Under the pieces are notes generated by a model. That model saw only the letters and a program-made list of their open reading frames with translations, did no database searches and had not been told where the DNA came from. From contig QQVO01000021.1 in assembly GCA_003388505.1 (NCBI GenBank), positions 62,001-126,000 on the forward strand: a DNA stretch of 64,000 nt. Direction: 5' to 3'. This stretch comes from Planctomycetota bacterium (GTDB lineage Bacteria > Planctomycetota > Planctomycetia > Planctomycetales > Planctomycetaceae). Position 1 is the stretch's first letter. Each line of letters opens with the position of its first letter. Both the position numbers and the translations under genes were made by a program. Positions 1-64,000 of the stretch are shown piece after piece.

Positions 1-1300
1 GAAGTCGTCGGTTTCGCCGAGGATGGTTCCGCCCTTCATGCCGCCGCCGGCCATCCACATGGTGAAGCAGCGGGGGTGGTGGTCGCGGCCGTAGTTCTCT
101 TTGGAGAGTCCGCCCTGTGAATAGATCGTGCGGCCGAATTCGCCGCCCCAGATGACGAGCGTTTCGTCCAGCATGCCGCGCTGCTTGAGATCCTGAATCA
201 GACCGTAACAGGGCTGGTCGACGTCCATGCACTGGTCCGGCAGGCGTCCGGCGGCGTTGGCGTGCGTATCCCAGTTGTTGTGGTAGATCTGCACGAAGCG
301 GACGCCGCGCTCGACCATGCGGCGGGCGAGTAGCGCGGTGTTGGCGAAGGTGCCGGGCTGCTTGGCAGCCTCGCCGTAGAGTTCCATCGTCGACTCGGGT
401 TCGGAGGCGATGTCGGTCAATTCCGGCACGCTGCTCTGCATCCGAAAGGCGAGTTCGTACTGCTGGATGCGGGTGTGCGTTTCCGGATCGCCGACGAGGT
501 TGTAGTTGAGTTCGTTGAGAGCCTTCAGTCCGTCGAGCGTGGTGCGGCGGACTTCCCCGGGGACGCCGGGGGGGTTGTTGATGTAGAGGATGGGATCGCC
601 GCTGGTGCGGAAGGCGGTGGCGGCGTGTTCACCGGGTAGGTAGCCGCTCGACCAGAGCCGGGCGGAAATCGCCTGCACCTGTTCGGTATTGGTCGGCCGG
701 GCCACCATGACGACGAACGTCGGCAGGTCTTCGTTGAGCGAGCCGAGACCGTAGGACATCCAGGAGCCGAGACACGGTCGACCGGAAACCTGGTTGCCGG
801 TCTGGATGAAGCTGATGGCCGGTTCGTGGTTAATGGCCTCGGTGTGCATGGAGCGGATGAAGACCATGTCGTCGACCATCTTCTTGGTCCACGGCAGCAG
901 TTCGCTGACCCACATGCCGCACTCGCCGACCTGCTCGAACTTGAACATCGACGGCGCGATCGGGAACCGCGCCTGGCCGCTGGTCATGGTGGTCAGCCGT
1001 TGGCCCATGCGGACCGAATCGGGCAGGTCCTTGTCGTACCACTCGTTCATCACCGGCTTGTAGTCGTAGAGGTCCATCTGGGCGGGACCGCCGACCATGT
1101 GCAGGTAGATGACGTGCTTGACCTTGCCGGGGAAGTGCGTGGGGACAGCGCCGGGCTGCCCTGATGCAGATTCCCCGCCGAACGCTCCCGGGAGATTGCC
1201 GCCCATGAGAGACGCCAGCGCGGCCCCGCCAAGGACGTGGGAGCCTCGGGAGAAGAAGTACCGGCGGGTGATGTTTTGTTTGAATTCGTCGAACGTCATG
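1..1300 (-). CDS. DUF1501 family secreted protein (C-terminus cut by window edge)
   Basis: The frame is open from an ATG at 1300 to base 1, so about 433 residues are visible and the C-terminus lies outside the window. The N-terminus reads MTFDEFKQNITRRYFFSRGS followed by an Ala/Gly-rich stretch, which resembles a twin-arginine (TAT) export signal. The mature part starts with the DUF1501 pattern VKHVIYLHMVGGPAQMDLYD, related to the alkaline phosphatase/sulfatase superfamily. It lies 53 bases after the DUF1553 gene on the same strand, the usual planctomycete pairing, so the two are probably co-transcribed. The biochemical role of DUF1501 proteins is unknown. The family call is firm; any enzymatic function is not. 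Confidence 0.88.
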
Positions 1301-1353
1301 GGTCTGCTCCAGAGTGGCCGACTCGCGGAGCGAGTCGGTTACATTGGGGCCGG

Positions 1354-4300
1354 CTACTTGCACAGCACTTCGTCCAGGTTCATCAGTTGGTTTGTGAGCA
1401 TCGTCCAGGCGGCCAACTCGGATTGATTCATGGCGTCGTCGGCCGGCATCTCGCCGACTCCGAGGAGCTTGCGCGCGTCTTCAGGATGCGCGTCGTAATG
1501 AGCCGACAGTTCTGTCAGCGAGTTTCGGATGATTTGCAGTTCCTCGGGGCGGAATGACCGCATGACGAGACGCTCGGAGATGAATTCGATACGACCGTCG
1601 AAATCGTCTCCGCCCTCCCGGATCGCTCGCTGGGCCAGATACTTGGCGGCTTCGACAAATTGCTCGTCATTGAGCGTCACGAGCGCTTGCAGCGGTGTGT
1701 TGGTCCGCTCTCGCTGGACGACGCAGAACTCCCGGTTGGGCGCATTGAAGATGTCCATGGATGCGGGAGGCGCCATCCGCTTCCAGAACCAGTACATGCT
1801 GCGGCGGTACAGGGCTTCGCCGGAGTCCCGTTCATAACTGCGGGTGTTGCTGACATTCATCGCAATCGCCTCCCACACGCCTTCGGGCTGGTAGGGTTTG
1901 ACGCTGGGCCCGCCGATCGTGGGCGAGAGGAGCCCGCCGGCGGCGAGGGCATAGTCGCGGACCATCTCGGCGTCCATGCGGAACCGCGGGCCGCGCGAGA
2001 GCAGCCGGTTGTCCGGGTCGCGCTCCCTCGTCTCCGGCGTGAGTGCTGCGGACTGGCGGTAGGTTGCGGAGGTAACGATCTGCCGGAAAAGCCGTTTGAC
2101 GTCCCAGCCCGACTCGCGGAAATCAACGGCCAGCCAGTCGAGCAGTTCCGGGTGCGAGGGGAGTTGCCCCATGACACCGAAGTCACCGGCCGTCTTGACG
2201 AGCCCGGTCCCGAAGACCTCCTGCCAGAACCGGTTGACGGTCACCCGCGCTGTGAGCGGGTGGTCAGGCAGCAGCAGCCACCTGGCAAACCCCAGCCTGT
2301 CGCGGGGGAACTCTGCGGGGAAGGGGGGCATTGCTTCGGGCGTGCCGGGCGTGACTTCGTCGCGACGCTGATCGTATTCCCCGCGATAGAGGACGTAGGC
2401 CATGGCAGGATCGGGTTTCTCCTGCATCACGTGGGCGATCGTGCCTCGTTTCTCGATGGCGCTCTGTTCCGCTTCCAGTTGGGCCAGAGCTTCCGTTCGA
2501 GCCTGAAACTCATCGTCGAACGTTTCCAGCCACCAGTGATAGAGTTCGGTCTGCTCGGCCTCCGTACGCTGGTCGGCCGACTTCGCGAGGAGACCGGCGA
2601 AGTGCGACACGCGAGCGATCGTCGTGACTTCTCCCGGCGTCAGCGCTCGAGAGTAGATTCGCAGATCATGCAGCCCGACGCCGTTGAGCGGAGCCGTCGT
2701 GTTGCGCTGCCCGATCTTGAACGGAACGGTCGTCTTGATCGTGCCTTTGAGGCCGTCCGCCTCAACGTTGGTTTCCTGCGGAACACCGTCATAGTAGACC
2801 TTCACACCGGCTGCCGTTCGGCTGCCGTCGTAGCTGACGGTTACATGCGTCCAGTCATTCGCCGGCGCTTGAGCCTTCGCGACGACCTTCACGGCATTGC
2901 CCGGCCAGGTGTCGACGATATGCGTCCCGATCTGCCGCCGCTGGATCCAGAAGTCCCATCCTCGATAGGCGTTCGCATCATCCATCCGGGAGCAGATTGC
3001 GGCAAAGCCGTCGTTGGCGGGGAGTTTGACCCAGGCGGCGCAGGTGAAGGACTGATCCTGCTCAAAGTCTCCGAATTCAGGCAACTCGCAGGCTGTCCCC
3101 TGCGGCTGAATCGCTTTGGAGGCCTGGCCGTCGACCCAGGCAGCCGACTCCGCCAGGGCGACTTCCCGCTTTTCGTCGTTGACTGTGATCTGTGTGACCC
3201 GTCCCTCCCCCTCGTCAAACGGGACGTGCAGCGCCAGGGACTGCGTGGGAATCGTCGCGGCGATTTCTGCGGCGTCGGCGGATGCCAGCCACTGTTCATA
3301 TTCGGGCTTGGCTGCGGCGCGGCGATTTTCGATGCCCTGCCGCGCGGCGGGGATTTCCGTTTCCAGCGCCGCCCAGCGCTCGCGATCTTCCTCAAGCGGT
3401 ACGTTGATAATGGGGGGCGTGTCCTTGATGTTTCCGTCCCTGGCGGCCTGGGTGGTGTTATTGAAGAAGGCCGCCATTTCGTAGAACTCGCGTTGCGAGA
3501 GGGGGTCGAACTTGTGGTCGTGGCACACGGCGCAGCCCGCTGTCATCCCCATCCAGACCTGGGCGACTGTATCGGTGCGGTCGCGGGTGTAGAGGACGAG
3601 GTACTCCTCGTCGATGATGCCCCCCTCGTTGGTCGTCATGTTGCAACGGTTGAAACCGGAGCCGATCAACTGGCTCAGCGTCGGGTCGGGCAGCAGGTCG
3701 CCGGCGAGGTTCTCGATGGTGAACTGGTCATACGGCATGTTCCGATTGAAGGCGTCGATGACCCAGTCTCGGTACGACCACATCTCTCGGAAGTTGTCGA
3801 AGTGAATCCCGTGCGTATCGGCGTAGCGGGCGTAATCGAGCCAGTAGCGGGCGCGGTGCTCGCCCCAGCGGGCCGATTCGAGCAATCGGTCCACATAGTT
3901 CTCGTAAGCGTCCGGCGACTCGTCCGAGAGGAACTCTTCCAACTGCACAGGAGTCGGCGGCAGGCCGGTCAGATCGAGGCAGGCCCTCCGCGCGAGCGTC
4001 CGGCGGTCCGCTTCCGGAGCCGGTTCGAGGCCTTCCGCTTCGAGTCGGGCGAGGATGAAGTGGTCGATCGGCGATCGGGGCCAGTCGGCATTCGTCGTCT
4101 CAGGCAGGTCGGGTTTCACGGGCGGGATGAGCGACCAGTGCGGCTCGTACTCTGCGCCTTGTTCGATCCACCGGCGCAGCGATTCTTTTTGTCCCGCCGT
4201 GAGCGATTTCTTCGTCTCGGGGGGCGGCATCTGCTCGTCGGGATCGTCGGAGAAGATCCGCCGCAGAATCTCACTGTCGTCGGGCGCGCCGGGGGAGAGC

Positions 4301-4539
4301 ACGCCCATCTCGATCGCCGCATCGCGCTGGTCGATCCGCAGATCGGCCTGGCGGGAGGCGCTGTCGGGCCCGTGGCAGGCGAAACAGGCGTCGGCAAGGA
4401 TGGGACGAATGTCGGCGTTATACGTAATCTCGTCGTCCCCCCACGCTGAAAGCGGCGCGGCCCACAGGGCCGCTGCGACGATGGCGACCAAGCGGGTGTG
4501 ACGGTGAGCGAGACTGTGTTGGATCGATGGCTGATACAT
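1354..4539 (-). CDS. Secreted PSCyt1-DUF1549-LamG-DUF1553 protein
   Basis: This 1,061-residue protein has a signal peptide (hydrophobic stretch at about 18-32). A planctomycete cytochrome C domain (PSCyt1) follows at about 37-145 with a CxxCH motif, CFACH at 52-56. Next is DUF1549/PSCyt2 at about 150-365, with a second CxxCH (CAVCH, then DHKFDP). A LamG/concanavalin-like domain lies at about 445-645 and DUF1553/PSD1 at about 740-1010 (VNRFWQEVFGTGLV, RERTNTPLQALVTLND). The CxxCH motifs suggest heme binding, which I infer. The start ATG at 4539 gives a clean signal peptide. It precedes the DUF1501 gene and follows the GntR gene by 65 bases on the same strand. The physiological role of these modular proteins is not established. 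Confidence 0.92.
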   Translation of the reverse strand: MYQPSIQHSLAHRHTRLVAIVAAALWAAPLSAWGDDEITYNADIRPILADACFACHGPDSASRQADLRIDQRDAAIEMGVLSPGAPDDSEILRRIFSDDPDEQMPPPETKKSLTAGQKESLRRWIEQGAEYEPHWSLIPPVKPDLPETTNADWPRSPIDHFILARLEAEGLEPAPEADRRTLARRACLDLTGLPPTPVQLEEFLSDESPDAYENYVDRLLESARWGEHRARYWLDYARYADTHGIHFDNFREMWSYRDWVIDAFNRNMPYDQFTIENLAGDLLPDPTLSQLIGSGFNRCNMTTNEGGIIDEEYLVLYTRDRTDTVAQVWMGMTAGCAVCHDHKFDPLSQREFYEMAAFFNNTTQAARDGNIKDTPPIINVPLEEDRERWAALETEIPAARQGIENRRAAAKPEYEQWLASADAAEIAATIPTQSLALHVPFDEGEGRVTQITVNDEKREVALAESAAWVDGQASKAIQPQGTACELPEFGDFEQDQSFTCAAWVKLPANDGFAAICSRMDDANAYRGWDFWIQRRQIGTHIVDTWPGNAVKVVAKAQAPANDWTHVTVSYDGSRTAAGVKVYYDGVPQETNVEADGLKGTIKTTVPFKIGQRNTTAPLNGVGLHDLRIYSRALTPGEVTTIARVSHFAGLLAKSADQRTEAEQTELYHWWLETFDDEFQARTEALAQLEAEQSAIEKRGTIAHVMQEKPDPAMAYVLYRGEYDQRRDEVTPGTPEAMPPFPAEFPRDRLGFARWLLLPDHPLTARVTVNRFWQEVFGTGLVKTAGDFGVMGQLPSHPELLDWLAVDFRESGWDVKRLFRQIVTSATYRQSAALTPETRERDPDNRLLSRGPRFRMDAEMVRDYALAAGGLLSPTIGGPSVKPYQPEGVWEAIAMNVSNTRSYERDSGEALYRRSMYWFWKRMAPPASMDIFNAPNREFCVVQRERTNTPLQALVTLNDEQFVEAAKYLAQRAIREGGDDFDGRIEFISERLVMRSFRPEELQIIRNSLTELSAHYDAHPEDARKLLGVGEMPADDAMNQSELAAWTMLTNQLMNLDEVLCK

Positions 4540-4604
4540 GAGCGTCCTCGTGTCGATGACGGTCGTCTTCTTGCGAACTCTCCGACCAAGGGTCGGTTGA
4601 CCGT

Positions 4605-5336
4605 TCAGTAATCGGCCCCGTTCGTGTCGGAGTCGCCGTTCTTGACGACGCGGCTCCAGTAGCGCGTTCCATTGCGGATGTGTTGCGACATGGCCCGCGA
4701 CGCCGACTTCGCGTCGCCTTCGAGGAGGGCGTCGACGATCGCCAGATGTTCGCGGGTCTCTTCACCGAGGCGGCGGTAGTCGTTGCGGGCCTCCTCCTGC
4801 TCCCAGGCGACATCGCGAAAGACCCGAAACAGCAGCTTGAGTCGGTTGAGTTCTTGTGCGAGGAAACGATTTCCGGAGGATGTCGAAATCAGGTCGTGGA
4901 GGCGGTCGTCGAGCCGGCGGGCTTTGTCGATGAACCGCGCGGCGCGGCCGTTCTTCGGTGTTTTGGTCGCAGCCAGTTCCCGCCGCAGGTCATCCAGTTC
5001 TGAAAGTTCGATGCGCCCGCACGCCGATCGCACGGCGGCGCATTCGAGCAGTCTGCGGACATGGGCGATCTCGGCGACGTCGCGGGACGTCACCCGTTGC
5101 ACCAGCGCGCCGCGATTGGGAATCAGGTCGACGACCCCCATGCCGGAGAGGGCGATCAGAGCCTCGCGAATCGGGGTATGGCTGACGCCGAAGCGTTCCG
5201 CCAGTTCCCGCGTCACCAGATGCTGCCCCGCATGCAGACGGCCGCGAAACACGTCGGTCAGCACCGATTCGACAATCGATTGCCGAGTCAGACCGCGGTC
5301 TCGTGGGGAAACAGGCGTGGTAGTGGAAACCGACAC
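4605..5336 (-). CDS. GntR-family transcriptional regulator, FCD (FadR-type) subfamily
   Basis: A 243-residue DNA-binding regulator. The winged helix at about 15-80 contains LVTRELAERFGVSHTPIREA and the alpha-helical FCD effector domain fills the rest (about 90-225). I chose GTG at 5336: it gives the usual 10-20 residues before the helix-turn-helix, it has GGAG seven bases upstream, and a promoter-like pair lies just beyond it. The frame stays open to 5600 but the extra 88 residues look non-coding and would overlap the divergent SDR gene. The neighbours suggest it controls the SDR/CoA-transferase pair, probably as a repressor relieved by an organic acid; this is inferred from position. Read-through into the DUF1553 gene 65 bases downstream is possible. 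Confidence 0.88.
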   Translation of the reverse strand: MSVSTTTPVSPRDRGLTRQSIVESVLTDVFRGRLHAGQHLVTRELAERFGVSHTPIREALIALSGMGVVDLIPNRGALVQRVTSRDVAEIAHVRRLLECAAVRSACGRIELSELDDLRRELAATKTPKNGRAARFIDKARRLDDRLHDLISTSSGNRFLAQELNRLKLLFRVFRDVAWEQEEARNDYRRLGEETREHLAIVDALLEGDAKSASRAMSQHIRNGTRYWSRVVKNGDSDTNGADY

Positions 5337-5394
5337 AGGAGGGCTCCGGCGAAACAAGTCGCGCGGTTCGACGTGGAGTGGAAGCGGCGGGCTT

Positions 5395-5409
5395 GAGCGT
5401 GTTACGCTC
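5395..5409. promoter_or_regulatory. Inverted repeat at the predicted GntR transcription start
   Basis: GAGCGT-GTT-ACGCTC is a perfect 6-base inverted repeat with a 3-base centre. It lies just downstream of the minus-strand -10 box, where a repressor could block the GntR gene's own transcription. The operator role is inferred. Confidence 0.3.
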
Positions 5410-5414
5410 CCTGC

Positions 5415-5443
5415 ATGATAGAGCGGCGGCGGCGCAGAATCAA
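5415..5443 (-). promoter_or_regulatory. Sigma-70-like promoter for the GntR gene
   Basis: On the minus strand TTGATT (5443-5438) and TATCAT (5420-5415) are separated by 17 bases. The predicted transcription start near 5408 leaves a leader of about 72 bases before GTG 5336, which supports the shorter GntR start. Confidence 0.45.
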
Positions 5444-5446
5444 CAG

Positions 5447-5479
5447 ATTCTACAGAGAACCCATAGTATTCTATAGAAT
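5447..5479. promoter_or_regulatory. Tandem operator-like sites between GntR and SDR genes
   Basis: A perfect 12-base palindrome, ATTCTATAGAAT, lies at 5468-5479. A near copy of its left part, ATTCTACAGA, lies at 5447-5456. The two start 21 bases apart, two helical turns, so both would face the same side of the DNA. They sit directly at the 5' end of the SDR gene. Short AT-rich palindromes of this kind are typical operators for FCD-type GntR repressors; assignment to this regulator is inferred. Confidence 0.45.
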
Positions 5480-6240
5480 TGGTGACCGTGGTTTCGATCG
5501 ACCTCTCGGGGAAAACAGCGCTGGTCACAGGGGGCGGGCAGGGCTTGGGCCGTGCGACAGCGACCGCTCTGCACCGCGCCGGCGCAAATGTTGCAATCAA
5601 CTATTTTCCGGACAACGACGGCGTCAATCAAAGCCGCGCTGAAGAGACCGTGGCGGCGCTGGGAGAGCGAAGCGTCGCAGTTGCGGCGGATGTCCGGGAC
5701 GCCGATCAGACGGCCGGCATGATCGGAGAGGTTCTGGACCGCTTTGGTTCGCTCGACATCCTCATCAACAATGCGGCTGTGCTGCGCGATCGGACGCTGC
5801 GGAAGATGACCGCTGAGGAGTGGCAAACCGTCATCGACACGAATCTCACGGGAACATTTAACGTCACTCAAGCGGCCGGTTCCCGCATCTCCGACGGCGG
5901 ACGAATCGTCAACATGGCTTCCATCTCGGGAGTTATGGGCTTTCATGGGCAGGCAAACTACGCGGCGGCAAAAGCCGGAGTCATCGGCTTTACGCGGGTC
6001 GCCAGCCGGGAACTGGCGGCGCGGCGAATTACCGTGAACGCCGTTGCTCCGGGAGTTGTGCTGACCGACATGGGACAGTCGATTCCCGAACAGGCTCGGG
6101 AACAGATGTTGCTGCAGATTCCCCTGGGCCGCTTCGGGGAACCGGAGGAGATTGCCAGCGTTGTCCTGTTTCTGTGCAGTCCGCTGGCGGATTACGTCAC
6201 GGGCCAGACGATTCACGTAAACGGAGGCTGGTGGGCGTGA
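5479..6240 (+). CDS. Short-chain dehydrogenase/reductase (FabG/PhaB-like)
   Basis: A 253-residue classical SDR. The cofactor loop TGGGQGLG is at about 17-24, NNA at 98-100, the catalytic Ser in NMASIS at about 148, and YAAAK at 161-165. It ends with a typical G-H/N-x-NGG motif ([10 protein letters not shown]). The coordinate starts at TTG 5479; GTG 5482 and GTG 5488 are equally possible, and the later ones would free the palindrome at 5468-5479. The CoA-transferase gene overlaps its stop by four bases, so the two are translationally coupled. Likely chemistry is NAD(P)-dependent 3-hydroxyacyl/3-ketoacyl interconversion. With a CoA-transferase next door, 3-hydroxybutyrate oxidation is an attractive but unproven role; a PhaB-like reductase is the alternative. 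Confidence 0.85.
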
Positions 6241-7787
6241 GCCGGCGGATCGACCAACTGCTGTGCACCGCGGAGGAGGCGGCGGCGCAAATCCGCGACG
6301 GGGCGACCGTCGCGTGCGGCGGATTCGTCGGCGCAGCGCATCCGGAAGCGCTCACCGCCGCCATTGAGAGCCGCTTCGAGCAAGCGGGGGCTCCGCGCGA
6401 TCTCACGCTCGTGTATGCCGCCGGACAAGGGGACGGAAAGACGCGCGGGCTGAATCATCTGGGGCACGCCGGACTCTTGCGAAAAGTGGTCGGCGGGCAT
6501 TGGGGGCTCGTGCCTCGCATCGGCCGCCTTGCCATCGAGAACAAAATTGAAGCCTACAACGTCCCGCAGGGGGTGGTGTGCCATCTCTTGCGCGACATTG
6601 CGGCCGGGCGTCCCGGCTGCATCACGCACGTCGGCCTGGGGACGTTCATCGATCCGGAGAACGGCGGCGGGCGATTGAATGACGTGACGCCGCCGGGAGT
6701 CGTCGAGCGGATCGAGATCGCGGGCCGCACCTGGCTGTTCTATGAAGCCTTTCCGATCGACGTGGGGCTGATCCGCGCGACGGCGGCCGATCCACAGGGC
6801 AACCTGCTGATGGACGAGGAAGCGGTCATCGGAGAAGTGCTCCCGATTGCCCAGGCGGCCCGCAACAGCGGCGGGATTGTTCTGGCACAGGTCAAACGCC
6901 TGACCGACGAACCGGCCTCGCCGATGCAGGTCCGCGTGCCGGGGATTCTGGTGGACGCAGTCGTGGTTTCCGGTGAGGGAGAGCATGACCAGACGTTCGC
7001 GGAGATCCACAACCCGGATTACTACTCCCCGCGTCTCGGAACGGAGCAGCCGAGAGAGTCTATCGGCAGTCTGGCGACCGTGCGCCGCATCATCGCCGAG
7101 CGGGCATGCGACGAGTTGACCCCGGGGTCGATCGCCAACCTGGGGATCGGAATGCCGGAAGGGATTGCGGTCGTCGCAGCCGAGCGGGGCCTGTTGGAAT
7201 CGGTGACTCTCACGGTGGAAAGCGGACCGATCGGCGGAATGCCGGCCGGCGGGCTCAGCTTCGGAGCGTCGGTGCACCCGTCCGCGATCATCGATCAACC
7301 GGCGCAGTTCGATTTCTACGACGGCGGCGGCCTTGATTTCGCAGCGCTGGGCGCAGCGGAGGTCGACCGGCACGGCAACGTCAACGTCTCCCGCTTCGGT
7401 GACCGGCTGGCGGGTGTCGGAGGCTTCGTGAACATCACGCAGACCGCCAAACGGCTCGTCTTCTGCGGGACGCTCACGTCAGGCGGCCTCGACGTCGCGA
7501 TCGAGAATGGACGACTCACAATTCGGACAGAGGGGGCCGTCCGCAAGTTCGTTGACCAAGTGGGCCAGGTCTCCTTCAGCGGCCGACTGGCCCGCGAGCG
7601 CGGCCGCGAGGTGCTCTACGTCACGGAGCGCGCCGTCTTCCGTCTCATGGCGGAAGGGTTGGAGCTGATCGAGGTCGCCCCGGGCGTCGACGTCGAACGC
7701 GACGTGCTGGGGCAGATGGGTTTTCGGCCGGTTGTTCGTGACGTGAGAACGGTGGCTTCGGCAGTCTTCTCCAGTCCCGCTCATTGA
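6237..7787 (+). CDS. Family I CoA-transferase (YdiF/acetoacetate or propionate type)
   Basis: A 516-residue single-chain CoA-transferase with both halves: an N-terminal half starting near [20 protein letters not shown] and a C-terminal half around [18 protein letters not shown]. The catalytic glutamate is probably E328 in [13 protein letters not shown], close to the position known for E. coli YdiF (Glu333). The start GTG 6237 overlaps the SDR stop (GTGA) and has GGAGG nine bases upstream. The reaction moves CoA between short acyl-CoAs and free acids such as acetoacetate, propionate or acetate. Paired with the SDR and the divergent FCD regulator it suggests an inducible short-chain hydroxy/keto acid use pathway. 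Exact substrate is unknown. Confidence 0.87.
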
Positions 7788-7810
7788 TGATGCATGGACG
7801 AATCGGTCGA

Positions 7811-7916
7811 TTAGAGCAAATTGCTCTACCATGTGTCCGCGTCGAGCGGAATTCGGACTGTCGAGGCCGAGAATCCGCGAGACAGATCGCCAACGCTGCC
7901 TTGCAAAGCGCTATAA
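7811..7916 (+). repeat. Interspersed ~105-bp element, copy A
   Basis: Copy A of a five-member family (others at 18408, 40034 inverted, 47885 and 51799). It starts TTAGAGCAAATTGCTCTA, a hairpin with 8-base arms, and ends GCAAAGCGCTATAA. The 5' end and the reverse complement of the 3' end match at 10 of 14 positions, so they form imperfect terminal inverted repeats. An internal GTCCG...CGGAC pair adds structure. It fills much of the 252-base gap between the CoA-transferase and the ECF gene, in the direction of the upstream gene. The rest of that gap (7917-8039) shows nothing clear. Confidence 0.85.
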
Positions 7917-8039
7917 AAGCGATTCCTCGCGGATCGGCTCAGCAAAAAAACGGCTGCTTCACTTCGATTTCACGTGCGGTGAGGACGGTTACGGACAATA
8001 ATCAGGTTCAACTGATGACTGCCCATCATTCGTAACGCT

Positions 8040-8663
8040 ATGGCGTCCGAATCCAATCCGGCCCTCGTGGATTTGCTCAACCGCGCTCGCGGCGGGGATC
8101 AGGGTGCGCGAGATGAACTGTTTAACCACTGCCGCAGCTATGTGGGGCTGGTCGCGCGGACGCAGGTGGAGAGCTGGATGCGGGCCAAGGTGGACGCCTC
8201 CGATCTCGTGCAGCAGACGCTGCTCGAAGCGCATCGCGGTTTCGCGAAGTTCCAGGGGCAGACCGAGGCAGAGTGGCTGGCGTGGCTGAGGCAGATCCTC
8301 TCGCACAATACGGTTGACTTTATCCGCCGGTATCGCACCGACAAGCGGCGCGTGGGGCGGGAGGTGCCGCTCAATGTGCCGGGCAACGGGGCGCTCAGTT
8401 CTTATTTCCGCGACCCGGAAGGCGACTGCGAAACGCCGAGCCGGATTCTGGCGGAGCAGGAACAGGAGATCGAGTTGGCCAATGCGATCGCGCAACTCTC
8501 GGACGATCATCGCGAGGTGATTATTCTCAGGAACCTGCAGCGGTTGCCGTTTGACGAGGTCGCCGAGCGGATGGAACGCTCCCGGCCGGCGGTGCAGATG
8601 TTGTGGATGCGGGCCGTAAGGCGGCTGGAACAGATCCTGCGAAAGCCCGAGGAATGTCCCTGA
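8040..8663 (+). CDS. ECF-type RNA polymerase sigma factor
   Basis: A 207-residue sigma-70 family protein. Region 2 spans about 10-95 (DASDLVQQTLLEAHRGFAKF, then WLAWLRQILSHNTVDFIRRY) and region 4 about 140-200 (LSDDHREVIILRNLQRLPFD, then a helix-turn-helix ERMERSRPAVQMLWMRAVRR). There is no transmembrane part. The kinase gene starts inside its last codons. ECF factors encoded next to Ser/Thr kinases are a described planctomycete group, thought to be controlled by phosphorylation and not by an anti-sigma factor. No anti-sigma gene is visible here, which fits. Confidence 0.92.
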   Translation: MASESNPALVDLLNRARGGDQGARDELFNHCRSYVGLVARTQVESWMRAKVDASDLVQQTLLEAHRGFAKFQGQTEAEWLAWLRQILSHNTVDFIRRYRTDKRRVGREVPLNVPGNGALSSYFRDPEGDCETPSRILAEQEQEIELANAIAQLSDDHREVIILRNLQRLPFDEVAERMERSRPAVQMLWMRAVRRLEQILRKPEECP

Positions 8664-10357
8664 CCGATTCCCGGGCATCGACCGACCGCGACGACGCGGA
8701 GCAGGAGCAGCGGCTCTTCGCTCTGCTCGATGGCTATCTGGAGTCGGTTCGCTCCGGGGAATGCGACCCCGAATCGCAGACGCCCCCCGAGGAACTGCTC
8801 GAGGCGTTCCCCGAACTGGGACAGCTTCTGGATTGCATCGATTCGCTGGAGTCGGCCGGCCAGGAGTGGAATCCCCCGGAGGTGTCCTCGCCCTCAGCGG
8901 AATCGGGAGAGGATCAGGAGACTGTCTGCGCCGGCAGTGTTACGGGCGGCAGCAGCCTGCAGCAATTGCCGTGCAGGTTCGGAAACTACGAATTGCAGGA
9001 GATCATCGGCCGCGGCGGCATGGGGGTCGTCTATCGGGCGCGGCACGTTTCACTCGACTCGTTCGTCGCCATCAAGCTGATTCGGGCCAACCAGCTCGCC
9101 ACTCAGGACGAACTCAAGCGTTTCTATCAGGAGGCGCGGGCGGCGGCAGGGCTGCGTCACTCGCACATCGTCAAGGTGCACGATGTGGGAGAATACGAGG
9201 GCCAGCACTATCTCGCGATGGATCTCGTTGAGGGTGATGACCTCTCCCAGATGATCGCGCCCGGTCGGCCACTTTCAGGTGAGCGGGCCGCCGAGATCAT
9301 GGCGGAAGTCGCTCGCGCGGTTCACTATCTGCATCAACATGACATCGTGCACCGCGACCTCAAGCCGTCGAACATATTGATCGACGCCGACGGCGAGCCG
9401 CACCTGACCGACTTCGGGCTGGCGAAGCTGCTTTCGGCCGACAGCCGGGAGACGACCACCGGAACGATCATCGGCACGCCGAGCTACATGGCGCCGGAGC
9501 AGGCGGGTGGACACTCATCACGGGTGACGCCCCTGAGCGACGTCTACAGCCTCGGGGCAATCCTGTATGAACTGCTGACCGGCCAGCCTGTCTTTCGGGA
9601 AGAGAACCCGCTCGACACATTGCTCTGCGTGCTGGAGCGCGAGCCCCAACTCCCTCGATCGCTCAATGCGGCGATCCCGACGGAACTTGAGCAGATTTGC
9701 CTGCGTTGTCTGGAGAAGGCGCCGGAGCGGCGTTACGCGTCGGCGCTGGACGTCGCTGAGGATCTTGAGCGGTATCTGCAGTCCGAGCCGCTGCAACTCC
9801 CGGCCGTCAGTCTCGGGCATCGGTTGCGAAGATGGGGCCGCAGAAAGCCGGCGTTCGCCTCACGGTCGCTCGGGCTGACATTCATCGCAGTGATCGTGCA
9901 GGGCAACTATCTGATCGACGGCGCGGGAGCAGTCCACCACTGGTCGATCATGGGCGTATTGCTGACTTGGGGAGCGTTGTCTTACCTCCTGCAGCGGTTG
10001 CTGTCGGCCGACTACGCCCCGCGTTCTGTGGAATTCGCCTGGGCGACCGTCGACGCGGTTCTGTTCACCGCGCTGCTGCTGCTGGCGAACGGCCCGCCGT
10101 CGAGTTTGCTGGCCGGCTATCCGTTGCTGATTGCGGCTGCCGGGCTCTGGTTCCGTGTGCGGCTGGTGTTCTTCATGACCGGCGTGTGTCTGGCGGGTTT
10201 TCTCGTGGTTTCGGCACTGCGCACGCCGCCGGATCAGCCCGGCCATTATCCCGGAATCGTCGGGGCGATCCTGCTCGTCATGGGTGGCATCGTGGCGTAC
10301 CAGGTTCGACGCATTCGCGTTCTCAGCCGCTACTTCGAACGCCGCGCATCCCGTTAA
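8654..10357 (+). CDS. Membrane-bound Ser/Thr protein kinase (PknB/Hanks type)
   Basis: A 567-residue kinase counted from ATG 8654, which overlaps the ECF stop by 10 bases and gives translational coupling. Residues 1-105 are an acidic soluble leader. The kinase domain follows: glycine loop GRGGMG at about 119-124, VAIK lysine near 141, HRDLKPSN at about 233, DFG at 253-255 and APE at about 280. All catalytic residues are present. From about 415 onward come several hydrophobic segments (for example FTALLLLANG, LVFFMTGVCLAGFLVVSAL), probably four to six membrane helices with no sensor domain after them. The likely partner is the adjacent sigma factor, inferred from overlap. The frame extends to 8603 but that start is less likely. 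Confidence 0.92.
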   Translation: MSLTDSRASTDRDDAEQEQRLFALLDGYLESVRSGECDPESQTPPEELLEAFPELGQLLDCIDSLESAGQEWNPPEVSSPSAESGEDQETVCAGSVTGGSSLQQLPCRFGNYELQEIIGRGGMGVVYRARHVSLDSFVAIKLIRANQLATQDELKRFYQEARAAAGLRHSHIVKVHDVGEYEGQHYLAMDLVEGDDLSQMIAPGRPLSGERAAEIMAEVARAVHYLHQHDIVHRDLKPSNILIDADGEPHLTDFGLAKLLSADSRETTTGTIIGTPSYMAPEQAGGHSSRVTPLSDVYSLGAILYELLTGQPVFREENPLDTLLCVLEREPQLPRSLNAAIPTELEQICLRCLEKAPERRYASALDVAEDLERYLQSEPLQLPAVSLGHRLRRWGRRKPAFASRSLGLTFIAVIVQGNYLIDGAGAVHHWSIMGVLLTWGALSYLLQRLLSADYAPRSVEFAWATVDAVLFTALLLLANGPPSSLLAGYPLLIAAAGLWFRVRLVFFMTGVCLAGFLVVSALRTPPDQPGHYPGIVGAILLVMGGIVAYQVRRIRVLSRYFERRASR

Positions 10358-10553
10358 GTGTTTCTCCGAAACGACTTACAGGCTTCAGTGGATTCCGTCG
10401 CGATGAGCGTTGTGCCGCGTCCAGCCTCGTGGCCACTCGAGTCCGCCGCGAACCGGCCCGCTCCCGAATGCGCAGATTCTCCGAGGGGTTCCGAATGATC
10501 GGGGACGCGACGGTGCGATTGGTCAACGTGGGTGGAATGGCGGGGGACCGGTG

Positions 10554-10582
10554 TTGAGGCGGTGTTGATTCGTCGTTATAGT
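10554..10582 (+). promoter_or_regulatory. Sigma-70-like promoter of the fab-like cluster
   Basis: TTGAGG (10554-10559) and TATAGT (10577-10582) are separated by 17 bases. A start near 10589 lies downstream of the in-frame ATG 10532, so the dehydratase probably begins at GTG 10634. The preceding stretch from the kinase stop (10358-10553) shows no gene. Confidence 0.5.
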
Positions 10583-10633
10583 GTGCCGTTTCGTGACTTA
10601 CGGGATCAGTACCTTACAGAGGCGGACGTCGAC

Positions 10634-11116
10634 GTGCGGTTTTCGTTGATTGATCGCATCGATGCCATTGAGCCTGGGGAATCGGTCACGGCGCTCAAGA
10701 CTCTCTCTCTTGCCGAGGAGTACCTGGCGGACCATTTCCCCGGTTTTCCGGTGATGCCCGGCGTGCTGATGGTCGAGTCACTGGTTCAGGCCGGCGCGTG
10801 GCTGATGCGGCAGACGGAAGAGTTCCGTTACAGCGCGGTGCTGCTCAAGGAGGCGCGGGCGGTCCGGTTCAATAATTTCGTCTCGCCCGGCAAGACGTTG
10901 CGGGTGGAGTGCAAGGTCAAGGAGCGAGACGAGAAAACCTACACACTGTTGGGAAGTGGAACAGTTGAAGGAGCGTCCGCAGTCAGCGCTCGCCTGACCC
11001 TGGAACAGTTCAACCTGGCTGACCGCGATCCTTCGCTGGCGGCCTCCGACGAGCGACGCATTCAGAAACTCCGCGAACTCTTCGACGCTCTCTACCATCC
11101 GAAAACGGCGGACTGA
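10634..11116 (+). CDS. fabZ: 3-hydroxyacyl-ACP dehydratase, FabZ-like (first copy)
   Basis: A single-hotdog dehydratase of 160 residues from GTG 10634. The active-site region LADHFPGFPVMPGVLMVESL gives catalytic H34 and E48. The start was chosen because these residues then fall at exactly the same positions (34 and 48) as in the second copy at 12568, and because a promoter lies at 10554-10582; an in-frame ATG at 10532 would add 34 residues. It would remove water from 3-hydroxyacyl-ACP. The C-terminal 30 residues (from about 130) are hydrophilic and extend beyond the usual FabZ fold. It is first in a four-gene cluster with FabG, ACP and another FabZ. Confidence 0.88.
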   Translation: MRFSLIDRIDAIEPGESVTALKTLSLAEEYLADHFPGFPVMPGVLMVESLVQAGAWLMRQTEEFRYSAVLLKEARAVRFNNFVSPGKTLRVECKVKERDEKTYTLLGSGTVEGASAVSARLTLEQFNLADRDPSLAASDERRIQKLRELFDALYHPKTAD

Positions 11117-11193
11117 CATCGCTTCCCGTTGTTGCTCAGCCCAGGTTCGGGGACGGACGGCGCACGAATTCCAAGATACGAAAACGGTGCAAT

Positions 11194-11943
11194 ATGAGAC
11201 TGGCAGGCAAGGTCGCGCTGGTGACAGGCGGCACGCGCGGACTGGGCAACGCGATCGTCCGCACGCTGGCCCGCGAAGGGGCCAAGGTGGCGTTCGTTTA
11301 CCGCTCCAACAAGGATCTGGCGGACCAGGTTGTTGCGGATCTCGCAACCGACCAGCACGAGGCGATCGCGATCGCCGCCGATGTCAAAAGCAAAGAAGAC
11401 GCCGATGCCGCCGTTCAGACGGTCCTCGACAAATGGGGGCGGCTCGACATTCTGGTGAACAACGCCGGCATCATCAACGACATGCTCCTGGCGACGATGA
11501 AGCCGGAAGACTGGCAGGTCGTCATCGACACCAACCTCACGAGTGTGTTTAATTTCTGCCAGGCCGCTGTGAGGCCGATGATGTCGGAGCGCTACGGCCG
11601 CATCATCAACATGTCCAGCGTTGCGGCCGACTTCGGCAGTTCCGGCCAGGTCAATTACGCCGCGAGCAAGGGCGGAATCCAGGGATTGACGAGGTGCCTG
11701 TCGAAGGAGATCGCGCGGCGGAACATCACGGTCAATGCCGTGGCTCCCGGTTTCTGCGAGACGGAGATGACCGAAGCGGTGCGGAACGCGGCGCCGACGC
11801 TCGCCAAGAGCATTCCTCTCAAGCGATTCGGACAGCCTCAAGACGTCGCCAACGCAGTTCTCTTTCTGGCCAGCGACGAGGCGTCCTACATTACGGGCCA
11901 CGTGCTGACAGTCGACGGAGGATTGACGCTAGGGGCGATGTAG
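11194..11943 (+). CDS. fabG: 3-oxoacyl-ACP reductase, FabG-like
   Basis: A 249-residue SDR of the FabG type: TGGTRGLG at 11-18, NNAG at 89-92, catalytic Ser in NMSSVAADFG at about 141, YAASK at 155-159, and the FabG end motif ITGHVLTVDGGLTLGAM. It would reduce 3-oxoacyl-ACP with NADPH. Context between a dehydratase and an ACP gene makes FabG much more likely than a generic SDR. No strong Shine-Dalgarno is seen before ATG 11194. It is a separate lineage from the SDR at 5479, which sits with a CoA-transferase. Confidence 0.9.
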   Translation: MRLAGKVALVTGGTRGLGNAIVRTLAREGAKVAFVYRSNKDLADQVVADLATDQHEAIAIAADVKSKEDADAAVQTVLDKWGRLDILVNNAGIINDMLLATMKPEDWQVVIDTNLTSVFNFCQAAVRPMMSERYGRIINMSSVAADFGSSGQVNYAASKGGIQGLTRCLSKEIARRNITVNAVAPGFCETEMTEAVRNAAPTLAKSIPLKRFGQPQDVANAVLFLASDEASYITGHVLTVDGGLTLGAM

Positions 11944-12087
11944 CAAAGGTTCCTGAAAACACGACTTCGGTTGACGGACCTGGCTCACCGGGGTCCGTGA
12001 ACCGCGCAGGGCTGGATTCGGTGAGTCACGACGACAAGACAACGCCGCCGGGGTCGGCGGCTCATTACGAAACGGGAGAACGACACG

Positions 12088-12480
12088 ATGCCGAGTTCAG
12101 AAGAGGTCTTCGAGAAAGTCCGTGAAACGCTGGTCGACGCGTTGGGAGTCGACGATGACGAAGTCACTCCCGAGGCGACCCTGATCGGCGACCTCGGCGC
12201 TGAGTCAATTGACTTTCTCGACATTGTGTTCCGCCTCGAGAAGAACTTCGACGTACGAATTCCGCGCGGCGAACTCTTTCCGGAGAATCTGGCGTCGGCG
12301 GAATCCGGTTTCGTCGAAGACGGCGTCGTCACCGACGCCGGGGTCGCCGAACTTCGTGAGAAGATGCCGCACGCCGACGTCGACAAGTTCGCCGAAGATC
12401 CCAAGGTCGAGAACATCCAGGAGATGTTCACGGTCAACATGATCTGCAAATTCATCGAAGCGAAACTGGCCGAGTCGTAG
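12088..12480 (+). CDS. acpP: Acyl carrier protein, long variant
   Basis: A 130-residue acidic protein with the ACP core. The phosphopantetheine serine is S40 in LGAESIDFLDIVFRLE. Ordinary ACPs have about 75-85 residues; this one has an extra segment of about 50 residues (roughly 58-105, GELFPENLASAESGFVEDGV and following) before the last helix (MICKFIEAKLAES). The 144-base gap after fabG (11944-12087) shows no gene. ATG 12088 has GGGAG about ten bases upstream. It would carry acyl chains for the neighbouring FabG and FabZ proteins; a dedicated ACP for a special lipid or polyketide-like product is inferred. Confidence 0.88.
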   Translation: MPSSEEVFEKVRETLVDALGVDDDEVTPEATLIGDLGAESIDFLDIVFRLEKNFDVRIPRGELFPENLASAESGFVEDGVVTDAGVAELREKMPHADVDKFAEDPKVENIQEMFTVNMICKFIEAKLAES

Positions 12481-12567
12481 GGCCGGAGCTGCGAGTTGCT
12501 TGAGGGATGAGACCCGGTTGCCTCCAGGGACCGGGTCTCTGGCCGACTGCCTGACGCCGGGTGACGT

Positions 12568-13062
12568 ATGCGCTGGTTCTGGATTGATCGTTTCGTCGAA
12601 TTTGAGAGCGGCAAGCGCGCGAGAGCGATCAAGAACGTCTCCCTCGCCGAAGAGCATCTGCATGACCATTACCCCGGCTTCCCGGTCATGCCGGGTTCGC
12701 TGATGCTCGAAGGCATGGCCCAGACGGGCGGCATTCTGCTCGGTGAAACTCACAACTTCGAGCATATCGTCATTCTGGCGAAGGTCCCCAAGGTCACCTA
12801 CCACAGTTGGGCCTGTCCCGGCGATACCCTCACCTACTCGGCGGAGCTGCTGGAGGTCCGCAAAGAGGGCGGGATCACCAAGGTCACCGCAACGTGCGGC
12901 GAGCGCCTGGTGGCCGAAGCGGAGATCGTGTTCGTGCATCTGGACGAGTCTTCCGGGGCCGCAATTCCGCAGAATGTTGATCAGAAGAACTTCGTGTTCG
13001 AACTCGGTCTGATGAGCATTCTGGACGTCGGCAAAGCGGGCGACGGCGACTCGGGCAAGTAG
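12568..13062 (+). CDS. 3-hydroxyacyl-ACP dehydratase, FabZ/FabA-like (second copy)
   Basis: A 164-residue hotdog protein starting MRWFWIDRFVEFESGKRARA. The active-site segment LHDHYPGFPVMPGSLMLEGM gives H34 and E48, the same positions as in the copy at 10634. The two copies differ clearly in the helix after the motif (MAQTGGILLGETHNFEH here, LVQAGAWLMRQTEEFRY there), so they may act on different chain lengths or form a heteromer; this is inferred. It is the last gene of the cluster, followed by a 338-base gap. Confidence 0.87.
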   Translation: MRWFWIDRFVEFESGKRARAIKNVSLAEEHLHDHYPGFPVMPGSLMLEGMAQTGGILLGETHNFEHIVILAKVPKVTYHSWACPGDTLTYSAELLEVRKEGGITKVTATCGERLVAEAEIVFVHLDESSGAAIPQNVDQKNFVFELGLMSILDVGKAGDGDSGK

Positions 13063-13211
13063 ATCTCGATCCGGAATCTGCGGGCAGCCGAGTCGTGTTG
13101 AAGTTGGGGAGCGGGCAGGGCGCTTCGAAGCTGAACGACGACGGTATGCTCAAGATCATGCGGAAAGCATGTCTGCGAAGGCGCATCGGTGAACGCGTCC
13201 ACCGACGTAGA

Positions 13212-13231
13212 CCGTCCGAAAAAACGGACGG
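13212..13231. terminator. Hairpin after the fab-like cluster
   Basis: CCGTCCG and CGGACGG form a perfect 7-base stem around an A6 loop. There is no T-run after it on the plus strand, so intrinsic termination is uncertain. It lies in the 338-base gap 13063-13400, where I see no gene; the gap otherwise holds the promoter at 13285-13314. Confidence 0.35.
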
Positions 13232-13284
13232 CTTGAGAAATCCGGAAGTTCGTCGGTCGGCGTGAAATTCCACCCACAATTGCT

Positions 13285-13314
13285 TTGAAGTCAGGCCGCT
13301 CCATGCGCTATGAT
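13285..13314 (+). promoter_or_regulatory. Sigma-70-like promoter for the PPC-domain protein
   Basis: TTGAAG (13285-13290) and TATGAT (13309-13314) are separated by 18 bases, about 87 bases before ATG 13401. Confidence 0.42.
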
Positions 13315-13400
13315 AGACGCATACGGCAACATTGATGCGTCCCCCCGTCGCCTGCTGTGTGCGACGCCCTTGCCCCACCTTTCAAGGTTCACGCCCCAGA

Positions 13401-15731
13401 ATGTCCTCTTTCTTCATTGATCGCGTCGGCGGGTTGACCAGTCGCTGCCCCCCATCGTGTGCGGCCGCCTGCCTGGCGATTCTCTTCTTGACGAACACCG
13501 GTTCGGGTCAGGCGCCGTCGATCACTGCGACGACGCCCCGCGCGATCGCGCCCGGTGAGACCCGCGACATTACAGTGACCGGCGGCAACCTGACCGGAGC
13601 AACCGAACTCTGGACGTCGTTCGGAGAACGCGCTCCGCTTTCCCCGGATGTCGAAAACAACGGCCAGGACGCCGGCCGAACGGTCTTTCGCGTTACGGCG
13701 CCCGCCGATGCAATCGGCATTCATGGAGTGCGCGTAACCACTCCCGGCGGAGTGAGCAGTCTCAAGCTGTTCGTCGTGGATGACCTGCCGACGGTCGCCG
13801 AAGCCGGAGGAAACGCGACGCCGGAAACGGCGCAGGCGGTCACGTTGCCCTGCGCCATCGACGGGTACGTCGACAACCTCTCGTGGGACTACTTCAAATT
13901 CGACGCGCAGGCGGGACAGACTGTCTCGTTTGAGGTTCTGGCGCGGCGGCTCGGCTCGCCGCTTGACCCGACCCTGACGCTCTACCGGGCGGACGGTCGT
14001 CAACTCGCCTCTCAGGACGATTCACCCGGCCTGTCGTCCGACTGCCAGTTTTCCTACACGTTCGAGGAGGCCGGCACGTACATCCTGCGGATCAACGACA
14101 TCGCCTACGCGGGTGGGGGAAATCACATCTACCGTTTGCGGATCGGTGATTTTCCCTGTGTGAACACTGCGATCCCTGCGGGTGTGCAGCGCGGTGTGCC
14201 CACAACGGTGAGTTTCGCCGGCGCCCACGCATCGGAGGCCGTTCCCGCGGAACTGAACGTACCGGCCGACTTCCCCGGTGAATGGATCAACGTCGGCACG
14301 AGGCGTCCCGGCGGACAATCGAGCGGCTTTGTGATGGTCCACGTGGGCAGCGAGCCGGAGTTTGTCGAGCAGGAGCCCAACAACACCCCTGAAGAAGCGA
14401 ACGCCGTCGCGCTCAACATGAATTTCAACGGTCGTCTTGATCAGCCGGGTGACGTCGACCGGTTTTCCTTCGACGCGACACAGGGACAGCGGTTCGAGTT
14501 CACCGGCCGGTCGCGACGGATCGGCTCACCAACCGACTTGAAGCTCTTGATTTTCGATGCCGAGGGCAAGCAACTTGCCGTCGTCGACGACAACGGCACG
14601 GACGAAGGAGTCTTGAACTTCACCTTCCCCGCCGATGGGCGGTACACGTTGGCGGTGCGAGAACTCAACAACAAGGGAGGCGGCCGCTACGGCTATCGAG
14701 TCAGGGTCGCTCCGTACCAGCCTGGGTTTACGCTTTCTGCGACGGCAGACGTCGTCAACGTACCGGCCGGCGGAGTTGCGACGATTACGGTCAACGCCCT
14801 GCGGCGCGACTACGGAGGCGCCATCGATCTCTCCCTGCAGGATCTCCCGGCAGGTCTCACGTCGCTGCCGACGCGGATCGGTCCTGGAGCGACCCTCGCT
14901 GTATTGACTGTGAAGTGCGATCCGGGCGTCGCCGGCGGTTCGCTGACCCCGGTAAAGGTGGTCGGCACGGCTCGGATCGGGGAGGCGGACGTCACGTCCG
15001 TGGCGTCGGTGAGAGCGACGCTGCAGGGCATGTGGGCCAGCACGATCCTCGTACCGGGACAGCTTCAGGAATCGGTCGCTCTGGCGGTCGCTCCCGCGAA
15101 GCCGTTGTCGCTGTCGATTGAACCTGCCGAGATCGTTTTCGGGAAAGAACTACGCGCCACCGTCAAGGTGATTGCACAACGGGGCGAAGGGATCGATGAA
15201 GCGATCCAGTTGGCTGTGATTCCTGAATCGGGAGGGCTGCCGGCCAACGTGACCGCGGAAGTCAAGCCGATCGAGAAGGGGCAGAACGAAGTGGAGATTG
15301 CCTTCGTCGGCAACGAGAACGCTCCGCTCGGCCCCTTTACCGTTGTGTTGAATGCAACGCATACGAAAGAGAACGTTGCGACGGTCGTTCCCACGCCCGG
15401 GATCGGGCTCCGTCTGGAGGCCCCGTTCAGCCTGGAACCAAACATCCCCGAGCCGAAACTGGCGGCCGGAGGAGAGTTGAAGTTCAAAGTCAAATTGGCC
15501 CGCAACCCGGCCTTCGCTGGTGAGGTGAAGTTGGCGCTGGACCAACTCCCGGCAGGCGTGACGGCGCCAGAGGTCGTGATTCCTGCCGACCAGTCTGAAG
15601 CGGAGATCACTCTCACCGCGGCTGCCGATGCGGCGAAAGGCGCGGCCAACGGAATCGTCATCAACGCCGTGGCGGTCGCGAATGCGAAGCAGACGGCAAC
15701 CGCCGCGCTGCCCGCTGTCACCGTCGAATAG
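13401..15731 (+). CDS. Secreted protein with two pre-peptidase C-terminal (PPC) domains
   Basis: A 776-residue protein from ATG 13401, which places a signal peptide at the N-terminus (hydrophobic AAACLAILFLTNTGSGQA); the frame also opens at 13332 but that adds a non-signal stretch. An IPT/Ig-like segment comes first (about 30-115). Two PPC beta-sandwich domains follow at about 125-225 (DYFKFDAQAGQTVSFEVLAR) and about 325-420 (DRFSFDATQGQRFEFTGRSR). The rest is Ig-like beta-rich repeats. No catalytic domain is visible, so it is probably a cell-surface or secreted binding/structural protein. It lies 207 bases before a DUF1549/DUF1553 gene on the same strand, a common planctomycete arrangement, and may be co-expressed with it. 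The gap 15732-15938 shows no other gene. Confidence 0.85.
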   Translation: MSSFFIDRVGGLTSRCPPSCAAACLAILFLTNTGSGQAPSITATTPRAIAPGETRDITVTGGNLTGATELWTSFGERAPLSPDVENNGQDAGRTVFRVTAPADAIGIHGVRVTTPGGVSSLKLFVVDDLPTVAEAGGNATPETAQAVTLPCAIDGYVDNLSWDYFKFDAQAGQTVSFEVLARRLGSPLDPTLTLYRADGRQLASQDDSPGLSSDCQFSYTFEEAGTYILRINDIAYAGGGNHIYRLRIGDFPCVNTAIPAGVQRGVPTTVSFAGAHASEAVPAELNVPADFPGEWINVGTRRPGGQSSGFVMVHVGSEPEFVEQEPNNTPEEANAVALNMNFNGRLDQPGDVDRFSFDATQGQRFEFTGRSRRIGSPTDLKLLIFDAEGKQLAVVDDNGTDEGVLNFTFPADGRYTLAVRELNNKGGGRYGYRVRVAPYQPGFTLSATADVVNVPAGGVATITVNALRRDYGGAIDLSLQDLPAGLTSLPTRIGPGATLAVLTVKCDPGVAGGSLTPVKVVGTARIGEADVTSVASVRATLQGMWASTILVPGQLQESVALAVAPAKPLSLSIEPAEIVFGKELRATVKVIAQRGEGIDEAIQLAVIPESGGLPANVTAEVKPIEKGQNEVEIAFVGNENAPLGPFTVVLNATHTKENVATVVPTPGIGLRLEAPFSLEPNIPEPKLAAGGELKFKVKLARNPAFAGEVKLALDQLPAGVTAPEVVIPADQSEAEITLTAAADAAKGAANGIVINAVAVANAKQTATAALPAVTVE

Positions 15732-15938
15732 GTTACTTTACTTCCTGGGAATCGTTGCACCTGAGTCAAGTTTCAGCGGCGGGCGGGAGCGGGTTCTCGC
15801 TTCCGAGTGGTCGCTCGTACGGTTCGAGGCCCTGCCTCGTAGAGACGTTTTGAATTGCAGACACTACAATTGAAGAGCGGGATCCCGACGCCGTTCGGGT
15901 TCCCACAATCAATGAGACAGCTCATCGAGGAGTCGAGC

Positions 15939-18410
15939 ATGATTCGTCACGGCCACAATCGCACATGTTTGCTGCGGTCAACCGTCCTCGGTCTGGCGGC
16001 GTTCGCCGCCTGCTGCGTGAGCAGCCGGTCTGAGACGTTTGCCCAGGAAACACCTGTGGGAACCCTCGACGTCCAACCCGCGGCCTTCACCCTCGCGTCC
16101 GCCCGGGCGCGGCAGCAACTTGTCGTCACGGGACAGTTCGGCCCTGAAGACATTCGCGACGTCACGGAAGAGGTCCAGTACGAATCTTCAGATCCCGCGG
16201 TCGTCACCGTCGAGGGCTCGCTGGCCCAGCCGGTCGGAAACGGGACGGCCGTAATCACCGCCCGGATGGGAGACAAGTCGGCCGCCGCCGAAGTCACGGT
16301 GACCGGCTTCGAAACGCCCTCTCCCGTGAGCTTTCACAACGAAACGCTCGCTGCGCTGACGAAGGCCGGCTGTAACATGGGGGCCTGTCACGGTTCACCC
16401 TCCGGCAAGGGAGGCTTCCGGCTGTCGCTCCGCGGATTTGATCCGCCACTCGACGTCCTCACCCTCCGCACCGAATTTCAGGGGCGTCGCACGAACATCG
16501 TCAATCCGGATGAGAGCCTGTTGCTCAAGAAGCCGCTGATGGAAGTGGCACACGGCGGCGGACGCCGACTCTACAAGGGCGACCCGGCCCATGTGGCGCT
16601 GCGGACGTGGATTGCCGAAGGAATGCGGCTGGATCCCGAAGACGAGCCCACACTCGATCGGATCGAAGTCTTCCCGAAAAAGCGGGTCTTCCACCAGACC
16701 GGCGACCGGCAGCAGGTCATCGTGAACGGTTATTTCAGCGACGGCAGCGTCCGCGATTTGACGCGCCTCACCGTCTTCAGTTCATCTTCCGAGTCGGTGG
16801 CAGCCGTCGGCAAGGGCGGCCTGGTAGAAAAAGAAGGCCGCGGCGAGACGGCGATTCTCTGCCGGTTCCTCGACAAGATGGACACGAGCTACATCACGTT
16901 CCTTGAAGAGGTCGAAGGCTTCGCCTGGAACGACCCGCCGGAATACAACTTCGTCGACGAGCGCATCAACGAGAAACTGCTCCAATTGCAAATTCCCCCC
17001 TCGGAACTCTGCAGCGACGACGAATTCCTCCGCCGCGCCTATCTCGACGCGACCGGCCGTTTGCCGACGATCGAGGAGACCGAGGCGTTTCTCGCCGATG
17101 TCGGCGCTGACAAGCGTTCCCGACTGATCGACGCGCTGTTGGAGACGCCGGACCATGCTGCATTCTGGGCTCTCAAATGGGCCGACGTGCTCCGGGTCAA
17201 CAGCGGTAAACTGAATGCGACCGGCGTCGCGAAGTTCAACCGTTGGATCTACAACGGCGTGCTCAATGACCAGCCGATGGACGAGTTCGCCCGCGAACTT
17301 CTGACGGCGACCGGCAGCGTCTACGAGCACCCCGCCGCCAACTACTGGCGCGCCAGCCGCGATCCTACTGACGCCACCGAGACGACCGCCCAGTTGTTCC
17401 TGGGCATCCGCATTCAGTGCGCCAAGTGTCACAACCACCCCTTCGAACGCTGGTCGCAGGACAATTACTATGGAATCGCGGCGGCCTTTGCGCGGGTCGG
17501 TCGCAAGAACGGCCCGACGCCGAATGACGAAGTCATCTTCATGCAGGACAGCGGCGACGTCACCCAGCCGCGGACCGGCCAGACGATGAAAGTCCACCTG
17601 TTGCTCGAAGGCGATGTCGACGTGCCGGCCGACCAGGATCGACGGAAGGTGTTCGCCGAGTGGCTGACCACTCCCGACAACCCGTTCTTCGCCCGGGCGA
17701 CTGTCAACCGCATCTGGGGACATGTGATGGGACGGGGCATTGTCGACCCCGTGGACGACTTCCGCGACTCGAACCCTCCCTCCAACGCAGCGCTGCTGGA
17801 TGAACTCTCCACAAAGTTCGTGGAGAACGACTTCAGCCGCAAATGGGTGATTCGCACGATCATGAACAGCGCAACGTATCAGCGCAGTTCGCGAACCAAC
17901 GAATTGAACAAGGACGATGAGATCTACTTCTCGCACGCCTCGACCCGGATGCTGACGGCCGAGCAGTTGCTCGATGCGATTTGCGCCGTCACGGACGTCG
18001 CTGAAACGTTTCCGGGCGTCCCGCCGGGCACCCCTGCGACGCAGCTTCCCGAACCGCCGAAGGACCACTACTTCCTCAAGATTTTCGGTCAGCCGCAACG
18101 GGAAATGGCGTGCGAATGCGAGCGGTCGAATGAATCAAACCTCTCGCAGGCGCTACAGATGATCAACGGGCCGACAGTCCACAACAAGCTGCGGGACGAC
18201 AACGGCCGCATCAACCAGATGATCGCTGCCGGAGCGTCCGACGAAGAGATCATCACGGACCTGTACCTTTCAGCCGTCAGCCGTCCGCCGACGACGGAAG
18301 AACTGCAGGCTTCCAAAAACCACATCGCCGCTTGCGAAAACCGGCGCTTCGGCCTGGAGGACGTCGGTTGGGCGGTCCTCAACTCCAAAGAGTTCCTGTT
18401 CCAGCACTAG
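15939..18410 (+). CDS. Secreted Ig-like-DUF1549-DUF1553 protein
   Basis: A protein of 823 residues from ATG 15939 (MIRHGHNRTC, then a signal peptide ending near ETFAQ). A bacterial Ig-like (BIG2-type) domain is at about 35-125. A cysteine motif CNMGACHG resembling a heme site follows at about 145. A second Ig-like stretch precedes DUF1549 (about 335-560), with CxxCH in CAKCHNHPFERW. The C-terminal part is DUF1553 (about 590-800, RATVNRIWGHVMGRGIVDPV). It resembles the proteins at 1354 and 28329 but lacks LamG, and no DUF1501 gene follows it. Its stop codon TAG forms the first three bases of repeat copy B, so that element lies exactly at the gene's end. Confidence 0.9.
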   Translation: MIRHGHNRTCLLRSTVLGLAAFAACCVSSRSETFAQETPVGTLDVQPAAFTLASARARQQLVVTGQFGPEDIRDVTEEVQYESSDPAVVTVEGSLAQPVGNGTAVITARMGDKSAAAEVTVTGFETPSPVSFHNETLAALTKAGCNMGACHGSPSGKGGFRLSLRGFDPPLDVLTLRTEFQGRRTNIVNPDESLLLKKPLMEVAHGGGRRLYKGDPAHVALRTWIAEGMRLDPEDEPTLDRIEVFPKKRVFHQTGDRQQVIVNGYFSDGSVRDLTRLTVFSSSSESVAAVGKGGLVEKEGRGETAILCRFLDKMDTSYITFLEEVEGFAWNDPPEYNFVDERINEKLLQLQIPPSELCSDDEFLRRAYLDATGRLPTIEETEAFLADVGADKRSRLIDALLETPDHAAFWALKWADVLRVNSGKLNATGVAKFNRWIYNGVLNDQPMDEFARELLTATGSVYEHPAANYWRASRDPTDATETTAQLFLGIRIQCAKCHNHPFERWSQDNYYGIAAAFARVGRKNGPTPNDEVIFMQDSGDVTQPRTGQTMKVHLLLEGDVDVPADQDRRKVFAEWLTTPDNPFFARATVNRIWGHVMGRGIVDPVDDFRDSNPPSNAALLDELSTKFVENDFSRKWVIRTIMNSATYQRSSRTNELNKDDEIYFSHASTRMLTAEQLLDAICAVTDVAETFPGVPPGTPATQLPEPPKDHYFLKIFGQPQREMACECERSNESNLSQALQMINGPTVHNKLRDDNGRINQMIAAGASDEEIITDLYLSAVSRPPTTEELQASKNHIAACENRRFGLEDVGWAVLNSKEFLFQH

Positions 18411-18512
18411 AGCAAATTGCTCTACCGTGTGTCCGCGTCGAGCGGTTTTCGGACTGTTCAGCCGGAGATTCCGCGAGACAGATCGCCAACACTGTTTCGC
18501 AAAGCGCTATAA
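18408..18512 (+). repeat. Interspersed ~105-bp element, copy B
   Basis: Nearly identical to copy D at 51799 (about three differences). Its first bases TAG are the stop codon of the gene ending at 18410. It ends GCAAAGCGCTATAA, 20 bases before a strong terminator. Confidence 0.88.
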
Positions 18513-18531
18513 TCATCGTGCCTGAGAAATA

Positions 18532-18569
18532 CGGCGCGGTCTCCTCCACAGGGGCCGCGCCGTTTTTTT
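18532..18569 (+). terminator. Rho-independent terminator
   Basis: CGGCGCGG (18532-18539) pairs perfectly with CCGCGCCG (18555-18562) and is followed by seven T residues (18563-18569). It would end the transcript of the DUF1549/DUF1553 gene, with repeat copy B inside the 3' untranslated region. The remaining 130 bases to 18699 show nothing clear. Confidence 0.88.
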
Positions 18570-18699
18570 GTCGAACGCGTTCGTTTCGTCGCATCCGCAA
18601 GTCGGTCGTCGTGATTCGTGCCCGAGGCGATCATGAGCATCGCGCGAGCGGCAGCACACGGCCCGCCAGCGCCCCGCTGTCCTGCCCGATCCAGACGAC

Positions 18700-20445
18700 T
18701 CACTCCGGCGAACCTGTCCCTTGACGCAGGAATCGAAGCGCGCCGGTCGGCACGTCCTTCCACACTTCGACGCCGCCCACCGGCCAATAGACTCGAAGTT
18801 CGTCGATCGAACGAGCTGGTCCGACCGCAAGCTGAATTCGCGGGTCATGACTGGCCTGGAAACTCTCCCCGGCTGGAACATGCGCCGCGTGGATTTCTCC
18901 GTCGACAACGGCGTCCACACGAACTGACAACGCCCTGCGGGAGGAATGCGTCCCGATCAACTGCACCATCGCGACCTCCCCCGCCCGATCACTCTCATTC
19001 CTGAGCAGCGCGGGAGGAGCGAGGAGATGGCTGACCACCAGGTCCGGATCAAAATCGTTGTCGATGTCGCCGTAGGCGGCCGCCCGTCCCAGCCAGGACG
19101 CGCGAAAGTAGTCTCCCGCGGAGTCAGAGACGTCGACAAACCGGCGGCCTTCGACGTTCTCGAGCAAACTGGGACGCATGCGGTAGGTTCCGCCCGACTC
19201 AGTGGCGTCCCAGAGGTGGCCGTTGGCGAAGTACAGATCGGGCCACAGATCCGCATTGAGGTCCCGCGCCACGATTCCGAAGTTGAGCATTTCCCGCGAT
19301 GAGGCGTCGACTCCAAGTTCCGCGTTCGCCGCCAGAAACCCGTGCGGACCGATGTTTTCGAAGACATCGACGACCTCCTGGGCGAAGTTCGTGACGAACA
19401 GATCAGGGCGACCGTCGCGATTGTAATCACTGACCGATACTCCCATGCTGCTTCCGAGTTTCCCGTCTTCACTTGTTGCGCAGCCGTGGAGGACTCCAAC
19501 CTCACGAAATTGCAACTCACCTTCGTTCTGAAACAGGAAATTGCGCGTCGTGTCATTCGCAACGAAGATGTCCGGTCGAAAGTCACCGTTGAGGTCGGCA
19601 ATGGCCAATGCCAGACCCTTTCCCTCCGGAGCGAGCGCAATGCCTGCCTCCGTACCCAATTCGACAAAACGTCCGTCGCCCGAATTCCGATAAAGCAGGT
19701 CGGGGAGCCCGTCGTGCCGCATCGGACTCGGAATCCTGTCGCCGGTGACGTCCTCGGGTTGCCAGTTTACATAGTTCACAACGAACAGTTCGGGATGTCC
19801 ATCCGCATCAAGGTCGGCAAACGCGGCGCTGGTCGCCCATCCGGTGCTTTCCACGCCCGCCTCACCGGTCACATTCGTAAATGTCCCGTCACCGTTGTTG
19901 CGCCACAACGCGTTCGCTCCGTATGCGGCAACGTACAGATCGCAGAATCCATCGTTGTCATAGTCGCCGGCGGCGCAGCCCTGGCCGAATCCAATGAATC
20001 GCAGACGCGCCTCGCCCGTTGAATCGTTGAACCGCCAGAAGGCTGACTGTCGATAAAGGCGACTTCGAGCGCTGGCGTCGGCGGGCGCGGCAAAACTCGA
20101 TCCATTAACCAGGAACACATCGAGAGAACCGTCGCCATCGGCGTCGAACAGGGCGACGCCCCCCCCGTTCTGCTCCGTCATGAAGTTCCGGTCGCTGGGC
20201 GCGCCGTAGTAACGGAAATTGATTCCCGAAATCTCAGGCGACACTTGCGCGAACCGAATTTCGGACGTCTCGGTGGAAACCTCGTTTTCCCGGGCGGCGG
20301 GCTCCACTGGCCTCGATGCAGGACGGGTACCGGGTGCATCGTCACTGCGACGCGAGAGCAAGAGGAACGCGATGGCCAGGACCATACCGCATCCGCCGAT
20401 CGCCGCTCCGAAATATACAAAGCTCCTGCGGCCGGTCTGCTTCAT
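18700..20445 (-). CDS. CRTAC1-type FG-GAP/ASPIC-UnbV protein, membrane-anchored (left cassette)
   Basis: A 581-residue protein with one N-terminal membrane segment (about 11-32), so it is anchored or exported. A beta-propeller of FG-GAP/VCBS repeats follows, with calcium-loop-like DxDxDG motifs (DADGDGSLDVF, DYDNDGFCDLY, DLDADGHPELF, DYNRDGRPDLF). The C-terminal 80 residues form an ASPIC/UnbV domain (VPAGESFQASHDPRIQLAVG). It is clearly paralogous to the protein at 23132: both start the propeller with YYGAP[ST]DRxFMTEQNGGGVAL. It follows the TPR gene by 15 bases. A role in binding or assembling surface material is plausible; no enzymatic activity can be named. Confidence 0.9.
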   Translation of the reverse strand: MKQTGRRSFVYFGAAIGGCGMVLAIAFLLLSRRSDDAPGTRPASRPVEPAARENEVSTETSEIRFAQVSPEISGINFRYYGAPSDRNFMTEQNGGGVALFDADGDGSLDVFLVNGSSFAAPADASARSRLYRQSAFWRFNDSTGEARLRFIGFGQGCAAGDYDNDGFCDLYVAAYGANALWRNNGDGTFTNVTGEAGVESTGWATSAAFADLDADGHPELFVVNYVNWQPEDVTGDRIPSPMRHDGLPDLLYRNSGDGRFVELGTEAGIALAPEGKGLALAIADLNGDFRPDIFVANDTTRNFLFQNEGELQFREVGVLHGCATSEDGKLGSSMGVSVSDYNRDGRPDLFVTNFAQEVVDVFENIGPHGFLAANAELGVDASSREMLNFGIVARDLNADLWPDLYFANGHLWDATESGGTYRMRPSLLENVEGRRFVDVSDSAGDYFRASWLGRAAAYGDIDNDFDPDLVVSHLLAPPALLRNESDRAGEVAMVQLIGTHSSRRALSVRVDAVVDGEIHAAHVPAGESFQASHDPRIQLAVGPARSIDELRVYWPVGGVEVWKDVPTGALRFLRQGTGSPE

Positions 20446-20460
20446 CGCATACTACTCGGG

Positions 20461-21711
20461 CTATGTGTTCGGCCCAACCGCCGGTTGGTCGGAAACAGCC
20501 TCCGCCATCCAACGCCATGCGCCCGCCGTCATCGACCTGCCCAGCGCGTCGTAAAGCTCGGCCATGCGCCGGCACTCTGCCGGCGTCGGCCTTGGCATCG
20601 TGAGGTTGCGTTGTAGATCCCACAGATCCAGTTCGGCTCGGGCAAGTTCGTGAGACCGTGCAAAGGCGCGCTGGGCTTCGGGAATCCGTTCCAGACGCAG
20701 CAGCAACCGGGCCCGCCGAGACAAGTAGCTCGTTTCCGCCGGGCGAATCGAGAGCGCGCGGTCGATGAACCCCAGCGACTGTTCATAGTCGCCGGCGATT
20801 TCACGAATCCGGCAGCGGATCTCCCAATACCGATCGTCTTCCTCCAGTTGTGCGGCCATGGTCGGATGAAGCCGCGAACCCGACGTTTCGTCGTCGAACA
20901 GAACCTCACTGGCCGACGGAATATCCATCTGATCGACGAAAAAACGGGACACGACGATTCGCACATAAGGAACTTCGCGGTGCTCATCGGCTGCTTCACG
21001 GAATAACTGCTCCGCAGTCCTTACCTGCCCGGCGCTTCCGTAACATTGGGCGAGCGCCAGGCGGACCGTCGGCTGATCGGGATCACGCTGCAGAGCCTCT
21101 TGCAGCACGGGAAGGCATTGAGCCGCCGGAGGGGGCTCCACTTCGGCCACCGCCAGATCCCGCAGGATTTCCAACGTCTTCTCAAATGCGTCGCTCCCAG
21201 CACGCGTTTGGAACGGCTGTGCAAGCTCCAGCGCCTCTTCCAGAACGGCCACCGCCTCGCGACGGCGCAACGTGGCGAGCAGCAAACCGCTCCATTGACG
21301 CCGTGCGACCCAGGAATGCGGATACTTCAGCAGATGACTCTTCAGAACCGCCTCAGCCCGCTGCAGTTGGTGATCCTTCAGCAGCGCCGCTGCGAGGTTG
21401 ATCTGCGCGTCTTGATGCGCCGGTGAGTCGGCGGCAACCTGCGAAAGGGAACTAATTGCGGCCGGCCAGTCACCCTCCTGGGCATAGGACAGGCCTTCAA
21501 GGTGGAGCGCCTCCGGATGGTCCGGCTCCCACCAGAGCAGACGCTCCAGCGCGGCCCGCGCTTGGGCCGGTTCCCTCTGTTGGAGGGAACGGGCCGCCAG
21601 TGCCAGCCGTTCTTCGTTCCCGCTGCGGAGGTAGGCGGCGCCGGCGATGCAGCCGATGCATGCGATCGGCACGGCCAGAGTCACGAGCTTTACAAATCGA
21701 CGATTACGCAT
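20461..21711 (-). CDS. Membrane-anchored TPR protein (left cassette)
   Basis: A 416-residue protein with an N-terminal membrane anchor (about 8-28, LVTLAVPIACIGCIAGAAYL) and a series of tetratricopeptide-like helical repeats (for example AQARAALERLLWWEPDHPEA and AEAVLKSHLLKYPHSWVARR). It is upstream of the CRTAC1-type gene and certainly co-transcribed with it (15-base gap). It resembles the TPR protein at 21907 in order and in many residues (LLWWEPDHPEAL against LLWSDPTHHRAL; C-termini ALGRSMTAGAWRWMAEAVS against RLGHSEQAADWRRVGEAIS). Likely a scaffold for its propeller partner outside the cytoplasm. Confidence 0.87.
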   Translation of the reverse strand: MRNRRFVKLVTLAVPIACIGCIAGAAYLRSGNEERLALAARSLQQREPAQARAALERLLWWEPDHPEALHLEGLSYAQEGDWPAAISSLSQVAADSPAHQDAQINLAAALLKDHQLQRAEAVLKSHLLKYPHSWVARRQWSGLLLATLRRREAVAVLEEALELAQPFQTRAGSDAFEKTLEILRDLAVAEVEPPPAAQCLPVLQEALQRDPDQPTVRLALAQCYGSAGQVRTAEQLFREAADEHREVPYVRIVVSRFFVDQMDIPSASEVLFDDETSGSRLHPTMAAQLEEDDRYWEIRCRIREIAGDYEQSLGFIDRALSIRPAETSYLSRRARLLLRLERIPEAQRAFARSHELARAELDLWDLQRNLTMPRPTPAECRRMAELYDALGRSMTAGAWRWMAEAVSDQPAVGPNT

Positions 21712-21855
21712 ACGGTGACTACGGCAGAACGCTCAACTCGAATCGACGGCATGGAGAAGTGCTGGACGCCAGTCGGTCGGTGCTCAGAAGACGTCCCGCA
21801 TCGAGTATGGTCCGGAGAGCAACAAAACAGACACAACGCCGCCGATTTCACCTTT

Positions 21856-21864
21856 TGCTATCAT
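21856..21864 (+). promoter_or_regulatory. Extended -10 promoter-like site for the right TPR gene
   Basis: TGCTATCAT fits an extended -10 box 43 bases before GTG 21907; no good -35 is present. It lies in the 195-base divergent region between the two cassettes. Confidence 0.3.
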
Positions 21865-21906
21865 GGTGAATGGGACAGAACAAGTCGAGCGATCATTGGA
21901 TGCAAC

Positions 21907-23103
21907 GTGAAGGGCGCCCGCCGCGGAATCCGAGTCAGTCTCATCGTGCTTGTGCTCGCCGGAGCGGGCTACGGCTCCCTTCACTGGTACATTCGCAGAT
22001 CAGCGGAAGAGACGCTCGCGGCGGCAGAGGCGCATCTGCGGCGGAGAGAGAACGCTGAAGCGCGCGAAGAGCTTCAATGGCTGCTCTGGTCCGATCCCAC
22101 ACATCACCGCGCATTGCTTATCAGAGGCGTCAGCCTGAACGCCGACCGGCGTTTCCCGGAGGCGATTCGAACCCTCGCACAGATTCCCGAGAACTCGGAG
22201 AGTAGCGAGGCCGCCGGAATCGCCCTCGCGTCCTCTCTCATTCTTGACGGGCAGTTTGAGCGAGCGGAAGACGTTTTGCGGAACCACGTCGAACGTTTTC
22301 CTCAATCGCTCAACACCGGCAGGCGACTCGCAAAGCTATACCTCATACAGCTTGACCCGCGGAAAGGCGCCGCCGTGTTGCTTGAGCACTGGAAACGCAA
22401 CCGCGACGAATTGTCGATACTGCCTGACTTGCTGGATATCGAAGCGCGGTCGATTACACCGCAGGAACACGTTGAACGGCTGGAGGCGGCTGACCGCAGC
22501 CATCCGCAGCAGTCGTCTGTCGTGCTTGCGTTGGCTCGCGCGTATCATCAGATGGGAATGCCGGATCGCGCCAAAGAACGATTTGATTCGGCAATTCGAT
22601 TGAGTCCCGACGATCTCCCGACGAAGATTGCCGCAACGGAATTCCTGCTCGACGTGGGAGACCTTGAGTCCGCCCAGAGTCTGCTGCCGACCGACATTGA
22701 CGAACAGATCCATGACAGTCTTTATGCCGACAGATACTGGTACGTCGTTGCGCGGATCGCCGAGAGCCGCGGGCAGATCGCCGATGCGCTCAATTCCCTG
22801 GAGAAGGCGATTGCGTTGCGTCCTGATAATGAGTCTTATTTGCTCATGCAGGCGTCGCTCCTCAGGCGATTGGGCCGCCGGGAGGAATCGAAGCGGGCTG
22901 CAGAAGTCGCGGCGGAACTCGCGGCGACGCGGGCGCGCCTCTTCGTTCTGGCAAACGAAATCAATCGGGAGTCCCCAAGATCCGAGCATTGCTCCGAGAT
23001 TGCAACACTGATGGAACGTCTCGGACACTCCGAACAGGCGGCTGATTGGCGACGGGTCGGCGAGGCCATCAGTGCGGCGTCACGACAACACGTATTCCCT
23101 TGA
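21907..23103 (+). CDS. Membrane-anchored TPR protein (right cassette)
   Basis: A 398-residue protein from GTG 21907: VKGARRGIRVSLIVLVLAGA gives an N-terminal membrane anchor like that of the left copy. The frame stays open back to 21502 but that part is antisense to the left TPR gene. TPR-like helices fill the protein (AEAREELQWLLWSDPTHHRA, PDRAKERFDSAIRLSPDDLP, ALNSLEKAIALRPDNESYLL). Paralogous to 20461-21711 and divergent from it. The CRTAC1-type gene follows within 30 bases, so the two form a unit. No enzymatic motif is visible. Confidence 0.85.
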   Translation: MKGARRGIRVSLIVLVLAGAGYGSLHWYIRRSAEETLAAAEAHLRRRENAEAREELQWLLWSDPTHHRALLIRGVSLNADRRFPEAIRTLAQIPENSESSEAAGIALASSLILDGQFERAEDVLRNHVERFPQSLNTGRRLAKLYLIQLDPRKGAAVLLEHWKRNRDELSILPDLLDIEARSITPQEHVERLEAADRSHPQQSSVVLALARAYHQMGMPDRAKERFDSAIRLSPDDLPTKIAATEFLLDVGDLESAQSLLPTDIDEQIHDSLYADRYWYVVARIAESRGQIADALNSLEKAIALRPDNESYLLMQASLLRRLGRREESKRAAEVAAELAATRARLFVLANEINRESPRSEHCSEIATLMERLGHSEQAADWRRVGEAISAASRQHVFP

Positions 23104-23131
23104 CGCCTCGATCTTCCCCCTTGAATTGGCG

Positions 23132-24952
23132 ATGACCGGACACTTCCATTTCTGCAACCGCAGCCTGCTCTTGCTCCTTCTCATCACCGTTGCGTTCGGC
23201 GCGTTTCCGTCGTGCAGGAGCCGATCAGATCAACCGGATACTCCGTCCGCTGCGGAAACACATGGAAACGAGCCGGCGACAAACAACGAGCGCTCAGACC
23301 CGGCTTCTGATGCGCCCCCCTCTCCCTTCCGATTCGAATTGATGACTGCCGAAGCCGGTGTCGATTTCGTCTATTACGGCGCGCCGACGGACCGGGCGTT
23401 CATGACCGAACAGAACGGCGGAGGCGTCGCCTTGGCCGATTTCAACAACGACGGCCGGCTCGACGTCTTCTTCGTCAATGGGTCTGACTTCAGACTACCG
23501 GGCCGGGGACTGGAGCAATCGAATCAACTCTATCTGGCGCAGGGTGCATTCCGTTACAAGAATGCGACGCGGGCAGCGGGACTTGTGGCCCACGGGTTCG
23601 GCATGGGGTGCACGACCGACGACTACGACAATGATGGATTCAGCGACCTGTTCGTCGCAGCATACGGACAACTCCGGTTGTGGCGCAATAACGGCGACGG
23701 AACCTTCTCCGAAGTCACCCAGGAGGCGGGATTCGATTCCAAACTCTGGGGGACCAGCACCGCATTCGCCGACCTCGACGGCGACGGACTCTCCGATCTC
23801 TATGTCGTCAACTACGTCGACTGGTCGCCCGAGGAGCCCCCCTGTCACCGGCCGGGGCATCCCGAGATGCTCACCGTCTGTTCCCCCATGAACCGGTCCG
23901 GACAGCGCGATGCGCTGTACCGGAACACCGGCGACGGGAGGTTTGTTGAAATCGGCGCCGAGGCCGGCATGGCAGACGCGGCAAACGCCAAAGGACTCGC
24001 GTTGTCGATTTCCGACTTCGATCAAGACGGGCGTCTCGACGTTTACGTCGCCAATGACCAGACGCCCAACGATCTGTACCGAAACGTGGGACAGATGGAA
24101 TTTGAAGAGATCGCCGTCGTTCAGGGAGTCGCGATCAGCAGCGACGGCGTTCCCGGCGCGAGCATGGGGGTCGCCCTCGCGGATTACGACGGCAACGGGC
24201 AGTTGGACATGTGCATAACGAACTTCCGGAATCAGGTGAACGATCTCTTCGCGAACTACGGCGAAGCAGGCTTCGTCGCCGTCAACGCGCAGATGGGAAT
24301 CGATCTCGTTTCGCGGCCGATGTTGTCGTTCGGAATCGTGGCTGCCGACTTCGATCTCGACACCTGGCCCGACTTATTCGTCGCGAACGGTCACATCTGG
24401 GATCTGACGTCGTTCGGCCCCGGCTACGAATTCGAGATGCACCCGCAGTTGCTGTGGAACCGGCGTGGGGAGAGGTTCACCGACGTGAGCGCGGATTGCG
24501 GCGGCTACTTCAAACAGCGTTGGCTCGGCCGGTCCGCCGCAGTGGGCGATCTTGACAATGACGGAGACGATGATCTGGTCGTCACACATCTCGCCGCCCC
24601 GCCGGCGTTGTTGCGAAATGACTCAAAGCGCTCGAACGAGAGCGTCAGAATCCAACTGGTCGGCACGGAAGCCTCCCGGCAGTCCCGGGGAGCGCGGATT
24701 GAGATCGTCACCGAGAAGTCCCGGCACGTTACCCAAGTCCCCGCCGGCGGCAGTTTCCAGGCCAGCCACGATCCGCGCGTGATCGTCGCGGTTCCGTCGT
24801 TGGCCGCGATCCGACAGATCAAAGTCTGGTGGCCTGGCGGGGAGATCGAGACCTGGCTCGAGACGCGCGCCGACCGCTCGGGCGATCTGCGACTGATCCA
24901 GGGAACTGGAACGCTTAGCGAGCAATCGAATGAACGCTCCCCCAGTCGCTGA
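23132..24952 (+). CDS. CRTAC1-type FG-GAP/ASPIC-UnbV protein, exported (right cassette)
   Basis: A 606-residue protein from ATG 23132 (MTGHFHFCNRSLLLLLLITV, a strong export signal; a cysteine at PSC could be lipidated but the lipobox is poor). ATG 23072 is in frame but would overlap the TPR gene. The propeller carries repeated calcium-loop-like motifs (DFNNDGRLDVF, DYDNDGFSDLF, DLDGDGLSDLY, DFDQDGRLDVY, DLDNDGDDDLV). The ASPIC/UnbV domain closes the protein (VPAGGSFQASHDPRVIVAVP). It is the mirror partner of 18700-20445 and ends 31 bases from the convergent lipoprotein gene. Confidence 0.9.
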   Translation: MTGHFHFCNRSLLLLLLITVAFGAFPSCRSRSDQPDTPSAAETHGNEPATNNERSDPASDAPPSPFRFELMTAEAGVDFVYYGAPTDRAFMTEQNGGGVALADFNNDGRLDVFFVNGSDFRLPGRGLEQSNQLYLAQGAFRYKNATRAAGLVAHGFGMGCTTDDYDNDGFSDLFVAAYGQLRLWRNNGDGTFSEVTQEAGFDSKLWGTSTAFADLDGDGLSDLYVVNYVDWSPEEPPCHRPGHPEMLTVCSPMNRSGQRDALYRNTGDGRFVEIGAEAGMADAANAKGLALSISDFDQDGRLDVYVANDQTPNDLYRNVGQMEFEEIAVVQGVAISSDGVPGASMGVALADYDGNGQLDMCITNFRNQVNDLFANYGEAGFVAVNAQMGIDLVSRPMLSFGIVAADFDLDTWPDLFVANGHIWDLTSFGPGYEFEMHPQLLWNRRGERFTDVSADCGGYFKQRWLGRSAAVGDLDNDGDDDLVVTHLAAPPALLRNDSKRSNESVRIQLVGTEASRQSRGARIEIVTEKSRHVTQVPAGGSFQASHDPRVIVAVPSLAAIRQIKVWWPGGEIETWLETRADRSGDLRLIQGTGTLSEQSNERSPSR

Positions 24953-24983
24953 CCGCTTCTACGCGCACCGGGAAACCCGTTCG

Positions 24984-25193
24984 CTATTGCGGAGGTTGTC
25001 CATCGGCGGCCGGTGGCTCGGGGCCTGCCTTTGGATCATTGGCTGGCAGGGCTTCCTCATGGGCGGGATGTGATTCAGCCTCTTCCGGTGGGACATCCGC
25101 TCCACCGCCGCCATTGCAGCCGTGGAGGACCATCAGCCCAGCGGCTGCGGTCATTGAAAATCCGATCCGTCTGACAACCTGCCAACGCCACAT
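24984..25193 (-). CDS. Small proline-rich lipoprotein
   Basis: A 69-residue protein from ATG 25193 with AAGGAG seven bases upstream. The signal peptide ends in the lipobox LHGC at about 23-26, followed by a Gly/Pro/Glu-rich tail with no fold I recognise. It lies 197 bases after the DUF1559 gene on the same strand; small lipoproteins often follow DUF1559 genes in planctomycetes. A terminator lies between them, so it may be separately transcribed or expressed by partial read-through. The frame could open at 25328, but that part is not protein-like. Confidence 0.72.
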   Translation of the reverse strand: MWRWQVVRRIGFSMTAAAGLMVLHGCNGGGGADVPPEEAESHPAHEEALPANDPKAGPEPPAADGQPPQ

Positions 25194-25326
25194 CTGAACG
25201 CTCCTTGTGAGTATAGTCTGGGCGTCCGGCAATCGCAGCACTCCAAATCGCGATGAATACTTCCGGTCCATCGCATCTGCGCACCCGATTGAGACGCCGT
25301 ATTGGAAAGACTCAAGGTACATAGAC

Positions 25327-25362
25327 AAAACGCGCCGGCGTCTGCGCGAGACGCCAGCGCGC
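25327..25362 (-). terminator. Terminator after the DUF1559 gene
   Basis: On the minus strand GGCGTCT-CGCGC-AGACGCC forms a perfect 7-base stem, extended by CGCGC/GCGCG across one mismatch and followed by TTTTGT. It lies about 29 bases after the DUF1559 stop. Confidence 0.7.
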
Positions 25363-25390
25363 CAATTTCGATAGCCAACGACAGCGACGA

Positions 25391-26467
25391 TTAGAACTCG
25401 CCAACCTGCTGGCCGTCCTGGATGTAATGCAGCTTCGCGTAAATGAGGTGCTCGATGTTTTCGCTCAGGAAATGGACCGAACCATCTGCGAGAACGAAGT
25501 GCGCGCCCCCCTCATGTGCACTGGAGGCCGCTCCCCCGTGATGCGACTGATAAGTCGAGTACTTCCCGTTGATGTGGTAATACTGGTTGTTGGCGTCAGC
25601 CGTGGTGGAACCGGGGTGCACCATAATGGAGGAAGCATGGTGCCTGTAGGCGGCCCAGCTTCCCTTGAAGTAGGTAAACCAGATCCCCGGTCTGTAGACG
25701 TAGCCGACATCCTGCCGCACTTCACCGAACAAAAGGGTGTTGCTTGTGCCGTCCGAAATCTCGCGGATTCTCGCCGCCCCGCTGTGACCGAAAGCGCCCC
25801 ACGGGCTGACGATGGTGCCGTCATACAGCGTTCGGAAGGGGTAGGCGTATACCCGCTTGTAGTAGCCGTAGTCAGCATTCGTCGAATAGCCAAGGCTTCC
25901 GATGGTCGGATAGTAGTTGCAGGGCCCGACGTCTCCGCCGAACGAATAGTGATTTGTGTCGGCGTAGTCTGGCACTGGCACCGGACCGGTGGGATCGGAG
26001 GGACAGAGAAAAGATGAAATGATCGTCTCGCGTGCGGGAATGGTATTGACGTTCGGCCAGCCGCAGGCCACGCCGGCGTGGGCGTACAACCCCCCCTGAC
26101 CCATATTCCCCATTGCGCACGAGAGATTGAACTGGTTGTAGAGCGCTGTCTGGTCCATGAACGGAAGCAGGAAGGTCTGGCAAACGATGTTCTGTGCCGG
26201 CCAATCCGGTGCCCCGTTCGCCGCTCCGTTGTATGTCACGAAGGACGTGCTGCCGGCTGCGATGTCTCCCGGCGGAAAAATGCCGTGGGTGTCGTGATAA
26301 TTGTGCAGGGCGACACCGATCTGCTTCAGATTGTTCTTGCACTGTGTCCGCCGCGCGGCCTCCCGCGCCTGCTGCACAGCCGGCAGCAGCAATGCAATCA
26401 GAATCGCAATAATCGCGATCACGACAAGAAGTTCAATCAGTGTAAAACCTCTGCGACGACGGGACAT
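25391..26467 (-). CDS. DUF1559 (SBP_bac_10) protein with type IV pilin-like N-terminus
   Basis: A 358-residue protein. The N-terminus [20 protein letters not shown] is a prepilin-type cleavage/methylation motif (cleavage after Gly, Glu at +5) with a hydrophobic helix. DUF1559 fills the rest, with [20 protein letters not shown] and the C-terminal H-X9-DG motif ([16 protein letters not shown]). GGAGG lies six bases before ATG 26467. Proteins of this kind are very numerous in planctomycetes and are thought to be pseudopilin-like envelope components; a specific role is not known. A promoter-like pair lies at 26533-26562. Confidence 0.92.
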
Positions 26468-26532
26468 GACTGCCTCCTCCTCAAGAACAGATTGAAATGA
26501 GATGCTCCCGGAACGGGCTCTGCCGGTGTACG

Positions 26533-26562
26533 ATTACACGCTGACACGGTGCAGTCTGACAA
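26533..26562 (-). promoter_or_regulatory. Sigma-70-like promoter for the DUF1559 gene
   Basis: On the minus strand TTGTCA (26562-26557) and TGTAAT (26538-26533) are separated by 18 bases, about 60 bases from the start codon. TGACAATGTCA (26557-26567) is a small palindrome over the -35. The rest of the 366-base divergent gap to glgC holds an A10 run near 26590 and no gene. Confidence 0.4.
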
Positions 26563-26833
26563 TGTCAAGGGGGATTTTCAATCAGAATTCAAAAAAAAAA
26601 GAGATTTCGCCGTCTGTCAGGGGCGTTCCACCGGGCGTCGCTCGCGCGAACCATGCGCCCTGCTTCACCGCCGTGGACCGGCGGCGGGGACGGCGATCCT
26701 CCAAGGGGATGTTTCCCGCGTCAATTTTCGTTACAAGGGAGGGCGCTGAACATGCTGAGCGCACGGCTCGAATCGATTCAACACCTTCAGCTTCACCACT
26801 TCACTGACGCCCGAGTCCACAAACGACATCGAT

Positions 26834-28132
26834 ATGCCTGTTGACCCCCGCGACGTGCTCTGTCTCATCCTTGGCGGCGGAAAAGGGACCCGGTTGCGGC
26901 CCTTGACCGAACATCGCTCCAAACCGGCCGTCCCCCTCGCCGGAAAATACCGCCTGATCGACATTCCGATCTCAAACTGCCTCAACAGCGGCATCCGGCG
27001 CATGTACCTGCTGACGCAGTTCAACTCCGTCAGCCTGCACCGGCACATCCGCCAGACGTACCGATTCGATCCGTTCGCCGGGGGGTTCGTCGAAATCCTC
27101 GCCGCGCAGCAGACCAACGAAGGCGAACTCTGGTACGAGGGCACCGCCGACGCGGTCCGCAAGAACCTCCGGTACGTCCAGCAGGCCGACGCAAAGTACG
27201 TGCTGATCCTCTCCGGGGACCAGTTGTATCGCATGGACTTCCGGGACATGCTGCGGACGCACGTTGAGTCGGGCGCCCCGGCGACGATCGCCGCGCTGCC
27301 GGTCGACCGGGAAAAAGCCTCAGCCTTCGGCATCATGCGGATCGACGGGGAGGGGTGCGTCGAGGGCTTTGTCGAGAAACCGCAGACCGATGAAGAACTC
27401 GAGGTCGTGCGGACCGACCCCGATTGGATTGCTTCACACGGAATCGACCCGCAGGGACGGGAGTGCCTGGCCAGTATGGGCATCTATCTGTTCGATCGTC
27501 ACACACTCGTCGACCTGCTGGAGAAGACGGAGTACGAGGACTTCGGCCGGGAGGTGTTTCCGGCGGCGCTCCGCGAGCAGTGGGTGAAGGTTCACCTGTT
27601 CGACGGGTACTGGGAGGACATCGGGACGATTCGCGCGTTCTACGAATCGAATCTGCTGCTGGCGGAAAGCGATCCTCAATTCACGCTGGTGCATCCGGAC
27701 GGCCCGATCTACACGCGGCCCCGCTTTCTGCCCCCCACGCGGATCGACGGGGCGACGATCATCGGGAGCCTCGTGGCGGACGGCTGCCGGATCGAACAGG
27801 GGACGGTGATCGACCAGAGCCTGGTCGGACTGCGGTGCGTGATCGCCACCGACGTCACGATCCGCAAGTCGGTGCTGATGGGCGCGGACTTCATGCCGTC
27901 CGATCCGGCGGCGCCGTCGACGGACGACGGAAATCCGCCGCTGGGCATCGGCGACCGCACGGTGATCGAAGGGGCGATCGTCGACAAGAACTGCCGCATC
28001 GGCAAGGACGTGACGATCCGGGCGACCGGCGACTCCTCCCTGCCTGACTGCGAGCGCGGTCCCGTCATCGTCAGGGACGGCGTCATCGTTGTGCCGCGGG
28101 GCGCGATTGTCCCGGACGGCTGGACGTTCTGA
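26834..28132 (+). CDS. glgC: Glucose-1-phosphate adenylyltransferase
   Basis: A 432-residue ADP-glucose pyrophosphorylase, the usual length. It has the nucleotide-binding motif GGGKGTRLRPLTEHRSKPAV near the N-terminus, then the effector-site arginines and IDIPISNCLNSGI, WYEGTADAVR, LSGDQLYRMD, the sugar-binding SMGIYLFDR and YWEDIGTIRAFYE. A left-handed beta-helix C-terminal domain follows (IIGSLVADGCRIEQGTVIDQ). It makes ADP-glucose from glucose-1-phosphate and ATP, the committed step of bacterial glycogen synthesis. It stands alone here, 24 kb from the glgB/treZ/glgX-treY operon, and no glgA is in the window. Confidence 0.95.
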   Translation: MPVDPRDVLCLILGGGKGTRLRPLTEHRSKPAVPLAGKYRLIDIPISNCLNSGIRRMYLLTQFNSVSLHRHIRQTYRFDPFAGGFVEILAAQQTNEGELWYEGTADAVRKNLRYVQQADAKYVLILSGDQLYRMDFRDMLRTHVESGAPATIAALPVDREKASAFGIMRIDGEGCVEGFVEKPQTDEELEVVRTDPDWIASHGIDPQGRECLASMGIYLFDRHTLVDLLEKTEYEDFGREVFPAALREQWVKVHLFDGYWEDIGTIRAFYESNLLLAESDPQFTLVHPDGPIYTRPRFLPPTRIDGATIIGSLVADGCRIEQGTVIDQSLVGLRCVIATDVTIRKSVLMGADFMPSDPAAPSTDDGNPPLGIGDRTVIEGAIVDKNCRIGKDVTIRATGDSSLPDCERGPVIVRDGVIVVPRGAIVPDGWTF

Positions 28133-28328
28133 TTTCCGGAACCATCTCTCGCGACCCGCTCTCTGACTCCCGAGCAGTCAATTCACCTCTTGTACCCGTG
28201 ATGCCCCCGATCCATAATTGACCTGTGGGCTGCCGGTCAGCGGGGAGCGTTCGCCGGAATCAAACGGTTCTCATGTTGACGGAACTGCAACGGTTGTTGA
28301 ACGTGAAGAGCGGCGGGGGTTGTTTCGA

Positions 28329-29957
28329 ATGATGCGTACACTTCCCAAGCGGCGAATCGCGGCCCTGCTTGCCGTGTTCGCATGCGTCTGGTCCCTGGCG
28401 CCGGACGGCGCCGGAGGCGCTCCGCGGTCGCGGAGGAAACCGGGCAAGTCACAGGCCGTCAAGAACCTGCCGGAGCTGAAGACGCCGGAGGACAAGATCC
28501 GGTTTCTGGAAATGATCCGGAACACGTTTCCGGCGATTCGCAGCGGAACGCCGAACCTCTCGTCAATCACGCTGGATGAGATTCTCGACCGCTACGTGAC
28601 CGATGAAACCTCAACGCCGCTGGCCGAGGTCGTGGACGATGAGACGTTTCTCCGCCGCGTGTCGCTCGATCTGGCAGGTCAGATTCCGACCCCCGGCGGA
28701 ATCCGGCGTTTCGTCAGCAGCACGGACAAGCGAAAACGGTCCCTGGTGATCGACGAGTTGCTGGAGACCGACCAGTTCGCCCGCAAGCAGGCGCGCTACT
28801 GGCGCTCGGTTGTCTTTCACGACTCCGGCGCCAATCGCAACATGGTGAACCCCCAGGCTTTCGAGGACTGGCTGTTTGAGGAGTTCAAGGCGGGCACGGG
28901 TTGGGATCGCATTGTCGGGGAAATGGTCTCCGCGACTCCCCGGCGCCAGAAGGACGTTAAAGCCCAGGACAACGGCTGGCAGCAGGACTACGGGCCGAAC
29001 AACTTCGTGCTGGCCTGCGAGAACAAGCCGGAGGTGATGGCGGCGCAGACCGCTCGGTTGTTCATGGGGATTTCCATCGGCTGCGCGGAGTGCCACGACC
29101 ATCCGTTCGACGACTGGCAGCGGGAGCAGTTCCACGAACTCGCCGCCTTCTTTGCGCCGGGCAAGTACTTCATGAGCGATCAGTACGACCCGTCGCAGCG
29201 GACGGAGATGGAAGCCAGATTCCTGCTCGGGGAAGAACCTCCGCTGGGGTTGAAGCCGGACCAGCGCCGCGTCGCCGGCGCCGCCTATCTCATCTACAAC
29301 CCGGACAACCACTGGTTCGCTCGCGCATTCGTCAACCGGGTCTGGAGCGAACTGCTCGGCGACGGGTTCTATGCGGTTGACAGCCTCGGTCCCGACAAGG
29401 AGGTCGTGCATCAACTGGTGATTAACCGCATTGCCGCCTCGTTTCGTTACAGCGAGTTCGACGTCAAGTGGCTGTTTCGGCTGATCTGCAACTCCCAGGC
29501 GTACCAGCGCGAGATCCGCACCATCGAGGACGAGGCGGACCTGTTCACCGCCGTTCGGCCTTCGCGGCTGCGTTCCTGGGAGGTGGCCGATTGCCTCGAA
29601 ATCGTGATCGGCAAGCACGAAGGTCTGCGGAATGCCGTCACCACCGCGTTCGAGCAGAATCCCTCCATCCCCCAGCAGGATCTGGAAGGATCGCTGCAAC
29701 AAGCCCTGTTGCTGATGAACAACACCGTGCTCCAGCAGCGGATCGCAGACAGTCCTCTGAAGAAAGAACTTCTGGAACTGGATGACGATCAGGAAGTCAT
29801 CCGCCATGCCTTTCTGGGCGTCCTCGCCCGGACGCCGACGACGGACGAAACGGCGCGGTATGTCAGCTACTTCAAGCAGATCCCGGACCGGCGGGAGGCT
29901 GTTGAGGATCTGATCTGGGTGCTGATCAACTCGGCGGAGTTCACCACCAAACGTTAG
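28329..29957 (+). CDS. Secreted DUF1549-DUF1553 protein (short form)
   Basis: A protein of 542 residues from ATG 28329, giving a signal peptide (RRIAALLAVFACVWSLAPDG). DUF1549 spans about 75-330 (VVDDETFLRRVSLDLAGQIP, and CxxCH in CAECHDHPFDDWQREQF). DUF1553 spans about 330-535 (RAFVNRVWSELLGDGFYAVD, LLLMNNTVLQQRIADSPLKK). It lacks PSCyt1, Ig-like and LamG parts, so it is the most compact of the three here. A DUF1501 gene follows after 65 bases, so the pair is probably one operon. The gap upstream (28133-28328) shows no gene. Confidence 0.9.
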   Translation: MMRTLPKRRIAALLAVFACVWSLAPDGAGGAPRSRRKPGKSQAVKNLPELKTPEDKIRFLEMIRNTFPAIRSGTPNLSSITLDEILDRYVTDETSTPLAEVVDDETFLRRVSLDLAGQIPTPGGIRRFVSSTDKRKRSLVIDELLETDQFARKQARYWRSVVFHDSGANRNMVNPQAFEDWLFEEFKAGTGWDRIVGEMVSATPRRQKDVKAQDNGWQQDYGPNNFVLACENKPEVMAAQTARLFMGISIGCAECHDHPFDDWQREQFHELAAFFAPGKYFMSDQYDPSQRTEMEARFLLGEEPPLGLKPDQRRVAGAAYLIYNPDNHWFARAFVNRVWSELLGDGFYAVDSLGPDKEVVHQLVINRIAASFRYSEFDVKWLFRLICNSQAYQREIRTIEDEADLFTAVRPSRLRSWEVADCLEIVIGKHEGLRNAVTTAFEQNPSIPQQDLEGSLQQALLLMNNTVLQQRIADSPLKKELLELDDDQEVIRHAFLGVLARTPTTDETARYVSYFKQIPDRREAVEDLIWVLINSAEFTTKR

Positions 29958-30022
29958 CGACGCGTCATCATCGTCCGCTCGAGAAATTCCCAAGGGGACC
30001 GCTTTCAGGCGCAAGAACCTGC

Positions 30023-31327
30023 ATGAATTGTCCGATGCCCAACAACAACCTGCTGAACGTGTGTCTCAACCGGGACGGACAAGTCTCTCGTCGCCGGCTG
30101 CTGCAAGTCGCCGGGGGCGGCTTCGCCGGACTTGGCGGGCTCCCTTTCCTGCAGAGACTCGGACTCGCCGCCGATGAGGCCAGGCGGAACGGTCGCGCGT
30201 GCATCGTCGTGTTCCTCAACGGGGCGCCGAGCCAGTTCGAGACCTGGAACCCGAAGCCCGGAACCGAAAACGGCGGCCCCACGCAGGTGATTGACACCGC
30301 AATTCCCGGCGTCCCGTTCGCGGAGTACTGGCCCAAACTGGCCGCGATGATGAACGACGTCTCCGTGATTCGCACGATGGCCGGAAAAGAAGCGGCCCAC
30401 GATCGGGGGACGTATCACTTGTTGACCGGCCGGCGTCTCGGCGGCGCTTCGAGGTTTCCCCACTTCGGTTCGGTGGTCTCTCACGAATTGGGCGACCCGG
30501 ACGCCGAGATTCCGAACTTCATCAGCATCGGCGACACTCTGAACGCAGGCTTTCTGGGCGTCAGGTTCTCTCCGTTTGTCGTGCCCCGTGCCGGGGAGTT
30601 GCCGGCCAATGTCGAGGCGACGGTCGCGGAAACTCGCGTCGACCGCAGGCTCTCCCTGCTCGCGGATCAGGACGCCGACTTCCAGACCGCCGGCGCCGAA
30701 CGGATCGCAGCCGAACATCAGGAACTGTACCGCAAAGCCGCGCGGTTGATGACGTCCGAGCATCTGAAGGCCTTCACCGTGGAGGGGGAGTCCGATGCCG
30801 TCAAGTCGCAATACGGCAGGCATGAGTTCGGCCAGGGATGCCTGATCGCACGGCGGCTGGTTGAGTCCGGCGTGCCGTTCGTCCAGGTGCGGCGCAGCGG
30901 CTGGGACATGCACGCCAACTTGTGGCAGAACATCCCCCGCGCGGCCGGAGAGGTCGACGAAGGCGTTTCGGCGCTCCTCACCGACCTCAAACAGCGCGGA
31001 ATGCTCGAAAAAACGCTTGTCGTCGTGCTCGGGGAATTCGGCCGAACCCCCAAGATCAACCAGAGCACGCCGAACGTCGGCCGAGACCACTTCGCCAGAA
31101 ACTTCAATCTGCTGATGGCCGGCGGGGGAATCAAAGGCGGCGTCTGTGTGGGGACCACCAGCAGCGACGGCATGGAAATCGACGACCGGCCGGTGGAAGT
31201 GGACGACTTCTTCCACACGATGTGCCGCTGCATGGGCATCGACGCGGACAAGGAACTGATCACTCCCGAGGGCCGGCCCCTGCGGATCGTTGATGCCGGT
31301 GCTCCGGTTGAAGAATTGCTGTCCTGA
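30023..31327 (+). CDS. DUF1501 family secreted protein
   Basis: A 434-residue protein with a TAT-type signal (VSRRRLLQVAGGGFAGLGG). DUF1501 follows with CIVVFLNGAPSQFETWNPKP, then VVVLGEFGRTPKINQSTPNV and DHFARNFNLLMAGGGIKGG near the C-terminus, which match metal-site-like positions of the sulfatase/phosphatase superfamily. It is the partner of the DUF1549/DUF1553 protein at 28329. ATG 30035 is an alternative start. Function is unknown. Confidence 0.9.
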   Translation: MNCPMPNNNLLNVCLNRDGQVSRRRLLQVAGGGFAGLGGLPFLQRLGLAADEARRNGRACIVVFLNGAPSQFETWNPKPGTENGGPTQVIDTAIPGVPFAEYWPKLAAMMNDVSVIRTMAGKEAAHDRGTYHLLTGRRLGGASRFPHFGSVVSHELGDPDAEIPNFISIGDTLNAGFLGVRFSPFVVPRAGELPANVEATVAETRVDRRLSLLADQDADFQTAGAERIAAEHQELYRKAARLMTSEHLKAFTVEGESDAVKSQYGRHEFGQGCLIARRLVESGVPFVQVRRSGWDMHANLWQNIPRAAGEVDEGVSALLTDLKQRGMLEKTLVVVLGEFGRTPKINQSTPNVGRDHFARNFNLLMAGGGIKGGVCVGTTSSDGMEIDDRPVEVDDFFHTMCRCMGIDADKELITPEGRPLRIVDAGAPVEELLS

Positions 31328-31366
31328 AACCGATTCGTGGGGCCGGAACGTCTCACCAGCTCTTTT

Positions 31367-31395
31367 TTGCGTTTGTGCTGTTCGTTGCGTAAGAT
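31367..31395 (+). promoter_or_regulatory. Sigma-70-like promoter for the coiled-coil/DUF4159 operon
   Basis: TTGCGT (31367-31372) and TAAGAT (31390-31395) are separated by 17 bases, about 50 bases before ATG 31445. Confidence 0.42.
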
Positions 31396-31444
31396 GTGTT
31401 GAACGTCGAGTTCACCGCATTTCGTGAAGCAGGGAGCGGCCTTT

Positions 31445-34400
31445 ATGAGCCAGGCCACGTTACCGCCTGCGATCGACCGCGATTCCGAGAGTGAAGCGCG
31501 GCAACGGCATTGGGTGACCAGTCCGCTCTTCGGTCTGCTGCAGTCGACCAACCGCGTCAAGACGTTCCTGGAGACGACGTCCTCTGGCTTTCGCGGAGTG
31601 GCTGCGCTCCTGCTGCTGGCAGTGATCGCCGTCTTCACCGACGCCGCCCTCGCTCTTTCTCCCGCCGGGCGGATTATCGTCGATGTGATCCTGATCGGCA
31701 GCCTCTGCGCGGCCTTGGCGATTTCCATCGCCCACATTTTCCGCAACCGGTTCAATCCACAACAAACGGCGCGCGTCCTCGAAGAGCGGATGAACGTGAC
31801 GAACAGCCTGTTCGTCAACGGCGTCGACTTCGCCTCTGCCCCCGGTCGGAACGACAGCCCGCAGTTGCGCGAGCGGACCGTTCGCATGGCCGACGAGCGC
31901 GCCGCCAGCATTTCCTCGCTCGACGTGTTCCCCTTCACGCCGCTCTACAAAGCGATCGGAGTGGCGGGGTTGGCCACGGTCGCGGTGCTGTCGACCTATT
32001 TCATGGCACCGCGCGTCTACGGCATGGTCGTTCCCAGGTTGCTCGACCCGACCGGCGATCATCCCCCGTTTACGCTGGTCGAGTTCAATGTCGAGATCAC
32101 GCCCGATCCGATCTATCACGGCCGGCCTGCCGCCATTACGGCCACGCTCGACGGACCGGAGCGCATCGAACAGGCGGCGGTGGTCTTCCTCGGCGAAGGG
32201 GAAGACGAACGCGTGCCGATGTATCCGGGCGAGGAGCGGCAGTTCGTCTTGCAGATCGAGCAGGCCGCGCAATCCCGGCAGTTCTATATCGACACGCCGC
32301 GCGGCCGCAGCCAGACGATGACTCTGAAAGTCCTGGAGATCCCGTTCATCGAAGAGGTGCGAGTCGCCTACGAATATCCCGCCTACACCGGTTGGTCCGG
32401 TCAGCAGCACCGGCTCGACGGCCGCGGGCTCCGCGCGCTGGAAGGGACGAAGATCACCGTCGCGGCAACGTCCAACATCCCGCTGCAGGGCGGGCAGTTG
32501 ATTCTCGAAGCGACCGGAGAAGATGCCACGTCCCAGGCCACCGTCGCATTGACGCCGCACCCGGCCGAACCCAACACCGTCAGCGGCACGTTTCCGATCG
32601 AGTTCAGCGGGCGGTTTGAACTCTCGATCGTTTCCCACAAGAGCGTCCCCAGCCTGGAAGCGGTCGACGGCCCGTTGACGGTTGTCCCCGACCGCAATCC
32701 CGACGTCGTCATTGTTTCGCCGGGACCGTACGTGGTGGCGGTCGAAAACTGGCAGGTGCCCGTGACGATCGAAGCAGTCGACGATGTCGGGATTTCGCGG
32801 ATGCGGCTCTTCCGCAGTGTGAATGGCTGGGGACCGAACGACGTAGACGTCGATTTCGTCCAGCCGCAGCCCAACACCGCTCGCGCGCAAACGGAGTTCG
32901 ACTTGCCCGCGCTCGGCGCGGGGGCCGGCGACCTGATCACGTACTACGTTTCCGCCTACGACAATCACCCGAGCGGCCGGCAGTTCGAAGACAGCGAGAC
33001 CCACACAATTCAGGTCATTTCCGAAGAGGAATACCGGCAGTACGCCCGGCAGCAGTACCAGATGGAGGAGATGATCGCCGAGTTCGAAGCGATCCGCGAA
33101 CAATTGGACGAACTGCAGCAGCAGCGCGAGGAGCTTCTGGATGAACTGGAAGAGTTGCGAAAGGAGATGGAGGCGTCCCCTGAACCGACGGAAGAAATGC
33201 TGCAGAAGATGGAGCAACTGGAAGAGCAGTTGCAGCAGTTCTCGGAAAACGCGGAGACGCTCGCCAAGCGCCTGGACGAACGCGCCGAACAGTTGGAACT
33301 CTACGAAGTTGAGGAGCCGTACCTGGAACTGCTCCGCAAGCTGAGCGACCAGTTGCAGCAGCAATCGGAATCGGCGTCGAACGTCGGTGAGTCGATGCAG
33401 CAGATGCGGGAGCAACCGCTGGAAACGCTCCGCAAGGAGGAATTCCTCGATGCCGAACAGCAGTTCCGGGAGGAGAACGAGCCTTTCAGCGAACAGTCGC
33501 AGGAAACGCTCGACTCGGCCGCCCAGGACATGGAGCTGTATCAGATGGCCGATTCGCTGCTCTCGGCGGCGGACCGGATGCGGTCGATCATCTCGCGGCA
33601 GCGCGAACTGGCCGATCGCTTCGGAGAGATCGGCGACACCGAATCGTTGACTCCCGATCAACAGGACCGCGCCGACAGGTTGGCCAAGGAACAGGAACTA
33701 CTCGAGCAGGATCTGCAGCAGACAATGCAGCAAATGCGGGAAGCGGCCGAAGCGGCGCAGGAGCGGCTGCCCGAGATGTCTCAGAGTGCCCTGGAACTGT
33801 GCGACAAGCTCGGCTCGATGGGCGTTGCAGAAGACCAGCAGACGGCGGCCAGCGAAGCCCGCGCCGGCTCGGGGCGACCGGCGCATGAAGCAGCCGAGTC
33901 GGCGGCACAGAAGCTGGAGTCGTTGCAGGGCGAGTGCTCCAACTGTCAGGGCGCAGCGGAAGGGATGTGTGACAAGCTCGACGGTCCACTCTCACTCTCG
34001 CAGCAGCGCCTCGAGCAATGCCTCAATCAACTCGCCCAGGGGCGCGGCATCCCCGGGCTGGGCAACAAACCGGGCAGTGGCCAGGGACAACAACCGGGGC
34101 AAAGCGGCATGGGAGGCATGAACGGACAGAATGGACAGCCCGGCAGCGGGCAGGGACAGATGCCCATGTGGCGGCCCGGCCAATCGTTCCCCGGCTCGCA
34201 AGCGGCGATTACGGTCCTCGGCCCGCACACGATGACCGAGCAGATGCGCGAGTCCCCCTCCGGCCGCCTCGGCGGCGATGACCGCGGCCGGTGGATTCCG
34301 TTCGGCACGGACGAAGCCCCGTTCGGAGCGGAATCCCTGAATCCGGAAACACGCGACTCAACGCATTCGTCGGCAGGGCAGTTGAGAGGTGTGCCGGTTC

Positions 34401-34453
34401 CTTATCGGGACGCGGCCGAAGCGTATTTCAAACGTCTGGCCGAGGAACGATAG
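31445..34453 (+). CDS. Large membrane protein with coiled coil (DUF4175-like)
   Basis: A 1,002-residue protein from ATG 31445 (GGGAG upstream). Two membrane helices lie near 47-100 (AALLLLAVIAVFTDAALAL; VILIGSLCAALAISIAHIF) and a third near 175-195. An extracytoplasmic beta-rich part of about 330 residues follows. A long Glu/Gln/Leu-rich coiled coil runs from about 525 to 830, for example LDELQQQREELLDELEELRK. The end is Gly/Gln-rich and low in complexity. The layout resembles DUF4175 proteins, but I cannot confirm the family by reading. It sits 81 bases before the DUF4159 gene. In planctomycetes such genes often lie in MoxR/BatA-type clusters; those partners are missing here. Confidence 0.75.
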   Translation: MSQATLPPAIDRDSESEARQRHWVTSPLFGLLQSTNRVKTFLETTSSGFRGVAALLLLAVIAVFTDAALALSPAGRIIVDVILIGSLCAALAISIAHIFRNRFNPQQTARVLEERMNVTNSLFVNGVDFASAPGRNDSPQLRERTVRMADERAASISSLDVFPFTPLYKAIGVAGLATVAVLSTYFMAPRVYGMVVPRLLDPTGDHPPFTLVEFNVEITPDPIYHGRPAAITATLDGPERIEQAAVVFLGEGEDERVPMYPGEERQFVLQIEQAAQSRQFYIDTPRGRSQTMTLKVLEIPFIEEVRVAYEYPAYTGWSGQQHRLDGRGLRALEGTKITVAATSNIPLQGGQLILEATGEDATSQATVALTPHPAEPNTVSGTFPIEFSGRFELSIVSHKSVPSLEAVDGPLTVVPDRNPDVVIVSPGPYVVAVENWQVPVTIEAVDDVGISRMRLFRSVNGWGPNDVDVDFVQPQPNTARAQTEFDLPALGAGAGDLITYYVSAYDNHPSGRQFEDSETHTIQVISEEEYRQYARQQYQMEEMIAEFEAIREQLDELQQQREELLDELEELRKEMEASPEPTEEMLQKMEQLEEQLQQFSENAETLAKRLDERAEQLELYEVEEPYLELLRKLSDQLQQQSESASNVGESMQQMREQPLETLRKEEFLDAEQQFREENEPFSEQSQETLDSAAQDMELYQMADSLLSAADRMRSIISRQRELADRFGEIGDTESLTPDQQDRADRLAKEQELLEQDLQQTMQQMREAAEAAQERLPEMSQSALELCDKLGSMGVAEDQQTAASEARAGSGRPAHEAAESAAQKLESLQGECSNCQGAAEGMCDKLDGPLSLSQQRLEQCLNQLAQGRGIPGLGNKPGSGQGQQPGQSGMGGMNGQNGQPGSGQGQMPMWRPGQSFPGSQAAITVLGPHTMTEQMRESPSGRLGGDDRGRWIPFGTDEAPFGAESLNPETRDSTHSSAGQLRGVPVPYRDAAEAYFKRLAEER

Positions 34454-34534
34454 TGACCGCTGGCCGGTTTCGCAGTGAGCAACAGTCGCCGGCATGATAT
34501 GATCCCCAGACGGAACGCCGTTCAGGAGACCGAC

Positions 34535-35293
34535 ATGAATAGATCGATCCGAAACGCTGTTGCCACGCCGCTGATCCTCGGCGCGATGTCGATGGCGGTG
34601 CTGGCCTGGTCGCCCGTTCCCGCGCAATCGATCGTCGATTCGATCTTTGACGACCTGGTCGAACAGGAAGCAGAGGAAGCAGCGCCCGCCGAGCCGGCCG
34701 TGATTCAGCCGGGAATCGTGAATTGCGCAACGTTGACTTATGGCAACGGAAAATCGTCCCGCTGCTTCAGCGAGGAGTTCCTTTCGCAGATCAGCCGGGA
34801 CAGCCATATCATCGCAAATCCAAGGCTCGTTCCCGCCAATCTCGAATCCTCGGAACTGTTTCAGTTCCCCTTCGCCGTCATGACGGGTGAAGGAAACTTC
34901 AGTTTGACCGAACAGCAGCGCGTCAACATGCGGCATTACCTCGAAGGGGGCGGCTTTATCATTGCCTCGGCCGGATGCAGCAGCGACACCTGGCAGCAGG
35001 GCTTTCGCAGCGAGATCGCCAAGGTCTTCCCCGAGATCGGTCTCACACGGATCGATCCTTCGCACCCGGTGTTTCACACCGTTTACGAAATCAAGGCCCT
35101 GCAGCGCAAAGGTCGCGGCACCGCCCATCTGGAGGGCCTGGAGATCGACGGCAAGATCGTGCTGATCTTTTCGCCCGACGGCCTGAACGACACCGCCATG
35201 GCGGGCGGCAATTGCTGCTGCTGCGGCGGCGACGAAATCCGCAACGCGCGGCAGATGAACGTCAACCTCCTCGCCTACACGCTGACCCACTGA
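34535..35293 (+). CDS. DUF4159 domain protein, exported
   Basis: A protein of 252 residues from ATG 34535 (AGGAG seven bases before). It has a signal peptide (ATPLILGAMSMAVLAWSPVPAQ) and a DUF4159-type fold (NCATLTYGNGKSSRC, then MRHYLEGGGFIIASAGCSSD and HPVFHTVYEIKALQ). The domain resembles a glutamine-amidotransferase-like fold without a clear catalytic triad. Near the C-terminus there are four consecutive cysteines (GGNCCCCGGDEIRN), unusual for an exported protein. Function unknown; co-transcription with the coiled-coil protein is likely. Confidence 0.8.
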   Translation: MNRSIRNAVATPLILGAMSMAVLAWSPVPAQSIVDSIFDDLVEQEAEEAAPAEPAVIQPGIVNCATLTYGNGKSSRCFSEEFLSQISRDSHIIANPRLVPANLESSELFQFPFAVMTGEGNFSLTEQQRVNMRHYLEGGGFIIASAGCSSDTWQQGFRSEIAKVFPEIGLTRIDPSHPVFHTVYEIKALQRKGRGTAHLEGLEIDGKIVLIFSPDGLNDTAMAGGNCCCCGGDEIRNARQMNVNLLAYTLTH

Positions 35294-35319
35294 TCGACGA
35301 CAAATTCTCACCCACTTGG

Positions 35320-35376
35320 AGCCGGACTCACTGAGCCTGGTAGCCGCCCACCTGTAGCCGGGCTCACTGAGCCCGG
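35320..35376. repeat. Tandem hairpin repeat
   Basis: Two 21-base near copies (35320-35340 and 35356-35376, differing at two positions) contain CCGG-(A/G)-CTCACTGAGCC-(T/C)-GG. In the second copy CCGGGCTC and GAGCCCGG form a perfect 8-base stem with an ACT loop. They lie between the DUF4159 and thioredoxin-like genes and may act as a transcript-ending or stabilising hairpin. Confidence 0.6.
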
Positions 35377-35387
35377 AACCCTCTCGT

Positions 35388-36179
35388 ATGACGCTTCTCA
35401 AACTCACACAGACCGGCCTGCTCCCCGCCCTGATCCTTTGCATCACACCCCGTCTCGCGTCCGCCGTCGACTTCCATCCCACGATCGACGCGGCGCGGGC
35501 CGACGAGGCGGCGCAGACCGAAGAGGCGAAGAAACCGGCCGTCGTCACCTTCACCGGCGAATGGTGCGCCTGGTGCCGCAAGATGGATGTCGACACGTTT
35601 CAGAGTGAAGCGGTCGCGGCGCTCGCCGGCCGGTTCCTCTGGGTGAAGATCGACGTCGACCAGCAGGAAGAACTCGCGGCGCAGTTTCACGTCCGCGGGT
35701 TGCCCAACACGTTCGTGCTCAATGAAGAGGATCGCATCATCGCGACGCGCCCCGGCTACATGCCGGCCGACGTCTTTGTCGAATTTCTCCGGGATGCGCT
35801 CGAGAATCCGCAACCGGTGGAAGACGTTCTGGGCGACCTGCTCGAGGCCCTCGCATCCGGTCCGACGCCGGACGACACGGCCGCTGCGATTGCGGCACTG
35901 ACGGAATACGTCGCGCGTGCCCGGCGCGCCGATCGCAGCGAAGCCCTGGCCGCGCTCGAAGCAGCCGGCGAGCCTGTCTGGTCGCTGCTGGCCATGCAGC
36001 TTTCCGACGAACGATTGGCCGTCCGAGCGGCGGCCGGCGGAGTGCTCTCCCACGTCACACGCGCGGAGATCGCGTTCGATCCCTTCAGTCCGCCCGACGA
36101 ACGAGCCGAACAGATCGCCGCCTGGCAGGCGTGGATTGAAACGGAAACAGCCGAAGTTGATTCGAAGGAAGAAGAATAG
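35388..36179 (+). CDS. Secreted thioredoxin-like protein
   Basis: A 263-residue protein with a signal peptide (residues 1-26, ending LASA) and a thioredoxin fold with redox motif WCAWC (C60, C63) in VVTFTGEWCAWCRKM. The cis-proline loop is RGLPNTFVLN. The C-terminal 110 residues are Ala-rich helices, perhaps HEAT-like (LAALEAAGEPVWSLLAMQLS). It would act in the periplasm as a thiol oxidoreductase; its substrate is unknown. It follows the DUF4159 gene by 94 bases and precedes a DUF1501 gene on the same strand. Confidence 0.83.
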   Translation: MTLLKLTQTGLLPALILCITPRLASAVDFHPTIDAARADEAAQTEEAKKPAVVTFTGEWCAWCRKMDVDTFQSEAVAALAGRFLWVKIDVDQQEELAAQFHVRGLPNTFVLNEEDRIIATRPGYMPADVFVEFLRDALENPQPVEDVLGDLLEALASGPTPDDTAAAIAALTEYVARARRADRSEALAALEAAGEPVWSLLAMQLSDERLAVRAAAGGVLSHVTRAEIAFDPFSPPDERAEQIAAWQAWIETETAEVDSKEEE

Positions 36180-36236
36180 TCCCCGGAGCGCACGCCGTGG
36201 GCGTGCGAAATCGTTTGACAAGCAGGATCCCGCCCG

Positions 36237-37694
36237 ATGAACACATCGCCGTGGAACCATCCCTCACTTTCCCGTCGCACCGCCGTGCAGGCCGGCGCCG
36301 TCGGTCTGCTCGGCCTGGGGATGAACCACCTCAAGCCGCTCAAAGCGGCCGGCCCGTCCGCGCAACCCGCGACCGCGCGATCCTGCATCTACATTTTCCT
36401 CTCCGGCGGCCTCGCCCAACAGGACAGTTTCGACCTCAAGCCGCTCGCTCCCGACGCCGTCCGGGGTGAATTCAGCCCGATCGCCACCGCCACGCCGGGA
36501 ATCGAAATCTGTGAGCATTTGCCGATGCTCGCACAACGCAGCCGGCACTGGGCGCTGCTCCGTTCGCTCACGCATCCCACCAACGGTCACACTCTCGGCC
36601 ATTACTTCATGCTGACCGGCCGGTCGGTCGCCTCGCCCGGATTCCGGGGAGACCGCAAGCCCCGCTCTTCGGACTGGCCCTCAATCGCGTCAATCGTCGG
36701 CGACGCCGTCCCGCCCCGCAACAACAATCTTCCCCCGTCCGTGATGCTGCCGGAGAAACTCGTGCACTGGTCGGGCGGCACGATCCCCGGCGCGTACGGC
36801 GGCCAGATGGGCAGCCGCCGCGACCCGTTTCTCATCCAGGCCACTCAGTACGGCGATCCGTTCTGGCGGGGCGCGTACCCCGAGTACGCCTTCTACCAGT
36901 TGCCCCGGAAAGATCCGACGTCCGGCGAGCCGCACGTTTTTCAGGCGCCGAGCCTCAATCTCCCCGCCGACCTCACGCGCGGCAGGTTCGACGAGCGGCT
37001 CTCGCTGCTCGAAACGATCGATCTCCAGCGCAGCGAACTCGATCGCTCCGCCCAAGCGGTCCGCTACGACGAGCACCGCGAGTCGGCCATTTCGTTGCTC
37101 GCCAGCCGCGAGGTCCGCAGCGCGCTCGACGTCACCAGTGCGGACGAACAGACTCAGATCCGCTACGGCAAGAACAGCTTCGGCTGGTCGCTGTTGATGG
37201 CCTACCGCCTCGTTGAAGCGGGCGTGAACATGGTCCAGGTCAACCTCGGCAACAATGAGGGCTGGGATACGCACGGCGACGCCTTCTGGCGGCTCCGCGA
37301 CAAACTCTTCCCCCCCACCGACCGGGCGCTCTCCGCACTGCTGGACGATCTGAGCGAAACCGGACTGCTCGACAGCACGCTGATCGTGATGGCGGGCGAA
37401 TTCGGCCGGACGCCGAAAATCTCGCACCTGGCGGAACACTACGACGCGCCCGGCCGAGACCACTGGGGCGCAGTGCAAACCGTCTTCTTCGCGGGAGGCG
37501 GCGTGCAGGGCGGCAATGTGATCGGTTCCAGCGACGAGATCGCCGCCTATCCGGCAGAGAATCCCCAGAAGCCGGAGAACATGGCCGCCTCAATCTATTC
37601 GGCCCTCGGCATCCCCCCCACCGCCGCGTGGCACGACGATCTGAACCGCCCGCACCACATCTACCACGGCGAACCAATCCCCGGTCTGATGTAG
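36237..37694 (+). CDS. DUF1501 family secreted protein
   Basis: A 485-residue protein with a TAT-like start (PSLSRRTAVQAGAVGLLGLG) and DUF1501 hallmarks: CIYIFLSGGLAQQDSFDLKP, NGHTLGHYFMLTGR, IVMAGEFGRTPKISHLAEHY and GRDHWGAVQTVFFAGGGVQG. It is closely related to the protein at 40233, more so than to those at 1 and 30023. No DUF1549/DUF1553 partner is adjacent. It ends 65 bases before the convergent aminotransferase gene. Confidence 0.9.
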   Translation: MNTSPWNHPSLSRRTAVQAGAVGLLGLGMNHLKPLKAAGPSAQPATARSCIYIFLSGGLAQQDSFDLKPLAPDAVRGEFSPIATATPGIEICEHLPMLAQRSRHWALLRSLTHPTNGHTLGHYFMLTGRSVASPGFRGDRKPRSSDWPSIASIVGDAVPPRNNNLPPSVMLPEKLVHWSGGTIPGAYGGQMGSRRDPFLIQATQYGDPFWRGAYPEYAFYQLPRKDPTSGEPHVFQAPSLNLPADLTRGRFDERLSLLETIDLQRSELDRSAQAVRYDEHRESAISLLASREVRSALDVTSADEQTQIRYGKNSFGWSLLMAYRLVEAGVNMVQVNLGNNEGWDTHGDAFWRLRDKLFPPTDRALSALLDDLSETGLLDSTLIVMAGEFGRTPKISHLAEHYDAPGRDHWGAVQTVFFAGGGVQGGNVIGSSDEIAAYPAENPQKPENMAASIYSALGIPPTAAWHDDLNRPHHIYHGEPIPGLM

Positions 37695-37759
37695 TTGTTG
37701 ACCTTGCGACCAGGTCCGCTCGCAGTTTCCCGCTTGCGGTTTCGCACGTTGCAACTGGG

Positions 37760-38725
37760 CTATGGCCTATCGTCGCGCGGAATCGCCTCCTGCTGCTTAA
37801 GTCGCCGCGCCGCCCCGTCCCGGATCTGGCGCGTGATATCGAGCCCCACGCGCTCACTCCACGCCGCCTGCAGCCGCGCGACAACCGGTCCCGGCTTTCC
37901 GTCGCCGATGTCCGATCCGTTGATCCGTGTGACCGGCATCACACAGACCGGCGTGGTCGCCAGAAACGCCTCGTCCGCGTTCATCACGTTGTAGACCTGG
38001 AAATCCCGTTCCACGAACGGGATGCCCAGATCGGCCGCCAGTTCGCTCACTGTCTGCTTGCTCACGCCGGGCAGCGTATTCCGCGTTGTCGGCGAAACGA
38101 TCGCTCCCTGCTCGACGATGAGGAAATTCGCCCCTCCCGTCTCCGTCACGTTCCCTTCCAGATCGAGCAGCAGCGCGGCAGCGTCCGGGTCGACCGCATG
38201 CGCCTCCTGATCGGCAAGATAATAATGCATCCGGCTGCGGTACTTGATCTTCGGGTCATAGCATTGCGGCGGCACGTGCCGGATCGAGGGTGTCACCACG
38301 TGCACGCCGTGTTCCATCTTCTTTGCCCATAACTCCCACGGCATGGGAAACGTGTGCGCGCAAAAGGTCGGCCTCGTCGACGCGCCCCCACCGGCTGATC
38401 CGGCATAGGTCGGGTACTCCCCCGGCGTGGCGAAGAAAATCAGGCCCAGTTCGTCTTCCTGCTCCAGCAGACCCGCGTTGTGGGCGACCAGCTCATTGGA
38501 GAGATCGATCAACCCGGTCTGATCGAGGCCGATGTCGATCCGCACATACTTCAGCGAGCGGAAAAACCGGCTGACGTGATCTTCGAGGCGGAACAGTTTC
38601 TGATGAAACGTCCGCGTCATGTCGGTCACCGTCGCGCCGAGCACGATCCCGGCGTCGTAGATCGCCAGATGTGCCTGTGAGGCGGGCACCATGCGTCCGC
38701 CAAGGTAGACGTTCGGTTCAGTCAT
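37760..38725 (-). CDS. PLP-dependent class IV aminotransferase (BCAT/DAAT-like)
   Basis: A 321-residue fold-type IV PLP enzyme from ATG 38725. The PLP lysine is probably K161 in DPKIKYRSRMHYYLADQEA, and the conserved glutamate E195 lies in LEGNVTETGGANFLIVEQGA. The family moves amino groups between branched-chain or D-amino acids and 2-oxo acids; 4-amino-4-deoxychorismate lyase is a related alternative. Substrate cannot be fixed from sequence. The gene stands alone, convergent with the DUF1501 gene. Confidence 0.85.
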   Translation of the reverse strand: MTEPNVYLGGRMVPASQAHLAIYDAGIVLGATVTDMTRTFHQKLFRLEDHVSRFFRSLKYVRIDIGLDQTGLIDLSNELVAHNAGLLEQEDELGLIFFATPGEYPTYAGSAGGGASTRPTFCAHTFPMPWELWAKKMEHGVHVVTPSIRHVPPQCYDPKIKYRSRMHYYLADQEAHAVDPDAAALLLDLEGNVTETGGANFLIVEQGAIVSPTTRNTLPGVSKQTVSELAADLGIPFVERDFQVYNVMNADEAFLATTPVCVMPVTRINGSDIGDGKPGPVVARLQAAWSERVGLDITRQIRDGAARRLKQQEAIPRDDRP

Positions 38726-39246
38726 GTGTTGGCTCGCCGATGTACGCAGCAATTCGGCCGCAAAGTATTTCTCGAAACCTTGTGCCCAAACTTCCGTTTG
38801 GGCACACCCACTTCAACGCACGGCGAGTCCCCAAACAAGAGTTCGGGAACGAGCAAGCAGTTCGTAGAACAGGCTTCCAAGGCTGCCAGTGACACATAAC
38901 TCGGCTGGGGCCCGGCCCCGAGAAACCGGGCCCAAGAGATTCTCGAATAGGACACAGATTTTCACGGATTTGGCGGATCAGCACGGATTTGGGGGGGTAT
39001 TCCAACAAAGGCGGCAACGCCGAGACCGCATCGGTCAGGCGCGCATGGCGTCGATACGCAAGAAAACAATCAGCGAAAATCGGTCCAATCCGTGGTCATC
39101 CGCGTTCCATTCGAATCTCTCTGAGATTCACTCAATCGAGGATGGAGAGAGGTGTGTAAACGACAGGCTGCCGAGGCCGTGGTTCTGGACAGTTCTGCCG
39201 GCGATACCCCCGCCGGGCATTTCGCGACTGTCAATCCGCATCGGAA
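38726..39246. repeat. 521-base intergenic region made of repeat remnants
   Basis: No gene is seen. At 38781-38806 TGTGCCCAAAC and GTTTGGGCACA form a perfect 11-base inverted repeat with a TTCC loop. A degenerate relative (CCCCAAAC...GTTCGGGAACG) follows to about 38855. At 38908-38933 GGGCCCGG and CCGGGCCC pair. From about 38950 the text reads like the 'cacag-ttt-cacggat' type of dispersed repeat common in environmental genomes (ACACAGATTTTCACGGATTT, and TCCGTGGTCATCCGCGTTCC near 39090). Confidence 0.6.
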
Positions 39247-40017
39247 TCACGTCGTTGCCAGTCCCATCTCCTGGTGCTGTTGTCGCAAGCCATCCATGTA
39301 ACGCGCATACGCTTCCTCGTCCCGCCGCACGCTCTCGCCGCGAAAGACCATGGCAAACGAGCGGCGGGACCGGTCGGCAGTGCGATTCGGATCGGCGCGG
39401 TGGATCATGTTTCCGTGATGGACGGCGACGTCGCCCGGTTCCAGACAGATCGGCACTTCCCGGGCTTCGTCATCGGGACCGTAATCGAGGATCCCCTGCG
39501 AGAATCCTAGCACGGCGGACCGCCCGTGAGGCCGGACCCCTTCCAGGTGGGAACCGCGCACGTATCGCAGGCAGCCGTTCTCTTCGTCCACCCGGTCGAG
39601 CGCCATCCACATTGTCAGCACATGCGGCGGCTCCAGGCAGAAATAGTAATTGTCCTGATGCGGCGGCGTCGGGCTGTCGGTTCCGGCCGGCTTGTTGAAC
39701 CACTCCGGAGTTTCAGACGAAGACGGCTCCCCGTTGAGCGCCTCGGCCACGGCATTCCAGATCGGATGCTTCACGTACTCGCGAAAGTACGCGTCGCCCC
39801 CCATGTGCTGCATCTGCTTGAGCGTCTCCGGGCGGGCCTTGTCGACGAAGAAGGCGTCACTGTCGGGCAGCGTCGGCACGATCTCGGCAATATACCGATC
39901 GAGATTCGACCGCAGTTCTTCGAACTGCTCCGGCGGAAGCAGACCACGCACGATGGCGAATCCGTCGCGGTCGTAATCGGCCTTGAGATGCGAGAAGTCT
40001 GAAGCAGATACGCTCAT
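39247..40017 (-). CDS. PhyH-family Fe(II)/2-oxoglutarate dioxygenase
   Basis: A 256-residue protein of the phytanoyl-CoA dioxygenase (PhyH) family. The iron ligands appear as H120xD122 (PPHQDNYYF) and the distal H205 (HHGNMIHRADPNRT), with 2-oxoglutarate-binding arginine at about R215-R218. All expected residues are present, so it is probably active. The family hydroxylates diverse small molecules, and no neighbour points to a substrate. It is on the same strand as the DUF1501 gene upstream, separated by repeat copy E. Confidence 0.87.
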   Translation of the reverse strand: MSVSASDFSHLKADYDRDGFAIVRGLLPPEQFEELRSNLDRYIAEIVPTLPDSDAFFVDKARPETLKQMQHMGGDAYFREYVKHPIWNAVAEALNGEPSSSETPEWFNKPAGTDSPTPPHQDNYYFCLEPPHVLTMWMALDRVDEENGCLRYVRGSHLEGVRPHGRSAVLGFSQGILDYGPDDEAREVPICLEPGDVAVHHGNMIHRADPNRTADRSRRSFAMVFRGESVRRDEEAYARYMDGLRQQHQEMGLATT

Positions 40018-40033
40018 CCGTCGTCTCCAGCGA

Positions 40034-40137
40034 TTATGGCGCTTTGCAGATCAGTGTTGGCGGTCTGTCCCGCGGATTCTCGTCCTCGACAGTCGAAACA
40101 CCGCTCGACGCGGACAAATGGTAGCAACTTGCTCTGG
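40034..40137 (-). repeat. Interspersed ~105-bp element, copy E (inverted)
   Basis: The most diverged copy, on the minus strand. Its 3' end reads TTATGGCGCTTTGC on the plus strand, matching GCAAAGCGCTATAA of the others with one change, and its 5' hairpin has lost two bases. It lies between the DUF1501 stop (40233) and the PhyH start (40017) in their direction of transcription. The remaining 95 bases to 40232 show no gene. Confidence 0.8.
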
Positions 40138-40232
40138 TGCGAGTGCAGCGTCGAGCAGCCAGCGAAAAACCGACAGCCCTATGGTAGCAACCAAAGCGGT
40201 GGAATGCTCGGCGCGAAATCGGTCGAGACCCG

Positions 40233-41654
40233 TCAGAACAACTGATGAATCGGCTCCGCCCTTCGCATTTCGTACGGCCGGCCGTCCACGTCCGACCAGG
40301 ACTGATGCTCCGGAATGCCGAGGGCGTCATACATCGTCGCAGCCAGGTTCTCGACCGTGAGCGGATCTTCGACCGCATACGCGCCGATTCCGTCCGAAGC
40401 GCCAATCACGTTTCCCCCGCGCACGCCCCCGCCCGCAAAGAGCGACGTCATCACCGGTCCCCAGTGGTCACGGCCGGCGTCCTTGTTGATCCGCGGCGTC
40501 CGGCCGAATTCCCCCGTCACGAGGACGAGCGTTTCCTTCAGCCGTCCGGACGCGTTCAGGTCGTCCAGCAAAGCCGAGAGCGACTGATCGAGGTAGGGCA
40601 GCAGGTTCCGCTTCAGGTTGACGAAGTTTCTGCGGTGGGTGTCCCACGATGAGTTTTTGCCCAGATTCACCTGCACGAAACGCACGCCCGCCTCGAGCAA
40701 CCGCTGTCCCATCAACAGCGAGAGACCGAACTTGTTCCGGCCGTACCGATCGACCGTCTCTGCATCGGCGTTCTCAACATCGAATGCGCGCCTCACCTTC
40801 GGATCGGCCAGCACCGAAATCGCCTGTTCACGGTACGCGTCGACCTCTCTCAGATTGGCAACCTGCCTCACGCCCCGCTGTTGCAGCTCGATCTCACCCA
40901 GAAGATCGATGCGGCGGCCGAGTCGATGCGGTCCCCCTTCCGGGAGCGTCAGCATCGGAGTCGAAAAAACCGTCGGCGATCCATGCTCAAAATGGTCCTC
41001 GTCGAAGCGGAAGCAATGCGGGCACGCCCCGTTCCCAAGCGCGCACTTCGCCGCGATGTCGACATGCCACGCCTCCCACTTCTTTCCCAGACGGCCGGCG
41101 TACTGACCGGGGCGGAACCGCGCCGCTTCGTTGACACTCGGCTGGGGAAGCACAACCGCCGGCGGCAGACTCGGATTTCCCCGGCCGTGCAGGGCGTAGG
41201 TGACCTGCGAGGGGATCGAAGGCCACTCGTTGGGACTCGGCGCACTGCCCGTGGTGAACCCCGGCGGCAAATCGAGCCGGCCGGTGAGCAACATGTGACA
41301 GGCCACCTCGTGCGCGTTGCTGTTGCTCGCGACCGACCGCACCAGCGCGTAATCGTTTGTCCGCTGGGCCAGCAACGGGAGATGTTCGCAGATCGACGTT
41401 CCGGCCGTCGCGGTCAGGATCGGATGGAATTCCCCGCGCACGTCTGCCGGCGCGTCCGGCTTCATGTCAAAACTGTCGTGCTGCGAGATCCCCCCGGTCA
41501 GGAAGACGAACAACACAGACTTCGCGTTTCCCGCAGCAGGATTCGCGCGCCCCTGGTCGATCAGCGACGAGCCCAGCAACCCGGCCGATCCGGCTTTGAG
41601 GACGGTCCGACGTGAAGTCCAACCCCCGTTGCTCCGCGCTGCGGCGTGCCCCAT
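40233..41654 (-). CDS. DUF1501 family secreted protein
   Basis: A 473-residue protein with a TAT-type signal (WTSRRTVLKAGSAGLLGSSL) and DUF1501 motifs VLFVFLTGGISQHDSFDMKP, CHMLLTGRLDLPP, LVLVTGEFGRTPRINKDAGR and DHWGPVMTSLFAGGGVRGGN. A close relative of 36237-37694. No DUF1549/DUF1553 partner is nearby; it is divergent from the ceramidase-like gene across 205 bases in which I see nothing clear. Confidence 0.9.
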   Translation of the reverse strand: MGHAAARSNGGWTSRRTVLKAGSAGLLGSSLIDQGRANPAAGNAKSVLFVFLTGGISQHDSFDMKPDAPADVRGEFHPILTATAGTSICEHLPLLAQRTNDYALVRSVASNSNAHEVACHMLLTGRLDLPPGFTTGSAPSPNEWPSIPSQVTYALHGRGNPSLPPAVVLPQPSVNEAARFRPGQYAGRLGKKWEAWHVDIAAKCALGNGACPHCFRFDEDHFEHGSPTVFSTPMLTLPEGGPHRLGRRIDLLGEIELQQRGVRQVANLREVDAYREQAISVLADPKVRRAFDVENADAETVDRYGRNKFGLSLLMGQRLLEAGVRFVQVNLGKNSSWDTHRRNFVNLKRNLLPYLDQSLSALLDDLNASGRLKETLVLVTGEFGRTPRINKDAGRDHWGPVMTSLFAGGGVRGGNVIGASDGIGAYAVEDPLTVENLAATMYDALGIPEHQSWSDVDGRPYEMRRAEPIHQLF

Positions 41655-41859
41655 TCCGCTGCCTCCGTTGGTGTCCGGTCGAGCGTCAGTGGTAGTATTC
41701 TGTCTTCTCGATCAGGTTGCGCCAATGTCGGATCAAAGGCGATTGATATGTTCCCTGCCAGGGGGCGGCCTGCGTGGAACTTTCCGCCGTGTCGCGTAAA
41801 TTGAATGCGACTCCATCGAATCACCCGCTCTCCCGCCGGATCTAATTGAACTCGAGCCG

Positions 41860-43272
41860 ATGCATTCTCGACGTCTGTTGCCTGTCTGGCTCCCCGGAAC
41901 CGCTGTGCTCGTCGCGTTCATCGCTGCGATGCTCGTCTCCCGCGCTGCAGTCGCTGCGGAGCCGGCCGAACTCCGCCTGGCGACTTTCTCAGTCGACGTG
42001 TCCCCGCCGCTCCACGAGCGCGTCTGTGTCGGTTTCATCGACGAATTCACAGAGATCGCAGACCCCTTGCTGGCGAAGGGGATCGTATTCGCCCATTCGG
42101 GCGAGACATACGTCATCTGCGCCATTGATTATTGCGGGCTCTGCAACGACTCGTACGACATGTTCCGCGAAGAGATCGCATCAGCCGCGGGAACAGCTAC
42201 GTCCCACGTCGCCGTGCAGTCGCTGCATCAGCACACCGCCCCGGTCTTCGACGTCAACACCGACCGCATGCTCTACGCCGACGAACCTGAGCAGTTGCAA
42301 TCCGGCATCAAGGCCGCCGAACACGCTGCCGACGATGTTGCGCATGCCGCCAAAGAAGCGCTCTCCCGTCTGCAGGTCGTCACGCATCTCAGCACCGGGA
42401 AAGCAAAGGTGGACCGCGTCGCCTCCAACCGCCGCGTCCCCCAACCCGACGGCAGCCTGCTCGTTCGCTCCAGCGCCGCCGGCGGTGATCCGATCCTGCG
42501 CAACGCCCCCGAAGGGCTGATCGACCCCTGGCTGCGGACGGTCACCTTCTACCAGAACGAGCGGCCGCTCGTCCGACTGCACTACTATGCAACCCATCCG
42601 CAGACCCGCAGCGGCCCGGTCGTCACCAGCGACGTCCCCGGCATCACCCGCGAACAGTTGGAAACCGAGGAGAACGTGCCGCAGGTCTACTTCACCGGCT
42701 GCGGCGGCAACATCGCCATGGGCAAGTACAACGACGGCTCCGAAGAGGCCCAGGCCGCCCTGACAAAGCGGATGCTCACCGGACTCAGAGCCGCCGTCGC
42801 GGACTGCGACGCCAACCAGCGCCAACCGGTCAGTTCCTTCACATGGCGCGCAGTCGCTGTGGAACTCCCGCTCCGGAGAGACGCGGCATTCACACTGCAG
42901 GCGGCCCGCAAGATCGCGGAGGACGAGAGAGTCGGTTTCTCCGAGCGGCTCCGAAAGGCGATGCTTGTCGCCTGGATCGAACGCGTGCAGGCCGGCCGGC
43001 CGATTGAGTTCACCGCCTGGTCAGTGGGCGACGTCGACGTGGTCCATCTGCCGGGTGAACCGTTTGTGCAGTTCCAACTCGCAGCCCAGGCGGCCCGGCC
43101 CGATCGCTTCGTCTGCGTCGCCGGCTATGGAGACTGCGCCCCGTGGTACATCGGCGAGGACCGCATCTACACCGACAACGGCGGCTACGAACAATCCTGG
43201 TCCTTCGTCGGACCCTGCGAAGAAATCATGCACAGCACGCTCGAGGGCCTGCTCAGCGAGTCAGACCACTGA
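41860..43272 (+). CDS. Secreted neutral/alkaline ceramidase-like protein
   Basis: A 470-residue exported protein with a signal peptide (LVAFIAAMLVSRAAVAAEPA). It carries patterns of the neutral/alkaline non-lysosomal ceramidase N-terminal fold: LATFSVDVSPPL at the start, SLHQHTAPVFD (likely metal-binding His), YYATHPQTRSGPVVTSDVPG and YFTGCGGNIAMGKYND. It lacks the C-terminal domain of true ceramidases, and such short relatives are common in planctomycetes. True substrate is unknown; sphingolipid hydrolysis should not be assumed. Confidence 0.78.
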   Translation: MHSRRLLPVWLPGTAVLVAFIAAMLVSRAAVAAEPAELRLATFSVDVSPPLHERVCVGFIDEFTEIADPLLAKGIVFAHSGETYVICAIDYCGLCNDSYDMFREEIASAAGTATSHVAVQSLHQHTAPVFDVNTDRMLYADEPEQLQSGIKAAEHAADDVAHAAKEALSRLQVVTHLSTGKAKVDRVASNRRVPQPDGSLLVRSSAAGGDPILRNAPEGLIDPWLRTVTFYQNERPLVRLHYYATHPQTRSGPVVTSDVPGITREQLETEENVPQVYFTGCGGNIAMGKYNDGSEEAQAALTKRMLTGLRAAVADCDANQRQPVSSFTWRAVAVELPLRRDAAFTLQAARKIAEDERVGFSERLRKAMLVAWIERVQAGRPIEFTAWSVGDVDVVHLPGEPFVQFQLAAQAARPDRFVCVAGYGDCAPWYIGEDRIYTDNGGYEQSWSFVGPCEEIMHSTLEGLLSESDH

Positions 43273-43417
43273 CAGCGGGTTCCGCAGCGCCCTTCCGGCT
43301 TGCGGTCACACCCGGCGGGCATCGGCGATCTCGCCGCAGGCAGAACGCTTCACATTCGATCATGCTACAATTGTCGACCGGAATAAGGAATTGAGAACAA
43401 ACCGGGAGCCCTTGGAC

Positions 43418-46400
43418 GTGCCACACGCTCAAATCTCTTCTGCCGTCGTCCTGCTCATGCTGTGCTGCTGCGGGCAGGCGTCGGCCGGTGACTGGCCGAC
43501 CTGGCGATATGACGCCGGTCGCCGCGCGGCCTCGCCTGCGCAGCTTCCGCAGGAACTCCATCTGCATTGGGTGCGGCAATTGCCGGCGACGCGGCCTGCG
43601 TGGCCTGCATCTCAGTTCAAGCTGCAGTTCGACGCCGGCTACGAGCCCGTCGCCGCGGAAGACTCGCTGTTTGTCGGGTCCACGGTCAACGACTCGGTCA
43701 CCGCCTACAACACGCGGTCCGGAGAGGAGAAGTGGCGGTTCTACACCGACGGACCGGTGCGGTTTGCGCCGACGTATTGGGAGGGTCGAGTCTACGCAGT
43801 GAGCGATGACGGGCGGCTGTATTGCCTGGACGCGAAGACCGGCGAACTGGTGTGGCATGTTCTCGGCGGGGCGAGCCGGCGCACGATCATCGGAAACGGG
43901 AGACTCATTTCGGCGCTCCCCGCCCGCGGGGGCGTCGTCGTCGACGACGGCGTCGCCTACTTCGCGGCGGGCATCTGGCCCTCGATGGGGATCTTCGTCA
44001 ACGCGATCAACGCCGAAACCGGCGAGGCCTTGTGGGTCAACAGTGAGACCAGCGGAATGTTCGTCACACACCCGCACGGGGCCGACGCCTTCGGTGCCAT
44101 CTCCCCTCAGGGGCATCTGGCGCTGACCGATGAAGCGGTGATCGTTCCCGGCGGACGCACTCTGCCGGCGGTGTTCGATCGCGAAACCGGCGAATTGCAG
44201 CACTTTGACTTCGGCGGTAAAGGGAGCGGGGGACACCAGGTCATGGCGGCTGGAGAGTTGTTGTTCTGTGGCAACGAGGCGCTCCGCCCCCACAACGGCG
44301 CCGTGGTTGCGCAGTTTCCCGCGCTCGTCAGCGGCGAATTCGGGACGATCGGCGACTCGGCAGCGCAGGAGATCGTTCTCACCACGCCCACAGGACGCAT
44401 CGAGGACGTCACCACGATCGACCGCCGCGGGAGAGAGCAGACCCGCCCTGTCTTCACTCCGGACCGACAACAACGCGTTCGTCTTTCCGAGCCGGGCCGC
44501 ATCCACATTCAGGTCGGTCGACATCTACTGGCGAGCGGCGATCAGAAGGTCGCCGCGTACGATCTCGAACAGAGCGGCCGCACGGAAGAACTAGCTCCGG
44601 TCTGGTCGGCGGACGTCGACGGAAACGTGTGGACAATGATTTTCTCCGACGACCGTCTATTCGTCGTGACCACCGATGCCCGTATCCTTTGCTTCGGCTC
44701 CGCCCGTGTGCCGACGTCCTACTTTGACTTCGACCAGCAACCCGCCGCCGCTCCTGCCAAGGACGCCCACGATGCGCGAATGGACGACCTGCTGGCGCTC
44801 GCAGACGCCGGGGCCGGCTTCGCCGTCGTGCTGGGACTGGACGATCCCGGAATCGTTCACGCTCTGCTGCGACGGTCTGATTTCGATGTGATTGCCGTGG
44901 ATGACGACCCGGAACTGATTGACCGGTTGCGGCAGTCGCTCGACGAACAGGGCATGTACGGCGTCCGGGCGGCGGCCCATCGCGGTGACCCGCTCCGCTT
45001 CGAATTCCCGCCGTATCTGGCCGGTCTGATCGTGTCCGATGAGAAACGCGACTTTCTGGCACAAGAAGACTTGCTCCGGATCTTCGAGACTCTGCGGCCG
45101 TACGGCGGCACGGCCGTGCTGAACACGACGCCCGAACTGCACGGGCAACTGGTGGAATACGTTTCCAACGCGGACTTCGAGAGCGCCGAGATCTCCCGGT
45201 CCGGTGCGTGGACGGTCATCCGGCGCGTCGGGCCGCTGCCGGGCGCCGGTGTCTGGACGCACCAGTACGGCGACGCATCGCAGAGCGGAGTCTCGCGGGA
45301 TCGGCTTGTCAAAGCGCCGTTTGGAGTCCTCTGGTTCGGCGGCCCGTCCAACGACCGCGTCCTCCCTCGTCACGGTCACGGTCCTGCGCCGCAGGTCGCC
45401 GGCGGTCGTCTCTATATCGAGGGGCCCGACATGCTCCGCTGTGTCGACGTTTATACAGGTCGCGTCTGGTGGGAACGCGAATTCCCGGGACTTGGCGCAT
45501 ACTACGACAACACCGCCCACCATCCCGGCGCCGGCGAGATTGGCAGCAACTACGTCTCGCTCGCGGACGCCGTTTATCTCGTTTACGGCCAGAAACTGCT
45601 GGCGCTCGATGCGGCAACCGGCGAGACGACGCGGTCGTTCCGGCTGGACAAGTCCGACGCGCCGCACTGGGGCTTCATCGCAGTCGATGGCGACACCCTG
45701 ATCGCCACGGCATCGCCCGTCGTCGTCGAAGGCATGGATGAGAACGCCGGCCGGACCGAGCGACCGGTCATTCCGGACGGCTCGCAAGCGCTCATCGAGC
45801 CGCACGCCGAGTGGGCCTATCTCGCCGGAGGCGACCCCTCGCAGGACTGGACCGACACCGACTTTGATGCAAGCGACTGGAAGCACGGACCGGCCGGTTT
45901 CGGCTACGGTGACGACGACGACCGGACCGTACTGCGCGGCATGCAGGGGAAATACACGCGGGTCTACATCCGTCGCGAATTCGACGGCGAGCAGGCGGCC
46001 GGTGCGAAGTCGATGCAGCTCATGATCAATTATGACGACGCCTTCGTCGCCTACCTCAACGGAACCGAAGTCGTCCGTAAGAACGTGTCGCGCCGTTCGG
46101 GAGCCGAGGCCGAAGGAGTCGAATCACATGAGGCCAAGGGCTACGAGACGTTCGCCGTCAGCGATTTTCAGGAACTGCTGAAACCGGGCCGCAACGTCTT
46201 CTCTCTGGAGGGTCACAACGTCGGCGCCGGCAGCAGCGACTTTACGCTCGATCCCTATCTCGTGATCTCCTCCGAATCGACCGACGACACATCACGTCCT
46301 GCGGCCGTCGCCGACACGCTCCTCCAGTCGCGCTATGCTTCCTCCAGCCGGATGATCGCGGCCTTTGACCGGCACACCGGCGAACTGCTGTGGACTCGCG

Positions 46401-47632
46401 AGGCCGAATACACGTTCCGGCACAACGGCATCTGCCTCGGGGCGGGCAAGGTGTTCTGCATTGACGGAGTGAGCCCGGCCCAGCTCTCATTGCTGCGCCG
46501 CCGGGGAGTCACCGCCGACGCCCGCCCCACCCTGTCGGCCGTCGACGTTCGGACGGGCGAAGACGTCTGGTCGACCGACGAAGATGTGTTCGGCACGTTT
46601 CTGAACTACTCCGCCCCACATGACGTCCTGCTGCAGGCGGGCAGCGCCTACCGCGACCGCGCTGAGGACGAAGTCGACACCGGCATGGTCGCCTACCGCG
46701 GCGCCGACGGCGCGCCGATCTGGAAGAAACTCAACCTGAAATACGGCGGACCGTGTCTGCTCTGGAAGGATCGCATCATCACCAATGGGGCCGGGGGGTT
46801 CAGCCTCAATCTGCTGACCGGCGAACCGGACGGATGGGAATACGTCCGCATGTACGGCTGCAATACGGCGATCGGCAGCGAACACCTGCTTACGTTCCGC
46901 TCGGGGGCAGCCGGTTTCTGCGACCTCGCGGCCGACAGCGGGACCGGCAACCTCAGCGGCTTCCGCTCGTCCTGCACCAGCAACCTGATCGTGGCCGACG
47001 GAGTCCTCAACGCCCCCGACTACACGCGCACCTGCACCTGCGCCTATCAATTGCAGACTTCGCTGGCCTTGATTCACATGCCGCAGGCCGAATACTGGAC
47101 GTTCAACCGGCCCGACGCGCTCCCGCGGCCGATCGAGTCGCTGGCAGTCAACCTGGGGGCGCCGGGCGACCGCCGTGACGAAGACGATCTGCTCTGGTTG
47201 GAGTACCCGGTTGTCGGCGGCCCTTCTCCCCGACTGACCGTCGAGACCGATCCCCCCCAGCCGGAATGGTTCCGGCACCACGCTTCTCGCGTTCGGGAGG
47301 GTGATCTGCGATGGGTGGCCGCCTCCGGAGCTTCGAACCTGACCGGTTTGACGCTCAAGCTCGGAAAGGACCGTGCACCGCGCGCCTATCGGGTCACACT
47401 CGTGTTTCTCGAGCCGGAGCAGGTCGGGCCGGGTGAACGTATCTTCTCGGTCATTGTGGAGGACACCGAAGCGTTCACCGATCTCGACGTCGCTGCGGAG
47501 GCCGGCGCGCCGCTGCACCCGATCGTCAAGCGGTTCGACGTGGAGGGCGTGCAAGACGAACTACGGATCCGGCTCGTCCCGTCCTCATCCCGTCCTCCCG
47601 TACTCTGCGGGGTCAGCCTCACGCCGATGTAG
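43418..47632 (+). CDS. Giant secreted PQQ-type propeller protein with methyltransferase-like insertion
   Basis: A protein of 1,404 residues from GTG 43418 (GGGAG nine bases upstream), with a signal peptide (VVLLMLCCCGQASAG). PQQ/BamB-type propeller repeats begin DWPTWRYDAGRRAASPAQLP and include AYNTRSGEEKWRFYTDGP and YCLDAKTGELVWHV. At about 450-600 they are interrupted by a Rossmann-like stretch resembling a SAM-dependent methyltransferase (FAVVLGLDDPGIVHALLRRS, then VIAVDDDPELIDRLRQSLDE), with a degenerate glycine motif. Propeller blades resume at about 608. A galactose-binding-like insert lies at about 790-955, more blades follow, and a malectin-like domain ends the protein (about 1320-1404). 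It is probably a periplasmic or surface protein; no PQQ-dependent catalysis can be claimed. Confidence 0.83.
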   Translation: MPHAQISSAVVLLMLCCCGQASAGDWPTWRYDAGRRAASPAQLPQELHLHWVRQLPATRPAWPASQFKLQFDAGYEPVAAEDSLFVGSTVNDSVTAYNTRSGEEKWRFYTDGPVRFAPTYWEGRVYAVSDDGRLYCLDAKTGELVWHVLGGASRRTIIGNGRLISALPARGGVVVDDGVAYFAAGIWPSMGIFVNAINAETGEALWVNSETSGMFVTHPHGADAFGAISPQGHLALTDEAVIVPGGRTLPAVFDRETGELQHFDFGGKGSGGHQVMAAGELLFCGNEALRPHNGAVVAQFPALVSGEFGTIGDSAAQEIVLTTPTGRIEDVTTIDRRGREQTRPVFTPDRQQRVRLSEPGRIHIQVGRHLLASGDQKVAAYDLEQSGRTEELAPVWSADVDGNVWTMIFSDDRLFVVTTDARILCFGSARVPTSYFDFDQQPAAAPAKDAHDARMDDLLALADAGAGFAVVLGLDDPGIVHALLRRSDFDVIAVDDDPELIDRLRQSLDEQGMYGVRAAAHRGDPLRFEFPPYLAGLIVSDEKRDFLAQEDLLRIFETLRPYGGTAVLNTTPELHGQLVEYVSNADFESAEISRSGAWTVIRRVGPLPGAGVWTHQYGDASQSGVSRDRLVKAPFGVLWFGGPSNDRVLPRHGHGPAPQVAGGRLYIEGPDMLRCVDVYTGRVWWEREFPGLGAYYDNTAHHPGAGEIGSNYVSLADAVYLVYGQKLLALDAATGETTRSFRLDKSDAPHWGFIAVDGDTLIATASPVVVEGMDENAGRTERPVIPDGSQALIEPHAEWAYLAGGDPSQDWTDTDFDASDWKHGPAGFGYGDDDDRTVLRGMQGKYTRVYIRREFDGEQAAGAKSMQLMINYDDAFVAYLNGTEVVRKNVSRRSGAEAEGVESHEAKGYETFAVSDFQELLKPGRNVFSLEGHNVGAGSSDFTLDPYLVISSESTDDTSRPAAVADTLLQSRYASSSRMIAAFDRHTGELLWTREAEYTFRHNGICLGAGKVFCIDGVSPAQLSLLRRRGVTADARPTLSAVDVRTGEDVWSTDEDVFGTFLNYSAPHDVLLQAGSAYRDRAEDEVDTGMVAYRGADGAPIWKKLNLKYGGPCLLWKDRIITNGAGGFSLNLLTGEPDGWEYVRMYGCNTAIGSEHLLTFRSGAAGFCDLAADSGTGNLSGFRSSCTSNLIVADGVLNAPDYTRTCTCAYQLQTSLALIHMPQAEYWTFNRPDALPRPIESLAVNLGAPGDRRDEDDLLWLEYPVVGGPSPRLTVETDPPQPEWFRHHASRVREGDLRWVAASGASNLTGLTLKLGKDRAPRAYRVTLVFLEPEQVGPGERIFSVIVEDTEAFTDLDVAAEAGAPLHPIVKRFDVEGVQDELRIRLVPSSSRPPVLCGVSLTPM

Positions 47633-47649
47633 TGCCCCGTCAGGGCTTT

Positions 47650-47732
47650 GTTTCGGGGTTGGCCGGACCGCAATTCCGCACGAAACCGTGCGGCCTTCGT
47701 GGTTCCGTGAGAACCACTCAACCCCGGGAAAC
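47650..47732 (+). ncRNA. Three-way-junction-like structured element
   Basis: An outer stem GTTTCGGGGTTG (47650-47661) pairs with CAACCCCG-GG-AAAC (47719-47732, two-base bulge). It encloses two perfect 7-base hairpins: CCGCACG/CGTGCGG (47676-47693) and GTGGTTC/GAACCAC (47699-47717). It starts 18 bases after the PQQ-propeller stop. There is no T-run, so it is not a simple intrinsic terminator. Expression as RNA is not shown; it could instead be a DNA repeat. Confidence 0.45.
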
Positions 47733-47812
47733 TGAATTGACGAACCGCTCAGTAAAATCGGGCGGTGGTGCGCTGCGTGAGTGATTGGAACGTTCTGGTG
47801 CGGGAGGAGGGG

Positions 47813-47839
47813 CACGCGAAGGCGCGAAGACGCAAAGAG
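47813..47839. repeat. CACGCGAAGGCGC-type dispersed repeat, copy 1
   Basis: The stretch begins CACGCGAAGGCGC and ends GACGCAAAGAG. A shorter version lies at 48256-48274. This wording is a very common intergenic repeat in planctomycetes and other environmental bacteria. Confidence 0.6.
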
Positions 47840-47884
47840 TGGTTGTGATGACGAAGGTGGTTGTTTGGGGTTTGAGCGGATCGC

Positions 47885-47989
47885 TAGAGCAAATTGCTCT
47901 ACCATGTGTCCGCGTAGAGCGGTCTTTTGACTATCGAACCCGAGATTCCGCGAGACAGATCGCCAACACTGATTCGCAAGGCGCTCTAA
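47885..47989 (+). repeat. Interspersed ~105-bp element, copy C
   Basis: This copy has the best terminal symmetry: it starts TAGAGCAAATTGC and ends GCAAGGCGCTCTA, so the outer six bases TAGAGC/GCTCTA are perfect inverted repeats beginning with TA. It lies 252 bases after the PQQ-propeller gene in an otherwise gene-free stretch. Confidence 0.85.
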
Positions 47990-48416
47990 AGGGTTGTGTG
48001 CGTTGTTTTCCGGGAGATTCGGGCAAGTCTTTAACTCTTTAGAAAAACGCGCGACAAGCCACGGGAGGGTCGGGTGTTCGGGATTCGGTGAGTTTGTGCG
48101 AGGGGTGTGGGCAGGATGGGCGGGTTGCAGTGGGTGACGCTCATGGTCTTCGGCCGATGCGGGGTGGTGAGTCAGGCGTGCAATGGCTTCGCTCAGTGGA
48201 TCATGCGGCGGTGCGCTCGGTGGTTGATAGGGATGATCGGGTGCGTGGGTGGGGGCACGCGAAGGCGCAAAGAGGGGTTGGTGTCGCTGGCGGGGTGATT
48301 TCGTCGGAGTGACAGGGGTAGGGGAGGTACTGGCGAGACGCCCGTGGCACGCGGCGCTGAATCGAATGGACCGCGGATTCGGCAGATCTTCACGGGTGAG
48401 GATTGGATGGGTCAGG
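47990..48416. other. Gene-free stretch
   Basis: I see no convincing gene here. The G-rich text holds a second copy of the dispersed repeat (48256-48274). Short open frames read through it in several directions but show no conserved motif or good ribosome binding site. Confidence 0.5.
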
Positions 48417-49676
48417 TCAGGAGGGGCCGCCGGCACTGAGGTCGGGCTGTACGGTGAAACGCATTCCGGCGCGCGCCTCCAGACGGGGTACGAGTGTCAT
48501 GCCGAAACAGGAGGCGGGCGTCCAGAAGCCACCGGCAACGGACACCTGATCGGCATCCTGTGCCAAACAGACGGCACATTCTGCCAGCATTCCGGCTGTG
48601 GTTCCGTATCCCGGGTCAGACTCGCCGGAGACGAATGCCGACCAATGACCGGGCGCGTCGGGATCTGTCTTGCCTACCAACTGGATCCTGAAAAACCCGT
48701 TTTCACGCTGGGCGGCCGAGGGTCCCTGGCCGGGACTTGGGAGCACCCATTTTCGCAGTATCGCGCGCGTCGGCCGGGCTGTTGCCGCTGCCAGAAACAG
48801 CTTCAATCCCGTTGAGAGGCTTTTTGCGGACGCCCATCCGATCGGGCCGCCCTGCTTCAACACGGCCTCGTCGTAGCGAAAGTCGCGTCCATAGGGGTAG
48901 TTCAGCAGCGCATTCGTGCGTCGGACAACACGCGTGTTGATCGGCGCCATCACGAAGGGCGCGGTCCAGGCGTGAAGATCGTGGTCCCAGCGAACAGCCG
49001 GGCAATCGGGTCCGTCGGGGCCTTCCCGCATCCCGGCGGGATTCAAGGCATAGGGATCCTCCACGATTCGGCGGACTCGCGGATCGCGTCGACACTCATC
49101 AAGGACGTGCAGCAGACTGGCCACTGTCCCGCCGCTGAATGCGCCGCGCATTTCCCGGACTCGCAGTTGCACATGTCGACACACGGCGTCGTGCTCAGCC
49201 TGAACATACTGCTGCAGGAAGAAACAGCCGAGATCCGACGGAATGGAATCGAAGCCACAACAATGCACGATTCGTGCGCCCGATTGACGCGCTGCGGCCT
49301 CGTGACGATCGATCATCTCGCGCATCCATTGGACCTCGCCGCTGATGTCGCAATAGTGCGTTCCGTGCTCGACGCAGGCGGCCACCAGTTCCGAGCCGTG
49401 CCTTGCGTAGGGACCAACCGTCGAGCAAACGACAGACGTGCGACGGACGATCTCGTCGAGACTCGCCCGATCGTGGCTATCGCCGATCACGAAGGGTATT
49501 CGTCCCGAGGGCGCATCGAGTTCTTCGGACAGGCGCTCCACTTTCGCCTGGTTGCGGCCGCCGACAGCCCAGCGCAGTGGACGATTGTCGCCGTAGTATT
49601 TCGCCAGGTGCTCGGCCACCAGCCGGCCGGTGAATCCTGTGGCGCCCCAGACGAGGACTTCAAATTCCCGCTGCAT
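48417..49676 (-). CDS. Saccharopine-dehydrogenase-like reductase (trans-acting enoyl reductase type)
   Basis: A 419-residue protein with an N-terminal Rossmann domain (FEVLVWGATGFTGRLVAEHL; GATGFTG at 11-17) typical of the saccharopine dehydrogenase NADP-binding family. It continues with STVGPYARHGSELVAACVEH and THYCDISGEVQWMREMIDRH, then HCCGFDSIPSDLGCFFLQQY. This pattern is close to the mycobacterial trans-acting enoyl reductase group and to eukaryotic SCCPDH, more than to true saccharopine dehydrogenase. It may reduce a lipid-linked or polyketide double bond; the substrate is unknown. It stands alone, with about 107 bases to the next gene. Confidence 0.83.
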   Translation of the reverse strand: MQREFEVLVWGATGFTGRLVAEHLAKYYGDNRPLRWAVGGRNQAKVERLSEELDAPSGRIPFVIGDSHDRASLDEIVRRTSVVCSTVGPYARHGSELVAACVEHGTHYCDISGEVQWMREMIDRHEAAARQSGARIVHCCGFDSIPSDLGCFFLQQYVQAEHDAVCRHVQLRVREMRGAFSGGTVASLLHVLDECRRDPRVRRIVEDPYALNPAGMREGPDGPDCPAVRWDHDLHAWTAPFVMAPINTRVVRRTNALLNYPYGRDFRYDEAVLKQGGPIGWASAKSLSTGLKLFLAAATARPTRAILRKWVLPSPGQGPSAAQRENGFFRIQLVGKTDPDAPGHWSAFVSGESDPGYGTTAGMLAECAVCLAQDADQVSVAGGFWTPASCFGMTLVPRLEARAGMRFTVQPDLSAGGPS

Positions 49677-49783
49677 ATCGAAGGTGGGTCTGTGACGAGG
49701 ACGGGGCGATGTCTGCGGATACGCCCAACGATGATATCAACTGCGGTGACTTCGAGGCGCGCCGATGGAGGCGGCCGCCGGGC

Positions 49784-51787
49784 TTACCACCAGAGGTGGC
49801 GGAGAAGGAATTCGTAGACGTCGCCGAAGAGGGCGTAGGCGAGGCTGCAGCGGCCGCAGTCGATCTTGGCGGTGACTTCCGAACCGATGCGGCGCTGCGG
49901 CAGGTCGTCCGGGTCGATGCGGGCGAACGCTTCGACAATCATGGCGCCTGCGTCTGATTCGTCCGATCGGGAGGCGACTTCCGTGAGTGTGGCATTGCAG
50001 GTGCGATCGACTGCGGTGGCCGGGACGTAGCGGACCGGCAGCGTTCCGGTGTCCGATTCGGCCAGTTGGCTGAGGACGTGGCCCATGCGGTATTCGGGGA
50101 TTTCCAGTTCGATCTGCCAGGGACCGGTTTCGTCCATCACTTCGAGCAGCATATCTCCCCGGCGGACCGGACGAAGTTCCAGATCGCGGCGAAGTTGGAA
50201 CGTTGCGACGACGCCCTCCAGCGGCGAGCGGATCGTCAGCGCATTCATCCGTTCTTCGAGAACCTGAAGGCGTTCCTTAGCCCCTTGCAATCGCACTTGG
50301 GTCTGGACCAGCTCTCCTTCCAGTCTCAGTTCCTCGTCGCGGTCTCCGCGGCCGGCTGCCTGAGCGGCCTGAACGCGGAGCGAGTCGCGGCGACGCCTCA
50401 GTTCGCTCACTTCTCCTTGGAGCGCGACGCGTTCGCTTTTCAGGTCGTCGCTTTCCAGACGAAGCAACGGCTCTCCCGCGGCCACGCGCTGTCCGCTTTC
50501 GACGTAGATCTCCTCGACGTCGCCGTCCCAGGGGGCGAAGACTTCGTGCCGCACGACCGGCAGGGCGATTCCGTCCGCTTCGACGCGGTATTCCCAGGGA
50601 ACGAGCCAGAGCGCGAATGCTGCTGCGGCCAACAGCAACAGGGCGGCGGCCGCCATCGCGAGTCGCCGTCCGCGAAGCCACTCGCCGGCGCGGCCGATGG
50701 TTCTCCACACCGGCAACAGGAATACCTGCTCGTGCTGCTGCGCGTTGGAGAGTGCGGCGGCGGTATGCTCGGCGACGAAATCGACGGTCTGCGGCTGACG
50801 AGTGTTCTGCGCCGAGCCGGTCGTCTGTTCGATGATCAGACAGCCGATGACCGGCGGGGGCGAAGACGGGCGGGGCGTTGTTTCGGATTGATCGACCGGA
50901 ACCACCGGCGGCGAGCGCCGCAGCGGAATGAGTTGCACGCTTCGCGAACGCGACTCGGCCAGGAACGCCGCCAAGGCCTCTTCCAGTTGCGGGGGCCAGT
51001 TTTCGGTGCTGCCCTGATAGCTCAACGGTGATCCGCTCTGCATCACCCGGTCGGCCAGGCGGGTCATGGCGCGAATCAGATTGGCGCGGGCTTCGAGCTG
51101 ATCCTGCCCGCTGATCGCGGCGATGCGGGTTCGCGCTCCCCGGCGGAGCGCAAGACTCAGGCGATCGCAGCCGAGCAGCAACCGGCCGTCGTTGACCGCC
51201 GTGCCGGCGACCTCGGTCACGCTGAGCGACTGGTGGAGCGAGAGAGTGAACCGGTCTCGCCGGCTTCGGGTTGCGGTCTCTTCGGCAGCCCATCTTGAAG
51301 ACGCCGGCTGCCAGAGGCCGCGGGCCAGCAGGCCGCAAAGGTTCTCGACGGCCTGCAGCAACGCTCTGCGGTCGGCAGGGGAGAGGCTCGCATCCGCGAA
51401 CAGTTCCAATGCGCCGCGGGGCGTTGGTCCGTGCAGAATCGGCGCGGCGGCGACGATGCAGTCCGACCCGGTCGGCGAGGCGTCGCCTGTGACGTCAACG
51501 CACATCGCCTGACCCTGCCTGACGACCGACGTGAGCCGCGCCCGATGCGCGGGCCCTGCGTACATTTCGTTGCTCCAGGCGTCATGGTCTGCGACCTGTT
51601 GACAGAGCGTTCCCAGCCGGCCTTGAGCATCCAGCTGCCAGACGATTGCCGCAGCGAGCGCCGGATCGGACACAAGTCGGTCCAGCAGCGGTGCACAGCG
51701 GGCGGCGGGAGAAACATCGGAGGCGGCGACCGACTGTTCATCGCCCAGCAGCTCGTTAACCAATATGGAGAGCCGCGAATCGAACAT
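49784..51787 (-). CDS. GAF-like/HlyD membrane-fusion hybrid protein
   Basis: A protein of 667 residues from ATG 51787. Residues 1-360 are soluble and resemble two GAF-type modules (IVWQLDAQGRLGTLCQQVAD; VNDGRLLLGCDRLSLALRRG). One membrane helix follows at about 367-392 (AMAAAALLLLAAAAFALWLV). The C-terminal 270 residues are a HlyD/biotinyl-lipoyl adaptor: VFAPWDGDVEEIYVESGQRV, a coiled coil, then RSPLEGVVATFQLRR. The frame stays open to 51883, but that extension is the reverse reading of repeat copy D. A periplasmic adaptor with a cytoplasmic GAF-like sensor suggests regulated export; no transporter gene lies in the window. Confidence 0.83.
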   Translation of the reverse strand: MFDSRLSILVNELLGDEQSVAASDVSPAARCAPLLDRLVSDPALAAAIVWQLDAQGRLGTLCQQVADHDAWSNEMYAGPAHRARLTSVVRQGQAMCVDVTGDASPTGSDCIVAAAPILHGPTPRGALELFADASLSPADRRALLQAVENLCGLLARGLWQPASSRWAAEETATRSRRDRFTLSLHQSLSVTEVAGTAVNDGRLLLGCDRLSLALRRGARTRIAAISGQDQLEARANLIRAMTRLADRVMQSGSPLSYQGSTENWPPQLEEALAAFLAESRSRSVQLIPLRRSPPVVPVDQSETTPRPSSPPPVIGCLIIEQTTGSAQNTRQPQTVDFVAEHTAAALSNAQQHEQVFLLPVWRTIGRAGEWLRGRRLAMAAAALLLLAAAAFALWLVPWEYRVEADGIALPVVRHEVFAPWDGDVEEIYVESGQRVAAGEPLLRLESDDLKSERVALQGEVSELRRRRDSLRVQAAQAAGRGDRDEELRLEGELVQTQVRLQGAKERLQVLEERMNALTIRSPLEGVVATFQLRRDLELRPVRRGDMLLEVMDETGPWQIELEIPEYRMGHVLSQLAESDTGTLPVRYVPATAVDRTCNATLTEVASRSDESDAGAMIVEAFARIDPDDLPQRRIGSEVTAKIDCGRCSLAYALFGDVYEFLLRHLWW

Positions 51788-51798
51788 CAGGAGTCTCT

Positions 51799-51903
51799 TA
51801 GAGCAAATTGCTCTACCGTGTGTCCGCGTCGAACGGTTTTCGGACTGTTCAGCCGGAGATTCCGCGAGACAGATCGCCAACACTGTTTGGCAAAGCGCTA
51901 TAA
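51799..51903 (+). repeat. Interspersed ~105-bp element, copy D
   Basis: About three differences from copy B at 18408. It lies between the GlgX-TreY stop (51926) and the GAF/HlyD start (51787), in the opposite direction to both genes. Reading through it creates a false N-terminal extension of the HlyD-type protein. Confidence 0.88.
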
Positions 51904-51925
51904 CGACCCGTTCGACCTGTCTGGT

Positions 51926-54900
51926 TCACGCCTCACTGATCAGGAGCGAGACCGGGAACGACCGAAGGACGTCCGCGACTCGGAGACTGCCATCCACCGA
52001 CGGCTCGATCGACTCGTGCGTCACGGCACACCGCAGGCTCTTGCTGGTGAGGAACTCGGGCAGATAGACGCGAGTGTCGGACCATGCCGCCTCGCCGATC
52101 GGCGCGGCGGATGAGTCTTCGACGAGTTCGACAGTCAAGCGCGGCGCGACGACGATTGCCTCGTGTGGCTCGGCCGACCTGCCGGACGACGCTCCGCGAG
52201 CCGCTTCGGACAATCGCGCAAAGGCGATGAGGTGACCGCTTGCAGGACCGGCGGTCGCGAGCGGGATGTATTCGCCCGACCCGAACAATTGCGGATGCTG
52301 CCGGCGTGCGGTCAACAGGCTCTGAATCACGTGCAACTTGATGCGGCCGTCCTCCGGCGATCCGACAAGGCTGTGGAGATACTCGCGCCGTGCCTCCGGA
52401 GATCCTTCGACGGCGAGAATGGCCTCATCGAGCAGTTGCCGACGTGCTTGATAGTCGACGGGGCGTCGGTTGTCGGGGTCGACGAGGGCGAAGTTCCAGA
52501 GTTCATCACCCTGGTAGAGGTCGGGCGTGCCGGGTGAGGTGAACTGGATCATCGTCCGCGAGAGGCTGTTCCAGAATCCCGGCCGCGCGATGCGGGCCAC
52601 CAGACTCTGCACGTCTGAGAGAAACGGCGCGCCGCCGGCGTCGTCGCAGGACAGCAAGCCGCGGATGAATGCGAGCAGGGCCTCTTCATACTGCTGATTG
52701 TTGTCCGTCCAGGAGGTATGCGTTTTCGCTTCCCGGACCGCCTTGATCATGTAGTGTTCGATTCGCTCGCGGAGTTTCTGCAGGCGCTCCGTGGAGGGCA
52801 GGGCGTCCGAGTCGTGAGGTCCCGGTGCGGGCCAGAGCCCGACGACTGTCTGGTAGAAGAGGTATTCCGCGGCCGGATCGGGCACGCGTTTGCCGCTGAT
52901 CCGCGACCGGTGATCTTCGTTGAGCCGTCCCCAGCGGCGAACGAGACCGGTCCAGAGTTTCGGCACTTCGGAGAGCACGTCGATTCTGGCCCGCACGTCG
53001 GCCGTGCGCTTGGTGTCGTGCGTGGTGACGCAAAGCATTGTCTGGGGAGAGTCCGATGCACGGACTTCATTGGCGCGGTGGAGTCCTGCGACGGCGTCCT
53101 CCGGGAGGTGCGGTTCGCCCCCCACCTCGTTGAGCGAAACGAGCGGTACGTAGGCATAGAGGGCGGTGTCTTCGATTCCCTTGGCCGCGGCGGGCCCCGT
53201 CAATTGCTGGAAGCGCTGGATGAAGTTGACTCGCTCGGTGCGTTGCTGGTCGGTCAACGACTCGTTCTCCAACAGCAGGACCTCTCCGAGGAAGTCGACC
53301 GCTTCGGGTTCGGCGCGACCCTGTTCGCGAGCCTGCTGGAGTGCGAACTGGAGGCGTCGGCGGTCGTCGGCGTCGATCACGCCGCGGCGGCTGTCCAGGT
53401 AAGTCCGGTAGACCGGCAACGCGGTGATGACTTCCACCACGGCTTCCGCGAAATCGCTCTTGGTCGGCATCAGATTGACGACGTTCCCCGGCATGTTTTC
53501 ATCGCGGCGCGTGATCGCGGCGGTGGACGCCCAACCCTCTCCCTCCCGCGATTCGCCTGACTGGTATCGCAATGAGTTCTCTGCGAGACCGACCAGGCTG
53601 TCTGCGAGCCGATCGACGTGCGGCGACAGATCGACGCTCAGCACACGGCGTTTTCCGGACGCCGCCACGTTTTCAAAACGCACCGGCCTTCGAAGGAGGC
53701 GGCGATAGCTTTGCTCGATCTCCGCGAACCCTTCGGGTGAGACGTAGATCGCTTCGACCTGGTTGAGAAACTCGTATCCCGATGTGCCGGTCACGGGCCA
53801 GCGGGCGGGCAATTCTTCATCAGGGGCCAGAATCTTCTCGACAAAGACCGGCACCGGCTGATGCACCTGTTCGCCGGGGGGCAGTTCCGCGGCCAGGTGC
53901 TCCAGGTACCCCAGCGGATCGCGCAGTCCGTCGATGTGATCAATCCGCAACCCGTCGATCAAGCCATCACGCACCCACCGGAGGACGGTGGAATGAGTTT
54001 CTTCAAAGACGTGCGGGTCTTCCTGCCGGATCGAGACCAATTCGTTGATGTCGAAGAATCGTCGATAGTTGATCGCGCGGGCGGCATCCCGCCAATGCAC
54101 CAGGCGGTAGGGCTGATTGTCAAGCAGCCGGGCGAGGCGGCGACGACCGTCGGAGTCCTGCCCGAACCGTTGCACTGTTTCGGCGACCCAGGCTTCGAGC
54201 CGGGGGGACTGAACCACGAGTTGTGCGAATTCGGCCAGCAGTTGCTCCGTCTCCTCCCGATCGATATCGAAGCGGCGCCGCAGGCGGGCGGCGATTCTGG
54301 GGAGCTTTTTCAGACGATTCAGAATCTCGAAGATTTTCTCCAGCCCGGCGTGCCCGTCCCGCGTGAGTTCCTCAAGCTCGGCTTCCGCAAAACCGCAGAT
54401 GGTCGGCACGGTGGACGGGTCAACCGGCAGCATGTGTTCAAAGTATTTCACGAGGAACCGGCCGTCCGACCAGACGAGCTGGATTTGATCTTTCGCAAGG
54501 ATCCGTGCCCGCGGTTCACCGAGGATCGGCAACAGGACGCGGCCCCACATGTTCGGGTCGGGCATCCGCCAGTCGATGTCGAACCAGCCGGCGAACGGCG
54601 AGCTGTGTCCGTAGGTCAGCACGTCGCGCCAGTAGGGATTCTCCAGGCTGGCGGCCATGTGGTTGGGAACGATGTCCAGGACGATCCCCATGCCGAACTG
54701 CCGCAGGTCGGTCGAGAGGTTGATGAGGTCGGTCTCGTCGCCGAGATTGGGATTGATCGTTTTCGGATCGACGACGTCGTAGCCGTGCGTGCTGGCCTGA
54801 CGCGCGCGGAGGATGGGCGATGCATACAGGTGCGTGATTCCCAGACGGCTGAAGTAGGTGACCTGCGCGCGGGCGTCCTCCAGACGAAAATCGCGATTGA

Positions 54901-57196
54901 GCTGCACGCGGTAGGTGGCCAGCGGCTTCACGTCGACCGGCATGGGGGCGGCCTGTTCGGTCTGCTCCTCGATTCCCATGCGAAAGACAGCCATCGAGCA
55001 GGGGCGCAGTTCGTAAACCGATTCCTGGGTGAATTCGTCCTGGTGGGATTCGGCGTCGAACGTGTCGAACAGCCGCTGCCAGGGGAGAAACTCTTCTTCG
55101 ATGTCGGGCAGCGTGAATGGGATGGTCAGGTCGTGGTCGGCGTTGAAGAGGATGAGAATCGAGTCGCCGCTGATTTCCTCGCCGTCTTCGTCCATGTCGA
55201 TGCTGTCGCCGAAGAGGACGACGCCGAAGCAGCGGACGTGGGGTGTGTTCCACTGCTCGTCGGTCATTTCCGTGCCGTCGGGATTCACCCAGGCGATGTC
55301 GGGAGCTTCGGAGCCGCCGATCGGGCGGTCGGAGAAGAACTTGCGGCGGTGGAAGACCGGCTGCTCGTGAAATATCTCAATGACCTTGCGGACAAAGTCG
55401 GTGAGTTGGCGGTTCCGCAGCGCGCGGCCGTTGGCCCAGTTCAGCCAGGTGATTTCGTTGTCCTGGCAATACGCATTGTTGTTGCCGTTCTGGGTATGCC
55501 CCATCTCGTCGCCGGCCAGCAGCATCGGCACGCCCTGCGAGAGGATGAGCGTGGCGAGCATGGAACGCTTTTTCCGATCGCGGAGAGCCAAGATGTCTTC
55601 GTCGTCCGTCGGTCCTTCGACGCCGCAGTTCCAACTGATGTTATGGTCCGCGCCGTCGCGATTCTGCTCGCCGTTCGCTTCGTTGTGTTTTTCGTTGTAT
55701 GAAACCAGATCTTCGAGAGTGAAGCCGTCGTGACAGGTGATAAAGTTGATGCTGGCCTTCGGCAGGCGGCTGCTCCATCGGTACAGGTCGCTGCTGCCGC
55801 AGAACCTCGTGGCGAACTCGGAGACGACTCCGCCGTCTCCCTTCCAGAACGACCGTACGCAGTCGCGGTATTTTCCGTTCCACTCGGACCACTGGACGGG
55901 GAAGTTGCCGACCATGTATCCGCCTTCGCCCAGATCCCACGGTTCGGCGATCAGTTTGACCTGCGAAATGATCGGATCCTGCTGGATGATGTCGAAGAAC
56001 GCGCCGAGTTTGTCGACGGCGTGCAGTTCCCGCGCCAGCGCACTGGCCAGGTCGAAGCGGAACCCGTCGACGTGCATCTCGGTAATCCAGTACCTCAGGC
56101 TGTCCATGATCAACTGCAGCACGCGGGGGTTCATGACGTTGAGGGTGTTTCCGCACCCGGTGTAGTCCATGTAGTAGCGCGGATCCTGGTCGAGCGCGCG
56201 ATAGTAGGCCGCGTTGTCGATGCCGCGCAGTGAAAGCGTCGGCCCCATGTGATTGCCTTCGGCCGTGTGGTTGTAAACCACGTCGAGGATGACCTCGATG
56301 CCCGCGCTATGCAGGTTGCGGACCATCGTTTTGAATTCGGGCACCGCGTCGAGCGGGTGGCTTTCGGAGGCGTAACAGATTTCGGGAGCGAAGAAGCTGA
56401 GCGTGTTGTAGCCCCAGTAGTTGTCGAGCCCCCGTTCGACGAGATGGCGGTCCTGCAGAAAATGATGCACGGGCAGGAGTTCGACGGCGGTGACGCCGAG
56501 CCGCTTCAGGTAGGCGATTGCAGGTTCGGACGCGAGACCGGCGTAGGTGCCGCGAAGTTCCTCCGGGATCGCCGAGTTCAGCTTGGTGAAGCCGCGCACG
56601 TGCATTTCATAGATGACGGTCTTGTGCATCGGGGCCTTGGGCGGACTGTCATCGCCCCAGTCGAACGAGGGATCGATGACGGCGGCCAGAGGGGCGTACG
56701 GAGCGCTGTCGCGTTCGTCGAAGGACAGGTCCTGTTGTTCGGAGCCGATGGTGTAACCGAAGAGCGAGTCGTCCCAGTTCGTCTTCCGGCCCACCAGCTT
56801 GGCGTAAGGGTCCAGCAGGAGTTTGTTCGGGTTGAAACGATGTCCCTGTTCCGGTTTGTGGGGACCATGGACGCGGTATCCGTAGAGTTGTCCGGGCGCG
56901 ACGCCCGGTAGAAACACGTGCCAGACCATGTCGGTCTGTTCGGGCATCGGGATCCGTTCCGATTCCCGAGTCGCATCGGGCGAATCAAACAGGCAGAGTT
57001 CGACCCCGGTGGCGTTCTCCGCGTAGAGGGCAAAGTTGACCCCGCGGCCGTTCCAGGCGGCGCCGAGGGGGTACGGTTTGCCGGGACAGACTCGCCGCTG
57101 GCTGAGCGGGACTCCCATCTTCTGCTCTTGGGAGCGCACTCCGCGCACACGTTTACCGAGGCCGATGACCGGCTTACTCTCGAGTGTATCAGTCAC
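51926..57196 (-). CDS. glgX-treY: GlgX-TreY fusion: glycogen debranching enzyme plus maltooligosyl trehalose synthase
   Basis: A 1,756-residue protein of two complete glycoside hydrolase family 13 enzymes. The N-terminal part (about 30-740) is GlgX/TreX-type isoamylase: a CBM48-like domain, then [11 protein letters not shown] (nucleophile near 375), LIAEPWD (acid/base near 415), [25 protein letters not shown] (near 488) and [17 protein letters not shown]. From about 757 ([20 protein letters not shown]) the TreY part begins: [25 protein letters not shown] (near 1083), FVEKIL (near 1121) and [14 protein letters not shown] (near 1392). All catalytic residues are present in both halves. The start is GTG 57196 with GGAG six bases before. 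It would debranch glucan and convert the reducing end to trehalose in one chain. It lies 48 bases after treZ. Confidence 0.94.
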
Positions 57197-57244
57197 AAGT
57201 TTCTCCGAAGTCGCGGGCCCGCGCTCGGCGTTCGCAAACGCCTG

Positions 57245-59092
57245 TTACCTGTTATACGTGGTGACGGAGTCGGGCGGGAGCGACAGCGTCGCTGTTCCAG
57301 ACGACTCGATTTGATCCGGCAGCGAACTCCCCGGACCGTTCCAACGCGCGTCTGCTGAATCGAGCGCCTTGTTCCACGCCCCTTCCGGCAGATTGATGGC
57401 GACCTCCGCCGTTTCCGATCCGAAGTGGAACAGTGTGAGAACTTCGCGTCGCGCCGACCAGCGTCTCACGGCCATCGCGCGATGAGGTTTCAATTCGCTG
57501 ACTTCCATCCGGGCGCGATCGGGAAACGCCAGCGCGGGCTCCGCCTTGCGCAGTTTGATAAGCTCTTGGTAGTACTCAAACAAGACGCGGTGGCGGCCTC
57601 CGTTCTTGAGGGCGTGGTCCAGCTTGCACCGCTGGAACGTGGCTTCATCCTGCGGGTCGGGCGGCTCCTGCTGCCACTCGAAACGGGCGAACTCTTCCTT
57701 GCGGCCGCGCCGGACCGCTTCGACCAGGTCCGGGTCGGTGTGGCTGATGAAGAACTGGAAGGGGGCCGATTCGGCATACTCCTCGCCCATGAAGAGCATC
57801 GGCTGGCAGGGGGAGAGGATCACCAGCGCCGCCGCCAGCTTGAGTTTCTCGAAGGAGGCCAGCTCAGTGAGCCGTTCTCCCATGAGCCGATTGCCGACCT
57901 GATCGTGATTCTGCGAACAGACGACGAGTTTGATCGGGTCGACGTGCCGGGCTGAGTTGCCGTGCCGCCGACCCCGGTACCGGGAGTAACCGCCGTCCTG
58001 GACGAATCCGTCTCGGTATGCTTTGCAAATGTCGTCGAAACCGGTGTAGTCGGCGTAATAGCCTGATTGCTCGTCGGTCAACTCGGTGCGGATGGCGTGA
58101 TGCAAGTCGTCACACCACTGGCCGTCGATGCCGCAGCCGCCCGTTTCCTTCGGCATGATCAATCGCGAGTCGGCGAGGCTGCTTTCGGCGATTGTGTAAA
58201 CCCTCCGATTGAGACGTTCGCCCTCCAGCCGCACCGCGTCGGCCAGCTCCTGGAGAAACGGACGCGCCGTGAAGTCGAAGATCGCGTGCACGGCGTCCAG
58301 CCGCAAGGCGTCGATGTGAAACTCGTCGATCCAGTACAGTGCGTTTTCGATGAAGAATCGTCGCACCTCATCGCTGTCGCGATCGTCGAAATTGATGGCG
58401 CGGCCCCAGGGCGTGTGATGCCGATCGGTAAAATAGTGACCGAACTCAGCCAGGTAGTTGCCTTCCGGACCGATGTGGTTGTAGACGACGTCCATGATGA
58501 CAGCCAGGCCCCGGGAATGGGCGGCGTCGACCAGCCGCTTCAATCCGTCCGGTCCGCCGTATGTATTCTGAACCGCGAACGGATGCACCCCGTCGTAGCC
58601 CCAGTTTCGCCCGCCGGGAAACTGTGCGCAAGGCATCAGTTCGATCGCAGTGACGCCCAGGTCGTGCAACTCGTCGAGATGCGGGATCACCGCCTCGAAG
58701 GTGCCTTCCGCAGAGAAGGTGCCGACGTGCATTTCGTAGGTGATGAACTGGTGCAGCGGGATTCCCCGCCAGTCCCCGTCGGTCCAGTTGAAATTGGACG
58801 TGACGGCCGCCGATGCCTGGTGAACGCCGTCGGGCTGGAGGCGCGAGGCCGGGTCGGGGCGGTCGCGGTCGCCGTCGATGCGATAGAAGTACCGCGCACC
58901 GGGCGCCAGCTCGTCGACGGTCAGTTCGTAGTAGCCGCGTCCGCAGGGCTGCATCGGCAACAATCGTTCTTGCGGCTCGAGCAGTTTCAGTTCGAGTTTC
59001 TCGGCGTTCGGCGCCCAGACCAGAAATCGGCATCGGCCGTCTTCCTGGAACTGCGCGCCGAGGGTCGGCGGATAGGTGGGATGCTCCGGCAT
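57245..59092 (-). CDS. treZ: Malto-oligosyltrehalose trehalohydrolase
   Basis: A 615-residue protein from ATG 59092, with AGGAAGAG just upstream. The frame continues to a GTG at 59164 that overlaps the glgB stop; I prefer the ATG. A CBM48-like domain (FLVWAPNAEKLELKLLEPQE) precedes the GH13_10 catalytic domain: NWGYDGVHPFAVQNTYGGPD, DALRLDAVHAIFD (nucleophile near 264), TIAESSL (near 300) and SQNHDQVGNRLMGERL (near 395). It releases trehalose from the maltooligosyl trehalose made by TreY. It lies 68 bases after glgB and 48 bases before glgX-treY, matching a TreY-TreZ pathway. Confidence 0.94.
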   Translation of the reverse strand: MPEHPTYPPTLGAQFQEDGRCRFLVWAPNAEKLELKLLEPQERLLPMQPCGRGYYELTVDELAPGARYFYRIDGDRDRPDPASRLQPDGVHQASAAVTSNFNWTDGDWRGIPLHQFITYEMHVGTFSAEGTFEAVIPHLDELHDLGVTAIELMPCAQFPGGRNWGYDGVHPFAVQNTYGGPDGLKRLVDAAHSRGLAVIMDVVYNHIGPEGNYLAEFGHYFTDRHHTPWGRAINFDDRDSDEVRRFFIENALYWIDEFHIDALRLDAVHAIFDFTARPFLQELADAVRLEGERLNRRVYTIAESSLADSRLIMPKETGGCGIDGQWCDDLHHAIRTELTDEQSGYYADYTGFDDICKAYRDGFVQDGGYSRYRGRRHGNSARHVDPIKLVVCSQNHDQVGNRLMGERLTELASFEKLKLAAALVILSPCQPMLFMGEEYAESAPFQFFISHTDPDLVEAVRRGRKEEFARFEWQQEPPDPQDEATFQRCKLDHALKNGGRHRVLFEYYQELIKLRKAEPALAFPDRARMEVSELKPHRAMAVRRWSARREVLTLFHFGSETAEVAINLPEGAWNKALDSADARWNGPGSSLPDQIESSGTATLSLPPDSVTTYNR

Positions 59093-59160
59093 GGTCTCTT
59101 CCTGCGCCAGCGGGGGTGTCTGAACGAATCGTCCGGCGATGTGAGCGCGATGTGCAGCCG

Positions 59161-61128
59161 TCACTCACCGGCCTTCGGCTGCGCCGCGTCCGATTTCAAG
59201 AAGACCGCTCCCAACGGCGGGAGCGTCAGATTGAGCGAACAGGGGCGGCCGTGGTAGCCGATCGGACTGGCTTCGACGCCGCCCAGATTCCCTTGGCCGC
59301 TCCCTCCGTGTTCGACGGCGTCGCTGTTGAGGATTTCCCGCCAGTATCCGCCGCGCGGGACGCCGATGCGATAATTGGGCCGGGGGACGGGAGTGAAGTT
59401 GCAGACCACGGCGATCAGATCGTCGCTGGTCTTCGCCTTCCGCAGAAAGCTCACCACGCTTTCCTCGGAGTCGTTGGCGTCGATCCACTCGAAGCCGGCG
59501 GGGTCGCAGTCCCATTCGTGCAGAGCTTTCTCTCCGGAGTAGAAGCGATTCAGCGTGGAGAGCCAGCGCTGCACGGCCGAATGGGGCAATTGCTTTGCGA
59601 GGTCCCACTGCAGGCTGCCGTCGTGCTGCCATTCGCCCGGTTGGCCGAACTCGCCCCCCATGAACAGCAGCTTCTTTCCGGGCATCCCGTACATGTAGCC
59701 GTACAGCAGGCGGAGGTTGGCGAACTTCTGCCAATCGTCCCCGGGCATCTTGCCCAGTAACGAGCCTTTGCCGTGAACGACCTCGTCGTGCGAGAGCGGC
59801 AACGTAAAATTCTCGTTGAACGCGTAGATCATCCGGAATGACAAGCGATCGTGGTGGAACTTGCGATGGATCGGTTCGTGCGACATGTAGCGGAGCGTGT
59901 CGTGCATCCACCCCATGTCCCACTTCAGGCCGAACCCCAGTCCGCCGACGTATGTCGGCCGGGAGACCATCGGCCAAGCGGTCGATTCTTCGGCGATCGT
60001 CTGGACGTCCGGGCGCCGCTGGTAGATGGTCGTGTTGAATGTTCGCAGAAAGTCGATCGCCTCCAGGTTCTCCCGTCCGCCGTACTTGTTGGGAATCCAC
60101 TCGCCTTCTTTCCGCGAATAATCGAGGTACAGCATCGACGCGACGGCGTCCACGCGGAGGCCGTCGATGTGGTACTCGTCGAGCCAGAACAGGGCATTGC
60201 TGAGCAGGAAGCTGCGGACTTCATTTCGGCCGTAGTTGAAGATGTAGCTGTTCCAGTCGGGGTGGAATCCCTGCCGGGGGTCGGCGTGCTCGAACAGGTG
60301 CGTGCCGTCGAAATACGCCAGTCCGTGTTCGTCGCTGGGGAAGTGAGACGGAACCCAGTCGAGTATGACGCCGATGCCGTGTTGGTGCAGGTAATCGACG
60401 AGGTACTTGAAGTCCTGCGGCGTGCCGTACCGGCTGGTGGGCGCGAAGTAGCCGGTCGTCTGGTAGCCCCAGGAGCCGAAGAAGGGGTGCTCCATGACCG
60501 GCAGGAACTCGACATGGGTGAAGCCGCACTGCTGGACGTGCTCGGCGAGTTGAGGGGCCAGTTCGCGATAGCTGAGGGAGCGGTTGCCGTCCTCGGCGAC
60601 GCGCCGCCAGGCGCCGAGGTGCACTTCATAGATGGACAGGGGGGCATCGAGCCTGTTCCGCGACGCGCGTGCGGACATCCATTCCTCGTCGCTCCACCCG
60701 TAGTCCAGATCCCAGACGATCGAGGCGGTCTTGGGGGCGACTTCGTGGAACACGCCGAACGGGTCGGCCTTGTCCACCTCGTACCCGCTGTCGCGGGCGA
60801 CAATGTGATACTTGTAGAGGGTTCCCTGCCCGACACCCGGAATAAACCCCTCCCAGATTCCGGATGATCCGCGCGGGCGGAGAGCGTGGCTGCGTTGATT
60901 CCAGCCGTTGAACTCTCCGCTGATCGCCACCGAGCGGGCGTTCGGCGCCCAGACGGCAAAGCAGGCGCCTTCCGCGCCGTCCGCTGCAGCGCAGAGGTGG
61001 GCGCCCAGCTTCGTCTGCAAGTCGAAGTGCGTGCCCTCGTTGAAGAGATGGACGTCGTCGTCGGTGATCAGGCTGACGTCGTGGCGAACGTCGGGCCGCC
61101 GGATGTCTGTTGTGGTGTTCGTCGGCAT
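59161..61128 (-). CDS. glgB: 1,4-alpha-glucan branching enzyme
   Basis: A 655-residue GH13_9 enzyme. The CBM48 domain is at about 50-145 ([20 protein letters not shown]). The catalytic domain has [36 protein letters not shown] (nucleophile near 326), [10 protein letters not shown] (near 379) and [13 protein letters not shown] (near 446). The C-terminal beta domain closes it ([20 protein letters not shown]). The N-terminal extension is short, as in the compact GlgB forms. It makes the alpha-1,6 branches of glycogen. It sits 85 bases after treS-mak and 68 before treZ on the same strand, within one probable operon. Confidence 0.95.
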
Positions 61129-61213
61129 CGGGATGATCCTCTCCGGTTGCAGTCGAATGTCGTCGTGAGTGTCCGGGGCGCGGGTTGAGTCGTCCCCCGC
61201 ACTGAGTGCGCAG

Positions 61214-64000
<2,787 letters not shown>

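Follow-up and report, generated by a model that had tools for sequence, protein, structure and literature searches.

The window analysed here, a stretch of 64,000 nucleotides from a Planctomycetota bacterium, contains two related cassettes, L and R, each consisting of a gene for a TPR protein and a gene for a CRTAC1-type propeller, beside genes for a DUF1559 pseudopilin and a small lipoprotein. From sequence comparisons we propose, at what we judge to be an even chance, that the products form one extracytoplasmic heteromeric complex, with L and R as paralogous half-units and with a dedicated pseudopilin and lipoprotein. The heteromer is suggested by the co-occurrence of L and R, by their conserved linkage and by their asymmetry, and its main rival is that the two cassettes work independently.

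As originally predicted, the cassettes diverge from a 195-bp centre (21712..21906, between TPR-L and TPR-R), and all four open reading frames were found. Outward from the centre, TPR-L is followed by PropL on the minus strand and TPR-R by PropR on the plus strand. TPR-L (20461..21711, minus strand) is a TPR protein of 416 aa with an N-terminal membrane anchor, and lies 15 bp upstream of PropL (18700..20445, minus strand), a CRTAC1-type propeller of 581 aa with an UnbV domain and an N-terminal membrane segment, from which a conserved Cys pair has been lost. TPR-R (21907..23103, plus strand), also N-terminally anchored, has 398 aa and a GTG start. PropR (23132..24952, plus strand) is a CRTAC1-type propeller with an UnbV domain and has 606 aa when read from the ATG at 23132, which is a more likely start than an alternative GTG at 23072 that overlaps TPR-R. 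Next come the small lipoprotein (24984..25193, minus strand; 69 aa from an inner ATG, with a longer TTG start at 25328), whose lipobox LHGC precedes a Gly-rich stretch, and the DUF1559 protein (25391..26467, minus strand), with a prepilin N-terminal motif and an H-X9-DG end. No promoter-like (sigma-70-like) or terminator-like site was found in the 195-bp centre (21712-21906). The flanks (15855-18410 and 29906-31327, both plus strand) encode typical planctomycete PSCyt2/PSD1 (DUF1549/DUF1553) and DUF1501 proteins, and DUF1501-like genes are also close to the R side in the genomes G137, G138 and G141.

PropL and PropR align end to end with 50% identity over 580 columns (E 4e-179), and the two TPR proteins with 32% identity over 404 columns (E 4e-45). 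The motifs expected at the start and end of the propellers, YYGAP[ST]DRxFMTEQNGGGVAL and FQASHDPR, are common to both, as is the ASPIC/UnbV domain, which scores 33.6 and 39.9 bits (Pfam cut-off 23.4). Both propellers also have FG-GAP repeats above the Pfam cut-off and seven DxDxDG-type calcium loops each. The TPR proteins had been said to share the same membrane anchor and matching repeats: the Pfam domain search detected TPR repeats above cut-off in both, and each of the four proteins has one N-terminal hydrophobic segment, but the segments of TPR-L and TPR-R are unlike in sequence.

An AlphaFold2 model of PropR (50 aligned relatives) reached a mean pLDDT of 88.5 and a pTM of 0.87. The top structural match was murine CRTAC1 (9etn), with a Foldseek E value of 5.5e-31, a Z score of 42.4 and an rmsd of 2.3 over 456 residues, the next propellers scoring around Z 31; by sequence, CRTAC1 was matched at E 4.2e-15. 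As modelled, PropR is a CRTAC1-type propeller. The Cys pair and a loop stretch are absent from all eight L propellers and kept in the other members of the subfamily (43 of 43), a loss fixed clade-wide in L that fits a specialised role beside R. ASPIC/UnbV domains have been listed in Poribacteria (PMC3909097).

The divergent L/R pair is also present in three genomes of another genus (G137, G141 and G138, the last with an insert), and this recurrence puts the arrangement far beyond chance. The centre measures 149 bp in G137 and 144 bp in G141, and shows no clear conservation between the window and that genus (G137/G138/G141). The G138 insert, which splits the centre between TPR-L and TPR-R, is a gene of about 2.4 kb that matches both multihaem cytochromes and TPR (L122, 9212-11614, minus strand). 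In each of the three genomes PropR has the same DUF1559 pseudopilin as a neighbour, together with a small Gly-rich lipoprotein. In a third genus (G024), contig C62 begins with a small lipoprotein and carries TPR-R, PropR and TPR-L, all pointing the same way; PropL, followed by the start of a DUF1559 gene, lies at the end of contig C61. Because this lipoprotein follows DUF1559 elsewhere, all six genes most likely form one run in permuted order across the two contig ends. In a fourth genus (G072) both cassettes are present on separate contigs. The prediction that the related cassettes are kept together, and paired in relatives, was thus borne out across genera, in the window, G137, G138, G141 and by inference G024. 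An obligate mirror orientation was rejected, as the order differs in G024 and single cassettes are common.

Among the 170 genomes of Planctomycetaceae, L was found in all six genomes that have R, the number of L genomes being eight (Fisher 9e-10, kinship ignored). The two genomes with L but not R are G005 (86% complete) and G062 (99% complete). The latter has no detectable R propeller and no match to TPR-L or TPR-R, and has kept PropL with its DUF1559 gene; neither the TPR protein nor R is strictly required there, which speaks against the complex.

The original prediction had also suggested that the DUF1559 protein and the lipoprotein could belong with the cassettes, and here the evidence is favourable. 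The window copy matches PF07596 (171 bits) and the prepilin methylation motif (38 bits), both above cut-off, and the H-X9-DG domain was found. The 15 genomes searched hold 41 to 184 DUF1559 matches each. In eight of them (G138, G062, G141, G072, G137, G099, G097 and G059, with 41 to 80 matches each) the best match to the window DUF1559 is the cassette neighbour; with dozens of paralogues in each genome, it is telling that the same one comes out. The best match is not a cassette neighbour in G024, where a contig end truncates the cassette copy, or in G005, G025, G030, G121 and G078. A DUF1559 tree that included 36 other family members as controls puts the window protein in a six-member clade, every member of which neighbours L/R genes (support 100/98). 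The enclosing clade is cassette-linked in 11 of 13 cases and a separate clade in 11 of 11. Fisher tests of cassette linkage in these clades gave 0.008 and 0.0003 (kinship ignored). Over 23 linked pairs, propeller and DUF1559 distances are correlated (Mantel r 0.53, 0/5000 permutations, kinship ignored). The Gly-rich lipoprotein follows DUF1559 in G137, G138, G141 and G072 and stands first on C62 in G024; its mature chain starts with a GCGGG-type sequence in the relatives examined and with GCNGGGG in the window. Genes for type II/IV-type secretion ATPases and for A24 prepilin peptidases are present in the window's genome.

The mirror symmetry had been ascribed to an inverted duplication, and in its simple form this claim was not supported. 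A local inverted duplication of one cassette in this lineage would account for the mirror-image gene order and the shared domains, and the propeller tree by itself is compatible with an L+R clade: with propeller data alone, sisterhood was not rejected (p-AU 0.377). However, the identity is low, and the longest inverted-repeat DNA matches across the locus are coding stretches at 71-75%, so the event must be old. L and R form separate, well-supported clades in the propeller tree (100/99 and 99/91) and in the TPR tree (100/99 each), and both clades span four genera. Sisterhood was nearly rejected by the TPR data alone (p 0.059) and rejected by the concatenated propeller and TPR data (p-AU 0.018). 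In the joint tree R groups with the single-cassette lineages G099, G059, G097 and G095, and then with G071 and G100, and is closer to several of these than to L, which places the L/R split before the origin of those lineages; L may possibly have been lost in them. We consider the local duplication improbable and, on joint data, reject its simple form. As judged from these trees, the mirror pair consists of older paralogues that were retained or reassembled and is not a simple recent local duplication.

Single TPR-propeller cassettes, for which the original prediction had proposed a search, are common in relatives. Close relatives of PropR (E 1e-120 or better) were found in 37 of the 170 genomes, on contigs of Planctomycetaceae such as a Fuerstiella bin. 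The subfamily in the propeller tree has 51 members, and 49 of their loci could be evaluated for an upstream TPR gene. In 39 of these a TPR gene immediately precedes the propeller gene on its strand, frequently overlapping it, and about one fifth of the subfamily propellers have no adjacent same-strand TPR gene. More distant members, in the window's genome and in relatives, combine both parts in one polypeptide of about 1000 aa, the TPR repeats preceding the propeller, and such natural fusions argue for contact between the two parts. The model of one fusion (pTM 0.62) did not fix the relative placement of TPR and propeller and was dropped as an interface guide. A second head-to-head TPR-propeller pair was seen in the window's genome, fused and about 1000 aa (L067, G000:C8:76000-94000; 5308-8592, minus strand, and 8466-11546, plus strand), followed by a multihaem ORF with 8 CXXCH and a DUF1559 gene. 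G097 (L130) carries on one contig two divergent cassettes from different subclades (4504-7700, minus strand, and 15964-19118, plus strand), about 8 kb apart and each with a DUF1559 gene beside it. In planctomycetes and acidobacteria, ORFs with 4 to 8 CXXCH motifs were observed in the neighbourhood of CRTAC1-type propeller genes (L066, L067, L070, L072, L126, L128, L143, L152, L176, L185, L196 and others). A multihaem cytochrome was rejected as a core part of the set, since most L/R loci lack one.

There are 12 UnbV loci in the window's genome. When the listed gene positions were compared with uniform random placement, UnbV genes occurred in close pairs, mostly in tandem, above random placement in three of four genomes (G001, G050 and G121), and UnbV clusters lay near DUF1559 genes above expectation in the window's genome (p 3.5e-4) and in G001 (p 3e-4).

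In the complex that we propose, the N-terminal helix would hold the TPR solenoid of each half in the inner membrane, where the solenoid would dock a calcium-stabilised, seven-bladed CRTAC1-type propeller bearing the UnbV domain. The L and R halves would cooperate as an asymmetric hetero-oligomeric pair. The DUF1559 pseudopilin and the small lipoprotein would be dedicated partners of these TPR-propeller halves. A prepilin peptidase probably cleaves the pseudopilin, and an ATPase like those of type II secretion and type IV pili, with its gene at another place in the genome, probably assembles it; pseudopilin and lipoprotein together could present the propellers at the surface or couple them to the envelope. 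The output would be ligand binding. We infer the TPR-propeller contact, the L-R contact, the pseudopilin assembly and the ligand-binding output. Points against the complex are the subfamily propellers with no TPR gene next to them, the genomes in which the window DUF1559 finds its best match away from the cassette, and the great abundance of DUF1559 in planctomycetes together with its description as solute-binding (PMC2754498).

That the two cassettes work independently, each homomeric and with its own ligand, and owe their linkage to old paralogy and co-transfer, is a real possibility, if one that we rather doubt. Many relatives do with a single cassette, which counts against the complex; the joint tree does not make L and R sisters, UnbV genes cluster generally and mostly in tandem, L is alone in G062, and the cassettes lie on separate contigs in G072. 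However, independent cassettes would not lead one to expect that L is present in every R genome, that the linkage outlasts the rearrangement in G024, where TPR-L follows PropR, that a shared DUF1559 stays with both L and R, or that L underwent a clade-wide structural change. These four points favour the heteromer.

Two further readings were considered. The propellers could be carbohydrate-binding, lectin-like receptors for uptake or attachment, with the TPR protein as scaffold, the DUF1559 protein as a solute-binding or surface-fibre component, and the L/R difference only widening the ligand range. GlcNAc-binding fungal propeller lectins rank next after CRTAC1 in the Foldseek search, and published work treats DUF1559 as a family of solute-binding proteins (PMC2754498, PMC4807772). 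Yet the lectin match is one of fold only (14-17% identity, TMq 0.35-0.38) and no transporter was found among the neighbouring genes scanned, and we regard the lectin reading as unlikely. It is still harder to believe that the cassettes serve a redox system in which CRTAC1-type propellers act with multihaem cytochromes, a proposal to which we assign very little probability. It could draw on the gene inserted in G138, on multihaem ORFs close to several UnbV loci (including those on C8 and C2 of the window's genome) and on the CRTAC1-type genes that neighbour hydrazine-synthase homologues in other planctomycetes (PMC12758564), but in the window, G137 and G141 the surroundings of the L/R pair contain no multihaem gene.

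The range of CRTAC1-type propellers extends from bacteria to mammals, and their bacterial role is little known. DUF1559 is among the largest planctomycete families, as the match counts given above illustrate. The domains themselves are known; what appears new is the gene set that ties together TPR, CRTAC1-type propeller and DUF1559. Our literature search, which left most subscription journals outside its scope, returned no paper describing this set and, within the same scope, no tested DUF1559 function. A conserved set in which a single DUF1559 lineage goes with a single lineage of propellers and TPR proteins offers a concrete test of both families, and the paired L/R form is a natural case of subunit specialisation. 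More tentatively, and with more doubt than confidence, the locus might encode a planctomycete envelope machine of a kind not yet described: a dedicated DUF1559 pseudopilin and a dedicated lipoprotein would co-evolve with TPR-anchored CRTAC1-type propellers, and in this lineage the two non-sister paralogous halves would form an obligate hetero-oligomer. If true, one branch of the huge DUF1559 family would gain a defined partner and function.

Among known systems, the locus propellers share with murine CRTAC1 (ASPIC/UnbV; PDB 9etn) the seven-bladed FG-GAP propeller, the calcium loops and the C-terminal UnbV domain. They differ from it in their identity of about 20%, N-terminal membrane anchors, TPR partner gene and low UnbV score, and the L propellers also in the loss of the Cys pair that is common in bacterial homologues. 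The propeller of integrin alpha subunits is likewise an FG-GAP calcium-loop propeller, and the profile weakly matches the integrin alpha-V sequence, but integrins have legs where the locus proteins have an UnbV domain, and no beta subunit is present here. The DUF1559 protein resembles the pseudopilin-like DUF1559 (SBP_bac_10) family in its prepilin N-terminus and H-X9-DG end, and differs from the scattered copies of that family in belonging to clades tied to TPR-propeller cassettes. The closest counterparts in domain content are the fused planctomycete TPR-CRTAC1 proteins, which have the same domains in the same order, two of them head to head on C8 of the window's genome, but which are one polypeptide where the locus has two genes and which fall on another branch of the propeller tree.
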